A DNA stretch of 64,000 bases from Anastatus disparis (taxonomy: Eukaryota > Arthropoda > Insecta > Hymenoptera > Eupelmidae). The DNA lies in assembly GCA_017163975.1 (NCBI GenBank), contig JAFFSR010000015.1, positions 1,804,501-1,868,500 of the forward strand. Reading direction: 5' to 3'. Below the pieces are notes generated by a model. The model was not told the DNA's origin. It saw only the letters and a list, made by a program, of their open reading frames with translations, and searched no databases. Position numbers and translations under genes: made by a program. The first letter of the stretch is position 1. Every line of letters starts with the position of its first letter. Positions 1-64,000 of the stretch are shown here, piece after piece.

Positions 1-41
1 AGTTTAATAAATACAAGTTAAAAAAATGGATAAGTTCGTTC

Positions 42-930
42 TTACTTGTTTTCGAATTGTGTAAGAGCTCTATCAAAAAACTCAATTAAACTTGTCACCA
101 ATGAAAATGTTTGTTTTATTTGAATAAGCACTTCCATGAATATGTGAACAGAATACGCTTGGTGTATTATATTGTTGGAAATAACACAAAAGGTTTGTAC
201 TTTTAATTTATTTTCTGTTTCTTTTTTGTAATATAAAGCAGCAGTGAATAACGTAGTATGATTATTGTTAAAATAAAATCCTTGATTAGAATCTTGACAG
301 ATACCTGTAATTTTTAGCAAAATCCATAATTAATAGTCCAGTACATTAACTAAATTGTTTTTGCTATAATTAAAATATTCTTTTTGCTTGGAAGAAATAA
401 AATGATGTGAAATCATATTTCAAATGTCCTTAGATAAATTATTCAAAAATTCCATAATAGGTTCGTTAAAATCTTTAAACATCACTCTATTGATAGAAGA
501 ATTTTTAGTACATGATACAGGACCTCAATTACTATATCTCACATTTGTGATATTCGCAGTGTCAATAACCGACTCAAAGAATTAACGTATACCTTGTACA
601 TTAGAACGCTGATCACAATCTTATAGCAAACAAAATTTATTTTCAACATAGCATACACTAATTTCAATCGCATCTTTATAATGAATTGTTTTTTCCAGAG
701 CAGCTAATTTTAATTTAACATTTTGGTGAATGGAGCAAACGCAAACGTTATGTGTACCTGGATCTCCAGCAATAACGCATTTTTTTGGTCTCATTTGAGT
801 AAAAAAAGCCAAACAAGGAACTTTTTCACGACCGCTATCCATTATACATTTTTCATATAAATCTTTAATATCAGAAATTAAAATTTGCTTTGAACTAATA
901 TAGAAGGCTTTCCAGGAATTTTAATCGACA
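42..930 (-). pseudogene. Decayed transposon-like gene of unknown family
   Basis: Two minus-strand open stretches (621-842, opening MDSGREKVPCLAFF, and 42-320) are joined by translatable sequence broken by stops, and upstream codons to about 930 also look coding. Readable motifs are THNVCVCSIHQNVKLKL and QGFYFNNNHTTLFTAALYY. I associate this kind of sequence with a large family of uncharacterised, probably transposon-derived insect proteins, but cannot name its catalytic domain. At least four TAA or TGA stops interrupt it and no start, tail or terminal repeat is visible, so it is a relic. No function is assigned. Confidence 0.45.
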
Positions 931-1780
931 CACATTTTTTTATTCCACTACAAATTATAGTATTTGATGCATCTAATCAGGAGAGTGTCTGAGTTGCGGG
1001 TCACAGATCTTGATGAAACTTTGGGATTAGTATTTAGGTACCAAAATATGAGTAAAGTTACAGCGGTACGGTTAACGCTTCGAAAAACTGAAGTTATGCA
1101 TGATTATAGTCTTATTTTCGGAAAAATATGAAAAAAGAACTCCTTATTGAAGTGTAAATAATTCTGTCTAGAAATGTCTTTAATAAATCCACAATAATGA
1201 AAGCAGAGAAAGCAAGCTTTAATTTGCTAGTTTTCGAATTAAAAAATAATAATTAGAACTAAAGTTATGCCTGCTTAAAGTTGAGCAGTAAGAGAGTACC
1301 AAAAATAGTCTTAATTTTGAAGGATGGTGATTTTTAGGAAACTAGCAAATTAAATTGTACAGCATCATATTTTCCACAAAAAAGTAAATTATATAAATTT
1401 TTGGTAACATTTTAATAACTATTCAAAAAGTACTTTTGTTAACAGGCACACGCCCATGGTCTCGATTTCCAAAAAGTATGTACATAGATACAGCTTTAGT
1501 GTGAATTTCAGATCAAAAGAACAATAGTCAGTTTTTTTATAGCGATAATTTATCATTTTACATGACCTAGTAACATTTAAAATTCAAGAAAAAAACCTCT
1601 TTTCCCATTCGCCATAAAATGACATGTCTAATTATAATCCAAACTATAGCAAAATTACTTTCTGATATCTTAATAAATTAGTAAACATTTGCTGAAAAGA
1701 TGTGCTATCTCATATTTACGAGTAATGACGCAGTAACATGAATTTTTAAAGTATGGAAGATTCACTCATATGTCAGAAAC
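931..1780. other. AT-rich non-coding stretch
   Basis: No supported gene. The segment near 977-1130 looks like older dispersed repeat because of its even base composition compared with its AT-rich surroundings. No terminal repeats were found. Confidence 0.4.
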
Positions 1781-2150
1781 GTTTTATGAAATATTTGCGT
1801 AAATTTATATATCCACTAGAAACTCATGTAAAAATATTTCATAAAATATTTTTAAGAAATATTTTAGAAACATTTTAGAAATATTACAAGCAATATTGCA
1901 GAAAATATGGCAGAAAAATTTTTAAATAACATCACATGAAATGTTTGTGTAATGTTTCATAAATATTATAGGAAATATTTTGTGTTATGTAATTTTTATG
2001 TTTTACTAGAATATTGATACAATATTTACGTAACATTTTATGAAATATTTCTTTAAAATATTTCTGAAACATTTCTGAAATGTAGAGAAAACATTTTTGT
2101 AATATTTGATAAAAATATTTCATGAAATGTTTTTTAGAAATATTTCATGC
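1780..2150. repeat. Degenerate GAAATATTTC palindromic repeat
   Basis: The short self-complementary words GAAATATT and AATATTTC recur every 20-40 bases with variable spacing and produce artefactual reading frames. It looks like a low-complexity, locally palindromic AT satellite. Confidence 0.6.
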
Positions 2151-2569
2151 CGTGTGGGTAATGATAAATATAAGATTTGAGTATATTTTTTTAAACAATA
2201 CACCAGTTACTTTCCTTAAGGTGAGCGGACCACCTTCGAAGAATTCTAATTTAGTTTCCATACATATTTTTGTGATTTTTGAAAATTTACTTTTTGAATC
2301 ACCGGAGTTCATTTGTAATATTTGCTTTTCATTCTAGAGAAAAAAAATCCAGACAACAATTAATTGACGAAAATATCAGAAAAAAACCAGAAGAAAATAG
2401 ATAAAAACTGAAGAAAATGCAAACTTATTGTTGAAAATGTAGGAATTAAGATAAAGACAAAAGTTTTCTTCAGATTTCTTCAGTTGCTATTAGTTTTCTA
2501 TAGTTTCAAATAGTTATCTGCTATCATCAACATTTACATTCATTTTATAATATTTTTTTTCAAATATAA

Positions 2570-2765
2570 AAACAATTTAAAAAGTGAAGAAATCTGAAGA
2601 AAATTGTAGACAATAGTTGTATTCCAAACATAACTGTAGAAAAGTAAAGAAATCTGAAAAAAACTGTAGACAACAGTTATATTCCGAACACAGCTGAAAA
2701 GTGAAGAAATTTAGAGAAAATTGATGACAGTTACATTCTGAAAATCACTGTTGAAAAGTAAAAGG
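2570..2765. repeat. About 60 bp degenerate tandem repeat, roughly three units
   Basis: Three consecutive units start near 2581, 2641 and 2698. Each runs AAAGTGAAGAAATCTGA, then a GTAGACAA-like block, an ACAGTTATATTC-like block and an AAACA-CTG-like end. Weaker copies continue to about 3060. No coding capacity. Confidence 0.6.
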
Positions 2766-3386
2766 ATCCAACATTATTTTTATTATCTTGTCAAAGAACT
2801 GAAGAAAACAATTCATAACTATTTTAATAAAAAAAAAAGTAGAAAATTGTAAAAAAATTTAGTTCAAGTCACATAAACAGTGAATAAAACAGTTGATAAC
2901 TTAAGAAAACTGATAATATTCGCAAATCATGAAAGAAAACAATTCATATCTGTTTTAAATAAAGAAAAGTGAAGTGGATAAAAAAAATTGATCTTAGCTA
3001 CATAAAAAGTGAAAAAACCAGTAAATAACTAAAAAAAACTGATAATTGACTTATACAGAAAATACCAGGGAACATCAGTATTGTATCTGATAAAAAAATA
3101 TTTGATTATATTTTTAATCGACTTCAAAAAGGAGGAGGTTCCCAATTCGATTGAATTTTTTTTAAATTTTTATTTTTATATTTTTTCATGTCTGTTACCT
3201 CATAACTCTGGCATTTCTAAACCGATTCGAAAAAACTTTTTTTTTATCTGATAGAGGATGTCTGCAAAAAGGTTCCATACGTGTCCTATAATTATTGGAC
3301 CAATATTCGGTTTGTATGAGCAAATTATCAAATTAAGAAAAACCGGGTGTTTCGTTTTTTCATTTACCTCCCTTATACTCCGCCTG

Positions 3387-3387
<1 letters not shown>

Positions 3388-3434
<47 letters not shown>

Positions 3435-3475
3435 CTCTCTGTATCTCTCTCTCTCTCTTTTTTTCTCTCTCTTTT

Positions 3476-3511
<36 letters not shown>

Positions 3512-3530
3512 ATTCTCTCTCTCTCTTTTT
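3388..3530. repeat. (CT)n microsatellite at the 5' edge of the non-LTR element
   Basis: A nearly pure CT dinucleotide run with a few GT and T-run interruptions. It abuts the truncated 5' end of the non-LTR retrotransposon. A second CT run (5197-5250) follows the element's tail. Confidence 0.9.
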
Positions 3531-3534
3531 TAAA

Positions 3535-5190
3535 CACTAGTGTACCACAGGGTAGCGTGTTGGGCCCTTTGCTCTTTTCTATCTTCATTGATGACCTCCC
3601 TAGTGTCCTACGTTTTTGTAGACACATGTTATCTGCTGATGATTTGCTAATTTATCGCTCCTTCTTTCCCAATGATTTCTCTGACGAGTTGGTAAATATC
3701 AATGCTGACATCTCCGTTTTGACTCTCTGAGCAACTGCCAATGGCCTTACTATCAATGCAGCTAAGACTCAGGCTATTATCATTGGTAGTGAGCAATATG
3801 TCTCTCGTCTTTCTCACCATGATTCCTCCTCTTCTCTGATAGTTAATGGCGAGTGCATACCATTTGCCACTGAGGTCAAGAGCCTTGGTGTCTGGATAAA
3901 CCAGACCTTAAATTGGGAAAAACAAGTGTTGTCTATTGTTCGTAGGGTCCATGGTTCACTTCATTCGCTGAGATTCTACAAACACTCTCTCTCTCGAGGC
4001 CTTAGGCAGAGGCTGGTTGAATCACACATCTTCCTGATCTTTGACTATGCTTGTGTTGTCTATGGCGACCTCTTTCAGTATCAGAACCTGAAACTTCATA
4101 GGGCCCTTAATGCATGTGTCAGGTTCGTTTTTGGTAACATCAAGGCCTCGGAAAGAGTGTCGCCATACAGGCTTGCGCTTGGTTGACTGTCGGTCGAGAG
4201 AAGAAGGAGCTATTTTCTTCAATCTTTAGCTTTCTCAATAATCTCCTCAGGGTGTCCGTCCTACTTGGCTCGACGCTTTTCGAGAGTCAACCATGATGTG
4301 GTTGTTAGGTCATCATCTCGTAAGCCCCCCAGAATATTGATCTGTTCCACTGCTCGCACTAGTGCTCTTCAACAATCCTTTATTAATCGGGCTACTAACC
4401 CACTTAATGAGCCTAATTTAAGCAGTGAAGCACCCTTGGTTTTCGATATGGGCTTAATCCCTCGATTTAAGTAGCACACCTTCGACTACTTAATGAACGC
4501 CGATCGCGGGGACTGGAAGGTATCACGGTGACCCCATCATGGTTTTCTTCATAATGTTTTCTTTTTTCTTTTTATCACACTTTATACACATCAATTATAC
4601 TACGTTAATTTTTCTTCTGTTAATTACACTTTTTTTTTTAATTATTACTATTATAACATATGTATATGCTACATTGAGCCATACGGGGTTTAACCCGTAT
4701 ATTGTCCGAACTGCTGCAATGCTCAATTCATTTGTATATTCGGTATCATCATTTATTAACAAAAATATCTATATTTTTCCTGATTTTGGAATGGGCTTAA
4801 CTCGAGTTGTGAAGATATGCCTGATGAACAAATTGCTTGCTGTTGAACGTGCTGAATGGCATGACTCAGTGAACACTCGTTGAGCACACTCTTAGTTTAT
4901 AGTGAATCTACTTAGTTTTAAGTGTTTAAATTTAAATTATCTAAAGTACTGTTATATAGTTATTATTATTTTTATCACTTATTATTGCATATTACTAATT
5001 CTATTACTTATTTTTATATGAATGTTGCTATATATTTCGTCTACTTGAGAGGTATATTGTCTATCATATTGTATATATTGTCACTTATTCTTTGTTGTTG
5101 CTACTTATATTATTTTTGTATTCACTTATGTAATTTCTAAAGGGCCATAAGGGGTTTAACCCCACGGTCTTAAATAAACCGTATCAATCA
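3535..5190 (+). mobile_element. 5'-truncated non-LTR retrotransposon with 3' UTR and ATCA tail
   Basis: The element contains the C-terminal half of a reverse transcriptase ORF (3540-4474), a roughly 700 bp 3' UTR and a tail ATCAATCAATCA at 5182-5194, with no poly-A. The UTR holds two versions of a hairpin word, ACGGGGTTTAACCCGTA near 4682 and AGGGGTTTAACCCC near 5149, just upstream of the tail, a plausible structure recognised by the element's own RT. The 5' end is lost at the CT run, as expected from incomplete target-primed reverse transcription. Confidence 0.8.
3540..4474 (+). pseudogene. Non-LTR reverse transcriptase, C-terminal part, two in-frame TGA codons
   Basis: All in one frame: the RT block opens VPQGSVLGPLLFSIFIDDL, followed by a degenerate active-site box reading SADD where the family has an FADD/YADD-type motif. 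The conserved block NGLTINAAKTQAIIIGS and a thumb/post-RT region running to RFK at 4472 follow. Stops at 3728-3730 and 4184-4186 are both TGA, at positions where related elements have tryptophan. The frame is otherwise open for over 300 codons. The Jockey/R1-type group is likely. Loss of the active-site aromatic residue and the stops make it dead. Confidence 0.8.
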
Positions 5191-5196
5191 ATCAAT

Positions 5197-5250
5197 CTCT
5201 CTCTCTCTGTCTCTCTCTCTCTCATTCTCTCTTTCTCTCCCTCTCTTACC
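5197..5250. repeat. (CT)n microsatellite at the 3' edge of the non-LTR element
   Basis: CT dinucleotide run immediately after the ATCA tail, matching the run at the other end of the element. It suggests insertion into a pre-existing CT array. Confidence 0.85.
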
Positions 5251-5438
5251 TAAGCTTGAATATGTATACATGCACACACAATGACACTGTGCTGTTGAAC
5301 CTTCTCTCTTTCCTCCTATACATTGCTTGGTATTGTGTACTAATGCATGCGTTATGAATTAGTAATAAAAGTTAGGCGTAATTAGTGGGTCTACCTATAT
5401 TTGCGCTTTTGGTAGGGTGATTCACTAAAAACTATTTT

Positions 5439-5777
5439 AACAAAAAACAAAACCGACTTCAAAAAAATGCACCAAACAGTTACAAATAATTTATGTTCTT
5501 CAATAATTATAAGCATAGTACGCATCTAACTCAACACATATATAGCAAACATATTATAGATTATTTAATTATTAGTAAACAGCACAAACAAATTATATTT
5601 TTTTTTTAATTACAAAAAAATATAATTAGTTTGTACTGTTCACAAATAGTTAGATAATCTATAATGTTTGCTGCACATGTCTCGAGTTAGATGCGTAGTA
5701 TGCGTATAATTATTGAAGATCATAAATTATTTGTACCTGTTTAGTGCATTTTTTGAAGTCGGTTTTGTTTTTTGTTA
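5439..5777. mobile_element. Fold-back MITE, about 340 bp
   Basis: Left arm begins AACAAAAAACAAAACCGACT and the right arm ends with its reverse complement, AGTCGGTTTTGTTTTTTGTT. The arms (about 150 bp each) match nearly throughout, including GCATAGTACGCATCTAACTC and its partner, around an AT-rich centre near 5610. There is no coding capacity. An isolated CGACTTCAAAAAGGAGG near 3119 resembles the end of the same family. Confidence 0.8.
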
Positions 5778-6267
5778 AAAATTTTTTTTATGTACTACAT
5801 AAGATCTAGATGAATACCCTTCGATTTATCCTTATTATAAAGATTATTTGAGTATTTATCAATTTTAAAAAATGATTAGGAATTTTTTTAAATTGCTCAA
5901 CTCTCAAAACTTGCTCAATTCTAAAAAATGTTTCTAAATGGTATAACAAATTCTTTTTAATAGAAAGCATAACTTTCAAAGAACTTATTGCATATGCACT
6001 GTTCTCGTTGAAAATATGTAATTTTTGTTTAAAAATATTATTTTTTGGATATAGAAGAGTCTTTATAAATATTTTTATATTCTACACATTTATAACAGAT
6101 TTTTTACGGACACAAAATGTTGAATAAATTGTTAAACATATCTATTTCAATAGTAAATAAAAATTTTATCTATATTTCATTTAATTATTCCTATAGAACA
6201 ATTTATATTCATTAACGTAAATTCACGTTCATAAGTTTGATACCTACATTATTTCCTTGACTCCTGA

Positions 6268-6921
6268 TGGCTAGCAGTTTACTATGCAATCTCAGAGTAG
6301 GTGGCGCACTGAGCTCTAGCGCTGTCATGGCTGCACACTATCACATATGTGTGCATGCATAAGCACATACATGTTGCTGTATATGTGTAACGACGCGCAA
6401 CGCGCTGCTATTAGAGAAGGGGCTTCTCCCAGTACTTTCTGATGTCGAACGCAAGTTTTATTTTATCTTGATGTGACGTCGTTTAATATACACGGATAGA
6501 CTCATGAATGCACTCATACATGACAACATCGCAAGATTGTCGCAGTATGACTGCCATGATAGCGCTATTAGGCAGTTGACTATGCAAGCTCAGAGTTGGT
6601 AGCGCTCTGAGCTGTAGCATTGTCATGACGGTCACACAACGGCAAATTTGCGATGTTAACATGCATGAGTGTATTTGTGAGTCTATTTGTGTTTATTAAA
6701 TGACGTCACATCAAGATAAGATAAAAATTGTGTGTTTGACATCTGAAAGTATGGGGGGAGCCCCTTCTGCAATAACAGCGCGTTGCGCATTGCGCGTCGT
6801 TGTACGCACACAGCAACACGTATATGCTCACGCATACACACATCCGTGGTAGTGTACTGTCATGATAGCGCTAGAGCTTAAAGCGCTACCTATTCTGAGC
6901 TTGCATAGCCGACTGCCTGAA
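6268..6921. mobile_element. Palindromic MITE-like element with internal terminal-repeat copy
   Basis: The left end (CTATGCAATCTCAGAGTAGG) is the imperfect reverse complement of the right end (CCTATTCTGAGCTTGCATAG). Arms of about 300 bp pair through TAGCGCT, AACGACGCGCAACGCG and TGATGTGACGTC blocks. A direct copy of the terminal motif (CTATGCAAGCTCAGAGTTGG) sits near the centre at about 6577. It is less AT-rich than its surroundings and has no reading frame. Confidence 0.75.
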
Positions 6922-7528
6922 AGCAACGAATATTGATGTTTATAGAAGCGTACTCTTAAATGGGAAAATTCTGCCAAAAATGAGTTACCCAGCTACTGAG
7001 GGCGCCACTAGATCCCATTTATTTTTATATCTATATATATCAAATTTTTCATATGTATAGATATACAAACAATGTTAAAGTGTTACTCAGCGTTTTGGAC
7101 CAAAAATTTAACCCAGAAGTATCCTTCTAAAAGCATCTATCTTCTTTGCTAATTGGGACCCTCTAGGAAAGAACAAGAAAATGTTGCCGCCATACTGATC
7201 TAAACCGGAAAGAAACGGATAAAGTGCTTATAGAAAATATCACGGGTCGTATTCGTGTGTATTTGAAAACAACGTAAACATAATTCTATTTGAAAACAAC
7301 GTTCTAGAAATTAAGCACATAAATTATCAATAAAAAAATTTTTTTTATAATAAACATATATATAAAAAATAAAATTTGAATAAATAAAAAAATGCTCATT
7401 CTTCGATTTTGGTTTTTGTTGGAATTCGATCCTAAATATGCCTAGAATCATATGCAGAAAGAAAATCTGTATTGCAAAAACTTCATGGTCAAATTAACTT
7501 GAGGACCACCGTTACCACTGTATACGAT

Positions 7529-7643
7529 GCATGTGCTTTGTTCACAAAGACACTCGAAACCTCAGTCACGTCGCTAATTAGCATCGTAATCATAGTGTAA
7601 ATACTGCAACGTTGAATAAAATTAAAAAAAAAAAAATTTTCAA
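7529..7643 (+). mobile_element. SINE tail, 3' part of the family at 20,020-20,218
   Basis: It shares with the SINE at 20 kb, in opposite orientation, GCATGTGCTTTGTTC, then TCGCTAATTAGCATCG, then a GCAACGTTGAATAAAATT-like end followed by poly-A (7624-7636). A weak B-box-like word (GGAATTCGATCCT) lies upstream near 7420, but a tRNA-like head is not clear. Confidence 0.6.
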
Positions 7644-7799
7644 CGGTCAGACCTTCCTATTGATAGGTCCATCCACTTCGATTTAAGATTTTTTTTTTGA
7701 AGTTTGTGAATAATAAAAGAAAATAAGTCCTTAAGCAATTTCTAAAGTGTCAAAGTTTGAGTTATTGTCATAATTATGTAATAAATATAAGAATCAATC

Positions 7800-8096
7800 A
7801 GAAAGCTTCAAAATTCAAGGCTGTAAAAAATCATGCTCATTCTTTACATTATTTACTACAAAAAGTATGCTTATGCATATTTCTCTAAAACCTCAGGATT
7901 TTTAGAAAAAAATCATAAAAATGGGACTTCCGAAAAATTTTAAAAATTTTCAATTCGCAGGGATCTATAACGATTGATCATTCTGATCTAGATCCTTTAC
8001 ATTATTTTTACACATTTTGGTTTACAAAAAGAATATATTCTCAGAGTTCCGGTGATTTTTATTTTTCTTCTACTGGTTAACGTGAAATGTCCCATA
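7800..8096 (-). repeat. Dispersed repeat shared with the right edge of the window
   Basis: Reverse-complement similarity to 63,682-64,000. Both contain GAATATATTCTCAGAGTT, ATAAAAAT(T/C) and a terminal GGGACATTT/GGACATTTTAC word. Non-coding; possibly a MITE with GGACATTT ends. Confidence 0.5.
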
Positions 8097-9590
8097 CACG
8101 GAGAAAAAAATCATGTTATTATCCCATGAAATTTAAAGTAATTATTACATGATATTTCTTCACCTAATATTATCAGAGAAACAAGTGATTTTTCGATGAT
8201 ATGTTTTTAATAAATGGCGATGCATCATGTTAAAATTACTTGATTCCCATGGGATTCTCACGTAGCACTCAAGTGAATTCATCGGTGGTGCGGCCTACCA
8301 AGTAGCAAGAGCTTTGAAATGAGATAGAAAGGATGAGAGAGAGAGAGAGAGAGGGAAACAAAGTAACCAAGGGTCTTAGCTTATAAAAATCGACATGACA
8401 GGAAAATGAGCCCCCATTCTACTCGCATAGTATGTGTATTCTAACTGACTGCTGTTACGAATATACAGTTGTATTCTTTATTCTCTCTCTCCCTACCCCT
8501 CTCTCTCTCCGTAAGTAGACTAGCATCGTTTTCTTCAAGCTCCTCATAAACCTGTCTGTGTTTACTGCATTTTTTTTCCACGAACGTTTTGTTACAGGTT
8601 TTCTGCAAGCACATACTGCAGAGCTTTGACTGATATATGAATCAACAATTTATTCAGCTCTGCAATAACAAAACTATTCATACTTTTTGTGCTGCTGCCA
8701 ATTTAGAGGTTAAGTACAAGCGAGGTTTGAGGTTGCAGTTGCTACTTTGTGCCGCTAGTTGTCTACTTCTCAGTAATACGTGCTGAGTTTGTTCGAATGT
8801 AAAAAGAGCTCGAATTTAAAGGTTTGTTCTGTTTTGATGATAGTATTTTGGGTTGAGAAGAGACTGAGGAACAATTTGGACCATCATCGTGACACCGTGG
8901 AATTGCTCGGGTCTCAAGTTCAGGGTGCTGAAGTACCCCTAAGTAAGTAGTACTTATCAACGACAGTGAAAACATACATATCGACCTTATGTTGCTGCAA
9001 GCGAAAATTGCAGAGGTTCCGCCTAAATAATAGTTTTCATCTGTGCGAGTACCATCGCAACTATAATTAATAATAACTAGCAAAATTGAACTTGCTCCTA
9101 ACATCGCTCGGTTGCATTTTCCTATATTATATTATTATATATAAATTTGCTAATTTCATTGACAATAGTATTTTGATATAAAATATATATTTAATTTTTT
9201 TACCAACTTTAAAAATTGAAATCATAAATATGCTGTTCGTCGTACTAAATTTAACGATCATTTCTTAATCACTGATAAAATAATACTATCTAGATGTATA
9301 TAAAATAAAATCCTTTTATCGGATCATATTGTATGTATAAATATGAAATATTATATTAAATATGAAATTTTGTGATGTGTTAGCACTTAAAAAACTGGTA
9401 TTAAATTATAATTTATAATAATTGTTATAACTTAAATTTATTTAGCATTTATTTTTGAAAATGTATATTCCCATCGATAAGGATTTGCAAAATTATAGTT
9501 AAATGTACAAATATAAGAAAAAAAATTGAAATAGACTATGAGCGTTTCGGGAAACAAAAATAAAACCGTTAATTGAATATATATTTTTTA
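8097..9590. other. Non-coding with short GA/CT runs
   Basis: Short (GA)n at 8334-8353 and (CT)n at 8484-8508. CTCCTAACATCGCTCGGTT near 9093 recurs inverted as AACCGAGCGACGTTAGGAG near 24,817, so this is probably repeat-derived. A 113-codon minus-strand frame at 8763-9104 has no recognisable domain and I do not call it a gene. Confidence 0.4.
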
Positions 9591-10858
9591 TTTTACACAT
9601 ACACAACTACACACACGCATATACACAAACACACAGCAACACACACATACACATACACACGCATACACACACACATACACACACACACATACACACACGC
9701 ACACTCCGATAAACATGCGCGCATATAGAGACACATATATAAACATACACACATACATACATAAATATCCATACACCGACAATTACACTGAAAATTTCAC
9801 TGAAGCATGAATATACTGATACATACACACATACACATACACATACACAGGAACAAATTTATACGTAATTCACCAACATAAACTTCTTTACTGCAATAGA
9901 AATATACTTACGGACACCGACAAACCTACAACACACATAAAAACATATACATAAGTAACAGTAATAAACAATACGACTCACTTTTTAGCTAAGACGAACA
10001 TTTTCTCAAGTACAATATCATACAGGCGCACTCCATACAGTGCCCTTATTAACATATATACTTATAGATAAAGACGAACTAACTAATATGCACACAGAAA
10101 CATACACAGTGACTCGAATAAAAAATAACACACTTTTAAATTGGTGTGAACACTTTCACTAATACACTTATACACGTTATATACGCACACAGTAACATAC
10201 ACAGTGGCATGAATACGAAATGACACACTTTTTAGCTGACGTAAATACTTTCACTAATACACATACATACGATATATAAGTACACATATACATGCACATA
10301 CATACACACACATACCATTCACACTTCATACACTCACATAGTACGTAGATACACAAATACACACACTAACATAATATATACATACACAAATACACACATA
10401 CACACATACACACACCAACTTTTACGAAATTTACTAACAGGAACTCTTCACTGCAATGAACATATACGTACGGACACCGCTAAATCAACCAACTCACAAA
10501 AACATACACATACTAACAATAATGAAATACGACTCAGTTTTTAACTGACACGAACATTTTCACTAAAACAAATTCGTACAGGCAGACAACATACACTCTT
10601 ATCAATAGATATACTTATAGACACAGATAAATCAACCAATACGCACACTAAAACATACACAGTGGCACGAATACAATATGACACTCTTTTTAACTGACGT
10701 TAACATTTTCACTAATACACATACACACCATACATACGCACACATATACACAAACCTGCACACACTTATATCATACATAAAAACACACACACACACTCAC
10801 ATAATACATGCACAGATAGATGCACGCATACACACATGCGTATACACGCGCGTACACA
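9590..10858. repeat. AC-rich complex satellite, left block
   Basis: This is not a simple (AC)n run. CACAYA-rich stretches alternate with conserved non-repetitive blocks, for example a CTTTTTAGCTGAC-like block followed by TTTTCACTAATACAC (near 9979, 10,131, 10,225, 10,527 and 10,684) and a block with ACTGCAATAGAAATATACTTACGGACACCG-like content (near 9885 and 10,450). The same blocks recur at 17.6-19.3 kb. All Cys/Val-rich frames here are artefacts. Confidence 0.8.
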
Positions 10859-11154
10859 TGTAAACAAAGACAAACATTCATAACACATTTATACTTATAT
10901 TTATCTTGCACATTTCACTCAAGGGTGATTGTACTCCGTACGCATCATATGTCAAGTCTTCTACTTTGAGACTGCGATAGCAAACAATAACGTTATACAT
11001 TCGCGAGAATGCGACACACAAGAATGCGACGCGCAAGAGGCAATAAAACTCTAAACTGCATCACATGCAAAATTCAATCAATCGTTTCCCTGAAATTATA
11101 AAAGTATCAATAATATCATACATTTGAAAGAATGCAACTGTCTTTTACCCATAG

Positions 11155-11162
11155 TATAAAAA
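11155..11162 (+). promoter_or_regulatory. LTR TATA box
   Basis: TATAAAAA in the U3-like part of the LTR. It is conserved in the inverted copy (TTTTTATA near 21,990). AATAAA follows about 100 bp downstream, giving the expected promoter to poly-A order. Confidence 0.6.
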
Positions 11163-11255
11163 CCCAAGAGTCTTTAGCTCGCAAGCTTAATTTCAAACTT
11201 ACCGTCTAAGGCTACGCTTTGCCTTAAATTATTGTACTAAAGGTTAAGAAGGAGA

Positions 11256-11261
11256 AATAAA
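11256..11261 (+). terminator. LTR polyadenylation signal
   Basis: AATAAA after the TATA box and before the (TA)n run, retained in the solo LTR. This is the probable end-of-R signal. Confidence 0.5.
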
Positions 11262-11276
11262 GATAAGTTCAATTCA

Positions 11277-11309
<33 letters not shown>

Positions 11310-11488
11310 AATATTCTTTTATTCTTGGATACCTATCCTAAAGAACCAACGTCCTAAATTACAAAATAAGTTATAATAATAATTACAATTTTATAAAAAT
11401 TAATAAATCAAGTTTATTAATTAAAGTTTAATAAATTAAACTTTACAAATTAATAAATACAGTTAAGTTTCTAACGGTTAACATAAAT

Positions 11489-11505
11489 TGGTTGCAGCGG
11501 TGGGA
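11489..11505 (+). promoter_or_regulatory. tRNA primer binding site (tRNA-Leu-like)
   Basis: TGGTTGCAGCGGTGGGA starts five bases after the LTR. It appears complementary, with one mismatch, to the 3' end of a tRNA-Leu of the type ending CCCACCGCTGCC plus A-CCA. The tRNA identity is from memory of such tRNAs. Confidence 0.6.
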
Positions 11506-12060
11506 TAGTGAAGCCAAGTGATAAAGGTGATTAAATGAAACTCCGATTTCTTAAAATATTTTCTCTCAGGAGAAAACGGAGAAGTTTAAAAATTAAAAGA
11601 AGCCAAGTGATAAAAGACAATTAAATAAAACTCCGATATCTCAGGATATCTACTCTCAGGAGGAAACAGAGAGTTTTAAAAATCAAGAAAACTTATCTTT
11701 AATCTGGTGACAATAGCCCACACTCTTAGGAGTTGACTACCAGTAGTTAAAGGGTTCATCAAGCTACGTCTGCATCCCCAGGGAAAAAAAGAGAGGATCA
11801 TCTCTACAATAAAAGAGGACTTCTGCACCGCCAGCGGTTAAAGAGACGCAGCCAACCAGATCTTCGAAACAGCATCTCTTAAAAACCTTTAAGTAAGTCG
11901 TACAATCATTTTAAGCACATAGCGGGACAAGCCAAAAAATAAAGGCGTGTCTAACTTTCTGTAACATTCATTTTATTTATAAGTTATTTATAAGACATAC
12001 AACGTCTCAAGCCAGAGCACACACGCTTGAGAGGTTGACACATAGGAACATCACCCGCGT

Positions 12061-13345
12061 ATGTATTGTGATTATCTTGAAGACGATAACGATAGTGTAA
12101 GATCGGAAAATACCCCACGATCACTTACTTCCCTTTCTGATGTTTCTAACAATTTCTACGACACTGCAGACAGTCTTTATAAATTAAAAATAAATTTAAA
12201 ATCCAGTAAGATGGACAGTTTACTGAAGAAATTTAAATCCAATGAAGACATAACGCAATGCGATCAAGACGAACAAAATGTAGTGCAAGAATTGCAACGT
12301 CAAAAGGAAAAGGCCGACGCATTAGAAAAGCAATTAATATTATTTACAGAACAATTACAAATTTTCAATACTCAGATGACAGAAAATAAAAATCCACGAC
12401 CAATCCCAAGTATACCACCCGCAGTTAGAGACAACAACCCTAGGTTAAATGTTCTCCCGGGATTAACGAGAGAACATCATTTATCAATACGTGAACTCTT
12501 AACAGAGATAAGGGAATATGATGGATCAACAGATGTTAGCGCATTTATTGATCAAATCATTCACGCCTCCCGACAACTTAGCTCTGAGCAGGAAATATCA
12601 GCGCTTATACGGAAGGTAATAGCAGTTAAGCTAAAGGAAAAGGCACAAGAAGTAGTTGAAAGAAATCAAGTGACTACGGCAGTGCAACTCAAAGAATGTT
12701 TAAACACACACTTTGGAAAACTAGAACTTGAATACGATCAATTAGCTGAAATGCGTAACTCTATGAGACAGAGAACAAATGAAAAGGTGGCGGACTATAT
12801 ACAAAGATATAATAACATAAATCGTCGAATACAGATTTCAATAGATGGTTTAAACGACGATTTTAGAGATATGCACCGGAATTATGAAAATAAAAACGCG
12901 ATTTTGAAATTTATAAGAGGATTGTATCCAGAAGGCTTACGTTTAGCCGTACAACAAAATCGACCACACACTTTACTGATAGCGTATCAACAAGCTTTAT
13001 ACGAAGAAAAACTCCGAAAAGAAGATGAAGAACTTCGAAATAGAAATTATAATAAACATGAGGAGAGATCCAGAAGAGATAGATATGAAAAACATTCAAG
13101 AGATAGGAGTCATTCTAGATATGATTCAAGAAATCGTGAGAAACATTCAACACCGGATAAAAATTACACACGTGATAGAAGCTTTTCACGAGATTGACAA
13201 GAAAATTATCGATCAGATAAAAAGGAGGATAAACCTACATGCTCCCCCTGTAATAAATACGGTCATGACAAAGAGTATTGTTTTAAACATCAAAATGCAC
13301 AAAGAGTAAATTTTTGCCTCAATGCCTCAAAAAGCAAAACTTATT
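12061..13345 (+). pseudogene. gag: Gag of gypsy element 1, with in-frame TGA
   Basis: A 378-codon frame from ATG 12,061 carries an acidic N-terminus, a coiled-coil-like Q/E-rich segment (residues about 75-115), a gypsy-type capsid region (about 140-320) and an RS/RD-rich tail. A TGA at 13,195-13,197 ends it. The same frame continues directly into a CCHC zinc knuckle (CSPCNKYGHDKEYC), so the stop is a mutation. A further Gag-like C-terminus seems to lie in another frame just before the protease, implying an indel near 13,380. It would assemble the particle and package element RNA. Confidence 0.8.
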
Positions 13346-13396
13346 TAGAGGATCCGGCACCATGGTCGAAGACCCCACCCGATCGTCAGAAAACCG

Positions 13397-15580
13397 TTGG
13401 GAAAACCAGGATTACCAGACGCAATTTTTCCAACAGATGGGAAGCACTGGCATCTCTGGATGCGACCCTCAGGAACAGGAGGAAAATTATTAAAATTCTT
13501 AGTGGACACAGGAGCAGGCATAACATTCATTAAAGACAAAGTGTTGGATCTTAATACCTGCAATCCTATAAGACAAAAACCAGAAGAGAGACAAACAATA
13601 CAGATAGTTAACGGAAATCACACAATGCTTGGCAAATGTAAATTGAATGTTTTTGGAAAGGACTTAATATATCATGTCGCAAGCAATAAAATACCTCTCG
13701 ATGCCGATGGGTTATTGGGCCGAGGATGGCTACAACATTATAAAGCATTAATTGATACAGAAAAACAGAATATAAAAATTTTTGATGCACAAGACAACGC
13801 TTTACAATTCACATTCAATGAAAAACCTGTTTATGTAAATCAAGGAATCAATCTTATAAAAATAGATATAGATATACCAGATGGAGAGTACATAATAACC
13901 GATCCGAAAAATATAATAACACCAGCAATATATACAGTACAAAATAAAAGTACAACACTCAACATCGTTAATGAGTCAGTAAAGGAAATGAAAATAGATA
14001 CTGAAATAGAGATAGAAGAATTTCAAGAACAAAAACAAAATGTCTATGAAACAATTTTCCTACAGAAACAAGTATATAATAAACAAACGTTCATGACAGA
14101 AAAATACCATCGTGATAAACTTATAGATAATACACGCACATCGCATTTGCCGAGAGAACAGGCATTAGCAATACAAACATTAGTCAAAGAATACAATGAT
14201 ATTTTTCAATTAGAAGGAGATAATGCACCATCGCTCAAGAATATGTATCATCGTATAGATTAAACAATAAATCAACTAGTTGTTTCAAAATTATATCGAC
14301 ACCCATTATTTTTACATAAGGAAATAGACAGATAAATAGAAAAATTTGAAAATGAAGGTATTATAACAAAGTCAAATTCGCCTTTTGTATCACCTGTTTG
14401 GTGTGTTCCAAAGAAAATTGATGCATCAAGAATACAAAAATATAGAGTTGTAATAGATTTCAGGAAATTAAATGAGTACACACTTTAAGACAATTACCCA
14501 TTGCCGTCAATAAATGAAATCCTTGACCAATTAGGAGGTATGAGATACTTCTCTGCATTTGACTTGGCCTCGGGCTTTTATCAAGTACCAGTTTTTCTAG
14601 AACACAGAGAGCGTACTGCATTTTCTATTCATAAAGGACATTGGGAATTGAAACAAATGCCAATGGGCCTTAAAAACGCACCTGTTACATTTCAAAGAAT
14701 AATGAACTTAAAATTACAAGGATTAATAGGCACTATATGTTTCGTATACCTAGATGACATTATAGTATACTCAAAAACTTTTGAAGAGCATCTAAGGAAC
14801 TTACAGATATTATTTGATCGTCTTAGAACTGCAGGCTTAAAGTTGCAGCCTGATAAATGTGAATATGTAAAACCAGAATTAGAATATTTAGGACATCTCA
14901 TCATAGAAAAAGGAGTATATCCTAATATAAACAAATTCAAATGTATAAGAAATTACAAGCAACCTTCCAATCAAAAGGAAATCAGACAATTTCTAGGATT
15001 ATGTGGATACTATAGGAAATTTATTAAAAATTACGGTAGAATCACAGCACCTCTTAACAAACTAATAAGTAAAAATGTCACGTTTAATTTCGACGATAAA
15101 TGTAAAAATGCTTTAAAAATATTTAAGCAAAAATTAACATCATCACCGATATTAAAATACCGTAATTTAGAAGAGATGTTCATACTGACAACAGCTGCGA
15201 GTAACGAAGGACTTGGTGCAATTCTTAGTCAAGGTGATTACAAGAAAGGAAAAGATTTACCTTGCGCCTATGCTTCAAGAACACTCAATCAAGCTGAAAA
15301 GAATTATTCTACTACCGAAAAAGAATTATTAGCAGCAGTATGGGCAATGCGTCATTTTAGACATTTTCTAAATGGGGAACCTTCCATTTGAATAACAGAT
15401 CATGACCATTAGAGGGTCTCATCAAATCAAAATCACCAGAAATTGGATCTAGAATTTTTAAACTTTTATTAAAAATTACAGATTTTCAACCTATAGTAGA
15501 ATATAAAAAGGGTAAATTAAATACTAATGCCGATGCTCTTAGCCGAGCATTTGTAGCAAAAAGAGAAAACCCACGAATAA
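13397..15580 (+). pseudogene. pol: Pol of gypsy element 1: protease, RT and RNase H, broken
   Basis: The aspartic protease active site reads FLVDTGAG, with the flap-side motif LLGRGW. RT follows in the same frame, with QMPMGLKNAPVTFQ and the active site FVYLDDIIVY near 14,740-14,770. RNase H has TTAASNEGLGAILSQG, with Asp replaced at its usual first position, and NTNADALSR near 15,525. Stops occur at 14,261-14,263, about 14,330, about 14,486 and 15,389-15,391, and a frame change occurs at about 15,409. The protein-coding pattern is clear but the copy cannot make intact enzyme. Confidence 0.85.
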
Positions 15581-16037
15581 AGTACGTCAATGCTATAGAA
15601 GGTGACATAATATACAACAATACCGATTATCAGGACATGAAACATGTTTTAAAGGAAATATTGTCTAAATACACAGAGGGACAAATATTGGAGCTCAGAG
15701 GTTTCAACAAAAAAAATTCTTCGATGCTACAGATCATTTAAAGGCCATGGCAGCCAAAAGCGGTATAAAGGAAATTAAGCTTGTATATTTTCGGACAGAA
15801 ATGGAACCTAAATATAGAAAGATAGAAATAAAACAAGCATGTAAAGGAGACATTATACTAACTCCAAATGAAGAATTGATACGATCACCAATAAATTATT
15901 GACGTAATCATTACCCTAATTATAAAGTAGAAATTATAGAATTAAGAAATTTTGACGACGCTTCAGCTCAAGATTTATTATCAAAACTTGCTAGTTTCCC
16001 AAGAAGAATACGAATTAAGAGTCTAGCACAGACTCAT

Positions 16038-17048
16038 GTGGATTGTGAAAAAACTAGAAAAACATTAATAGCAAGAGCCCATAGCGAAGCTCATTGGGCT
16101 TATGATAAAACTATGTTTCAACTTCGTAAATATTGTTGTGAAACAAAAGCAGAAGAGGTTAAAAATTGGATCGATACTTGCGAATACCGTACAGAAAGAA
16201 ATTTTAATAGTAGATTCAAAGCTCCAGGTACTATTATTAATGCGCTAAAAGATATCAACGATTCATGGTATATAGATCATGCCGAAGAAAAAGGAATAAA
16301 ATTACTTTTTATTATAGAAGCGCTTTCAAGATATGCTAAAGTTCATCAATTGAAAAATCTAGATCAAACTACGCAATCTATGGAAGATTTGATGAGTGAA
16401 TGGGGAACACCAAAGAAAATAATCAGTGACAATGCAGCTACGTTTACATCAAGGCCGTTTCAAAATTTATTTGAAAAACATAAAATAGAATATATACCAA
16501 TGACTTCATTACATCCGCAATCGAATGGTATAGTAGAAAGACTTATAGGAACTTTGAAGAAAAGAATAATCGGAGCAGTTCCAAACAATAAAAGCTTTTA
16601 CCCAATTATTACTGCTTATAATAGAACAATACATCCTACAACAAAATATATACCTTATGAATTATTCTTTAGACGAATCCTACCTAAAGAAAATTTTAAT
16701 TTTGACAAGTTAAATTCATTTAATAAGCGATTGGAAGAAAATACAAAGAAAGCAAAAGAAGCAAGAGAAAATATACAAAGACAAAAGGAAATTAATGAAA
16801 ACACAGTAGATAATAGACAAACTTCAAGAATCAACCCACAACCAGGGGATCGGGTAAATTTTAGAACATCACGCGGATTTATAGGGCCAGCAACAATTCT
16901 TACAGTCAATAATGAAAGGCATACAGTTCAGCTTTTATTTAAAACAAAAATTCTTAGACGACATTTTAATGAGATCACGCTTATCTCGAATCCCTTCTTT
17001 GTTACAGATGAAGGCGACAATGATAATATTAACAGTCATTCTAATTGA
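16038..17048 (+). CDS. Integrase part of gypsy element 1 Pol
   Basis: 336 codons. The N-terminal zinc-binding region is only partly kept (HSEAHWAYDK, then CCETKAEEVKNWIDTCEYR, where the last Cys position reads Arg). The catalytic core shows the first Asp in YIDHAEE, the second in IISDNAATF and Glu in SNGIVERLIG. The C-terminus includes a basic linker and GPATILTV. It is separated from RT/RNase H by several stops between 15,640 and 16,037, so it is a remnant of the Pol polyprotein. It overlaps the start of env. Confidence 0.8.
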   Translation: MDCEKTRKTLIARAHSEAHWAYDKTMFQLRKYCCETKAEEVKNWIDTCEYRTERNFNSRFKAPGTIINALKDINDSWYIDHAEEKGIKLLFIIEALSRYAKVHQLKNLDQTTQSMEDLMSEWGTPKKIISDNAATFTSRPFQNLFEKHKIEYIPMTSLHPQSNGIVERLIGTLKKRIIGAVPNNKSFYPIITAYNRTIHPTTKYIPYELFFRRILPKENFNFDKLNSFNKRLEENTKKAKEARENIQRQKEINENTVDNRQTSRINPQPGDRVNFRTSRGFIGPATILTVNNERHTVQLLFKTKILRRHFNEITLISNPFFVTDEGDNDNINSHSN

Positions 17049-17628
17049 CATGTTTCATCACTGCAAAGCAGATATAGAAATTTCACCAGCTTATATACCA
17101 ATACTACAGAAAAAATACGGAACTGCTTATGTGTTCGAAGATACTTGGACTATTCTTAATTATATAAATCTTACAGCCCTTATACAAAATAGAATAGACA
17201 TGCAAAATCGATTAACAAAAATCAAAGAAGTATGTAATAATGTTCACTGTACTGCAAAAGATTTCATAATGCATCAAGACAAACGACTACATAAATTATT
17301 CGCAAGATTATCTTTATTTTTACACTCAGAAGGCAACAGAAAGAAGATAGGACTATTCAACTTTGTGGGAACAGCGAGTAAATTTTTATTTGGTACCTTA
17401 AATTCTGATGATGCTGACTCTATAAATCAAGAGATAGACAAACTATACAAACATACAGAAGATTCGTTAATAGCATTTGAAAATCAAACATTGTTTATGA
17501 AAGAGACCTTCGATTCATTTACAAAGGAGTTCTATATATTTAAAGAAAATAAAGATGAATTAATAAACTGGAGTCTTGGAATATCAGTAATGCTCAACAA
17601 TTATCAAGGCAACCAAATTGTATTATAA
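16912..17628 (+). pseudogene. env: Envelope-like protein, truncated
   Basis: The frame overlaps the integrase C-terminus. A signal-peptide-like stretch (MIILTVILIDMFHHCKA) starts at about codon 36. Further on a basic tetrad RKKI precedes a glycine/phenylalanine-rich stretch (GLFNFVGTASKFLFG), the layout of the cleavage site and fusion segment in insect errantivirus Env proteins related to baculovirus F. The last basic position of the site is not basic, and the frame ends at 238 codons with no transmembrane anchor because the element is cut here. Non-functional. Confidence 0.7.
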
Positions 17629-18720
17629 CCAAACACCCACGCACAACCACATACAACCACATACAACGAAACACACGCATACACACACAGACTCACTCTC
17701 ACACACACTCAAATGTACATGCGCGCGTATACAGACACATGTATAAACATACACACATACATACGTAAATATACATTCACCAACAATTACATTGAATATC
17801 TCACTAAAGCACAGAGAAATATACTGATAAACACACACACACAAACACAATAAACTTATGATAAAATTTGCACACCTATCGTAATTCATATACTTATCAA
17901 CACACATACATACCGATATTTACGCTACCACCGAAACTCAAATGAAAACACATGCATACTTACTTATAAACAGGCAATCAACAAACATAAACTTTTACTC
18001 CACAACGAACACATATTAACTGACATGGACAAACCCACTTACACACGCAAAAAAATATACCTAGAGAAACAAATACAATACAAGACACTTTTCAACCAAG
18101 ATAAACACTTGATCGATACACACTTCTACACCATATATTTACAAACACATACATGAACGCACATACACATACACACACGCAAACATACATGTACACACAC
18201 ATACATACACTTACACGCCGGCGCTTGAACACATACACACATACAAACACACACACATACACACCAATCAGTACGCAATTCACCAACATGAACTTCTTGA
18301 CTGCTATAGTAATATACTTAAAGACACCGACATACCTACAACACACATAAAAGCGTACACATACGTAACAACAATACACATTACGACTCGCTTTTTAACT
18401 GACACGGACATTTTCTCGAGTATACTATCATACAAGCGCACTACATATAGCGCCCTTAATTACTTATATACTTATAGACAAAAATGAACAAACTAATACG
18501 CATACAGAAACATACACAGTGGCACGAATATAAAATGATACACTTTTTAAGTGACGTGAACAGTTTCACTAATACACATACACACGATATATACGCACAC
18601 GCATGCACGCACATACATACACACACATACTATACATACACACAACACGCACTTATACACACACGCATAATACATAGACAAACAAATACACACACCTACA
18701 TAATATACACGTACACAAAT

Positions 18721-18751
<31 letters not shown>

Positions 18752-19275
18752 TACAAAAACACCCACGCACAACCACGTACAACCACATACAACGAAACAC
18801 ACGCATACACACACACACACACAAACACGTGCACACACACACACATACACACCAAATTGTACGCAATTTACCAACATAAACCTCGTCACTGCTATAAACA
18901 TATACTTATAGACACCTACAAACACACTAATACAAAAAAACATACACATTCGTGATAATCATACAGTACGACCTACTTCTTAGTTGACACGGACATACAC
19001 ATACACGTATGCATTTTAACTTACATACACATGTACACAACTATACATAAATAATCGTATGCGCGCACAGCACAAATACACAAATACACAAATTTATACC
19101 AATACACAAAAACACCATAACATACACGTACATCAATTCGTATGAATACGCATATCAACTGACAAAAGACTACACGCATAACTCACCTACGGACATCATA
19201 ATCGTTTACTAACACCGACACACACACTCACACTCACACACACACACACACGCACGCATACACCAATGACACATT
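17629..19275. repeat. AC-rich complex satellite, right block
   Basis: It uses the same building blocks as 9590-10,858. The 17,633-17,700 segment (ACACCCACGCACAACCACAT...) is repeated at about 18,750-18,830, and the CTTTTTAACTGAC...TTTTC block recurs near 18,390, 18,540 and 18,972. The mosaic of unit types suggests a higher-order satellite interrupted by the gypsy element. Reading frames here are artefacts. Confidence 0.8.
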
Positions 19276-19868
19276 CACACTCTAATTATAATTTAATTTT
19301 GTTTAATATTATAATGTTAAAACGTAATATTAATAAATTAAATTATGTGAAAACGGTTATTAATCACAATGGCTAATGTATTTTTAAAATGTCTGAATCA
19401 AAATAAATAAAACTATTCTCATGAAACATATGAAATAATAATTTAATTAATTATTGACAATCAATTTACACAAATTTGATCATATATATTTTGAGGTATT
19501 TGTATTTAAACAGAAAGTTATTACTTTAAAATTGTTCAAAGATTATTTGAACGTTAACATTGTAATATATCACTGATGTTTGATCTAAAAAATAATAATG
19601 ATCATTTTTAAAAATTCAAATCAATGAATTTTAATTTTAACGCTATTTTATATTGACCAATAAAAGTTATAGCTTTGCATGTTCTAATAAATTGATTTAT
19701 CAATTGTCAAGGGATAAAATTGCCTGATTGATGGGCTTTTAAAAAAACTTTATACAATGTACACTTTACACTTAAATAAAATATCATGTAATATAAAATA
19801 ATTAATCTTTTTATTTAATAATTATTTCATGCATTTAGTTTTTTTAAATAATACACATATACAGAATA

Positions 19869-19924
<56 letters not shown>

Positions 19925-20012
19925 GTAAAATAAGGATTTAAGCAACTTCCACCCCCTCCCTTGGCCGCCCTAACCCTCCCTCGATATAGCTACTCCTCAA
20001 ATTACATTGAAG
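19276..20012. other. AT-rich non-coding with (TA)n run
   Basis: No gene. A (TA)n microsatellite at about 19,873-19,921 is followed by a short C-rich segment (CCACCCCCTCCCTTGGCC). Confidence 0.6.
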
Positions 20013-20019
20013 TTCTTCT

Positions 20020-20218
20020 TTTTTTTTTTTTTTTAATTTAACGTCGCTGTATTTCATGCTATTGTTGCGATGCTAATTAGCGACGAAGTGTGTTTGCGAA
20101 CTAAGCACATGTAACGTGCAATGGTACTTGTATTATTTGGCCGAGAGCTGGAATTGATCTTGGTGCCTCGAAATTAGGAATCCATCGCTCTACCGAATGA
20201 GCCACTGACGACCTTTAA
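20020..20218 (-). mobile_element. tRNA-derived SINE with target duplication
   Basis: Read on the minus strand it starts GGTCGTCAGTGGCTCATTCG, a tRNA-like head. The RNA polymerase III A-box region reads TGGCTCATTCGGTAGAGC and the B-box region AGATCAATTCC. A unique body with TCGCTAATTAGCATCG follows, then GACGTTAAATT plus poly-A. TTCTTCT flanks both ends (20,013-20,019 and 20,219-20,225), a plausible target-site duplication. The family's tail also occurs at 7529-7643. Confidence 0.8.
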
Positions 20219-20229
20219 TTCTTCTCCTA

Positions 20230-21120
20230 AATTGTTATTTACTTTATTTGAAACAAAAAGGCCTTCCTTTGCTCAACCCCCTAAAACGTTACACCCACCC
20301 CCTTTTATTTATGTGCCCTTCCCCCTCAGCTCCATCTCACACCTTTTACTTACTTCAATATTCTGTTATAATAACGAAGATTGATCATTTACATTTCATT
20401 ATTGTAATTATAATTATAACTAATAGATAATACAAAACTTCTTCTCTCAATTACATGTAAGTCTGATATTATATTACAATAATAAAAAAATAATATTCCC
20501 ATCAATATTTTATTAATATGATTACAATTACGATTAATTGATAATATTCAGCTTCCTTTCTTCATTTACTTAACTAATATAAATATAGTGATATTCATAT
20601 CTTTTACATTAACATTTATCTTAACATTTATTTTAATTATAATAATATAATTTATTTGCATTTGATCATCATTGAGTAAAATTTTTAGCAAAATGTTGAC
20701 TTGATTGTTATTCTGTGATATAGAAGTATGCTTTTGCGCTAAAAATTACTATTCCAATGAATTTATTGTTGGTCACCAAGGGCAACAAATTCATTGTTGT
20801 ACGAGATGAATCATCATTTTTAACAAAGTCTAATCTTCTTTTATTTATTAGAAATGAGACACAAAAATCCATTTTGTTAATAAACGCTATAGCTTTTACA
20901 TGTATCGTCACGATATTGATCGACAACAATTGAACCTAGCAAAGTCTATACTTCAGAAACTACATAATTATTTACGGTATGATTCAAAAACTTTTATAAT
21001 ATGTTGTTAGAATTAGCTTCGTTGCAGTTCCAAGGAATGAATAAAGAAAAAAAATTACTACTATTATATTGAAGTGAAGAATTAGAACCTTTTTCTTTTT
21101 TACGCCAATATCTTTTACAT
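20230..21120. other. AT-rich non-coding stretch
   Basis: No supported gene, terminal repeat or strong structure seen. The short frames are not conserved-looking. Confidence 0.5.
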
Positions 21121-21660
21121 TATTATCACATACTTACATACACATACACAGGTGCACCTTTAAGATACAGATAGACACATACATATACATTCATACACAT
21201 ACACACATACATATACATTCATACATATACACATATACATATACATTCATACACATACACACATACACATATATATATATATATATATATATACGTATCA
21301 ATACACATGCACTTACCCATATACACATACACATACATACAATATCCGTCACTCCATCCCCATCTCTCCGTCTCCGTCTCTCCATCTATATCTCTTCTAC
21401 TTCGTCGCTCCGTCTCCATCTTTGTCTTGCCGGCTCTCCGTCTCTGTCTCTCCGTTACCGTCTATCCGTCTCCCATATTACTTTATTATATATATAATCT
21501 AATAATATATTACTACCATTCTATTAACGTGAAGAATGAAGCCTTTTTTTCTCCCAGGAATATATATATATATATAAATATATACACACTCACACACTTG
21601 CACCTACACATATGCACATTCACATGCATGCATACATGTATACATACACTCACACACATA
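21120..21660. repeat. Mixed CA and CTCCGT satellite
   Basis: ACATACACATACAC-type repeats (21,125-21,340), a (TA)n run near 21,271-21,294, then a degenerate hexameric TCTCCGTC array (21,345-21,475), then more CA repeats up to the solo LTR. The same CA-plus-CTCCGT pairing recurs at 24,150-24,545. Confidence 0.75.
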
Positions 21661-21826
21661 TGTTAACCGTTAGAACTGAATTTATTAATTTGTAAAGTTT
21701 AATTTATTAAACTTTATTTAATAAACTTGATTTATTGATTTTATGAATTTTTAATTGTTATTGTAACTTATTTTTGTAATTGAGGACGTTGGTGCTTTAG
21801 TATAGGTATCCACAAATAAAAGAATA

Positions 21827-21871
<45 letters not shown>

Positions 21872-22289
21872 TGAATTGAACTTATCTTTATTTCTCCTTC
21901 TTAACCTTTAGTACAATAATTTTAGGCGGTGCGTAGCCTTAGATGGTAAGTATGAAAATTAAACTTGCGAGCTAAAGACTCTTGGGTTTTTATACTATGG
22001 TAAAAGACAGTTGCATTCTTTCGTATGTATGATATTATTGATACTTTTATAATTTCGAGCAAAAGATTGATTGAATTTTGCATATGATGCAGTTTAGAGT
22101 TCGATCGCCTCTAATGCATCGCATTCTCGTGTGTCGCATTCTCGCGAATGTATAACGTTACTGTTTGCTATTGCAGTCTCGAGGTAAAAGACTTGACATA
22201 TGATGCATACGGAGTTCAATCACTCTTGAGTATAATGTGCTAGATGAATATACGTATGAATGTGATATGAATGTTTGTCTTTGTTTACA
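21661..22289 (-). mobile_element. Solo LTR of gypsy element 1 family, inverted
   Basis: Reverse complement of the 10,859-11,483 LTR with scattered substitutions and a longer (TA)n run (21,831-21,867). Bounded TGTTAACC...TTGTTTACA, i.e. TG...CA on its own strand. CATA directly flanks both sides (21,657-21,660 and 22,290-22,293), a 4 bp target duplication. This indicates an insertion reduced to one LTR by recombination. Confidence 0.88.
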
Positions 22290-22303
22290 CATACACATTC
22301 ATG

Positions 22304-22308
<5 letters not shown>

Positions 22309-22367
<59 letters not shown>
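22309..22367. repeat. (TA)n microsatellite
   Basis: About 58 bp of TA repeats immediately left of the fold-back element, whose insertion may have been into TA-rich sequence. Confidence 0.9.
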
Positions 22368-22370
<3 letters not shown>

Positions 22371-24111
22371 CGCCTCCTAATCATAAGATTCTACTTCAGA
22401 AGTGCTCGCAACAAAATGCTATTTCAAATCCAATTCAATAAAAGTCTCTTTCGAATCATAATGCAACACAATGCTGATTCCCGTAACACGTCAACAAAAT
22501 TCTCCTTCATAGACCAGTGCAACATAATTCTATTTCGGTGACCAATGCAATACAATTCTCATTCGAGCTCAGTACAATATAATTCTAACTCGTCGGACAG
22601 CGCAAGAAAATTCTACTTCGGATGTTAGAACAACAAAATTCTGTTTCGGAGAAATAAGAATTTACGATTGTTCTAAATTATTAGCATGCATAATTGATAA
22701 TCTATTATTATTAAAATATATTGTATTAAACAGTAATGATATTATATTTTAATGCTATTAATACAAAAAAATATATAGTGATATAAATATGAATATATTC
22801 AATAAGCACGTACGAAAAAACTCGGACATTCTTAAAATGTTCTACGTGAAATAACAATCTGAAAAAATTCACAGCTACTCTTTGGACTAAATAGAATCAT
22901 TTTAAGGGGACTTGTTTTTATATTTTTTTTTCGCTCCACTCTAATATATAGGCTTGTCTCTGAAACTTTTCACTTTTCAGTTATTGAAAAAAAATTATTC
23001 AAAAACATCATGAGAAAGTTAAAAGTTTTGAAGATTTGCCGATGTACATTATATTATCAAATACATTCTTATATATAAACATACGATAATTATTTAATGA
23101 AAATAAATGATGAATAAGTTTAGAAATTTTTTATCTTTTTCAGTTTATTTGGAAAACTGTTGAAAATATTAATAGCTTTGACATAGCTATTCTTACTACT
23201 AAAAGTTTGAATTTTTCGTCGTAGGATAATATTTTTATGTACAGTACCGGCCAATAATTCTGAGCAGGTTATCAAATTTTTGCTTCGACTTTGAAAAAGC
23301 ATATCTCCTTCAATTTTGATCCTAGAAAAATTTTAAAAAGCATTTTAAAGTATTCTTTAAAGCTTTCTTTTTGGCTTACTTACATTTTTTTAATGATATG
23401 TAAAAAAAAATAGCCGCTTAGGTAATTTTAAAATTTTTTCACTTTTGCATTTTTGTTCAATCAGCTGTAGTTTTTTAATAATTGAGCTAGAAAAAATTTG
23501 AAAAAGATTTGAAAAGGGCTTCAAAAATTCTGTATGCAGCTATTTTTTAAAAAAATTTATACATTATTTTTTGTCAAGTTTTAAGCACTTAAACTTATAG
23601 ATCTAATACTTTTGCAGTTGTAAAAAACACTTAAATAGTAAGTAGAAGGTGTATATAGGTGTAGTAGTAATTTAATTTTAATAGGAAATTATAACTATTC
23701 ATTATTAATAATAAAACATAATAAAGTATGAAACAACAAAAAGATTTATTTTGTAAAAATGTTGTCGTAGAAATCAAAAGTTTTGAATTATAATAATAAT
23801 AAATTGATTAATATTATAAATTAATATTTACAAAACAGAATTTTGTTGTTCTAACATCCGAAGTAGAATTTTGTTGCGCTGTTCGACGAGTTAGAATTAT
23901 ACTGTACTGATCTCGAATGAGAATTGTATTGCATTGGTCACCGAAATAGAATTGTGTTGCACTGGTCTGTGAAGGAGAATTTTGTTGACGCGTTACGGAA
24001 ATCAGCATTGTGTTGCATTATGATTCGAAAGAAACTTTTATTGAGTTGGATTTGAAATAGCATTTTGTTGCGAGCACTTCTAAAGTAGAATCTTATGATT
24101 AGGAGGCGTCG
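22368..24111. mobile_element. Fold-back element with 280 bp inverted repeats made of 27-28 bp subrepeats
   Basis: The left arm (22,368-22,650) starts CGACGCCTCCTAATCATAAG and the right arm (23,829-24,111) ends with its reverse complement. Each arm holds about nine degenerate units beginning CAACAAAATTCTNNTTC, with left-arm starts at 22,409, 22,436, 22,464, 22,492, 22,520, 22,548, 22,575, 22,603 and 22,631. The 1.2 kb interior is AT-rich and non-coding. It contains ACAGTACCGGCCAATAATTC at 23,241, reminiscent of a Tc1/mariner terminus, but no partner end was found. Confidence 0.8.
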
Positions 24112-24149
24112 ATATATTCTCATGTATATTTTGACGCATACGTGTCAGA

Positions 24150-24545
24150 TGAACACATACACACATATACACATACACACAAATACACATATACACATAC
24201 ACATATTCACATATGCACATACACATACAGAACATTCGCCTCTCCATCTCCGTCACTCCGTCTCTCTGTTTCTGTTTCTTTTTCTCCGTCTATGCGTCTC
24301 CCTATCTCTGTCCCTATGACTATGTGTCTCTGTCTCTGTCTCTCTATCTATGTCTCTCCCTCTATGTCTTTCTGTCTCCGTTCCTGCGACTCCTTTTTTT
24401 CGTCTTTGTTTCTCTGTCTCTGTCTCTACGTTTTCGTGTCTCCGTCTCTCTATGTTCTTCTCTCTGTCTCTTCGTCTCCGTCTCTGTGTCTTCTTCTCTA
24501 CTTCTCCGTTCCTACGTCTCCATTTTTTCATATTCGTCCCGCTGT
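24150..24545. repeat. CA then CTCCGT satellite, second copy
   Basis: ACATACACATATAC-type repeats to about 24,235, then a degenerate TCTCYGTC array to about 24,545. It mirrors 21,120-21,475 in order and orientation. Reading frames across it (Ser/Leu or Arg/Glu-rich) are artefacts. Confidence 0.8.
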
Positions 24546-25171
24546 CTAAAATACATGATTAAAAAGAACGAATTCCTATCATATTTTTTCATTAATTTAA
24601 ATAAAATTAAGTGAAACAAATTTTCAATTTATCATGATGATATGATTTGTATTTAAACAATTTAGATGCATATTTGAACTATTAATCCTTTTTTTCAAAT
24701 ATATAAGAAATCAATTTTAATAAGAATTGCAATATAAAAATTTATAAATTGAGGCAATTTTTTTGACTTTGAAATTGGCTAATTTATACATATTAATATA
24801 ATATATTAATAATTTAACCGAGCGACGTTAGGAGCGAGATAAATTAAGCTTGTATGGATAAAAATCAAAGAGAAATTTTAGAGAAGAAAAGATTTTGGTC
24901 AGGTGTTTTATCATTAATTTATTCTATAATTATTAAATTTTATGGAAAACGGTTTTCAGAAGAAATGTTCATATAAGAACAAAAAAATAAACAAAACAAA
25001 ATGATAAAACTAACAAAAATACTTAAGTTTAAAGCTTCAAATGAACAATGTTCAATGAAGAACATTGAACTTTATTTTCATAATGTTTACGTTTTTTATA
25101 TTTTTATGTATTTAAGAAGTGGTAATTTATTAAAATTTTAAGAATGATTATCAATCAGAATTTTTAACTAT
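24546..25171. other. AT-rich non-coding flank
   Basis: No gene seen. Holds the inverted partner (near 24,817) of a word at 9093. It ends in CTAT (25,168-25,171), one copy of the target duplication of gypsy element 2. Confidence 0.5.
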
Positions 25172-25504
25172 TGTTACGTGGGATTCTTGATACGCACTCC
25201 TATGGGGAGTGTGAGGATGTAAAATAATTACAAGAGAATTAATATGAAGTTATCTGTTATTTATTATAAAAGTAATTACAGTGAGAGAGAGACTGATTAC
25301 TACTTCGTTCTAGCGCGTCCGGCGATGGTCTGTTTCTCGTCGTCGTCTAAAACGACGATGTAAGTTGCCCGCGACGAAGTGCCGAATCAGCACTTCGCGC
25401 ATCGTGCGACTCTTGGTCCGGAAACTCGGAGTCGCATTTCTCTGAGTTTCTACCATATTTTATATTTTATATTATAATATACGTACAATATAATGTACGT
25501 AGCA
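25172..25504 (-). repeat. 3' LTR of gypsy element 2
   Basis: 333 bp, matching 51,517-51,849 except for CCG versus CCC near its middle. On its own strand it starts TGCTACGTACATT, carries TATAAAATATAAAATA early and an AATAAA word later, and ends CACGTAACA. Confidence 0.93.
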
Positions 25505-27673
25505 CGTCCGAGGCCGCGAGGCTTCGGCCCCCGAAGCCAAGAACGTACACATGAATACAATAAAAAATATATTAAACTTAAGTCCCTAAAGTGTAATTGG
25601 TACTTTTTTGTGTACCTACACGAGCCGATGCCCGTCCTATCTTACAAAAATTTCTAACTTATTCTATTTGTTTGTGTTAGTGTTGTGTTGTTTGCGTTCT
25701 AATTTATTCTACTGTTTTATTTTTAAATATTTTTTCATTTGAACTAGGAATTTATGATCTCTCTCTTTTTTCCAAAAAGATATATGACATTTATAATAAA
25801 ATGTTTTACAAAATTGTACAAAAATTAAAATGAATTTTAAATAATTAAATAATATAGCTTTAAATACAAAATTCATTATCTTATTTTCTAATGTTAAGAG
25901 ATGTTTCTTCTGAAGATACACGTGCGCATCATGTTGCACTCTTAATAAGATAAGAAACCTTTCACATCACGAAATACATTCTTCCTCGGATGATATTTAA
26001 TTTTATTCTAAAGTGATTTAAAGAACCTTCTACTTGTTTTTGTGTGGGTTTGAAGCGGGATTCGAACGTGGATTCGAACTCCTTTTTTGTTTGTCGAACT
26101 TTTATAATAAAATTTGTACACGATTTTTCAATAATTGTATGATTTATCTGAAACAAAAACTAACTTATTAGTAGAAAAGGGTCCCCCCTCTATTTCTAAC
26201 TGATTAACCGTCATTTATCTATTTATTTTTTGATTTCCTCCTTCCTTATAAAAAAATTTTGTTACTTCTTTTTTTTTATTAAATTGATCACTGATTAATA
26301 TTCTACTGTGTATCCTCAAAGCTGCGTCTTACAAAAAACTTTACTTATTAACTCTATGTGTTCTCTTTGGCGCTTTTGTTTATCTTTTTTTTGTTAACAT
26401 TATCGTTTAAGAAGCGCTGCGTCAACTAGAATATGGCCACGGTTTCGACTACAATCAGCTTGATAATCGCCTTTTTTTTTCTAAAATTTTATTTTGCTAC
26501 CAGTATTTTTTATGCATTATTATTTTAATTTTATAAGCAATGTTATTCAACTCAAAAAACTCATTGGATTTTCATTTTACTTCTTTTTCGAACAAATTTA
26601 TAAAGGATACTTGCGTTCGATTCCCATGGGTTTTTGGAATATGTTCGGTTGTTAAGGTGATATATTTTTTTCAGATCTTAGTCCTTTAGCTAAGTTCTTA
26701 ATAATTTATAATTATTATTAATATTCAACTTCTTTTATCACGAAATTGATAACACATGCATATAATAGTTCACTGTATTTAACAGTCTTTTTTTGCTTTT
26801 TTTTCTTAACTTTTATTTCCAATTTTTTTTTCATGTTTTATTTGATTAAACTATGCATGGCATGTTGCTTTATTTACAACATAGAGAAGGTTATCTTCTC
26901 GTTATAATTTTTATGTACATTTTATTTATTCTTTTTCTTTGAACTCATGCATGTTATTACCTTATTTTTTTTATTCATTGGACTTTTATTTTCCGTAAGG
27001 AGTAAGGGGTGAAAGGATACTCATAGGGAATCTTAGGCGAGATCGTGCATTTCTTTTATAGTTGTTATTATTATTTGAGTTGCCTAACTTTTGCTAATTT
27101 TACAATTTTGTTGATAATAAAAATATTTTAATCACAATTATCCTCAAAAACAATTAGCTAATTTATTATTTTTATTTATTAGTAAAAAACGTTTCTTTTC
27201 TCTTGCGGCCAATTCTTTTGACGCTTTGCTGTACAACTGAATCTTATCTACTAATTATTTTTCTTATTTATTTTTTTGCTTTCATTCAAAAGATATTTGA
27301 TTCTTTTTTTTTTTTCACTAATACAATATTTTGTTGAAACGTCGCACCTTTAAGGATATCTTATTATTCTCATTTCTTAATTTCAACCATTATTATTAAT
27401 TTTCATTTTTTATATATTTTCTATTTTCTTCTGTAAAATAAGCAGTGATCATATGTCGTTCTTTCTTTTTCCTCGTCCGAAGGCTGCGGAAAAAGAAAAA
27501 AAATAAAGCTTTTTGCTATATCTTAATAATTTTAATTGTATTCCTTCAAAAGGAAAGAGGTTTTATGTTATACTAGTTACTCGTTGGTTTTATCTGTTTG
27601 ATTCTATTCACGTTTTTAGCATTATATTATGTTTCGCGTGGTTTATTTTTTCGATTTTAAAAGGCCCGCCGTA
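25505..27673 (-). other. 3' non-coding region of gypsy element 2
   Basis: About 2.2 kb between pol and the 3' LTR with only short, unconvincing frames on either strand. The LTR-proximal part is conserved in the diverged copy at 54,248-54,480, including a GC-rich palindrome (GGCTTCGGGGGCCGAAGCC on the minus strand) just inside the LTR. No integrase or envelope is encoded here. Confidence 0.75.
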
Positions 27674-30600
27674 TTAAACATTGTGTTTCTCTTTTCGCTC
27701 TTGCTTTAATAAATATACGGTTTCTCCTTTACGAAAATTTTTGGTATTTAATTTAACATAATTCTGCAATGGTTCCGAGGACTCGTTATCTAGTAGCTTC
27801 CAAGGTGGTTTCTCGCGCAGCGGCTTTGCATTCTTCACAAGGCAACGCTCGAGCGCATCACTTATCTTATGTGATTGACTCTTTTCTCTTTGCGCCAGTA
27901 AGTCTGTCGTAGGTGTAATAGGAGTACCTGGCTTGTTGATATTATTATCTCGTTGTTCGTTGTCGTTTTCGCTCGACGCTGTACTTTCTTCGTTTTCTTT
28001 ATTATTTTGATGTCTTTTTACTATATTATTTTTCCTTGTATAAAGGTACGGCGTAAAATGCCTTCCTTTTAAATGTAGATGAATAAAATTATTTGAACTA
28101 TTTGCCTTAAAATGGCAATATAGTGTTTCATCATAATCTGTTATAAAATGCACGCATATGTTTTGATTAAATTCACAAGAAAATATAAATACACAATCAA
28201 CATCTGCGTGTCTAGTGCGTGACGTCAAAATAGCTTCTGCTGTCTGCGGGTCTCCGCATGCTCCTAATGATATTGCATCTAATAAAATGTCTTTTAATTC
28301 ATTCGCGGACATTCCTAAATTACATACTTTAATTACTGAGTGAAAAAAGCAATTACCGTCTTTCGGTATATTGTCATCCCTTATCAAATCTAACCAGTAT
28401 TGTGCGCATTCATCACTTGCATCATATACTTCGAATACACCTGCACCATCATTAAAAGAATTACTCCAACTTATTGGTCCATTTTCGTCCTCGTTTTGTG
28501 CCGTTTCTATTATATTCATATGCTTATTTTCTTCGTCAGTTTTTTCTTCTTCTTCAAGGTCTTGCGACTCAGTCTCATCTAAATCATTTTTATCTAGCTC
28601 TACGTCACTCTCATTCTCTTCCTGCTCCATGCTTTCGTCTTGCGACTCAGATTCACTGACGTCATGCTTATCTCTCTCGCTTTCACTCTCACTTATAATT
28701 TCTTTTTCTTGATTTTTATTTGTATCTTGTACCTCAAACTCGTCCTCGAAATATGAACCTTTGTCTGTTTCACTGTCAATAATTACGACTTCAGAACTTA
28801 TTCTTAATGATTTTTTCTCTTTATCTTTTTCTAAGCTTATGTTTGGTAATAATTTGTAGTATTCTCTTGGCATTTGAGGTCGAACTTTTTCTCGTTCATT
28901 AAAATCTGTTTGATTTATTATTTCTTGAGGTACGTCGCCTCTTAGTGCTTCTGCTACTTCTCCTGGAGTTTCTTCCCATATATTTATTTGTACACCTTCT
29001 CTACCATTTATCTCTCGTTCTTGCACATCAACTAAAAATCGAGCACGCATTTTTGTTATTATTTCTGGAATCATATTTAATATACTTCCTCGGCTACTTT
29101 CTTTACTTTGCGAAGTGTGTTGTGAATCATCCTGTGTCTCCTTCTCTTTTACTATTTTGGTGCCGTTGTGTTGAGATGCTTTCGATTTTACATTTATTGT
29201 CTCTAATGGCGATTCTACATCGCAGCTGTTTCCATTATTTTTCAATATACCTTTATTTTTTGATATTTCGCTCGCTGGCTCATACGTATTCTTTTCTTTT
29301 CTTGATGACACTGCATGTGGCTTATCTACTGGTGTACTCGCTGCAAGAATTCCTTCTCGCATGTTTGTGCTTTTTCGCATATATGCGAGCTTACCGTCGT
29401 CTTGTGCTTGACTTATTATATTTTCAGCTTGAATTAATTTTTTCTTTCTATCTGCTTGACTTTTACGTGTTTTTAACGCTTTTTTATTTCGCCTTTTTCT
29501 TTTGTACGCCGATCTTTTCCAAGGGTCTTTCTTTCTTTTTGCATAATTCCAATTTTCTTCAGATCCGGTCATACTATTAATTTCTGACTCGTCACTTGTT
29601 TCTTTAATAAGGATTTTCTTTTTAGGATTATCAGAATTTTCTGAACTTGAATCTTCTTCTTTAGTTTTATTCGCATTTTTATTTATTGCGCGTGTAATCA
29701 AAATTTTTGCTGGCGAACCGCATTCGTTTGCGTTTGGTTCCTGATTTTCTTGCTTATCTGCTAATTGATACATTTCTGCACGTGGTAATTCAGGATTTTC
29801 TTCGCCATCTGCAATTACCGGATTTCTAGACAATGCATCAGCTGCATTATTTTTCCTTCCTGGTCTATATACTACATCAAACGTATATCCTCGTAAAGCT
29901 GCTTTTAATCTGTTGAATCTTAAATCAGGCTTTGTGCTCGTATGAAAATGTTTTAGTGGTTCGTGATCAGTAACTACTGTAAATTTCGTACCGTATAAAT
30001 AAGGCCTAAATTGTTCTTTTCCAAAAACTACTGCCAACAATTCTTTGTCATATACAGTATATCTAAGTTCGCTTCCTTTTAAACATCGTGAGGCATATAC
30101 ACAGGGTCGATCTTCGCCGATTTTTCCTTGGCTTAATATTGCGCCTATTGCATAATCAGACGCATCTGTTGTTACTATAAATGGCTCGCTTAAGTTAGAC
30201 GCGGCCAACACGGGCTCCTCGCATAGCTTCTCACGTAACGTGTCAAATGCTATTTGATGTTCTTCTAACCACAGAAATTTCTCTTTCTTTGAACTTAATT
30301 TATGTAACGGTCTTGCTATGCTTGCAAAATCTTTTATGAATCGACGATAATAACCAACAAAGCCTAAAAATTGCTTTACTTTCTTTTTATTTGATGGTAT
30401 AGGATAATCACGCACTGCTTCTATCTCTTTAGGGTCTGTTTTAATTTGCCCTTTTCTTACTATATGTCCTAATACCTTCGCCTCGCGTCTTAAAAATTGA
30501 CATTTCTTTGGTTCAATAGTCAAGTTTGCCCTTTCAATACGTTTTAAAAATCTCTTAAATCTTACTGCATGCTGTTCTAAATTTTCTGCATGAATTATTA

Positions 30601-32056
30601 CATCGTCTAAATAAATCTCTAATTCTGAACCTTGCAAGCCTTGTAACGCTAGAGCTATTGCTCTGCTAAAGGTCATGGGTGCTTCACATAACCCCATAGC
30701 CATACGCTTGTACTGATATGTACTCGATGGCCCTGAAAACGCAGTTTTATGTGCGTCTTTTGCATCAATTTTCACCTGATAATAGCCGTCTTTAAGGTCT
30801 ACGGCGGTGATATAATTTGCTGACGCTAAATTTTCTAAGATGTCACAAGTTAACGGCAGTGGATAGCAACTTCCCACAGTGATTTCATTTAGTTGGCGAA
30901 AATCTGTCACCAAATGCCAGCGTTTCCTGCCCTGAAGGTCAGGTTTCTTGTTAACTATCCATGCTGGGCTACTATAACTCGACATAGATGGTTCTATAAT
31001 ATCTTTTTTCAGTAACTTCTCTATTTCTTGCTGCATAATATTTTTTAATGCTATCGGATATCTGTATGGTTTCACACGTATTGGCTCCTCATGAGTCGTT
31101 TTTATTTTATGTGTTAAAATATTTGTTGCTGGGAGCAACTCATCGTCTAGACCGAAAACGAAGGGGTTCTCGGATATCAACTCTCTGACGTGCATTTTTT
31201 CTTCTTCGTTCAAATCTTCCAAGTCTAAAATACTCATTATTTTTTCAACTCTTTCTTTTATTTCACATGGAGTTTTATTTGCCATGCATCTGTCTACGTA
31301 TTTTATTTTAACATCAGCACTTTCTTTCTCTGAATTTTGTTGCGCGTACTCCGACATTGCGCGTCTAACTTTTTTGCAATCGAAAACTTCGTTTCCTTCG
31401 TGGTTGCCGTCCCCACCGGCATAAAAATTATTATCTTCTTTAATAACCTCGCATGAAAAAATTTCTACCTCTGGAGTCGGAATTTCAATATTTTTATGAT
31501 TCGTATTTATACATATTGCATACGCTCTACCATTTTTATTTTCTGTAATAAAATTTCCGAATAATATTCCAGGCCCTAAATTTTGAAGTGGCACCCAGCC
31601 TACTTCTACATCATTATTTATAACTTTTGCAGCAATAACGCGTCTCATTCTTGCGGGAATTTCCACTGTTTCCACCCGTTCAAAGGGAATCGATAATTTT
31701 ACAAAATCAATGCACTTATGTACGGCATTTATATGTCCGTTGTGCTCACTAATAGTTTCCCAGCCTAGTAGCCCATCTGTTTTTACAGGAAAGCTATCTG
31801 GGACAATATGGACCTCACACTGCAGTCCTTGAAGAGTCATATCTGCTCTTCCTAACGTATACATTTCTCCTGGTACGACGCCTATAATCTCTAAAATATG
31901 CTGCTTATCTATACTTGTATTTTCCTTTATACATTTGGCCTTTATTACGGAAATATCTGCTCCTGAATCAACATAAAATCTTGCATTATTTTCTTTTAAA
32001 TTCCGACTTTCCAGTTTAACAATAGGCGGATTACGCCCTGCGCACGCGAGTTTCAT
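27674..32056 (-). CDS. pol: Pol of gypsy element 2: protease, RT, RNase H, OTU protease; no integrase
   Basis: A single open frame of 1460 codons from the internal ATG; the frame is open further upstream and overlaps gag. Order: aspartic protease with VDSGADISV (Asp30) and LLGWETI; RT with FSRAIALALQG and active site YLDD (482-485); RNase H with TTDASDYAIGAILSQG and NNAADALSRN. Next come about 470 residues of charged, low-complexity linker with a very basic patch (KRKKDPWKRSAYKRKRRNKK) and an E/S/D-rich tract. An OTU cysteine-protease domain follows (about 1225-1340), with KDGNCFFHSV (Cys1236) and GRHFTPY (His1333), the expected catalytic pair about 97 residues apart. No HHCC or DDE integrase signature occurs. 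The last residues (FRKGETVYLL) faintly recall an integrase C-terminal fold, which is speculative. Confidence 0.92.
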   Translation of the reverse strand: MKLACAGRNPPIVKLESRNLKENNARFYVDSGADISVIKAKCIKENTSIDKQHILEIIGVVPGEMYTLGRADMTLQGLQCEVHIVPDSFPVKTDGLLGWETISEHNGHINAVHKCIDFVKLSIPFERVETVEIPARMRRVIAAKVINNDVEVGWVPLQNLGPGILFGNFITENKNGRAYAICINTNHKNIEIPTPEVEIFSCEVIKEDNNFYAGGDGNHEGNEVFDCKKVRRAMSEYAQQNSEKESADVKIKYVDRCMANKTPCEIKERVEKIMSILDLEDLNEEEKMHVRELISENPFVFGLDDELLPATNILTHKIKTTHEEPIRVKPYRYPIALKNIMQQEIEKLLKKDIIEPSMSSYSSPAWIVNKKPDLQGRKRWHLVTDFRQLNEITVGSCYPLPLTCDILENLASANYITAVDLKDGYYQVKIDAKDAHKTAFSGPSSTYQYKRMAMGLCEAPMTFSRAIALALQGLQGSELEIYLDDVIIHAENLEQHAVRFKRFLKRIERANLTIEPKKCQFLRREAKVLGHIVRKGQIKTDPKEIEAVRDYPIPSNKKKVKQFLGFVGYYRRFIKDFASIARPLHKLSSKKEKFLWLEEHQIAFDTLREKLCEEPVLAASNLSEPFIVTTDASDYAIGAILSQGKIGEDRPCVYASRCLKGSELRYTVYDKELLAVVFGKEQFRPYLYGTKFTVVTDHEPLKHFHTSTKPDLRFNRLKAALRGYTFDVVYRPGRKNNAADALSRNPVIADGEENPELPRAEMYQLADKQENQEPNANECGSPAKILITRAINKNANKTKEEDSSSENSDNPKKKILIKETSDESEINSMTGSEENWNYAKRKKDPWKRSAYKRKRRNKKALKTRKSQADRKKKLIQAENIISQAQDDGKLAYMRKSTNMREGILAASTPVDKPHAVSSRKEKNTYEPASEISKNKGILKNNGNSCDVESPLETINVKSKASQHNGTKIVKEKETQDDSQHTSQSKESSRGSILNMIPEIITKMRARFLVDVQEREINGREGVQINIWEETPGEVAEALRGDVPQEIINQTDFNEREKVRPQMPREYYKLLPNISLEKDKEKKSLRISSEVVIIDSETDKGSYFEDEFEVQDTNKNQEKEIISESESERDKHDVSESESQDESMEQEENESDVELDKNDLDETESQDLEEEEKTDEENKHMNIIETAQNEDENGPISWSNSFNDGAGVFEVYDASDECAQYWLDLIRDDNIPKDGNCFFHSVIKVCNLGMSANELKDILLDAISLGACGDPQTAEAILTSRTRHADVDCVFIFSCEFNQNICVHFITDYDETLYCHFKANSSNNFIHLHLKGRHFTPYLYTRKNNIVKRHQNNKENEESTASSENDNEQRDNNINKPGTPITPTTDLLAQREKSQSHKISDALERCLVKNAKPLREKPPWKLLDNESSEPLQNYVKLNTKNFRKGETVYLLKQERKEKHNV

Positions 32057-32121
32057 GTTTATTGTGCGTCTAATTTTTACATGCTTATTATTATTATTTA
32101 ATATATACTGATCATTATTAA

Positions 32122-32945
32122 TTAATTCCTGCCCGGCGCCTGAGGATTGCGGCGGACATCCTGCGAGTTTAAAGGCTCGTTTATTTTATCACTTTGATTA
32201 TTTTCATTTATCTTTGTGTTTGAGTCCCGCTCTCTATCCGGGCCGCGCGTTTGATTCTCGTTCCTGTTATATTGATATCTCTCACGACTGTTGTCTCTAC
32301 TACGACCTCTATTAAAACCTATATCATTTCTATTATCGTTACGTGCATAATTATTATAACGCGGCGGTCCTTGCGCATTATAATTATATTCATTATTGCG
32401 TGAGTCATAGTTTCTGTTTCTATTGAACCCACTGTTAAATCTGCTATAATTATTTCTGTAATTACTATTAGCATTCACATTGTTATAATTATTATTAGAA
32501 TTATTTCTGCCATAATTATTATCAAAATTTCTAATGTAACTATTACTATCAAAATTTCTATTGTAATTATTATTATTGAAATTTTTATAGTAATTATCAT
32601 CATTGAAATTACTTCTGCTATGATTGCCTCGCGGACCGTTCGTATAATTTTCATTATCGTTTGGCTGTTTTCTTTTACTATTATTAACATTTTGCGAATT
32701 ATTTTTATTTTGTGCATGAATAATACCATTTTCGGCATCATTTCTTAGTGTTTGACACTCTGCCGTCGCGTGCCCCATCTTATCGCAATAAGCGCATTGT
32801 ATTTTATCATATTTCTTCTTAATGCACGCGCCTTCTTTATGGCCTTCTTTATCACAATAGCTACATTTAACTGCACTTGTATCTGTTTCCATTTTTACAG
32901 GCGTAGCTTGCATTGCTTTTATTTGTGCTTCATGCACTTTATTTG
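32122..32945 (-). CDS. gag: Gag of gypsy element 2, nucleocapsid half (downstream of the Polinton)
   Basis: 271 codons, continuing in the frame of the gag half at 49,188-50,520. It has two CCHC zinc knuckles, CSYCDKEGHKEGAC and CAYCDKMGHATAEC, then a long Asn/Tyr/Arg-rich tail (NNNYNRNF-type repeats) typical of RNA-binding disordered regions. Its apparent start is not a true start; it is the Polinton insertion point. The stop (32,122-32,124) lies 43 bases past the slippery site into pol. Confidence 0.88.
32158..32173 (-). promoter_or_regulatory. -1 programmed frameshift site between gag and pol
   Basis: On the minus strand TTTAAAC (+ strand 32,167-32,173) is in the X-XXY-YYZ phase of the gag frame. 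A -1 slip leads into a frame that stays open to the pol ATG and through pol. A stem candidate, AGGAT pairing with ATCCT around a 10-base GC-rich loop, starts about five bases downstream. This is the classic arrangement for making a Gag-Pol fusion at low rate. Confidence 0.8.
32940..32945. repeat. Polinton target-site duplication, left copy
   Basis: TATTTG, matched exactly at 49,188-49,193. A 6 bp duplication is the known hallmark of Polinton integration. Confidence 0.92.
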
Positions 32946-33013
32946 AGTAGATAAGCTATAGGCATACTGGCTCAGGTTCCTTCTGGATCACCCCCTCTCT
33001 CCTCAAAGTGATC
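32946..33013 (+). repeat. Polinton terminal inverted repeat, left
   Basis: 68 bp, the reverse complement of 49,120-49,187 apart from CTGGCTCAGG versus CTGGATCAGG. Confidence 0.92.
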
Positions 33014-33014
33014 T

Positions 33015-33370
33015 AGAATGTAATGTGTGCATAAGCCCATAAGAGTATCCCCTTCTTCGAGTGATTTTTTGAATTTTGGTTTTTATTTACGCCCACCCTT
33101 TCCTGCTCCATGTGATCGAGAATGTAATGTGTGTATAAGCCCATAAGAGTATCCCTTTCTTCGAGTGATTTTTTGAATTTTGGTTTTTATTTACGCCCAC
33201 CCTTCCCTACTCCGTGTGATCGAGAATCCGATGTGTGTATAAGCACATAAGAGTATCCCCTTCTCCGTGTGATTTTTTGAATTTCAGTATTTTGTTCACG
33301 CCCACCCTTCCCTACTCCATGTGATTTAGAATCCAATATGTGTATAAACCCATAAGAGTTACCTTTTATT
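33015..33370. repeat. About 105 bp tandem repeat, 3.3 units, inside left end of Polinton
   Basis: Units start at about 33,019, 33,125, 33,229 and 33,338, each with ATGTGTGTATAAGCCCATAA, then GAGTATCCC, then TGATTTTTTGAATTT, then TTACGCCCACCC. Non-coding; position just inside the terminal repeat suggests a structural or replication role, which is inference. Confidence 0.8.
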
Positions 33371-33824
33371 GTTTGATTTGTAGGTGGCCCCATACCGTAG
33401 GGAGTCCCAAGATGTTTTTTTCTTTTGAAAGATTAATGTTTACGATTGCATGTTTTCCTTTTTTTCATCTCTATGACTTTTTTTTCTTTAAGCCACCTTC
33501 TTTCGATCGATAGATATTTTTCCTTTGGTCAAGGAATATTTTTCCTTATCTTTTACAAATAAGAGTTCTCCTTTTTTTTAAACAAGTTGAAAAAAGATAG
33601 CTGACCCTTATAATAAATTTTTTTCTCAAAAAAGATTTTCTTTCAAAAAGATAAAGACAGTATTATATCTTAAAGGTTGCATGATTCATTATTTTCATGC
33701 ACCTGCGACTCAAAAAAGAACACACAGAGTGTACTGCATTAAGAGAAAGGACATTCTTTTCCTTCTCTCCTAAAAGCAGGTTAATTATTGTGCAACGTTC
33801 AAGAAAATGCATAGTGGGCAGCGC

Positions 33825-34092
33825 TACAAAAAAAGACTCTCCATCCGCCGAAAAAACTTTATGTTTGCTAGTGACCCTTTCGCTTCCCCGCAGCGCCACT
33901 TAGTCGGCGCAATCAGTGTGCTGAAAATGGACTCTGATTACTCCAATAATCTTAATGCAAAGACTCTCCATCCACAGAAAAATTTTACGTTTGCTAGTGA
34001 CCCTTTCTCTTTCGCTTCCCCGCAGCGCCACTTAGTCGGTACAGTCAGTGTGCCAAAAACGGACTCTGATTGCTCCGATAATCTTAATGCAA
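33825..34092. repeat. About 130 bp tandem duplication in Polinton
   Basis: GACTCTCCATCC...GCTAGTGACCC...TTCCCCGCAGCGCCACTTAG...GGACTCTGATT occurs at about 33,834-33,960 and again at about 33,961-34,090. Confidence 0.75.
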
Positions 34093-34790
34093 TCGGCGCT
34101 TTACGCAATGCTGAAGGATACATGCGGCGCCTAATGTCTTTGGGTGCAGGTATACACAGAAAACCCTCGGTCTCGTCATTGTTTTACCACTGCATGTTTT
34201 TTTCTTCATCTCTATGACAGTTTCTTTAACCCACATGCTTCTGATCGATAGATATTTTCCCTTTGGTCACTTTCACATTACTTTACTATTCAAAGTCACT
34301 TTCTGCTTGTTCCGATGATCTTAATGCAATCGGCGCTTTACGCAACGCTGAAGGATACATGCGGCGCCTAATGTCTTTGAGTGCAGGTATACACAAAAAA
34401 CCCTCGGTCTCGTCATTGTTTACCACTGCATGTTTTTTCTTTTTCATCTCTATGACAGTTTATTCAACCCACATGCTTCTGATCGATAGATATTTTCCCT
34501 TTGGTCACTTTCACATTACTTTACTATTCAAAGTCACTTTCTGCTTGTTCTGATAATCTTAATGCAATCGGTGCTTTACGCAACGCTGAAGGATACATGT
34601 GGCGCCTAATGTCTTTGAGTGCAGGTATACACAGAAAACCCTCGGTCTCGTCATTGTTTTACCACTGCATGTTTTTTTCTTTTTCATCTTTATGACAGTT
34701 TCTTTAACCCACATGCTTCTGATGGATAGATATTGTCCCTTTGGTCACTTTCACATTACTTTACTATTTAAAGTCACTTGTTTTCATTTT
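34076..34790. repeat. About 237 bp tandem repeat, three units, in Polinton
   Basis: Unit starts at about 34,076, 34,314 and 34,551 with GATAATCTTAATGCAATCGG. Each includes GAAGGATACATG, CCTCGGTCTCGTCATTG and CACATGCTTCTGAT. Units are over 90% alike by eye, so the array is recent. Frames in it are not genes. Confidence 0.85.
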
Positions 34791-35226
34791 GTTGGAAAGA
34801 GACCTTTTTTTTCCTTTTCGTAAAAATATGTTTTCTTTTACTGAGAAAAGAAACTTTTTTTTGGTTTTCATGTTTATAATCTTACAATCTTTTTTCTTTC
34901 AAAATTGAAACTTTTATTGTGTCCATTCTATATCCATGTATTAAGTTAAAATAAGGTTATTAGTGAATTTTTTTATTACAGAAAAGGTTTTCTTGACAGG
35001 TTTATATTTTTGAAAGTCACCACTTATCTTATTTTATCTTTTTTTTTTTTTTTAAGAAAAAAGGTCTTTTACTCTTTTCCTAAAACGATATATCGGTCAT
35101 TTAATTTTGAAAACGAAGCCCTTTGCGAATGCATTCTTTTTAGATAGAAAAGAGGGCGTGGAAAATACTTGGAGGATTGTCAAAAAATTTTTTCCGCAGG
35201 TAGGTAATTTTTGTAAATTTTTTTTG
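34791..35226. other. T-rich non-coding segment of Polinton
   Basis: No gene; long T runs lead into the promoter at 35,227. Confidence 0.6.
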
Positions 35227-35264
35227 TATAAATACTGTGCTGCATGCAATGTTCAGTATTCAGT
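35227..35264 (+). promoter_or_regulatory. Core promoter of the spliced Polinton gene
   Basis: TATAAATA (35,227-35,234) with arthropod initiators TCAGT at 35,253-35,257 and 35,260-35,264. The initiator A is 28 and 35 bases after the start of the TATA box, the normal RNA polymerase II spacing. Confidence 0.65.
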
Positions 35265-35387
35265 CTCTCAAGCTTCCTAAAGCAAGATTGAAAAATTTAA
35301 GTTTCGATTTAAATCGTATTTAAAAAAATAAAAAATGGCAAACGGAAAAAAAACCAAGAAAACAAAACTAGTGCGAGCCTCAAAATA

Positions 35388-36319
35388 ATGAGGGATAGAA
35401 TCCAATGGTTAATGAGGAACGGCTCGTTGATCTTGTTGATGCTTGATCACGTCACATGGGCGATGGATGCAATAACATCGTGTGAGTAATATTTGATAAT
35501 TTTTTTCTTTTTTCATAATTAATAGTTTTTTATATATTATTTCAATAATTAATTATTTTTGTTTTCTTTTTTTTTAGTGCCACCGATGCCGCAGTCTGCT
35601 TCAATGCAGCAATTATATCAAGGCTTCGAAAATATGGAAACACCGAGGGCAAGCCCGAAGCGCTCGAGAAAAAGATCATCGAGCTCGAGTTCGAGTTCAA
35701 GTTCGAGTACCAGTGGAACGTCATCGAGTTGCTCTTCATGTAGAGCAACGCCCAAGAAAGTTCCCAGAGTCAACAACGAGGATGTAAGAACTCCTCTTCG
35801 AGAGAACTCGCCGCAACCAGGGCCCTCGGGTACAAGTAAGTTAAAAAAAACGAAAAAAAATATTTCATTAAAATATAAAAAGAAAAAGATTAAAATATTT
35901 ATTTTTTCTGTTTCAGGATCACAACTTCGGGAGAAGTCTCCACAACCAGGACCCTCGGGTACAAGTAAGTTGAAAAAAAACAAAAAATATTTCATTGAAA
36001 AAAAATAAAAAAAAAAAAAGTTTAAAATATTAATTTTTTTTTGAAAATAATAATTTTATCTAAATAAATAATTAATTTTTGTTTTCTTTTTTCAGAAGAG
36101 AATGGCAGCGCTACTATCCAGGAGAATAGACCTCCTCCTGCAAGACGAATCTTGCAGCTTAAACATTCAGGGAAAAAGATTGTGATGAATACAAGGCTTC
36201 CTAAGTCTAACCAGGAGAATGAGAATGCCAGGTTCCCTAAATCAACGCAGGAGGATGAGGGAACAGTTTCGTCATGCAGTGATCTCGTGATAACAGAAGA
36301 CATCACATATCTTGATTGA
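35388..36319 (+). CDS. Spliced Polinton protein of unknown function with duplicated PQPGPSGT exon
   Basis: Proposed exons 35,388-35,481, 35,578-35,835, 35,917-35,964 and 36,096-36,319. All introns are GT-AG with T-rich 3' ends and the frame stays open across all junctions to TGA 36,317. The protein (about 207 residues) has a Ser-rich tract after a basic patch (PKRSRKRSS), two PQPGPSGT motifs on the ends of exons 2 and 3, and an acidic C-terminus, so it looks disordered. A short 17-codon frame (ATG 35,335) precedes the start. AATAAA words follow. I do not recognise the family; position at the left end, alone on its strand, suggests an accessory role. Confidence 0.6.
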
Positions 36320-36747
36320 AAAATAAATTTATGTATATGTATTTTTTATGTAAATATAAAAAAGAATTTTTGTAACTGGCGGAAAAATATGTAATAAAAA
36401 TTTTAATTCAATAAAAAAAAAAATAATAATAGTTCATAAAATCTTAATCTCGCTTATTTCATGAGCCTTCCTATATATATGTAATATAATCTATTTTATA
36501 AAAAAAAATTTTTTTTCACTTAAATCAATTATTATAATTAAAAATAGTAGTTGGTTTTGGGAATATTAAATTAAATTATAATAATCATTGATAAAATTTT
36601 TATTTTTTTAAAATCACATATAATTATTTTTTTTCATTTTAGAAATACAATTATTTTTTTCATTTTAGAAATACAATTATTTTTCATTTTAGAAATACAA
36701 TTATTATAGTATTTTAATAAGATAATAATAAAAAAATTTTTTTAATT

Positions 36748-37685
36748 TTATTCATTTGCAAAATATAAACACGTACATTTCATTTTTTTGTTTTGTTTAA
36801 AATAATTATCAACCTCATCTTTATCATTAATATTTAAGTAATTTCGTAGCCATGCTCGTATAGCAATCGTATTATTAACTGCACACACGGGTCTTTTTCT
36901 TCTTATACAGAAAACGTGGTTCAAGCAGAAGTGGTGCTTATCACCTATTATTTCTTCTAATGCTGGACAGCCGAAATCTTCAACATTTGAAATTGACCTG
37001 CAAATAAAATAAACAGAATAATTAAACTATAATATAAAAGTATTAGAAAAGTATTAAAAAGTATGAAAAAAAGTATTAAAAAGTATGAAAAAAGTATTAA
37101 AAAGTATGAGAAAAGTATGAAAAAGTATAAAAAGTATAAAAAAAGTATAAAAAAGTATAAAAAAGTATAAAAAAAGTATGAAAAAGTATAAAAAAAGTAT
37201 AAAAAAGTATAAAAAAGTATAAAAAAGTATGAAAAGTATTAAGAAAATGATTATTTTGAATATAAAAAATTTAAATATATTTTTACTTACACACTTGGTA
37301 AAAGATTTTTCAACCATTGCACTTTCTGCTCTCCTTTGACAAATAATTTTTTGATTCCTTGCGAGCAGATTTGGAAAACACGTTCTAGACGATGATATGG
37401 AATATCTCCGGAATTCCATGCTATACCGTGATGGAACCTTTCCACCCACTGAGCCATGCATTTTTCTTCTGTATTTAGTTCCTCCCATGTAATTGGAGAT
37501 TTGAAAACATTGACTGTAGGTAAAGCTGTTTTTCTAAAATTGAGGAAACTAACTTCTTTGAAAATAAAAGAATCCTCTGATATTCTTTGAAATCCTTGAA
37601 TATCACATATATAAATGCTTTCTTCTTCCGCAGACTGCATGATATAATTTTTGAACAGCATATCGTAATCACGAGTTCTAGCCAT
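36748..37685 (-). CDS. DIQGF-family Polinton protein, two exons (paralogue of 48,534-49,007)
   Basis: Exon 1 37,685-37,291 and exon 2 36,997-36,748, joined by a GT-AG intron that is filled with an AAAAAGTAT minisatellite. The product is 214 residues. Motifs: CDIQGFQ near the N-terminus, FIFKEVSFL, PITWEEL, HHGIAWNSGDIPY and LFVKGEQKVQWLK. The same ordered motifs appear in the gene at the other end of the Polinton. Exon 2 adds a Cys/His-bearing tail (HHFCLNHVFCIRRKRPVCAV). I know this as a recurring insect mobile-element family of unknown activity; the D...KE pattern could be nuclease-like, but that is a guess. Confidence 0.7.
37035..37240. repeat. AAAAAGTAT minisatellite in an intron
   Basis: About twenty 9-12 bp units of AAAAAGTATAA and AAAAAGTATGA type lie within the intron of the DIQGF-family gene. 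Confidence 0.85.
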
Positions 37686-37689
37686 CTCG

Positions 37690-38188
37690 TAGCGTTGGAT
37701 GTTTCAGTATGAATTAATATCGGGAAATGAGAATAGAAAATTTTCAAATCGTAAGTTTATGTCAAGCAATTCCCCTCTTACTTTTTTAAGATTGGACGAT
37801 GGAAAATAGCTCAGTTTTCACTGGTTAAACTAAAAGATGATAGTCACTCCCCCTCTAACTTTTTAAGATTGGACGATGGAAAATCGCTCAATCCTCATTG
37901 GTTAAAACTAAGAAATGATTCTGATAGGTTAAAAAAAGGTAAAAAATTCATCCCTACCCGTGGAAAACCTCTCTTTTTCTGAAAAACTTGCACTCCGTTT
38001 TACTATTGGTTAGTTAATTGAATTTTCTATCTCTCCTTTTGTTAACTTACCTTTAAAAAGGACTGAAGGTTTCTGGATAAGCATACTTCGTCAGAGGAGT
38101 CGTGAGTGTACATAGTCATCGGGACTAAACTTTACCAATCGTGAAAGTTTGTGTTTGTGAAAGGTTATTTTAAATAAAAAGAAAAAAA
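37690..38188. promoter_or_regulatory. Divergent promoter region with 70 bp direct repeat
   Basis: The gap between the minus-strand DIQGF-family gene and PolB. TTTAAGATTGGACGATGGAA followed by AT(A/C)GCTCA occurs twice, near 37,787 and 37,860. TTTAAAAAG near 38,052 with TCAG about 39 bases on is a weak PolB promoter candidate. Confidence 0.4.
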
Positions 38189-41100
38189 ATGTCTTCAATT
38201 AATTTCTTTGAACGTCTTGGGCAACTACTCCGTGATGCTTTACAAAATGTAAATGAACTGAACAATACCGATCTCCATTATTGGATCGATATGTGCAATG
38301 GTAGTTTAGAGAAATTAAATGAAAAAATTGTCAATTCTGATCTTACAAGAGGTAAAAAGCAGAGATGTCAAACTTGTGTGTTACATCTTTCGGGTATTGA
38401 AGTTCAATTTGAACATCATCTTCAACGAGGAGGTGGTCTGCAATCTGAAGAAATAGAAGCTTCTGTTGAATGGCGAGATGTGCAGTCAGCTTTCGAAAAC
38501 AGAATTAGAACTGGCGTAGTGGTAAATATAAATCATGTGGATATTTTAAGTTTTTTAAACGACGCCCAAGAACTCTTTAAAGTACGTGTACAGTCATGCT
38601 TAGAAGAATATAGTGCTCTCAAAGTGAATTCAGATTTCACCGCAGAATTTTGTATACAGAAAAGTAGTGAAGAATTGACAGATATTAAATATTTTACAAC
38701 CACAAGTACTTCAATTTTCATGTCAACGAATCTAGAAGAATGGTTCAAAATAAATATCAAAGATTCTATTTTGACACAAATAGAAGAATTTCAGGAAAAA
38801 GATTCTGGCTGGGCTCTAAAACGCATTATAAGTCTGAGTATAAATATGAAAAAATATTCTCCGATCAAGGGCAGTTGGTACATTCCTTTACCACCTTTTA
38901 TACAAAAGAAAAAAGCATGTGTCAATGTTCGTAACAATGACAATCAATGTTTCAAGTATGCTATCCTCTCAGCAATATATCCAAGTGAAACTAATACTAA
39001 TAGAGTTAATCAATATAGCATGCATGAGAACAAGTTGAAATTTAATAACATAGAATTTCCAGTGACACTTAAAAATGTTCCAAAATTTGAAGAACTGAAT
39101 AATATTTCAGTAAATGTGTACATGTTGAAGAAGTTTGGACAAAAGTTTGAAGTATCACCTTGCCCCATTACATCGGATAAAAAGGAAAAGCATGTCAATC
39201 TACTCATCATCCAAGACTTTTACATCGATGAGTATGAAAAAGATAATCATTCTGATGATATTAGTTTACCCAAATACCACTACGTTTGGATAAAGAATAT
39301 GTCTCGTCTTCTGAAATCTCAACTATCTAAGACACATGTAAAATCATTCCATTGTGAAAGATGTTTACAAGTCTTTTATAATGAAGAAAGATTGCAAGTT
39401 CATGAAAATGATTGTAAGAATTTGAATTATTGTCGAATTAATCTACCTGACTCGCAGAACAACATTCTGAAATTTGAAGATTATTATAAAAGCGAAAAAG
39501 TTCCTTTTATTGTTTATGCTGATTTTGAATGTTTACTGAAGTCTACAATGAATGAGATTGCCTTCCAACTTCATGAAGCATATAGCATAGGATATTATAT
39601 AAAATGTAGCTTTGATGACAGCTTATCTTTTTATAAGTCATATAGAAAAAATATCGAAGATGGACAGACTCCTGCACAATGGTTTGTTCAAGAATTAAAA
39701 TCAATCAGTGAGGAAATTGATAAACTCTACAAGAATCCGAAACCATTAAAACTTACGGATTTAGAAGAATTATCTTTCCAAAGGTCAACCATTTGTCACA
39801 TATGCCGAAAACTAATCCGTGATGAAGAACTCGCAGTACGAGATCACTGTCATCTCACAGGACGGTAAGATATTAATTATAGTTATATTTCAATGAAAAA
39901 AAAATTTACTTTATCATGCAAATTTTTTTAAAATATCTATTTTTTTTTACATTAGTTTCAGAGGTGCCGCACATAATTCATGTAATTTGAATTACAAGTA
40001 TTCAAAATTTATTCCTGTGCTTTTTCATAACCTCAATTACGATACACACTTCATTTTGAAAGAGATAGCCACATCTTCATTGATGGGAGGATGAGTTACG
40101 CTATTGCCACATAATAAGGAAAAATATATTTCTTTTACAAAATACATAGATGGCAGTGACCTAAGTTTTAGATTCATAGATTCTTGGCGTTTTCTTCCTT
40201 CGTCATTAGAAAAACTTGCATCATACTTGGAAAATGTGCCGATATTGATAAAAGAGTTTCGAACTGGTGGTTTTACAGATGAGAAAATTGATTTTCTCAA
40301 ACGTAAAGGTATATTTCCATATGATTTTGTAGATGGATTGGATAAATTATTAGTTACGAAATTGCCAGAGAAAAATCAGTTTTATAACCAACTCACCGAT
40401 TCTCATATTGCTGATGAAGACTATAAGCATGCTATTCAAGTCTGGAATAAGTTCAATATAAGGACATTAGGCGAGTATTCGGATTTATACTTAAAAACAG
40501 ATGTTTTACTATTGGCGGATGTATTTGAAAGTTTTCGAGAAACATCTCTCAGAGCTTCTGGTTTATGTCCAGCTCACTTTTATACGTCTCCAGGCTTGAC
40601 ATTTTCAGCAGCGCTAAAAATGACGAAGGTAGAACTGGAGCTTCATACAGATATAGATATGTTGATGTTCATTGAAGCAGGTATTCGGGGAGGAATAAGT
40701 CAATGCTGTAATCGCTATGCCAAGGCGAACAATCCATATATGGGCTCTCCGTATGATGAAAAACAGAAAATGAAAACTTACGTACTTATGTACTTTGATA
40801 TTAATAATCTTTATGGATGAGCAATGGTTCAATATTTGCCAGTCGGAAAATTCAAATGGGTAGAATATGAGACGAATTCAAACTTTTACAACGCACCGCC
40901 AGATTCAGTTATTGGATATATTGCTGAAGTAGATTTGGAGTATCCTGAGGAAATACACGATGCACATCGAGATTTTCAATTTTGCGCAGAGCATAGTGCG
41001 CCACATGGCTCGAAACAAAAGAAACTTCTCACTACTTTGAAGAACAAGGAGAGATATGTTATTTACTATCGAACACTCAGACAAGTGTTGGAAAATGGAC

Positions 41101-42471
41101 TTCGACTGAAAAAAGTGCATAGAATTTTAAGTTTTGAGCAAAAGGCATGGCTTAAACCTTATGTGGAATTGAATACTCAAAAAAGAATGCAGGCTAAGAA
41201 CGAATTTGAAAAACTTTTTTTATAAATTGTTAATCAATGCTGTCTATGGAAAGTGCATTGAGCGAGAGCGATCTCGAGTTGATGTCCGATTGGTAAATAA
41301 ATTTACTGGTAGATATGGAGCAGAAGCACGCATAGCTCTACCAAATTTTCACAGCTGTGCTATTTTTGATGAGAATTTAGTTGCCATTCAAATGAAGAGA
41401 ACGAGCATCACAATCAAGAAACCAATTTATGTTGGATTTTGCATTTTAGAATTATCAAAAACATTAGTTTATGATTTTCATTATTCGTATAAGAAAAAGC
41501 GAGTTGGAGACAAATGCAAACTTTTGTATACTGATACTGATAGTCTCATATACGAAGTTGAGGATGTTGACATGTACAAAATAATGAAAGAGGACATACA
41601 TAAATTTGATACTTCCGATTACGAAGAAAATAATCCGTTCGAAATTCCTCGAGTTAATAAGAAAGTTCCGGGTTTGATGAAAGACGAATGTAATGGTAAG
41701 ATAATGACAGAATTTATAGGATTACGAAGCAAAATGTATAGTATTTCAATCGATGGAGGAGAAGTTATAAAGAAAGCCAAAGGTATAAAGTCCAGTGTTG
41801 TTAAAAAATCAATTACTTTTGAGGATTACCGAAGCTGTCTTCAGGATCTCACTATTATATACCGTGAACAGTGCAATATCCGTTCAAAATTGCATACTAT
41901 GCATACTGAAAAACAGAGAAAAATTGCTTTAAGTCCTCACGATGATAAGAGATTTTAATTGCCTGATAGTACAGATGCTTTACCTTGGGGACATTATAAA
42001 ATTGAAGAAATACAGATGGCGCAAGCTGCACTTGAAGTACAGAGGAAACATGCAAGAAAAATGGCTGCTGAAAAAAAAGAAAAAGAGTGGGAGGTAGAAA
42101 TGAGGAGGGGAGATACACGAGTGGAGATGGATGCTACAGAGAATGAAAGTGAGAGGGAAATCGAGAGAAGGGATGAAGCCACCAATGAAAATAGTGCAGA
42201 GCGAGTGGGGATGTCACTTTATGAAGGCGAGCAAATTATCATTGAGTATGATGTGTTAGAGGAGTTCATGAATGACTGGCATCCATCAATGGAGGGGGCA
42301 AGTTCCCAGGAAGGAGAAAAAAAGGATATATTACGAGTAGCAATGGAAAGGGCAGACATCGAAGTGGGGAATGGGCTATATCAACCAATGGACCACAATG
42401 AGGAGCGCATTCGAGTAATCGAAGAGCTTGAGGACGATCAACCTTGCACAAAGAAATCTAAAATCGACTAA
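38189..42471 (+). pseudogene. polB: Polinton protein-primed DNA polymerase B, with intron, stops and a frameshift
   Basis: Exon 1 38,189-39,864; intron 39,865-39,955 (GTAAGA...TTAG); exon 2 from 39,956. The N-terminal about 400 residues are Polinton-specific. The exonuclease motif YADFECLL has Asp445/Glu447. A CHIC...HCHL zinc cluster straddles the intron. Polymerase motif A region YFDINNLYG is near 40,796, KLLINAVYGK near 41,223 and the catalytic YTDTDSLIY near 41,527. The C-terminus is long, acidic and coiled-coil-like. Defects: TGA 40,092-40,094, TGA 40,818-40,820 directly after NLYG, a frameshift in a T run at about 41,215-41,222 and TAA 41,956-41,958. The family replicates the element by protein priming; this copy cannot make intact enzyme. 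Confidence 0.93.
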
Positions 42472-42479
42472 CTTTTTAA

Positions 42480-42582
42480 GTAAGTTACAATTTATTTTTT
42501 TTACCAAAAAACATTATTTTTTTCCATCAAAATTTTTTTCTAACAGAAATTTTTAATTTTTTTTACTTTTTCTTGTTTTCAG
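42480..42582 (+). other. Probable intron between PolB stop and the 99-residue gene
   Basis: GTAAGT at 42,480 lies nine bases after the PolB stop. TTTTCTTGTTTTCAG ends one base before the ATG at 42,584. This suggests the small gene is expressed by splicing from transcripts that begin upstream. Confidence 0.5.
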
Positions 42583-42583
42583 A

Positions 42584-42883
42584 ATGGATTTATCTGCACT
42601 AAACAAGATTGCTGGAAGCGACTTCCTGCCAAGGAAGAAAGTTACAGACTTAGAAAAAGACCAGCAGTACATGGTGACTTCACTGAAACAAGTCAAGACA
42701 AGATTTGGAACCAAGGTCGTAGCAGATTTCGACCAAAGCTTCCAAGTCTTCTTACCAGAGAAGATTTCATCTGCAATCTTAAAAGATGAAGAATTTTTCT
42801 ACAATCTCTGTGATAATGCAAATAAACTGCGTTTGATTGCAATATACCTGGGAGGATCTTCTTTTAAATTCGATCGGGCTTAA
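42584..42883 (+). CDS. Small Polinton protein, possible ssDNA-binding OB-type fold
   Basis: 99 residues and intact. It opens MDLSALNKIAGSDFLPRKKV and has YMVTSLKQVKTRFGTKVVAD and FLPEKISSAILKDEE blocks. The alternating hydrophobic strands with KTRFG and FLPEK turns resemble small OB-like proteins that I associate with insect Polintons and other replicating elements, but the assignment is inference. It follows PolB closely, with an apparent intron between, so a replication role is reasonable. AATAAATAAAAAT follows the stop. Confidence 0.6.
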   Translation: MDLSALNKIAGSDFLPRKKVTDLEKDQQYMVTSLKQVKTRFGTKVVADFDQSFQVFLPEKISSAILKDEEFFYNLCDNANKLRLIAIYLGGSSFKFDRA

Positions 42884-43163
42884 AATAAATAAAAATATAC
42901 TCGTCAAATTATTTTTCAAACTATTTATTGTAAATTGTACATAATAAGAATACATGAATAAATGAAAATTATTAAACATTATATAATTGTTTTTATTTAT
43001 CACCACCATTTATAATTATTATATTCATATTGAATCATAAAAAGAAAATTTTAATAATAAAAATATTTTATATATAACTTAAATTAATGAACATAATAAA
43101 ATTAAATTTTTTTCTTTTTTATTTATTACACTGAAATACGTGGTAAAATACATCTTAGCTTAT
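42884..43163. other. Convergent intergenic AT-rich segment
   Basis: Separates the plus-strand PolB block from the minus-strand integrase block; poly-A signal-like words on both strands and no gene. Confidence 0.5.
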
Positions 43164-44082
43164 TCAAATAATCTCATTTTTATCTATCCAACTATTATGC
43201 TTGCTATTTAGACCTAACCACTTAACATATACACGTTTACCACTTTTCTTTAAAACTTTTTCTACCAAATAAATTTCTGGATACATAGTCTTTTGAATTT
43301 CCGTTTCATAAAAGCCGCGGGAGACTGGTTCATCATAATAAGCTTTGGTAATGGTAAGTTATGGGATTGGTTTTTACAACTCTTGTTATTGTGAAAATTT
43401 CAGTTGACCAATTTGGTGTATAACCTTTTTCAAAAACTTGTTTTATCTTACTTATTCGCACTTTATCTCCTTCTTTGAATTTTGGTTTTTTTACAGGTCT
43501 TTTTTCAGTTGGGTAATTTTTCTTGATTTCTTTTTCATTTACCTTCGTAACGTTTTCAGGCTCGATTCCTATTGTCCGATGTTTTCTTGAATTGTATGCT
43601 TTCACTAACTCAGGCAGAATATCCAACCATTTATAACTTCCTTGTTTGCTGAATTCTAACCACATTGCATTTTTTAAAGTTCTATTAAAGCGTTCACATA
43701 TGCTTGCATGAAGATTACTATGTGAAGAGTAGTGATTTATCTTGTACTTTTTCATAAGATTCTGAAAGTTTGAATTGTAGAATTCTTTTCCTTGGTCAGT
43801 TTGTAAATTCGATAGCACCCGTTCTTGTTTTAATATTGACTTCATAGCTAGAGTAACATCATTGCCACTCTTCGATTTGACTGGTACAGCTCATGCATAC
43901 TTTGAAAATATATCTATGACAGTTAGTAAGTAGCGAAAACCTTTGTTTTCCTTGAAATAAGGTATCATTTCTACAAGGTCAGCTTGCCAAGTCTCATCTA
44001 ATCCGCGTATGTCATATTTTCTTCGCTTGTACCTTCGACGTGCTGGCTTGTGTAGCTCTTCAACTACTCTTTGACGTTCCAT
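43164..44082 (-). pseudogene. int: Polinton retrovirus-like integrase with C-terminal chromodomain, broken
   Basis: From ATG at 44,082 (MERQRVVEEL). The catalytic core shows ETWQADLVEM (first Asp, residue 35), LQTDQGKEF (second Asp) and SICERFNR (Glu), then an SH3-like GDKVRISKIKQVF segment. TGA at 43,891-43,893 follows FSKYA, where the family has Trp. A frame change near 43,345 separates the rest, which encodes a chromodomain (YLVEKVLKKSG, then VYVKWLGLNSKHNSW). No N-terminal zinc domain is evident. The start lies one base after the stop of the upstream fibre-like gene. It would integrate linear element DNA with 6 bp staggering. Confidence 0.92.
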
Positions 44083-44083
44083 C

Positions 44084-44473
44084 TTAAACTTCAACTTTAG
44101 CAATATCCGATCGTCTATTCATTTCTTTAATTATATATTCAATACTTGCAAAATTTCGTTGAGTCATATCATAGACATAAGATAATTTTTCGTCTATTTC
44201 TGCTTTATATATTTCAACTTTGTTCTCATATTCTTGTATAGCTTTAGCAACTTCTATAATTTTAGAAGATAAGTAATCAACTTCTTTCTGTAGGATATTA
44301 TTTAGTGAATTCAAACTAATGGCATCATTTGGATCATTAGCCTCTCCAATATTGCAAAGTCGCTTATTTTCTGAATCAAAATCACCATCTGATGTAACAT
44401 TGAATCCAATACCTCGAGGACCACGACTCACTTGCGAGCCCTCAAGTTTTCTTCCAAACACATCGAGACTCAT
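44084..44473 (-). CDS. Fibre-like Polinton protein with coiled coil
   Basis: 129 residues from MSLDVFGRKLEGSQVSRGPR; this internal ATG is preferred because the typical conserved start of the family appears there. A GPRGIGFN collagen-like turn is followed by TSDGDFDSENKRLCNI, DPNDAISLNSLNNIL and a heptad-rich C-terminus (about residues 60-125), as in trimeric virus and phage fibres. An attachment or spike role is inference from that layout. It is one base ahead of the integrase start, so the two may share a transcript. Confidence 0.65.
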   Translation of the reverse strand: MSLDVFGRKLEGSQVSRGPRGIGFNVTSDGDFDSENKRLCNIGEANDPNDAISLNSLNNILQKEVDYLSSKIIEVAKAIQEYENKVEIYKAEIDEKLSYVYDMTQRNFASIEYIIKEMNRRSDIAKVEV

Positions 44474-44504
44474 GATACTACTATTGATTTGAAAATTGTG
44501 TACG

Positions 44505-45498
44505 TCAATATATATGCCCAGCTTCACGTAGTTCCTCTATGATTGATTGGATTTCATTGTTGTGATTATTATTTCCAGCAGATCGTTCGGCTATCAATAA
44601 TCGCAGTCTTTCGACAAACTCATTCGGATCATCCCAGTAGACTAGATCTATGGAAGTATTCTTTTTTGCTATTTTATATTTAGGTAGGAGACCCCCTCCG
44701 CTGGTAGACATTCTACTACGATCACTGCAAAACATTGGTGCTATGATTTTTGAATATTTTCTACTCTTCGAAGAGCGTATATTCTCACTTTTGCTATGTC
44801 TTTTTCTATGGGCATTTGTTGCTTCCAGGATAATGCGATAGTTCTTGCAATCTGTTGTACTCAAAAGATTATCATCTGGTTCTTTTTTGAAAAGCAATTC
44901 CATTAGACCATTGCTTTTAGGAAAACTTAAATCTTTCACTTTTATCATTTTATCATCAAATTGAATTTGTGAATCACCCATCATGTATACCCCACTGACT
45001 TTTCTCACTCCGTATATGTTATCGATTTTGCTGGGGCTTCCATTTAGCATTGATAAAAAGTCTGTCGGTTCAGTTTCTTTATGCGCAGATACAAATGGTG
45101 AATATATAGATTTGAATGATGAATTTGCAGAATTGAATGATGAATTCATCATTGTGCTATTTATCGGAGAAAAATCATCGCCATTAGCAGCATCATTATC
45201 AAACGCCGAACCCGAGTTATTAATATCGTTTACAATATAACCTGATTCATCAAATCTCAATCTATTTTTGCAGATTTTCTGTTACTGTCTAGGGCCGAAA
45301 TGTGATTAGAACATGACACACTTTCAGTTGTCGAATCGACAAGCTTTTCAAGTGGTGTAATAACTGGTTTTAAAGTATCACCAATAACCTTTTCAAAATC
45401 ATCTCTCTCCTTTTTTAACAAAGAGTATTTTTTTTAATAGCCTCGCGTGCTCGTAAGAGCTCGCTAAGAACACTTTTTTCTTTCTTAAAGTCAGGCAT
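44505..45498 (-). pseudogene. WDDP-family Polinton protein, N-terminal frameshifts
   Basis: The C-terminal 251 codons are open and end in GGGLLPKYK, LVYWDDPNEFVERLRLLIAE, then NNEIQSIIEELREAGHIY. This is a C-terminal block I recognise from many insect mobile-element proteins but cannot assign a function to. The N-terminus is recoverable as fragments from ATG 45,498 (MPDFKKEKSVLSELLRAREA) through two frame changes near 45,420 and 45,275, and its helical Lys/Glu/Leu content suggests a coiled coil. The middle is Ser/Asn-rich. Possibly a structural or scaffold protein, as it lies between ATPase and fibre-like gene. Confidence 0.6.
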
Positions 45499-45541
45499 GC
45501 TGACAAGATGCTGTCTACAATCAAACTGCAAAGATTAAGAT

Positions 45542-46237
45542 TTATACTTTCTTTTTAATGGCAAAACAGTCAAATCCTTTTCTATATCTACCATCATTCA
45601 TTGCTCTATCTTTGTCAATAACAACAAATCCATACTTGTCATTCTTCCAGCATTCTGTACAAAGATTTAAAAATTCATTTAAAGTTAAGTCAGTATTCAC
45701 ATGGTCTTCATAGATATGTTTAAGATTAACATCATCTTGACGATAAATTACCATCAAATTAATATTGTCCCTGATGAGATGTTTCGGTATATGAGCATAT
45801 GACTGACATAGATAAAAGCTATCTACACTTTTGTGTCTCCCCATACAGAAAAAAGCTCTGACGTTATCCTGCTTCTCACAAGCCACATCATCAAAAATCA
45901 TAATTGAATTAGGTAGGGCTTCATCTGGAGACACTACAGATGCATGTCCACTGAACGGTAGATATGATATACCTTCAATTGGTTCTAAAACTTTTTGAAG
46001 AAATTGGTATTTCGGTTGATTTAAGGATTTAGAGTATACATACAAATTTTCAAATCTAAGACCATTAGGGTGTGTAATTAGAGCTAATAAACTATTAGTT
46101 TTTCCACAGTTCGATGGGCCACAAAATACTGCTCGTATATTATCTGGAAGTAACTCTCCATGTCGCTTTTTTCTTTTCGTTTTCTCAAAATCAAAGTTGC
46201 CGACGGGAAGTTTGACGTTCTGCTCAGTAAAATCCAT
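45542..46237 (-). CDS. Genome-packaging ATPase (FtsK/HerA, A32-like)
   Basis: 231 residues and intact. Walker A is GPSNCGKT (residues 40-47), Walker B is SIMIFDD (111-117), followed by RAFFCMGRHKSVDSFYLCQS, a sensor-like region typical of Polinton and NCLDV-type packaging ATPases. It would pump element DNA into capsids. It is divergently transcribed from the PLA2-like gene across about 100 bp. Its intact state contrasts with the broken PolB and integrase. Confidence 0.93.
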   Translation of the reverse strand: MDFTEQNVKLPVGNFDFEKTKRKKRHGELLPDNIRAVFCGPSNCGKTNSLLALITHPNGLRFENLYVYSKSLNQPKYQFLQKVLEPIEGISYLPFSGHASVVSPDEALPNSIMIFDDVACEKQDNVRAFFCMGRHKSVDSFYLCQSYAHIPKHLIRDNINLMVIYRQDDVNLKHIYEDHVNTDLTLNEFLNLCTECWKNDKYGFVVIDKDRAMNDGRYRKGFDCFAIKKKV

Positions 46238-46335
46238 GTTTACGTAACAAAGTCAAATCTAAGATTGACCTTTTCTAAATATAAACGCTTGTTTTATATT
46301 TTGATCATCAGTTGTAAATCAGCACTCGAAGAGAG
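46238..46335. promoter_or_regulatory. Divergent promoter gap between ATPase and capsid operon
   Basis: 98 bp between two divergent starts. TATAAACG near 46,280 and TCAGT near 46,308 could serve the plus strand, with 28 bases between them. TATATTT reads on the other strand near 46,300. Confidence 0.4.
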
Positions 46336-47077
46336 ATGCTCGTACACAAATCACAGAAGCACCCTAAGGGTAAAGGGTTACTTAATAAAGTAATCAATAA
46401 CTTACCTATTGAAATGCATATTCCTGGATATTAATATTGTGGTCCCGGAACAAAACTGAAAAAGCGTCTAAAAAGAGGTGATACAGGTATCAATCCACTT
46501 GATCAAGCATGCAAAGAACATGACATATCTTATTCTGATAAAAATGCTGATCGAAAAGTAGCTGACATGAAGCTCGCTGATAAAGCTTGGCAGCGTGTTA
46601 GAGCCAAAAATGCAAGTCTTAGCGAAAAAGCAACTGCTTTTGTTGTTGTAAATACTATGAAATTAAAAGGAAAGACAGGAATGGGTGTAAAATTGAGTAA
46701 ATTAGTAACTGCAAGTAAAAAATCATTAAAACCAAGTAAACATTCTCGCAAAGTTATACAGTCCGCTTTAAAAGGTGCACGTGAAGCTCTCAAGATCGTT
46801 GGCGGTAAGAAAAAAAAACGCAAAAACGCACTCAGAGTAGAGTGTAATATTACTACAGGTGCTTACATCAACGACAAAAAAGTTCACACGATCCATGAGT
46901 TTTTCCCAAAAGTTCCTCCAGGATATAAAATCATAGAATCCATCGCATGTCATATATTTACCACTCAATGCTAAAAGTATAGATCATCTTCAAATCCGAA
47001 TCGTTGATCAAGACGGAAATTTAGTGAATTTCCGAGGAGAGGAAATTACTGTTAGACTTCACATAAAATCTGTATAA
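46336..47077 (+). pseudogene. PLA2-like minor capsid protein with conserved C-terminal domain, one stop and one frameshift
   Basis: From ATG 46,336. A TAA at 46,432-46,434 interrupts just before YCGPGTKL. Then [16 protein letters not shown] gives the Ca-loop glycines and the catalytic His-Asp of a phospholipase A2-like domain, as in parvovirus VP1 and Polinton/adintovirus proteins. A Lys-rich region leads ([12 protein letters not shown]) to a C-terminal module ([15 protein letters not shown]), which changes frame near 46,937 and continues as IDHLQIRIVDQDGNLV and FRGEEITVRLHI to TAA 47,077. The family acts in membrane passage during entry; this copy is inactive. Confidence 0.8.
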
Positions 47078-47223
47078 TGGGAATCGTTTATAATTCAAGT
47101 GTGCATATAAGTCAGCCATCATGTCAACCCACCATCAGTCGTCCAAAGGTACTCAAACCGTTAACACGGAAGAGCATCCAGTTTCTCAAAAGCATAGGTC
47201 TCAAAGTACGTGGAAAAAGATAA
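47077..47223 (+). CDS. Small basic Polinton protein (48 residues)
   Basis: Its ATG overlaps the upstream stop (TAATG). It is Lys/Arg-rich, with PKVLKPLTRKSIQFLKSIGL followed by a basic end. Small proteins with this LTRKSIQFLKSIGL-type pattern sit just before the capsid gene in other insect Polintons, as I recall. The overlapping stop and start and the tight spacing suggest coupled translation with the PLA2-like gene. Function unknown; a core or cement role is possible. Confidence 0.55.
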   Translation: MGIVYNSSVHISQPSCQPTISRPKVLKPLTRKSIQFLKSIGLKVRGKR

Positions 47224-47253
47224 ATTGTATCATTCTCTGCTGCTTTCAGAAAA

Positions 47254-48495
47254 ATGGACGAAATTCTAAGCATTCAATCAGGTGTCGCATTCGATGAGTC
47301 TATTGCTCATTATGAGGTTCACGCACATCAACCATACTCCACATTAAGTTTCAATAACAGTGATGAAATCCGTATTTCTATTCAGCATCAAGATTTATGC
47401 CTCTTACCATCATGTAGTTACATCCATGTATGTAGAAAATTACAAAAACCGGATGGACAAGCACTAACTAGAACTAATTTCGTTAACAATGGCATTTGTC
47501 ATCTGTTTGATGAAATTCGATATGAACTTAATGCTGTAGAGATAGATAAAAGTAAAAATGTTGGTCTGAGTAGTCTCAAGAAGGAATGCACTTCATTTAA
47601 TCCAAATCAGACTTTAACATAAGAAAATGCAGGCTGGCTTGGTGTTGAAGAAGCAAACAAAACAATTATAAATGATCATGGAAATTTTGACGTTTCTATC
47701 CCTCTAAGTATGATTTTAGGCTTCGCAGAAGATTACAAGAAAATTGTTGTTAATATGAAGCATGAACTCATTCTCACAAGATCAAGAAATGACCTGAATG
47801 CTATAATACAGGAAGGTACTGTAGCCAACAATGCAACCACATATGAACCTTATCAAATAAAAATATCAAAGATAGAGTGGTTAATGCCATATGTTATTGC
47901 ATCAGATAAACAAAAAATCCAGCTGTTAAATTTCATTGGCAAAGATAATCCTATTTCTATGAGTTTTCGTTCATGGGAGTTATTTGAATATCCTCTTCTT
48001 CCAACAATAAATAAACACGTCTGGACGGTAAAAACTTCAAATCAATTGGAGAAACCACGTTTCGTGATTCTTGGATTACAATCGGGAAAAAAAGGTTCAA
48101 GATCTAAAAATGCCAGTCACTTCGACCACTGTAATATTAGTAATGTGAGACTTTTCTTGAATTCGCAATATTATCCGTACAGCAATCTCAATCTTGACAT
48201 ATCAAAGAATCAATTTGCTATTCTCTATGATATGTATGCTAATTTTCAGAAAAGCTATTACGAAAGAGATTCACAGCCATTGTTCACAAAGTCTCAGTTT
48301 ATCAACTTTGAACCACTCATAGTTATTGACTGTTCACGACAAAACGAAACTCTAAAGAGCGCTCCTGTCGATGTACGTCTAGAATTTGAGTCTCAAACTG
48401 ACTTTCCAGCTAATACTTCAGCTTATTGCATGATCTTACACGATCGCATCATTCAGTACAATCCTATTAGTGGAGATGTTCGGAAGCTTGTCTGA
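47254..48495 (+). pseudogene. mcp: Polinton major capsid protein (double jelly-roll), one in-frame stop
   Basis: 414 codons in one frame with a single TAA at 47,620-47,622. Conserved blocks include CHLFDEIRYELNAVEID, PLSMILGFAEDYKKIVVN, IEWLMPYVIASDKQ, SFRSWELFEYPLLPT, KTSNQLEKPRFVILGLQ, FLNSQYYPYSNLNLDI and VIDCSRQNETLK, which together identify the hexon-like DJR capsid protein of insect Polintons. Length fits the family. It is transcribed with the PLA2-like and small basic genes. The stop falls at the end of the first jelly roll. Confidence 0.92.
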
Positions 48496-48533
48496 ATTAT
48501 CTTCACTTTTACGTAAAAAATTAATATTTCGAA

Positions 48534-49007
48534 ATGGAATATGCGGTAGACATGATTGGTTTTAAGCAAATGGGTGGTAAATATGTTCTAAAGGAAATAG
48601 CAATCATTCCTCTCAACGACAGTGGTGATCCTATCGTTCATCTATTCAAAAAACCTTTTTCATGGAAAAGGCTCTCTGACGAATTATAAGAAGAAAACAT
48701 TCGCCTCAAACATAATCACGGAATAGCTTGGAATACTGATGGGCTTGACTACTCTCAAATTGCAAACTTACTCCGTGAATATTTACATGATGCTACTAAA
48801 ATTTTTGTTCTGAATGAATTCAAACGTAAATGGCTGTTACGATTCAAATTTCCTGCTTACAATATCAATCAATACGGCTATCCATCAAAACCATCTTTCA
48901 AGTGTGTTACCATATGCACAAACCATAATCCAATTTATAAAACTGTCTGTGCACTACACAATGTCAAACTCATGAAATTATTCTATCTCTCAGAAAATCA
49001 TTTGTAA
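48534..49007 (+). pseudogene. DIQGF-family protein, second copy, one in-frame stop
   Basis: From ATG 48,534 (MEYAVDMIGFKQMGGKYVLK), with a TAA at 48,687-48,689 and the same frame open to 49,005. The motif order matches the gene at 36,748-37,685: DMIGF, VLKEIAI, FSWKRL, HNHGIAWNTDGLDYSQI, FVLNEFKRKWLL. It is unspliced and has a different Cys-containing tail (FKCVTICTNHNPIYKTVCAL). The two copies flank the Polinton gene set, one near each end. Activity unknown. Confidence 0.7.
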
Positions 49008-49119
49008 GAAAAAAAGACAAAAAAAAAAAGAAAAAAAAAAGTAGTAGAAAACGCTATAGGCATTCTGGATCACTTTCGGATTCTAGATCACTGAGGTGAT
49101 CTACAATGCGTACTTTCTG

Positions 49120-49187
49120 GATCACTTTGAGGAGAGAGGGGGTGATCCAGAAGGAACCTGATCCAGTATGCCTATAGCTTATCTACT
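49120..49187 (-). repeat. Polinton terminal inverted repeat, right
   Basis: Reverse complement of 32,946-33,013. Just inside it (49,050-49,118) are additional partial copies such as GCTATAGGCATTCTGGATCAC and its GTGATCTAGAATCC-like neighbours, in opposite orientation to the terminus. Confidence 0.92.
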
Positions 49188-49193
49188 TATTTG
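49188..49193. repeat. Polinton target-site duplication, right copy
   Basis: TATTTG, identical to 32,940-32,945. Confidence 0.92.
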
Positions 49194-50520
49194 TATTTAA
49201 TAACTGATGTTGATTTTGCGTCATTTGCATCATGCTATTATTATTCGGTTGAGACCATAATGACAGCGATTGCGTATTTTGTGCTATCGAATTTACGGGT
49301 TGCAGGCCGTTTATAAATGAGTTTTGCATCTGTGCAAAAAGTCGCGTCTTTTGTTTATTTTCAAAATCGGCTGCAAGTTGCATAGCCTTTCTTGACGTCT
49401 GAGGTTTTTCGCAACGCACTTGCATATCTAAGGGCCATATTAATCCGAACAAATAATACTGTAAGGCGTCTCTTTCTATTAATTGCTTCCTTGCTAATCG
49501 ATCTTGTACATTTAATGCAGGTATTGTATCGTAAATCGTTAATAATCGATTCAATAGAGCTTGTGCACGCGCGCCAAAATCTGTTGCTGACTCGCCTTGC
49601 TGCTGTGTTATCACTTTTAATTGTGTAGATAATTCTTCTAATATTGTTACGTTATTATACTGTGCCTGTAAGTCTGCTATAAGAGCTTTTATCGACTCGT
49701 ATTGCATCAAGCGCGCCGTAAAAATATCTGCCGCTTTTCCCGTGAGTTTCGTTGCTAACTCGTATATAATAAAAATTTGACAACCTGGCCCAAAACTATT
49801 TACTATGTTCCTTAACACAGAGCAAAATAGGGGTAATTTATCTACGCTTCCATCAAAATATGGTATTTGCCTTATCGCTTGATGTAATGATAATTGAGGT
49901 ATATTCTGAAAATTTGCGCTTTGCATATTTAACATGGGAATTATTTGTTGCGTATTTAATGCGTAGTTAGTATTTGTCGGTGAATTTATTGGAAAATTTG
50001 GGTTGGCTTGCGTTGGTATCATATTACTCCATGGTTGTGGAATTTGTTGCGGAAAACTCGTGTAATTGTATGGTATTGAAGGATAAACTAGCTGGTTCGG
50101 GCCCTGGTTCGCGTACGGTAACCATGTTTCGTTGGTTTTTGGGCTTTCCTCTGATTTCGATTTTTGAGCCTCAGTTTCTCTTTTATTCCGTGGGAGCGTG
50201 CCGTTACTTACTATGTTCCTTTCTTTCATAATATTCAATGATTCTTTGGGTAAATCGAAACCCTGAGACGCGGCTCTTTTGTATTTTTTATTCAATTCTT
50301 TCATTTCTTTCTCTGACGAATTGACTATTAAATTTTCACCATACCTCGGAGTGTACATTGGCATATACACCGTGTTCTGTGACATGGTCGGAAATGATAT
50401 CCTTTCGTTCCCGAATTCGGCTAAGATTTCTTCACTGCGCGAACCTCTAATAAGAGACAACGAACATCCTATACGTCTCGCTTTTTCGTCTTTTTTTGAA
50501 AATAAATTAATGAGCGACAT
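49188..50520 (-). CDS. gag: Gag of gypsy element 2, capsid half (upstream of the Polinton)
   Basis: The frame starts at ATG 50,520 (MSLINLFSKKDEKARRIGC) and runs 445 codons. Its last codons plus stop are Polinton sequence created at the junction (49,183-49,187). Residues about 100-200 are Pro/Asn/Gln-rich. Residues about 205-400 form a Ty3/gypsy-type capsid region (IPYFDGSVDKLPLFCSVLRN; LTGKAADIFTARL; QQGESATDFGARAQALLNRL). The frame matches the nucleocapsid half at 32,122-32,945, so the original gag was a single gene of roughly 716 codons. Confidence 0.9.
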
Positions 50521-51494
50521 GTTCGATAACTAGGATTTCACAATTTAACTTTTTCTTAAAATTTTATTACTGCTTTTTAAATTACGCGTGAGAAGGTGAA
50601 GCGTTTACGTTTTCTTATGCGCGCTGATAATTAATTAACCTTGCCGTAAACGTTAACGTTACAAATCAACTATCAAATTAATATAATCCAAACGTTAACT
50701 TCCTCTATTTAACTTCTTTTCTTTACTGCAAAATTTATTATTTGATCACGTAAATAAGCGAATATATTTATAATAATTTCTGATAATATGCTTTTGAAAT
50801 TAATTAGACTTTTTTTTGAAAATTGAAGAAAAAAGAAAAAATTTAATAAATAACCCGGATATTGAAATTTATTATTTGCCCGCACTCGCTTGTTTCAATT
50901 TAATTTTTTTTCCCAAGGATTTATTAAAATTTCCAATATTTGAATATTATTTTCTTTTATTTAAGAACGGCACTATTTCTCTGTTACGCTCGCGCTCGTT
51001 TTCCTTTTTTTTCACTTCCTAACGCACACTATATTCGCGTACTAATCACTTTTATAAATAAAATGAGAAAAAGAAAAATTTCTAATTTTTATTCTATCTG
51101 TTTTTTCATTCGGATTTTCCCGTGACCCTGTACTAACCCCGTAGGACACTATACTACGATTTATATAAATACTTACTTGTTGCAGCAGAGAGTGAGCAGC
51201 GTGATAAGGAGCACTCTCATTTCTTCGGTTATAATTTTTTTTGGCGTCCTTCCTTCCTTCCTTCCTCTCGTTCCGATCTTCTGCGTTGCAACTCGCGACG
51301 CGATTTTTCAAAAATATTTAATAAAAAAATTAGCCAAAAAAAAAAAATGTATTTAATTAAGCTATTCAATTAATCGAATTATTTCTCTCTCTCTTTCTCA
51401 AAAAAAAAAAATTCTCTAATTTATTTGACGCGCTTTTTTTCTAAGTTTATTTCTTAAAAGAAATTTTTTTTTTTTCTAAAAACCTCACTGCGTA
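50521..51494 (-). other. 5' leader of gypsy element 2
   Basis: About 970 bp between primer site and gag start, AT-rich with (CT)n-like patches, and no convincing frame. It is probably the packaging leader. Confidence 0.6.
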
Positions 51495-51510
51495 TCCCAC
51501 ACCGCTGCCA
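51495..51510 (-). promoter_or_regulatory. Primer binding site of gypsy element 2
   Basis: On the minus strand TGGCAGCGGTGTGGGA starts six bases after the 5' LTR. It resembles the tRNA-Leu-type site of gypsy element 1 (GCAGCGGTGGGA) but with an extra T. Confidence 0.5.
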
Positions 51511-51516
51511 CTAAAA

Positions 51517-51849
51517 TGTTACGTGGGATTCTTGATACGCACTCCTATGGGGAGTGTGAGGATGTAAAATAATTACAAGAGAATTAATATGAAGTTATCT
51601 GTTATTTATTATAAAAGTAATTACAGTGAGAGAGAGACTGATTACTACTTCGTTCTAGCGCGTCCGGCGATGGTCTGTTTCTCGTCGTCGTCTAAAACGA
51701 CGATGTAAGTTGCCCGCGACGAAGTGCCCAATCAGCACTTCGCGCATCGTGCGACTCTTGGTCCGGAAACTCGGAGTCGCATTTCTCTGAGTTTCTACCA
51801 TATTTTATATTTTATATTATAATATACGTACAATATAATGTACGTAGCA
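51517..51849 (-). repeat. 5' LTR of gypsy element 2
   Basis: Matches 25,172-25,504 with one base difference. The following CTAT (51,850-51,853) is the target duplication. Confidence 0.93.
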
Positions 51850-51975
51850 CTATCCATATAAATAACATTTAAAATTTTTAGTTCAGGATTTTTCATAGTT
51901 CTTCAGAAGTATTTGATATTCTTATATTAAATAATCTCAATTCAGAAGTACACATAAATTTATTATTTTCATAGA

Positions 51976-52552
51976 ATGAATTTAACGAAAGTAAAAAAAT
52001 TAATTATAATAGGTGAAGATGGATATGCTGGGCAATTGAGTATGTTAAATGATAAACATATCAGAAAATTTAATCAAATTTTGAATAATCATACAAATTT
52101 TTCAATGCGACCAACAATATTTTTACAAAGGCCCGAAAATATTAATCCAGTTCCATTAAATCATGATTACATACAAATACTTTTCTCCGGAAATCGGCAT
52201 TTTGGTCACTGGATTTGTATCTTTTATCCACAAAATGTAATTCATGTTTATGATAGTTTAAATAGTAATGGATTAAATGATAAACAAAAAATTCACATTA
52301 ATAAACTATTTCCAATTCGTGAAAACTTACGAATATGTTTTGAAAAAGTTCAATTTCAGATTAATCCTTTTGATTGTGGCATTTTTTTCAATAGCTTTTG
52401 CAACAGCAATTGTTAATAATTTGTGTCCTTGTAAAATAGAATTTGACATCGAAAAAATGCATGGATATTTGCTAACTATGTATGAAACAAATTCAATTGT
52501 CACGTTTCCATTAGTAAAGAACAATTATACTAATATCAATTATATTGAGTAA
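51976..52552 (+). pseudogene. Helitron-associated ULP1-type cysteine protease, frameshifted
   Basis: The first frame (51,976-52,416, opening MNLTKVKKLIIIGEDGYAGQ) carries GHWICIFY (His), HVYDSL (Asp) and FQINPFDCGIF (Gln and Cys), the catalytic set of C48/ULP1-like proteases. A frame change just after the Cys moves the remainder (IAFATAIVNNLCPCKIEFDI) into the frame ending at 52,552. This protease ORF also precedes the Rep/helicase of the opposite Helitron (61,787-62,271). Its role in Helitrons is not known to me; it may process proteins or remove SUMO-like modifiers. Confidence 0.8.
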
Positions 52553-52994
52553 TTGAAAAATTTAAATATAACATAACATGAAAATCAAATTAATTCTCAA
52601 AACATTAATGTAATTACGAAATTTGAAAATAATTTCAAGAATGATGAAAATTAAGAAAAATTATAAAAGGTGCAATTCAAAAATTGAAAATTATTAATAC
52701 ACTGCAACAAAAAAGTCAAATTTCTAACCAAAATAAATTTATAAAAAACAATTAAGAATCCTCAAACAAAGATAAGAATTTAGCAATTCAACAAAATCAC
52801 GACTATGATAGACGCATTCATGACAAATCGTATTATAAATATAATAAACATAAAGTTTTTAAAAATAGAAAACAATATTAATTGAAAAAGAAACAAAAGA
52901 AACGTTTAAATGAATCTTATAAAAAAAAACAAAGATAAATTCAAAACAAGAAAATCAAAATGATATAAATTATTACCAAATAGCTAAAGATACA
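52553..52994 (+). other. Decayed Helitron spacer
   Basis: Lys/Asn-codon-rich sequence with many stops between the protease and Rep N-terminus. It probably corresponds to the Lys-rich segment at 60,541-60,789 of the other copy. Confidence 0.5.
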
Positions 52995-53880
52995 TTGATC
53001 AATAATAATGAAAATTATATCATGAAAAATAGTATTGGTGATTTGAATTTCATTTGTGATTTTTATGGTGCGAGACGTTTTGTATTCGAAATGTCAAGTA
53101 ATAAGAAATTTACATTATGTTGTAAACAAGGAAATATGACATTAGGAGAAGACCCAGAATATCCTGAAGAAATTAAGAAATTACTTACGGAAAATTCTAT
53201 GAAAAGTAATAATTTTAAAAAATGCATAAGATCATTAATAACGACTTAGCATTTGCTAGTTTTGGTGCAACATTTGATAAATTATTTAATAAAGGTCCTC
53301 AAATTATATTTATTTGTGGACAAATATACCATAGTACATATGCATTGCATGCAAATGAAAATGAATCATGGAAGTATGGACAATTATACATATTTAATAA
53401 CGAAGAAGCAAATAAATGCCGCATGGAAAACGATCTGAATTCTTCTACTGGATTATTAAATACATTAGATTCTATAATTAGGAGAAATAATCCTTACGCA
53501 GCAGCTTATAAAATGGTGCACGAAGTAGAAATTGAAGAAAATAATCGTTTTATTAAAAATGTAACTGTACCTAGGGATGTTAAAATGTTTATAAGACAAA
53601 ACGATAACTTTGATAAGCATCTATATAATGAAGCTAAATGTAATGAAGTAGCAGTAGTTTTTGTAGAAAATGAATAACTTATTGAAAGAAACATATGTAT
53701 TTATTCGAAAGCAGAAAAACCAATAAGAATCCTATAGAAAAGTAAACACGTAGATCTTATGATTTTATATCCACTTATATTCATCGGTTCAAATAAAAAA
53801 TTCAAGATTATATTTTATAAAGGAAAATAAAGATTCTTTAAGAAACAGAACTTTGTCAAGGTGTAATGGGTTTCTTAAAA
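52995..53880 (+). pseudogene. Helitron Rep N-terminal fragment
   Basis: LNFICDFYGARRFVFEMS and KFTLCCKQGNMTL (52,995-53,249), then in another frame NNDLAFASFGATFD, GPQIIFICGQIYHSTYALH, YGQLYIF and EVAVVFVENE (53,222-53,677). Degraded continuation similar to the region after CNEVAIVYV in the other Helitron runs to about 53,880. Only the Helitron-like N domain remains; the HUH and helicase parts are absent. The fragment ends at the diverged LTR. Confidence 0.8.
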
Positions 53881-53883
53881 AAT

Positions 53884-54480
53884 TGTTACGTGGGATTTGC
53901 CGATACGCACTCCTATGGAAAGTGTGAGGATGCAAATAAATTAACGATAGTCGATATAAAGTTTACTTAACGTTTATTAATAAAGACAATATATATATAT
54001 ATATATAAGAGAGAGACTACTTATGAGTTTACTCTAGCGCGTCCAGCGATGGTCTCACGCTCGTCGTTGTCTAAAACGACGATGTAAGTTTCCCGCGACG
54101 AAGTGCCGAATCAGCACTTCGCGCGCCGTGCGACTTTTAGCTCGGAAGCTCAGAGTCGCCATTCCGCGAACTCCCAATTTTATACTATTCTCTTATTATA
54201 TACTCTATATAAAGACTATACTACGTACATATATAATGTACGTTGCACGTCTAAGGCCGCGAGGCTTCGGCCCCCGAAGCCAAGAACGTACACACAAATA
54301 CGATTTAAAAAATTATTATAATTAAGTCCCAAACGTGTAATTGGTACTATTTTTGTGTATCTATACGAGTCGAAGCCCGTCCTATCTTCCAAAAATTTCT
54401 AGTTTTTTTTATTTGATTCGTGTTGGTGTTGTGTTGTTCGCGTACTATTTTAAATATTATCTCTATTTAAATTAATCTTT
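53884..54480 (-). mobile_element. Diverged partial copy of gypsy element 2 (3' LTR plus adjacent region)
   Basis: The LTR portion 53,884-54,247 (364 bp, TG...CA on the minus strand) is alignable to the 333 bp LTRs but with many substitutions and an extra (TA)n. It continues at 54,248-54,480 into the conserved non-coding part with the same GC-rich palindrome. The remaining body is missing. It is an older family member. Confidence 0.85.
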
Positions 54481-54544
54481 ACTTTAAATAATTATCTAAC
54501 GTTCTCTCTTTTTTCTCTTATTACAAAAATCTTATATTATATTA

Positions 54545-55650
54545 AAGTGAAACCACTTTTTTCTCCGTTTCTCCGGTTCTCCGGTTCTCCGTTTCTCCGG
54601 TTCTCCAGTTCTCCGCATTTTTTGAATGTGTCTTTCTTGGGCCTTATATTTTCTTGGGCCTTTTATTTTCTTAGGCCTTTCATTTTCTTAGGCCTTATAT
54701 TTTCTTGGGCCTTGTGTTTTCTTGGGCATTATATTTTTCTTGGGCCTTGTAATTTTTTGGACTCAATATTTTTTTGGGCCTAATATTTTTTTGGACTCAA
54801 TATTTTTTTGAGCCCAATATTTTTTCGGTCTATATTTTTTGGGCCTTATTTTTTTCGGGCCTTATATATTATTGAACCTTATATTTTCTTGGGCCTTATA
54901 ATTTTTTGGGCCTCATATTTTATTGAGCCTTATACTTTCTTGGGCCCAATATTTTTTCGGTCTCTATATTTTTTGGGCCTTATATTTTACTGAGCCTAAT
55001 ACTTTCTTGGGTCTTATATTTTTTTGAGCCTTATAAATTTTTGGACTTAATATTTTTTTAAGCCCAATATTTTTTCGGTCTCTATATTTTTTGGGTCTTA
55101 TATTTTATTGAGTCTTATACTTTCATGGGCCTTATATTTTTTTTGGCCTTATAATTTTTTGGACTTAATATTTTTTTGGGCCCAATATTTTTTTGGTCTC
55201 CATATTTTTTGGGCCTTATATTTTATTGAGCCTTATATTTTCTTGGGCCTTATATTTTTTGGGCCTTATAACTTTTTGGACTCAATAGTTTTTGGGCCCA
55301 ATATTTTTTCGGTCTCTATATTTTTTGGGCCTTATATTTTATTGTGCCTAATACTTTCTTGGGCCCTATATTTTTTTGGGCCTTATAATTTTTTGGACTT
55401 AATATTTTTTCAGGCCCAATATTTTTTCGGTCTCCATATTTTTTGGGCCTTATATTTTATCAAGCCTAATACTTTTTTGGGCCTTATAATTTTTTCGACT
55501 TAATATTTTTTTGGGCCCAAAATTTTTTCGGTCTCTATATTTTTTGGGCCTTATATTTCTTGGGCCTAACACTTTCTTTGGCTTTATATTTTTTGGGCCC
55601 TATATTTTCTTGAGCTTTATATTTTTTTGATTCCTACATTTTTTTGGTCA
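54545..55650. repeat. TTGGGCCTTATATTTT minisatellite with 118 bp higher-order unit
   Basis: Basic 17-21 bp units (TTTTTTGGGCCTTATA variants) follow a short TTCTCCGG run (54,558-54,620). A higher-order marker, CGGTCTCTATATTTTTTGGG, recurs at 54,958, 55,076, 55,194, 55,310, 55,428 and 55,529, i.e. about every 118 bp. Phe/Leu/Trp-rich frames (FLGLIF-type) are artefacts of the repeat. Confidence 0.9.
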
Positions 55651-55799
55651 ATATGTTTTCTAACGTAGCTTTTCATCCGAGACCTGTATACTTTTACATT
55701 GGATTCTTCAGTGGGGCGTATTTTTATAATGTTTTATACAGGCTCCGCTCCAGACGCTATAATATTTTTTTATTTCAAATGCAATATTTTAACGTCTCA

Positions 55800-56095
55800 T
55801 TCTTACACTAGACAATGCAAATCTAATAGCGCATCTCCATATGCAGTCGATTAAACAGAGCGTCCCAATATGCAGCCGATTCAACAGCGCATCCAAATAT
55901 GCAGCCGATTCAACGACGCATTCCAATATGCAGCCGATTCTACAGCGCATCCCTATTTGCAGCCGATTCAACAGCGCATTCCCTAATGTAGTCGATTAAT
56001 AGCATATCCTCGTATGCAGCCGATTCAACAGCACGTTTCCTTGTGTAGCCGATTTGAAAGCGCGTCTTTTATACAGCTGATTCAACATCATATTA
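55800..56095. repeat. About 31 bp tandem repeat, nine degenerate units
   Basis: Units read ATGCAGCCGATTCAACAGCGCATCC-like, from about 55,805 to 56,095, with decay toward the right. They are more GC-rich than their surroundings and lie just beyond the helicase end of the minus-strand Helitron. Confidence 0.85.
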
Positions 56096-56217
56096 AACTA
56101 TTTTGAAAGCGTCAGTTGATATTTATTTTTATTAAATATCATATATTTTATTACATTTTGAGTTCAACTATTAACACAATCTAAAACATAAATATTAGAT
56201 ACATATTGACATATTCT

Positions 56218-57570
56218 TTATAATATCTCTTTATCAACAATGTTTTTTGTATATATTGTGTTCTGATCATTTTTATTTTCTCCGTTAACAATAGCGGAGT
56301 CACCTAAAAATAATTTTAAATGGTTTTTAAATTTCGTCCTTGAAAGAGCAACATATGATTGCCCATGATTAAAAACTGGTGACGGCAAATAAACACCAAC
56401 TTTTTCATAAGATTGTCCTTGTGATTTATTAATAGTCATTGCAAATCCTAATCTAATAGGAAACTGTTTTCGTTGCATATTGAATGGAATTTCTTCCGTA
56501 GATGGAGATAAATTTATTCTTGGAATGAAAACTTATTTACCTTTGTTTTGACCAGTTGCTAATTCCGCTTGAATGGAATATTTAGGCAACTTCTTCACTA
56601 TCAACCTTGTTTCATTATTAAGTCCCTTATTGATATTTAAATTTCTTAAAAGTATTATTATAGCCCCTAATTTTAAATGTAATTTATGTGGTGGAAGTCC
56701 ATTAGGAGTTAACTTATTAAAAAATTCTGTAGGTAACATAATATCTAAATTTTCTTTGTTATCATCTTCAGCAGTATCAATACTCAAATATTCAACATGG
56801 TTTCCATCCATTAAATTCAAACCATTATTATTGATTTCAGTTACATCATTATTTTTAGGAGCCAAAATAACGTTTTTCGTTATATTCGTATTGTCTATTT
56901 TTATTGTTTTTCCGAATATTTTTTCGACAAGATTTTCTTTGATGATAAAATTATCTGGTATAGCAGTTCCTTCATTATCATCTTCAAAAACATCGCGGCG
57001 TTTTCCTTCTCCGATGTCTAATAACCATTGTTTAAAATTATTATCATTATCTGAAACTCGCAGATTTTCATTTGACTTCATTTGCTTAAAATTTTGCCAT
57101 AATAAACTAAATTTAACTGAATTTTCAATAATGTTCATACGGCTATCATGTCGTACAATTGATAATGTTTACCTGAAATCTCCTGATATAATTACAGTTT
57201 TACCACCGAAGGGTTGGTTTACATTGTATGAATCTTTAAAAAGACGATCAACCGCTTCAAAAGCAAATTTTGAAGTCATGGATATTTCATCCCAAATAAT
57301 TATTTGTGTTTCCTTTAATTGTTTGCCTTCGGCAGAATCAGGCTTAACATTACAAGTTGTACAATCTGTTATATTTAACGGTAGTTTAAATGTTGTATGC
57401 ACGGTACTTCCATCGACCAATGAATTCGCTGCTATACCTGTCAAAGCTACACATAAATAATGTGTGGTATGATATTTAAAATAAGCCATTAAAACGTTAA
57501 GTAAATAACTTTTTCCACTTCCATCCGGTCCATCTATAAAAATATATTTTTCTTTACTCTAATTGTTTGA
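56218..57570 (-). pseudogene. Helitron helicase domain (PIF1-like)
   Basis: Walker A GPDGSGKSYL lies at about 57,510-57,540, then GIAANSLVDGSTVHTTF, Walker B IIIWDEISM, GGKTVIISGDFR, a middle region (56,533-57,138) with LLRNLNINKGLNNETRL, and the C-terminal motif [12 protein letters not shown] with YVALSRT. Frames break near 57,500, 57,165 and 56,500. The family unwinds DNA during rolling-circle transposition. The breaks make this copy inactive. Confidence 0.88.
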
Positions 57571-57600
57571 ACTTTTTGGTGTAGAGTCGAATATTTGCCT

Positions 57601-60480
57601 TTATTTATTATTCAAAGAATTTATTTTCATTCCTAATTCATTAAGAATATAATTATTATGATTTAAAATTGTTTCATTATTATCTTCTTCTATAAATGTG
57701 CTTATGTTAGGTAAATTAAAATCGTTTAACGAAAATCCATTGACTTGTAAATTATTTTTAATAACATTCAATGCAAGATTTTCACCTACATTTTTTTCGT
57801 ATTTAGGGTGGTAAAATTTAACTATATATTTTTCATATAAATCTCGTGCACTTATAGGATTATGAAAAACGCAAAAAAAAGCAAATAATTCACAAAGAGC
57901 ATAAGGGAATTCTGTTGAAGATGCTTCTTCCAAGCATCTATCCCATTCTTTATCTTTATTAATTAATTGTTTTGCCTCGGCTGCCTCATAAAACGGATTG
58001 TACATCACATCATCAACAATACGCGAAGCTTCAAGAGACGTGGCTATTTTAACATGTAATAGTAATAACCTAATAAAATAACGTTCTCTATCTTTCAGAC
58101 TTACTAAGTACATTCTATTGAGTATTGGTTTTCTTTTTTTTTTCTTTTATTCCACTTTTTCAGTTTTTCATCAAATGTATAAAAATTTGGTATTTCTGAA
58201 TATAAGTAATTTCGTGCTTCGAAATCTTCTCTATTCGATTCAAAATATGCTGTTAATGTTGTTCCAACATTTTTTTGCATGATCATTTCTTCTTTTCCTT
58301 CTTTAAAAAATACGTTTTGTTAATTCTCTTCATAAACGCTTAGACGTTTTATAGTATGTGGAATAACATGTAAAGGATATTCTAATAATCTGTGCATTGC
58401 TTCAGGTGGACATAAATATCGTGTATTAATGTATTGTTTGATTTCGTCATATTCATATTCAACATTTTCACTATTGTCATTTTCAAAAGTGTCTTAATTA
58501 TCTGATCTAAAATCAGCATTTACTTGATGTATTTCAATGTATGCACAATCATGACCTTCATAACAGCATTTTAATAAATATTTAATGCATTGTACAGTGA
58601 AACAAACTTCTACGTTCATGTGTGCATTAAATTTCAATAATAAGTAAGGATTATAAGGAACAACGAATCCATTATCTGCAATTCTTTCTGTAAATTTATT
58701 TTTAAAAATAATTTCGACGCCATCATTTTTGCGTTTGTATAGTGGATACCTATTTGATTTAAATGTTGTTGTATTATTAAATTATTTTGGAAAATTTTTC
58801 GTACATTGTTTCGTATTTTTATCCATACACGGACAATTTATATTTTGCATACCACAGGGACCGTGTATCATAAATTGTTCAACAATACTATATAATTTTG
58901 GATAAATATCTCTATTTGGGATTTCTGCACTTATTATTTTATCAACTTTTTCGGGAATGTCAAATTTATCATTTTTATCTAAGAATAACAACATATGCAT
59001 ATGTGGTAATCCTCGTTTTTGAAATTCAATTACATAACTATATGCAATACATTTTCCTAATATTCCCTTTTTTATTACTAAATTTTTGAATTCTTCTACT
59101 TTTTGATAAAATACTTTTGTAATAATATCTGGTCTATCTATTGCATTTTTATAAATTTCCAAGTTTTCAGTTGTTTCTTTTCAATGTGGGTCACAGGTCA
59201 TAGTTACAAAAAGGTCAGGTTTACCATGATAATTTATAAGTGTTATTGAATCAATGTAATTTTGTTTTAAAAATCGTGGACTTCCTGTAAAGTTTGTTAG
59301 TAATTATACCATTTTTCCAATTTTTGAATAATCTAATTCTTTTTTGTTATGTAAATAGTCCATAACACCTTTGTAACAATCACTTCTTAATACGTTTTGG
59401 TTTTTTCGTATGAAATATAATCTGGAGGTTTCAACTTTTACAAACGCATCAACAATGAATTGTTGAGATAATTTTTCTAAATTAAGAAATGGATTAAATT
59501 CATTTCTAACACTAAATCTATAATTATAAAATTGCAAATTTTTAATATTAGATTTTCCAAATTTATTTTTCATATTTAACATCCATCCGAAACCACCATT
59601 AGGATGAATAAGCGAATATGTCATAGGATCTGTGTGTTTGCTAATTTTTAGTATACTAATTGGTTTATCAGACTTAGGGTGAATGACAATATCACGTTCA
59701 ATAGGAGGCATATCGTCTTCTCCAACGTATACTATTGCTACTTCATTACAGGTAGGTAGATTATATCTATTTTCTATCGAAATTATTATTGCGGACAATA
59801 GACATAGTAACAGTTTTCAGAAGACAATTGATTTTTGCACATCGTTGTAGTTCTTCTTCTCCTGCTTCATGCATCATTTTATAGGCTTTAGCATGAGGGT
59901 TAATATCTCTCATTAAGTTATCTGAATGTTTTTATAATGTTAAGTTTGTATTAAACTTATGTCGTTTAATCGTTGCCATTTCATTATCTAAAATATATAA
60001 TTGTCCATATTTAAGTGCTTCATCTTTATTAGGATGTAACGCATATACATTATGGTAAATTTGTCCACATATTCTAATAACTTGTGGTCCTCTACTCGGC
60101 AATGTATCAAAATCGGGATTAAAACTTGCGAATGCTAAAGCATTATTGTACAACCTAACATTTCGTCGAAAATCAATACTTTCTTCCGTTAATTCAGTTG
60201 CTCAAAACATTAATCGTTCTGGGTAAAGTGGATTTTCTAACAATTCTACTTTATCTTTATGACAACAATTGGAGAAATCGTTACTTTTAGTATGTTAAAA
60301 AGCAAAATGGTGTGCATTACAATAAACACATGTATTCGTCATGAAACCAATGTAATTTTCAGATATGAGATTTTCATCGAAATATATATTTGCCATACAA
60401 CCAATCAGTTTCAAATTAATTTTTTCAGTTAATATTTTTTCATTTAATTTCTTTAATTTTTTTTTTACTTTGCCCTTTAT
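57601..60480 (-). pseudogene. Helitron Rep (HUH nuclease) region
   Basis: Segments in order on the minus strand: RRNVRLYNNALAFASF (60,153 region); CNEVAIVYVGEDDMPPIERD and NPFLNLEKLSQQFIVDAF (59,304-59,798); a block ending VTMTCDPH before TGA 59,181-59,183, where the family has Trp; the catalytic HUH GLPHMHMLLFL with CGMQNINCPCM (58,782-59,162); KYLLKCCYEGHDCAYIE around 58,560, the expected Tyr region, where only one of the usual pair of Tyr is clear; and the Rep-helicase linker (57,601-58,286). Many stops. Family role: nicking and joining at Helitron ends. Confidence 0.88.
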
Positions 60481-60540
60481 TGTTTCATCAATAACTTCGT
60501 TTAATACAACATTATGATTGTTATTATGATTATTATTATT

Positions 60541-60789
60541 CTAATTTTCATTATAATTATGATCTTCTATTTTTAATCGTTTACACTTAACATTTTCTAA
60601 TTTTTCTTCAAATTTTTTTGGTTGTTTTTGTTTAATTTTTATATAATCTTCTTTTTTACGTAAAGCCTCATGCGCACGTATTTGTTCAAATTTATCAGTA
60701 CTCATTGTTTCCTCGAATTGACATTTTGTTATGTTAGTATTTTCTAATTTTTGTTTATATTTATTTAGTTGTCCTTTTTTCATTTTCAT
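60541..60789 (-). pseudogene. Lys-rich repeat segment of the Helitron
   Basis: 82 codons, Lys/Glu/Gln-rich, with two related sub-blocks (KFEQIRAHEALRKKEDYIKI and a similar upstream stretch). Such repeats commonly precede Rep in Helitrons of this kind; likely DNA-binding. It is flanked by stops. Confidence 0.5.
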
Positions 60790-60959
60790 ATAAGCTTTTT
60801 TCTTACGTAAAGTTTCTTGAACACGTCTTAGTTCTAATTTATCATTACTTTTTTGTTTCTCGCATTTCCATAATAATGTATTTTTCTGAAATTTTTTTAT
60901 ATTTATGTGATTCTTCTGTTACCATTTACCTATTAACGGGATGTCGGAGCTGCATCACT

Positions 60960-61380
60960 TGAGTTTTGCTTTTTTTATTATATCAGTATCTTTTTAAATT
61001 AATAAATTAAACAAATATAATGACTTGTCCGTACTAAAGCTATATTACTACAATGATTTTTGTCAAAATAAAAAATCATTTAGACTTGTTATTTTTTATG
61101 AGCTTGGATTGGAAATTAGATATCAAACTTGATAGACCTAACTTTGAAATACGATACATTAAAAGTTTTTATTATAACTTTATATGTCTAATATTTTGGT
61201 GGATTTCTTGAGTTGTCCGCACTGGAGTATAATCTTACAAATTTTTACTTTGTAGCAAAAAAACTTGATTAAACTCATCGTTTATTCATAAGTTAGGATT
61301 GGAAATATTATTAGAAGGGGGCCGCTTCGTCAAGCTCTTAAATTCTGTTACAAATAAAGTTTCTTTTTCATCTATTTTTT
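60960..61380. other. Non-coding with two TTGTCCGYACT words
   Basis: No gene. TTGTCCGTACTAAAG near 61,026 and TTGTCCGCACTGGAG near 61,213 repeat with similar downstream AT-rich text, suggesting an internal duplication of about 190 bp. Confidence 0.4.
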
Positions 61381-61759
61381 TTATTCTTTTTTTTCTTCAT
61401 TTAATTTAATCTCAACTGCCCCAATTTTATAATCGTTATAATTCAAGTGTATGTCATCGATTTCCATTATATCATTATCTGGTTTTAAAAAATTTCTATC
61501 TGAAATGTCATTGTCAATTTCCATCAAAATTATTTCATGATTCAAATTCTTTTGTTTACGATACGTTTCCATGATCTTTTTTTGTTCTGAGAATAAATGC
61601 ATTTGTTAGTTTTTTTAATAATATTTCAAGCTCGGCGAAATCTAAATTAAATGGTATTTGATTAAGACCTTGCTCATGACAAAAACTCCTTTTTATCATA
61701 TCCGGTGGATTATCGTAATTAATTTTTGCATTATTATAATTTTGTAATACTGGAAACAT
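61381..61759 (-). pseudogene. Helitron accessory segment, broken
   Basis: Two overlapping frames (61,556-61,759, opening MFPVLQNYNNAK, and 61,381-61,602) with acidic, Met/Asp/Ile-rich composition (DNDIMEIDDIHLN). They lie between protease and Lys-rich segment. I recognise no domain. Confidence 0.4.
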
Positions 61760-61786
61760 TTTTATTTTATGCGTTTTAAAAATTCT

Positions 61787-62271
61787 TTATAAACATAATC
61801 GCATTTGAGAAACATTATATCTTAAACAACATGGACCTAAATTATAAAGTACTGCAACAGCAAAAACCATTGCAAAAACGCTACAATCATAACTATTCGT
61901 TTGTGATTGTACTGTTTCGAATACTGTGCTTAATTCTGATTTGTTTGAAAATAATCTGTTTATATAAATCTTATACTTATTTTGTAAATATATAAGATTC
62001 AAACTGTCTATATATATGAATTACCTTATTATTATAATACACACGAATCCAAATTTTCGGTAAATAATAACTGTATAAATTCTCTATCAATCAGTACTGA
62101 ATGAATATATTGTGGTCTCTGAATTAGTGAAGTCAATTGCATGTCGAATGAGGTGCACTGGTTTGGAATGTTATTAAATTCTAATATATGAATATCAGTT
62201 AACATGGAAGCAATTCCACTATACAATCCCTGTCTTTTAACAATCAATTTATCTTCCTCAGTCAAAACCAT
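61787..62271 (-). pseudogene. Helitron ULP1-type protease, catalytic His region lost
   Basis: The N-terminal frame (62,032-62,271) contains RQGLYSGIASMLTDIHILEF and then breaks where the other copy (52,200) has GHW. A damaged VIHIYRQFES stretch replaces the Asp-containing block. The C-terminal frame keeps QSQTNSYDCSVFAM with the Gln and Cys. The protease is therefore inactive here. Confidence 0.75.
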
Positions 62272-62456
62272 TATTGAAAATGAAAATTCTCTTAAGAATT
62301 TTCATTCATTTTTAATGAACTTTTTCCAAAGATATTCACAAAAGAATTGCTTTTATATAAACTTAATTGTTATATGATAAATAAATAATAATGAAATTTG
62401 TAAAAATAATATTATGATAAAAAATGATTATTTTCGGCAATTATTTATATATATAT

Positions 62457-63656
62457 ATGGGTCAATCCACGTCAAACGGATAATGGCTCTGTCCAAAATT
62501 GTAGATCACCAAAAAAATCGTATATAAGCTCAAAATTTTCGTCTTACACTCTACTTTCTTTTGCAATGTGGTGATTTTAAAAAATCCAAAATGGCGGCTC
62601 AAACCTAGAGATATAATAAAAAATTTTCAAAAATTGATTTTAATTTATTCAAATCAGATCCTACATATTTTTTTACATCAGAAATCAATTTAGCGTTCAG
62701 TTTTACATAGGAATATAGTATTGCACTCAAGGTAAAAAAAATTTACAATGTCATCGGAAGGTAATATCGGGAAATAATAGTTATTTCTCAAATTACTCAT
62801 TGATCAATGTTGATTAGTGAGAAAATGAAGATACTGATAGATAACTCGAGTTACTGAATTTAAATCTGATGACTGCTTAACCTTACAAGATCTGTATGAA
62901 AGTCGTTTGAAGGTCAAATCGCGAATATCTTTTATTATTTGATAACATTAGGACACCTTCAAGTTTTACGTGTCGCTGAATCCGAAACCGGGATCTGTTC
63001 GAGTGTCGAACGACGTAATTACGTAAAAATTATTCAAATATTGACTAAAAAAAAATTTTTGTCCTCCAAGAAACCACAGTTTGAAACGAATTTTTCTGTA
63101 ATTACGTTGTTTGACACTCCAACAGGTCTCGGGTTCGGATCCAGCATCACGTAAAACTTATAGGTGTTTTAATCTTATCGAATTTGACCTTCAAATGAAC
63201 TTGATGGAGACTGGTAGGGTTAAGCGGATATCAGATTTGGATTCAGTGACTCGAGTTACCTATCAGTATCTTCATTTTCTTACTAATCAAAGTTTATCAA
63301 TGATTAATTCGAGAAATAACTATTGTATCGCGATATGACCTTCAGATGATATTGTAAAATTTTTTTACTTTGAGTGCAATACTATATTCTCATGTAAAAT
63401 CAAACGCTAAATTGATTTCTGATATAAAAGATATGTGGAATCAGATTTGAATGAATTAAAATTAATTTTTGAAAATTTTTTATGAAATTTCCAGGTTTGA
63501 GTCGCCATATTAAGGCCGCCATTTTGGATTTTTCAAAATCGCCACATTGCAAAAGAAAGAAAAGTGTAAGACGAAAATTCTGAGCCCATGCACGACTATT
63601 TTAGTGATCTACAATTTTGGAAAGAGCCATTATCCGTTTGACGTGGATTGACCCAA
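62457..63656. mobile_element. Almost perfect 1.2 kb palindromic (fold-back) element
   Basis: The left end GGGTCAATCCACGTCAAACG is the exact reverse complement of the right end, and similarity continues through both arms (about 575 bp each) to a roughly 50 bp centre near 63,030-63,080. (TA)n flanks both sides (62,446-62,457 and 63,656-63,680), so insertion was at TA. Mismatches are scattered. No reading frame is convincing. Confidence 0.85.
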
Positions 63657-63681
63657 ATATATATATATATATATATATATA

Positions 63682-64000
63682 GGACATTTTACACCAACTG
63701 GAAGAGCAAAAAAATAAAAATTGCTGAAACTCTGAGAATATATTCTATCTGTTACTCAAAATGTGTCAAAAATATTCAAGGATTTAGATTTGAAGGATCA
63801 AGAGCCATAGATCCTTGAAATTTGGAAATTTTCAAAATTTTTGGAAAAGTACCAACTTTATGATTTTTTTTCTGAAACTCTTGATGTTTTACAAAGAAAT
63901 TCATGATAATTCTTCTCGTTCAAGATAAAGAGGAGAGTTAGCATTATTTTTTACAGAGCTAAATTTTGAAGTTTTCTATTGGTTCTTACATGTATTACAT
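63682..64000 (+). repeat. Dispersed repeat, partner of 7800-8096
   Basis: It begins GGACATTTTACACCAACTGG and contains CTGAGAATATATTC, matching the reverse complement of 7800-8096. The window ends inside it. Confidence 0.5.

Follow-up and report, generated by a model that had tools for sequence, protein, structure and literature searches.

A probable non-autonomous, integrase-deleted copy of a Ty3/gypsy-type family with an OTU-like domain in Pol in Anastatus disparis

The window analysed here (64,000 nucleotides of contig JAFFSR010000015.1 of Anastatus disparis) contains an LTR retrotransposon which we regard, with a probability of roughly nine in ten, as a short, integrase-deleted and non-autonomous copy of a Ty3/gypsy-type family, whose Pol is ordered protease (PR), reverse transcriptase (RT), RNase H, linker, OTU-like domain, integrase, and whose long copies would supply the integrase in trans. 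Two classes of this one family, long and short, coexist in the host genome: the window copy lacks an essential enzyme which long copies with the same LTR encode, and since the integrase is deleted in the short and encoded in the long copies, the short lineage is non-autonomous. This corrects the tempting claim of a retroelement that traded its integrase for an OTU domain.

Layout of the window copy

The LTRs of the window copy (Table 1) differ by 1 mismatch in 333 bp and are flanked by a 4-bp target site duplication (TSD), reading ATAG on the minus and CTAT on the plus strand, just as the original prediction had described them. An LTR pair with TG...CA ends and a short TSD, as well as gypsy-type RT and RNase H (by family scan; the best homologues carry the same RT and RNase H families), are found as expected for Ty3/gypsy; an integrase after RNase H is missing from the window copy save for a stub, but present in the long copies scanned. 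The predicted Pol with PR, RT, RNase H and charged linker was borne out by the open frame, the family scan (RVT_1, 5e-25; RT_RNaseH, 4e-32; RVP sub-threshold, 0.025) and the motif positions (VDSGA 72, YLDD 525, DASDYA 674, DGNCFFHS 1276, GRHFTPY 1374). Two further claims stood in part: no integrase family matches the 1503-codon frame at E<=1 in the family scan, but a GPY/F stub persists, partly past the stop; and the OTU signatures are there (DGNC, residues 1276-1279; GRHFTPY, 1374-1380), but the C-terminal region gives no match to the Pfam OTU profile PF02338.

Table 1. Features of the retrotransposon and of its nested insertion in the window
Feature	Position	Strand	Basis
TSD ATAG beside 5' LTR	51850-51853		
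5' LTR, TG...CA, 333 bp	51517..51849	-	LTR comparison
Candidate primer-binding site TGGCAGCGGTGTGGGAT	51494..51510	-	putative, sequence only
gag capsid part, 448-codon frame reaching Polinton edge	49188..50529	-	Ty3_capsid E 0.004, sub-threshold
Nested Polinton/Maverick, an interruption not belonging to the retrotransposon	32946..49187	.	family scans, TIR/TSD
Remaining gag: two zinc-finger stretches (zf-C2H2_10) and Asn-rich tail	32125..32945	-	family scan
pol open frame, 1503 codons	27677..32185	-	ORF list, family scan
Aspartic protease (VDSGA), residues 67-152	31730..31987	-	RVP match below cut-off, motif
Reverse transcriptase, residues 413-576, YLDD	30458..30949	-	family scan
RNase H, residues 639-767	29885..30271	-	family scan
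Long charged linker, residues 795-1234	28484..29803	-	frame reading; no family match
OTU-like domain, residues 1235-1389	28019..28483	-	motifs, pairwise and profile comparison, constraint
45-nt junction segment (PPW / KLLDNESSEPLQNYV)	27755..27799	-	common to short copies fetched
Integrase stub, GPY/F part only	27614..27754	-	match to long-copy integrase
3' untranslated region	25505..27613	-	
3' LTR	25172..25504	-	LTR comparison
TSD ATAG beside 3' LTR	25168-25171		

The gag gene is the insertion site of a 16.2-kb Polinton, which has terminal inverted repeats of 77 bp (96% identical), a 6-bp TSD (CAAATA, at 49188-49193 and 32940-32945) and genes for PolB, an A32-like ATPase, a PLA2-like protein, a double jelly-roll capsid and a weak rve-like integrase (E 0.0012). 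Because it splits gag, the 5' LTR lies 26.7 kb away; the rest of gag overlaps pol in a different frame. Neither the Polinton nor the GPY/F stub had been noted in the original prediction.

Long and short copies and the integrase stub

In the copy survey, 31 copies were scored out of 13363 first-look candidates, all 92-100% identical to the window Pol. Thirteen, the window copy included, match up to residue 1503 (short), and sixteen end their match at 1487-1489, have frames of up to 1979 codons and are 93-95% identical to the window copy over residues 1-1488 (long type); two end early (residues 1459 and 1472) and are unclassed by match end, one of which, C242, has a long entry. The integrase was read through in four of the 16 long-type copies: all four fetched have the order PR-RT-RNase H-linker-OTU-integrase and a D-35-E signature, and the three scanned match Integrase_H2C2 and rve with E values of about 1e-18 and 1e-13, respectively, although an HHCC regular expression found no match. 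Sequence tags in the genome gave 102 and 108 short-type places in two counts and 140 places for long entries, the latter tag being a 34-nt entry and not a count of intact integrases; reversed-pattern controls gave 0 matches. The nearest public relative, P0001 (52% identity over 52% of the query), has the same order, OTU-like domain and then integrase; P0002 (Trichogramma brassicae) reaches 51% over 43% of the query.

As the LTR was not matched in three of 14 fetched ends (L042, L048, L051), both ends are available for four copies other than the window copy; the 5' end of C380 is rearranged. The LTRs differ at 0/333, 0/333 and 5/332 positions in three other short copies and at 0/333 in one long copy, and 4-bp TSDs were read in short copies (ATAG, AAAT and GTGT) and in the single long copy for which both ends are available (CAAG). 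The two classes thus agree in LTR family and in the length of the TSD, which fits the helper enzyme that the original prediction had envisaged for integration, and short copies were most likely inserted by the integrase of long ones.

The other half of that prediction, that the integrase was exchanged for a deubiquitinase-like protease, fell. A new type of retroelement with OTU in place of integrase, integrating by a helper or some other route, would agree with the OTU-like residues and missing HHCC and DDE of the window copy, with the about 108 places of the same form and with the youth of some copies. However, the four fetched long copies, full-length relatives of the kind which the original prediction had itself named as its refutation, and P0001 have both domains, the integrase standing after the OTU-like domain and not between it and RNase H, and a remnant of the lost integrase persists, so that we consider such a replacement highly improbable. 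Carriage of both domains by the long copies and P0001 indicates instead that the OTU-like domain is an ancestral part of Pol and that no swap took place.

The stub matches the GPY/F part of the family integrase over 47 residues (60%, E 1e-12), namely residues 439-485 of the integrase part (516 residues) of long copy L028, and is cut by an in-frame stop at 27674-27676, part of it lying beyond this codon. In the window copy and in 12 fetched short copies (stretches of 1-2.1 kb each), C-terminal GPY/F from residue 439 is the sole integrase match, and one deletion junction is common to them; the pattern points to loss of the integrase by an internal deletion which left the GPY/F stub. The stub shows only about 60% identity with the end of the long integrase, as against 95-98% for the flanks in most comparisons; within the 3' untranslated region of the window copy, about 195 nt immediately below position 27500 share 94-96% identity with three of four long copies and 77% with the fourth. 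A simple deletion within present-day long sequence was rejected, as stub and 45-nt junction segment have diverged further than the flanks; the divergence of the left-over tail from today's long copies suggests that a diverged relative probably took part in the event.

We propose that in one founder event, probably via such a relative, integrase sequence was lost between a point immediately downstream of the OTU tail ('REKPPW') and the beginning of the GPY/F module, and that the short lineage went on to reach about 100 copies. Its RNAs would have LTRs as in long copies and would themselves encode Gag, PR, RT, RNase H and the OTU-like domain, and long copies would provide the DDE integrase in trans, in shared particles, yielding the same 4-bp TSD, as LTR and TSD suggest. 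The Polinton inserted into the gag of the window copy at a later time. The OTU-like domain may have a cysteine-protease or deubiquitinase-type activity as its likely task, which would protect the particle or Pol proteins.

Identity and constraint of the OTU-like domain

A DGNC-type Cys motif and a downstream His followed by an aromatic residue, which we take to define the OTU catalytic motif, occur in the window as DGNCFF and GRHF. The domain is called OTU from these signatures and from profile comparison, which by standard tests is weak evidence. An unrelated domain in which DGNC occurs by chance would be in line with the failure of PF02338 to match either the window Pol or P0001, with the replacement of the D of DGNC by P in P0001, with the poor AF2 model of the segment (from 2 sequences, pLDDT 40) and with PDB matches at chance level, where VP35 and FGF23 chains stand alongside L-protein ones: in one search with 9 matches the best was VP35 (E 0.66) and the third was an L/RNA-polymerase chain, aligned to the DGNC site (E 1.2), in another such a chain at this site was the only match (E 1.0). 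Comparison by hhalign with four OTUs from other transposons in the same genome has a probability of only about 50% and covers the Cys half, stopping before the His motif; its score of 31.6, however, exceeds all of 300 shuffles (best 20.7). Moreover, P0001 keeps the GNC and GRHFTPY blocks (41% identity over 147 residues) and the segment is strongly constrained, so that a chance motif seems unlikely to us. No relatives of window residues 1250-1503 were found at E<=1 among 768 candidates, a search that missed P0001 itself; P0001 residues 1285-1425 retrieved only P0001 among 191 candidates, and the motif GNC.[FYW] occurs in P0001 only, among the 120 homologues listed. In an IMG/VR scan 3 stretches fit a pattern and none was confirmed. 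A PF02338 census of the host genome (150 of 203 candidates scored) gave 135 matches, which suggested Helitrons and other transposons; of 26 OTU loci fetched (8 + 18), none matches the window pol, gag or NC.

In all ten pairs of five pol frames, compared by domain over residues 60-1461, synonymous sites of the OTU-like domain differ by 11-37% and pN/pS is 0-0.04; a separate computation gave 0-0.07 in the nine of ten pairs having differences. PR and the OTU flanks are little constrained (PR up to 1.87). Between short copies, pN/pS in RT, RNase H and OTU is 0.25, 0.04 and 0.02 (window-C380), 0.10, 0.01 and 0.04 (window-C291) and 0.14, 0.04 and 0.04 (C380-C291). Between short C291 and long C340, RT has 4 nonsynonymous differences and a single synonymous one (pS 0.006), but pS in OTU is 0.26; between the window copy and C291, both short, pS in RT is 0.23. 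C291 is closer in RT to a long copy than to the short window copy: each class is a mosaic of the other, and long and short copies recombine. The constraint in short copies may therefore be partly inherited from long segments, and is not a clean test of the use of short Pol.

This bears on whether short copies are inert deletion products, passively amplified, whose own protein is unneeded and whose frames are open merely because they are young. Stops within the match are found in 8 of 13 scored short copies versus 5 of 16 long-type ones, and pN/pS among short copies is 0.4-1.9 in PR, the second half of the linker and the OTU tail, as such inertness would have it; RT, RNase H and OTU nevertheless show far more synonymous than amino-acid change, perhaps in part as a legacy of long copies. 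We consider inertness possible but doubtful. Somewhat short of an even chance, we would place the broader proposal that this Ty3/gypsy lineage has long had a functional OTU-type cysteine protease in Pol, more strongly constrained than the integrase of the lineage itself and serving as a deubiquitinase of the retrotransposon or as a second Pol protease, of enough value to be retained by an integrase-less lineage which lives off full-length copies and exchanges OTU and RT blocks with them.

Comparison with known elements

Long copies resemble Ty3/gypsy (Metaviridae) in the order PR-RT-RNase H-integrase, in H2C2, D-35-E and GPY/F, in the TG...CA LTR and the 4-bp TSD; they differ in the long linker and OTU-like domain added between RNase H and integrase, and the short class differs in having no integrase except for the stub. 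BARE-2, Dasheng and LARD/TRIM elements are non-autonomous LTR elements dependent on an autonomous partner, which have lost gag or all coding capacity; unlike these, short copies keep Gag, PR, RT, RNase H and OTU. Near-identical classes within one genome (140 integrase-bearing and 108 deleted places by tags) offer a natural test of non-autonomous persistence with most of Pol retained. A strongly preserved OTU-like domain in such an LTR retrotransposon is unusual, and no report of OTU in a Ty3/gypsy Pol was found among the titles listed in searches of open-access PMC; from its near-unchanged protein, removal of ubiquitin or an additional protease may matter in the replication of some animal retrotransposons.

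OTU proteins of Helitrons/Helentrons of the same genome share the DGNC motif and a weak profile similarity with the window domain, but have clear PF02338 matches and another protein context. For Athila of Arabidopsis, non-autonomous lineages with intact frames under purifying selection, and recombination between lineages, are described (PMC2410132); Athila, however, is a plant family, and here only the integrase is missing and the partner class is nearly identical elsewhere. Ginger1 DNA transposons combine a gypsy-type integrase with GPY/F and an OTU domain in one protein (PMC2836005), but are cut-and-paste elements with OTU after the integrase and with neither RT nor LTR, and the likeness noted here is one of domain content.

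Two forms of one family

Searching the host genome with the pol protein, we scored at least 31 copies, 92-100% identical (in large families such counts are minima). Thirteen of these, the window's included, match up to residue 1503; in 16 others (93-95% identical) the match ends at residues 1487-1489 and the frames are longer, up to 1979 codons, and in two it ends before 1487. According to the original prediction, integrase had been exchanged for an OTU protease. This is not borne out: in all four of the 16 longer copies whose 3' parts were fetched, REKPPW, the OTU tail at the deletion junction of the window's pol, continues into integrase with the D-35-E spacing kept, and the three scanned gave Integrase_H2C2 (E about 1e-18) and rve (about 1e-13). 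The short copies thus have an integrase deletion.

What remains is a stub. No integrase family matches the 1503-codon pol frame of the window at E<=1, just as predicted, and the claimed lack of an HHCC or DDE integrase also holds for positions 24500-28100 and the leader, where we searched the window further; integrase is not wholly absent, however, for the GPY/F part, the C-terminal module of the family's integrase, remains. This part is the sole integrase match (E<=0.01) in the window and in all 12 fetched short stretches, namely eight of the 12 other copies matching to 1503 (1 kb each) and four places with two and three mismatches to the short copies' junction segment, PPW-KLLDNES (2.1 kb each). 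The match starts at residue 439 or 440 and ends at 485 in eight copies, at 472 in two (L031, L033) and at 512-516 in two others (L038, L056); these last two show that the short tail descends from an integrase end. With up to three mismatches, the PPW-KLLDNES segment occurs at 102 genomic places, the junction running into the stub at 108 and the entry of the long form at 140, with zero hits for each reversed-pattern control; these are counts of 34-35 nt tags, not of intact elements.

The OTU-like segment of Pol

The pol frame matches RVT_1 and RNase H, its protease match being sub-threshold. The signatures DGNC and GRHFTPY sit within residues 1235-1389, which we name "OTU-like". The OTU profile match to which the original prediction had looked was not obtained, as the Pfam OTU model matches neither pol nor its C-terminal region. 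A two-row profile (the window and P0001, the best public homologue of pol) was compared by hhalign with four OTUs of other transposons from the same genome, scoring 31.6 (E 1.3e-4, probability 54%) over a stretch that includes the Cys motif and excludes the His motif; since all 300 column shuffles stayed at or below 20.7, this score argues for the OTU label. PDB searches with the region gave matches at chance level: in the first, the RNA-polymerase chain 6dx2 ranked third of nine (E 1.2) behind VP35 (0.66), which accounted for six of the nine matches and likewise aligned to the DGNC site, and FGF23 (0.67); the sole match of the second was the L-protein chain 11ns (E 1.0). We take 6dx2 and 11ns to be viral OTU domains.

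P0001 (2089 aa, matching 52% of the query at 52% identity; protease match sub-threshold) carries RT, RNase H, a long linker and an OTU-like segment 41% identical to the window's over 147 residues, followed by H2C2, rve and a GPF motif. Among 120 listed homologues (144 found) it alone has GNC.[FYW] or an RHFTP-type His motif. On the simplest reading, the OTU-like domain would have been gained in the linker between RNase H and integrase before P0001 and this family split.

Other OTU-bearing loci exist in the genome. L009 and L010, whose frames of 1754 and 1673 codons carry an OTU motif at the N-terminus, belong to large transposons of a different family, and their C-terminal region looks Ulp1-type by eye; L003-L006 and L011 are OTU proteins of Helitron type, L011 with its OTU segment in tandem duplicate inside one frame.

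The window element, its age and its neighbours

Features of the window
Feature	Position	Strand	Remarks
LTR (333 bp)	51517-51849	(-)	one mismatch to the other LTR
LTR (333 bp)	25172-25504	(-)	one mismatch to the other LTR
Polinton/Maverick	32946-49187		in the element's gag, between capsid part (up to 49188) and zinc-finger part (from 32945)
Second gypsy-type element	12046-17628	+	gag, protease, integrase, envelope-like frame
Diverged relative (79%) of the element's 3' end and LTR	53882-54452		adjoins tandem-repeat field 54633-55660
Helitron-like frames	56218-59816	(-)	PIF1 helicase, E 4e-37

Gag is in two pieces, split by a Polinton that the original prediction did not include; less this insert, the coordinates give an element of about 10.4 kb. 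The Polinton ends in 77-bp TIRs (96%) and is flanked by a CAAATA duplication of 6 bp; among its frames are matches to the DNA_pol_B_2, Pox_A32, phospholipase A2 and double-jelly-roll families. Its rve match is below cut-off, and the rve-like frame at 43336-43890 is part of it. PolB is split over several frames (38174-41958). The envelope-like frame of the second gypsy-type element matches Baculo_F (E 5e-6), making this element errantivirus-like.

The predicted single LTR difference and CTAT duplication were both confirmed, the latter as 4 bp, ATAG on the element's strand. Three other short copies have 0, 0 and 5 LTR differences per about 333 bp and one long copy has none, pointing to recent insertion. 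Both forms share the TSD length, complete TSDs being 4 bp (ATAG, AAAT and GTGT in short copies, CAAG in a long one); the C380 copy has ATAG at both outer ends and a rearranged 5' LTR region. In this short copy (L044) the 5' end, where an LTR fragment is fused to 3' UTR ahead of a full LTR, is probably an aberrant reverse-transcription product. LTRs are shared as well: those of the short copy C291 differ at 8/333 positions from the long C340, at 18/332 from the short C380 and at 20-23/332 from the short C293.

Constraint, mosaicism and mobility

Codon-by-codon comparison of five pol frames (three short, two long) gave for the OTU-like segment pS 0.11-0.37, pN 0-0.0125 and ratios of 0-0.04 in all ten pairs; in a second set (the window and four long copies) nine of ten pairs differ there, with ratios of 0-0.07, the highest with copy L030. 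Integrase ratios among the four long copies, computed from that second set's table, are about 0.14-0.23. In the five-frame set, PR ratios run from 0 to 1.87 (at least 0.67 in seven of ten pairs), those of the second half of the linker from 0.15 to 0.88 and those after the OTU from 0.40 to 1.26, which counts against constraint on the whole short Pol.

The copies are mosaics. Between short C291 and long C340 there are 21 differences over about 2640 sites in residues 121-1000, against 11/120 in 1281-1320; C340 and the long C135 differ at 27/120 in 321-360 and 8/120 in 361-400, the adjoining bins being identical. Such block-like divergence, largely where the protein is conserved, is what recombination or conversion with diverged relatives leaves behind, and constraint in short copies may therefore be inherited from long donors. 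Across the five copies, high-divergence blocks lie at residues 321-360, 521-560, 721-760 and 1241-1360 between nearly identical flanks, mostly with synonymous changes (up to six amino-acid changes in 321-360); conversion with diverged subfamilies or nucleotide-level selection, e.g. against small RNAs, are possible causes.

The divergence pattern agrees with short and long RNAs being packaged together. Particles of mixed origin may form, in which the integrase of long copies would insert short cDNA and an OTU-like activity might be directed at ubiquitin or Pol. That short copies were merely amplified passively seems to us the less probable course, though one to be taken seriously, its odds being raised because stops lie within the match in eight of the 13 copies reaching 1503, against five of the 16 ending at 1487-1489.

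In the open-access literature searched, we found no OTU in a Ty3/gypsy Pol. Integrase and OTU within one protein are described for Ginger1 DNA transposons (PMC2836005). Athila is described (PMC2410132) as having non-autonomous LTR lineages whose reading frames are under selection, with recombination occurring between lineages; the present family likewise shows signs of recombination between its lineages.
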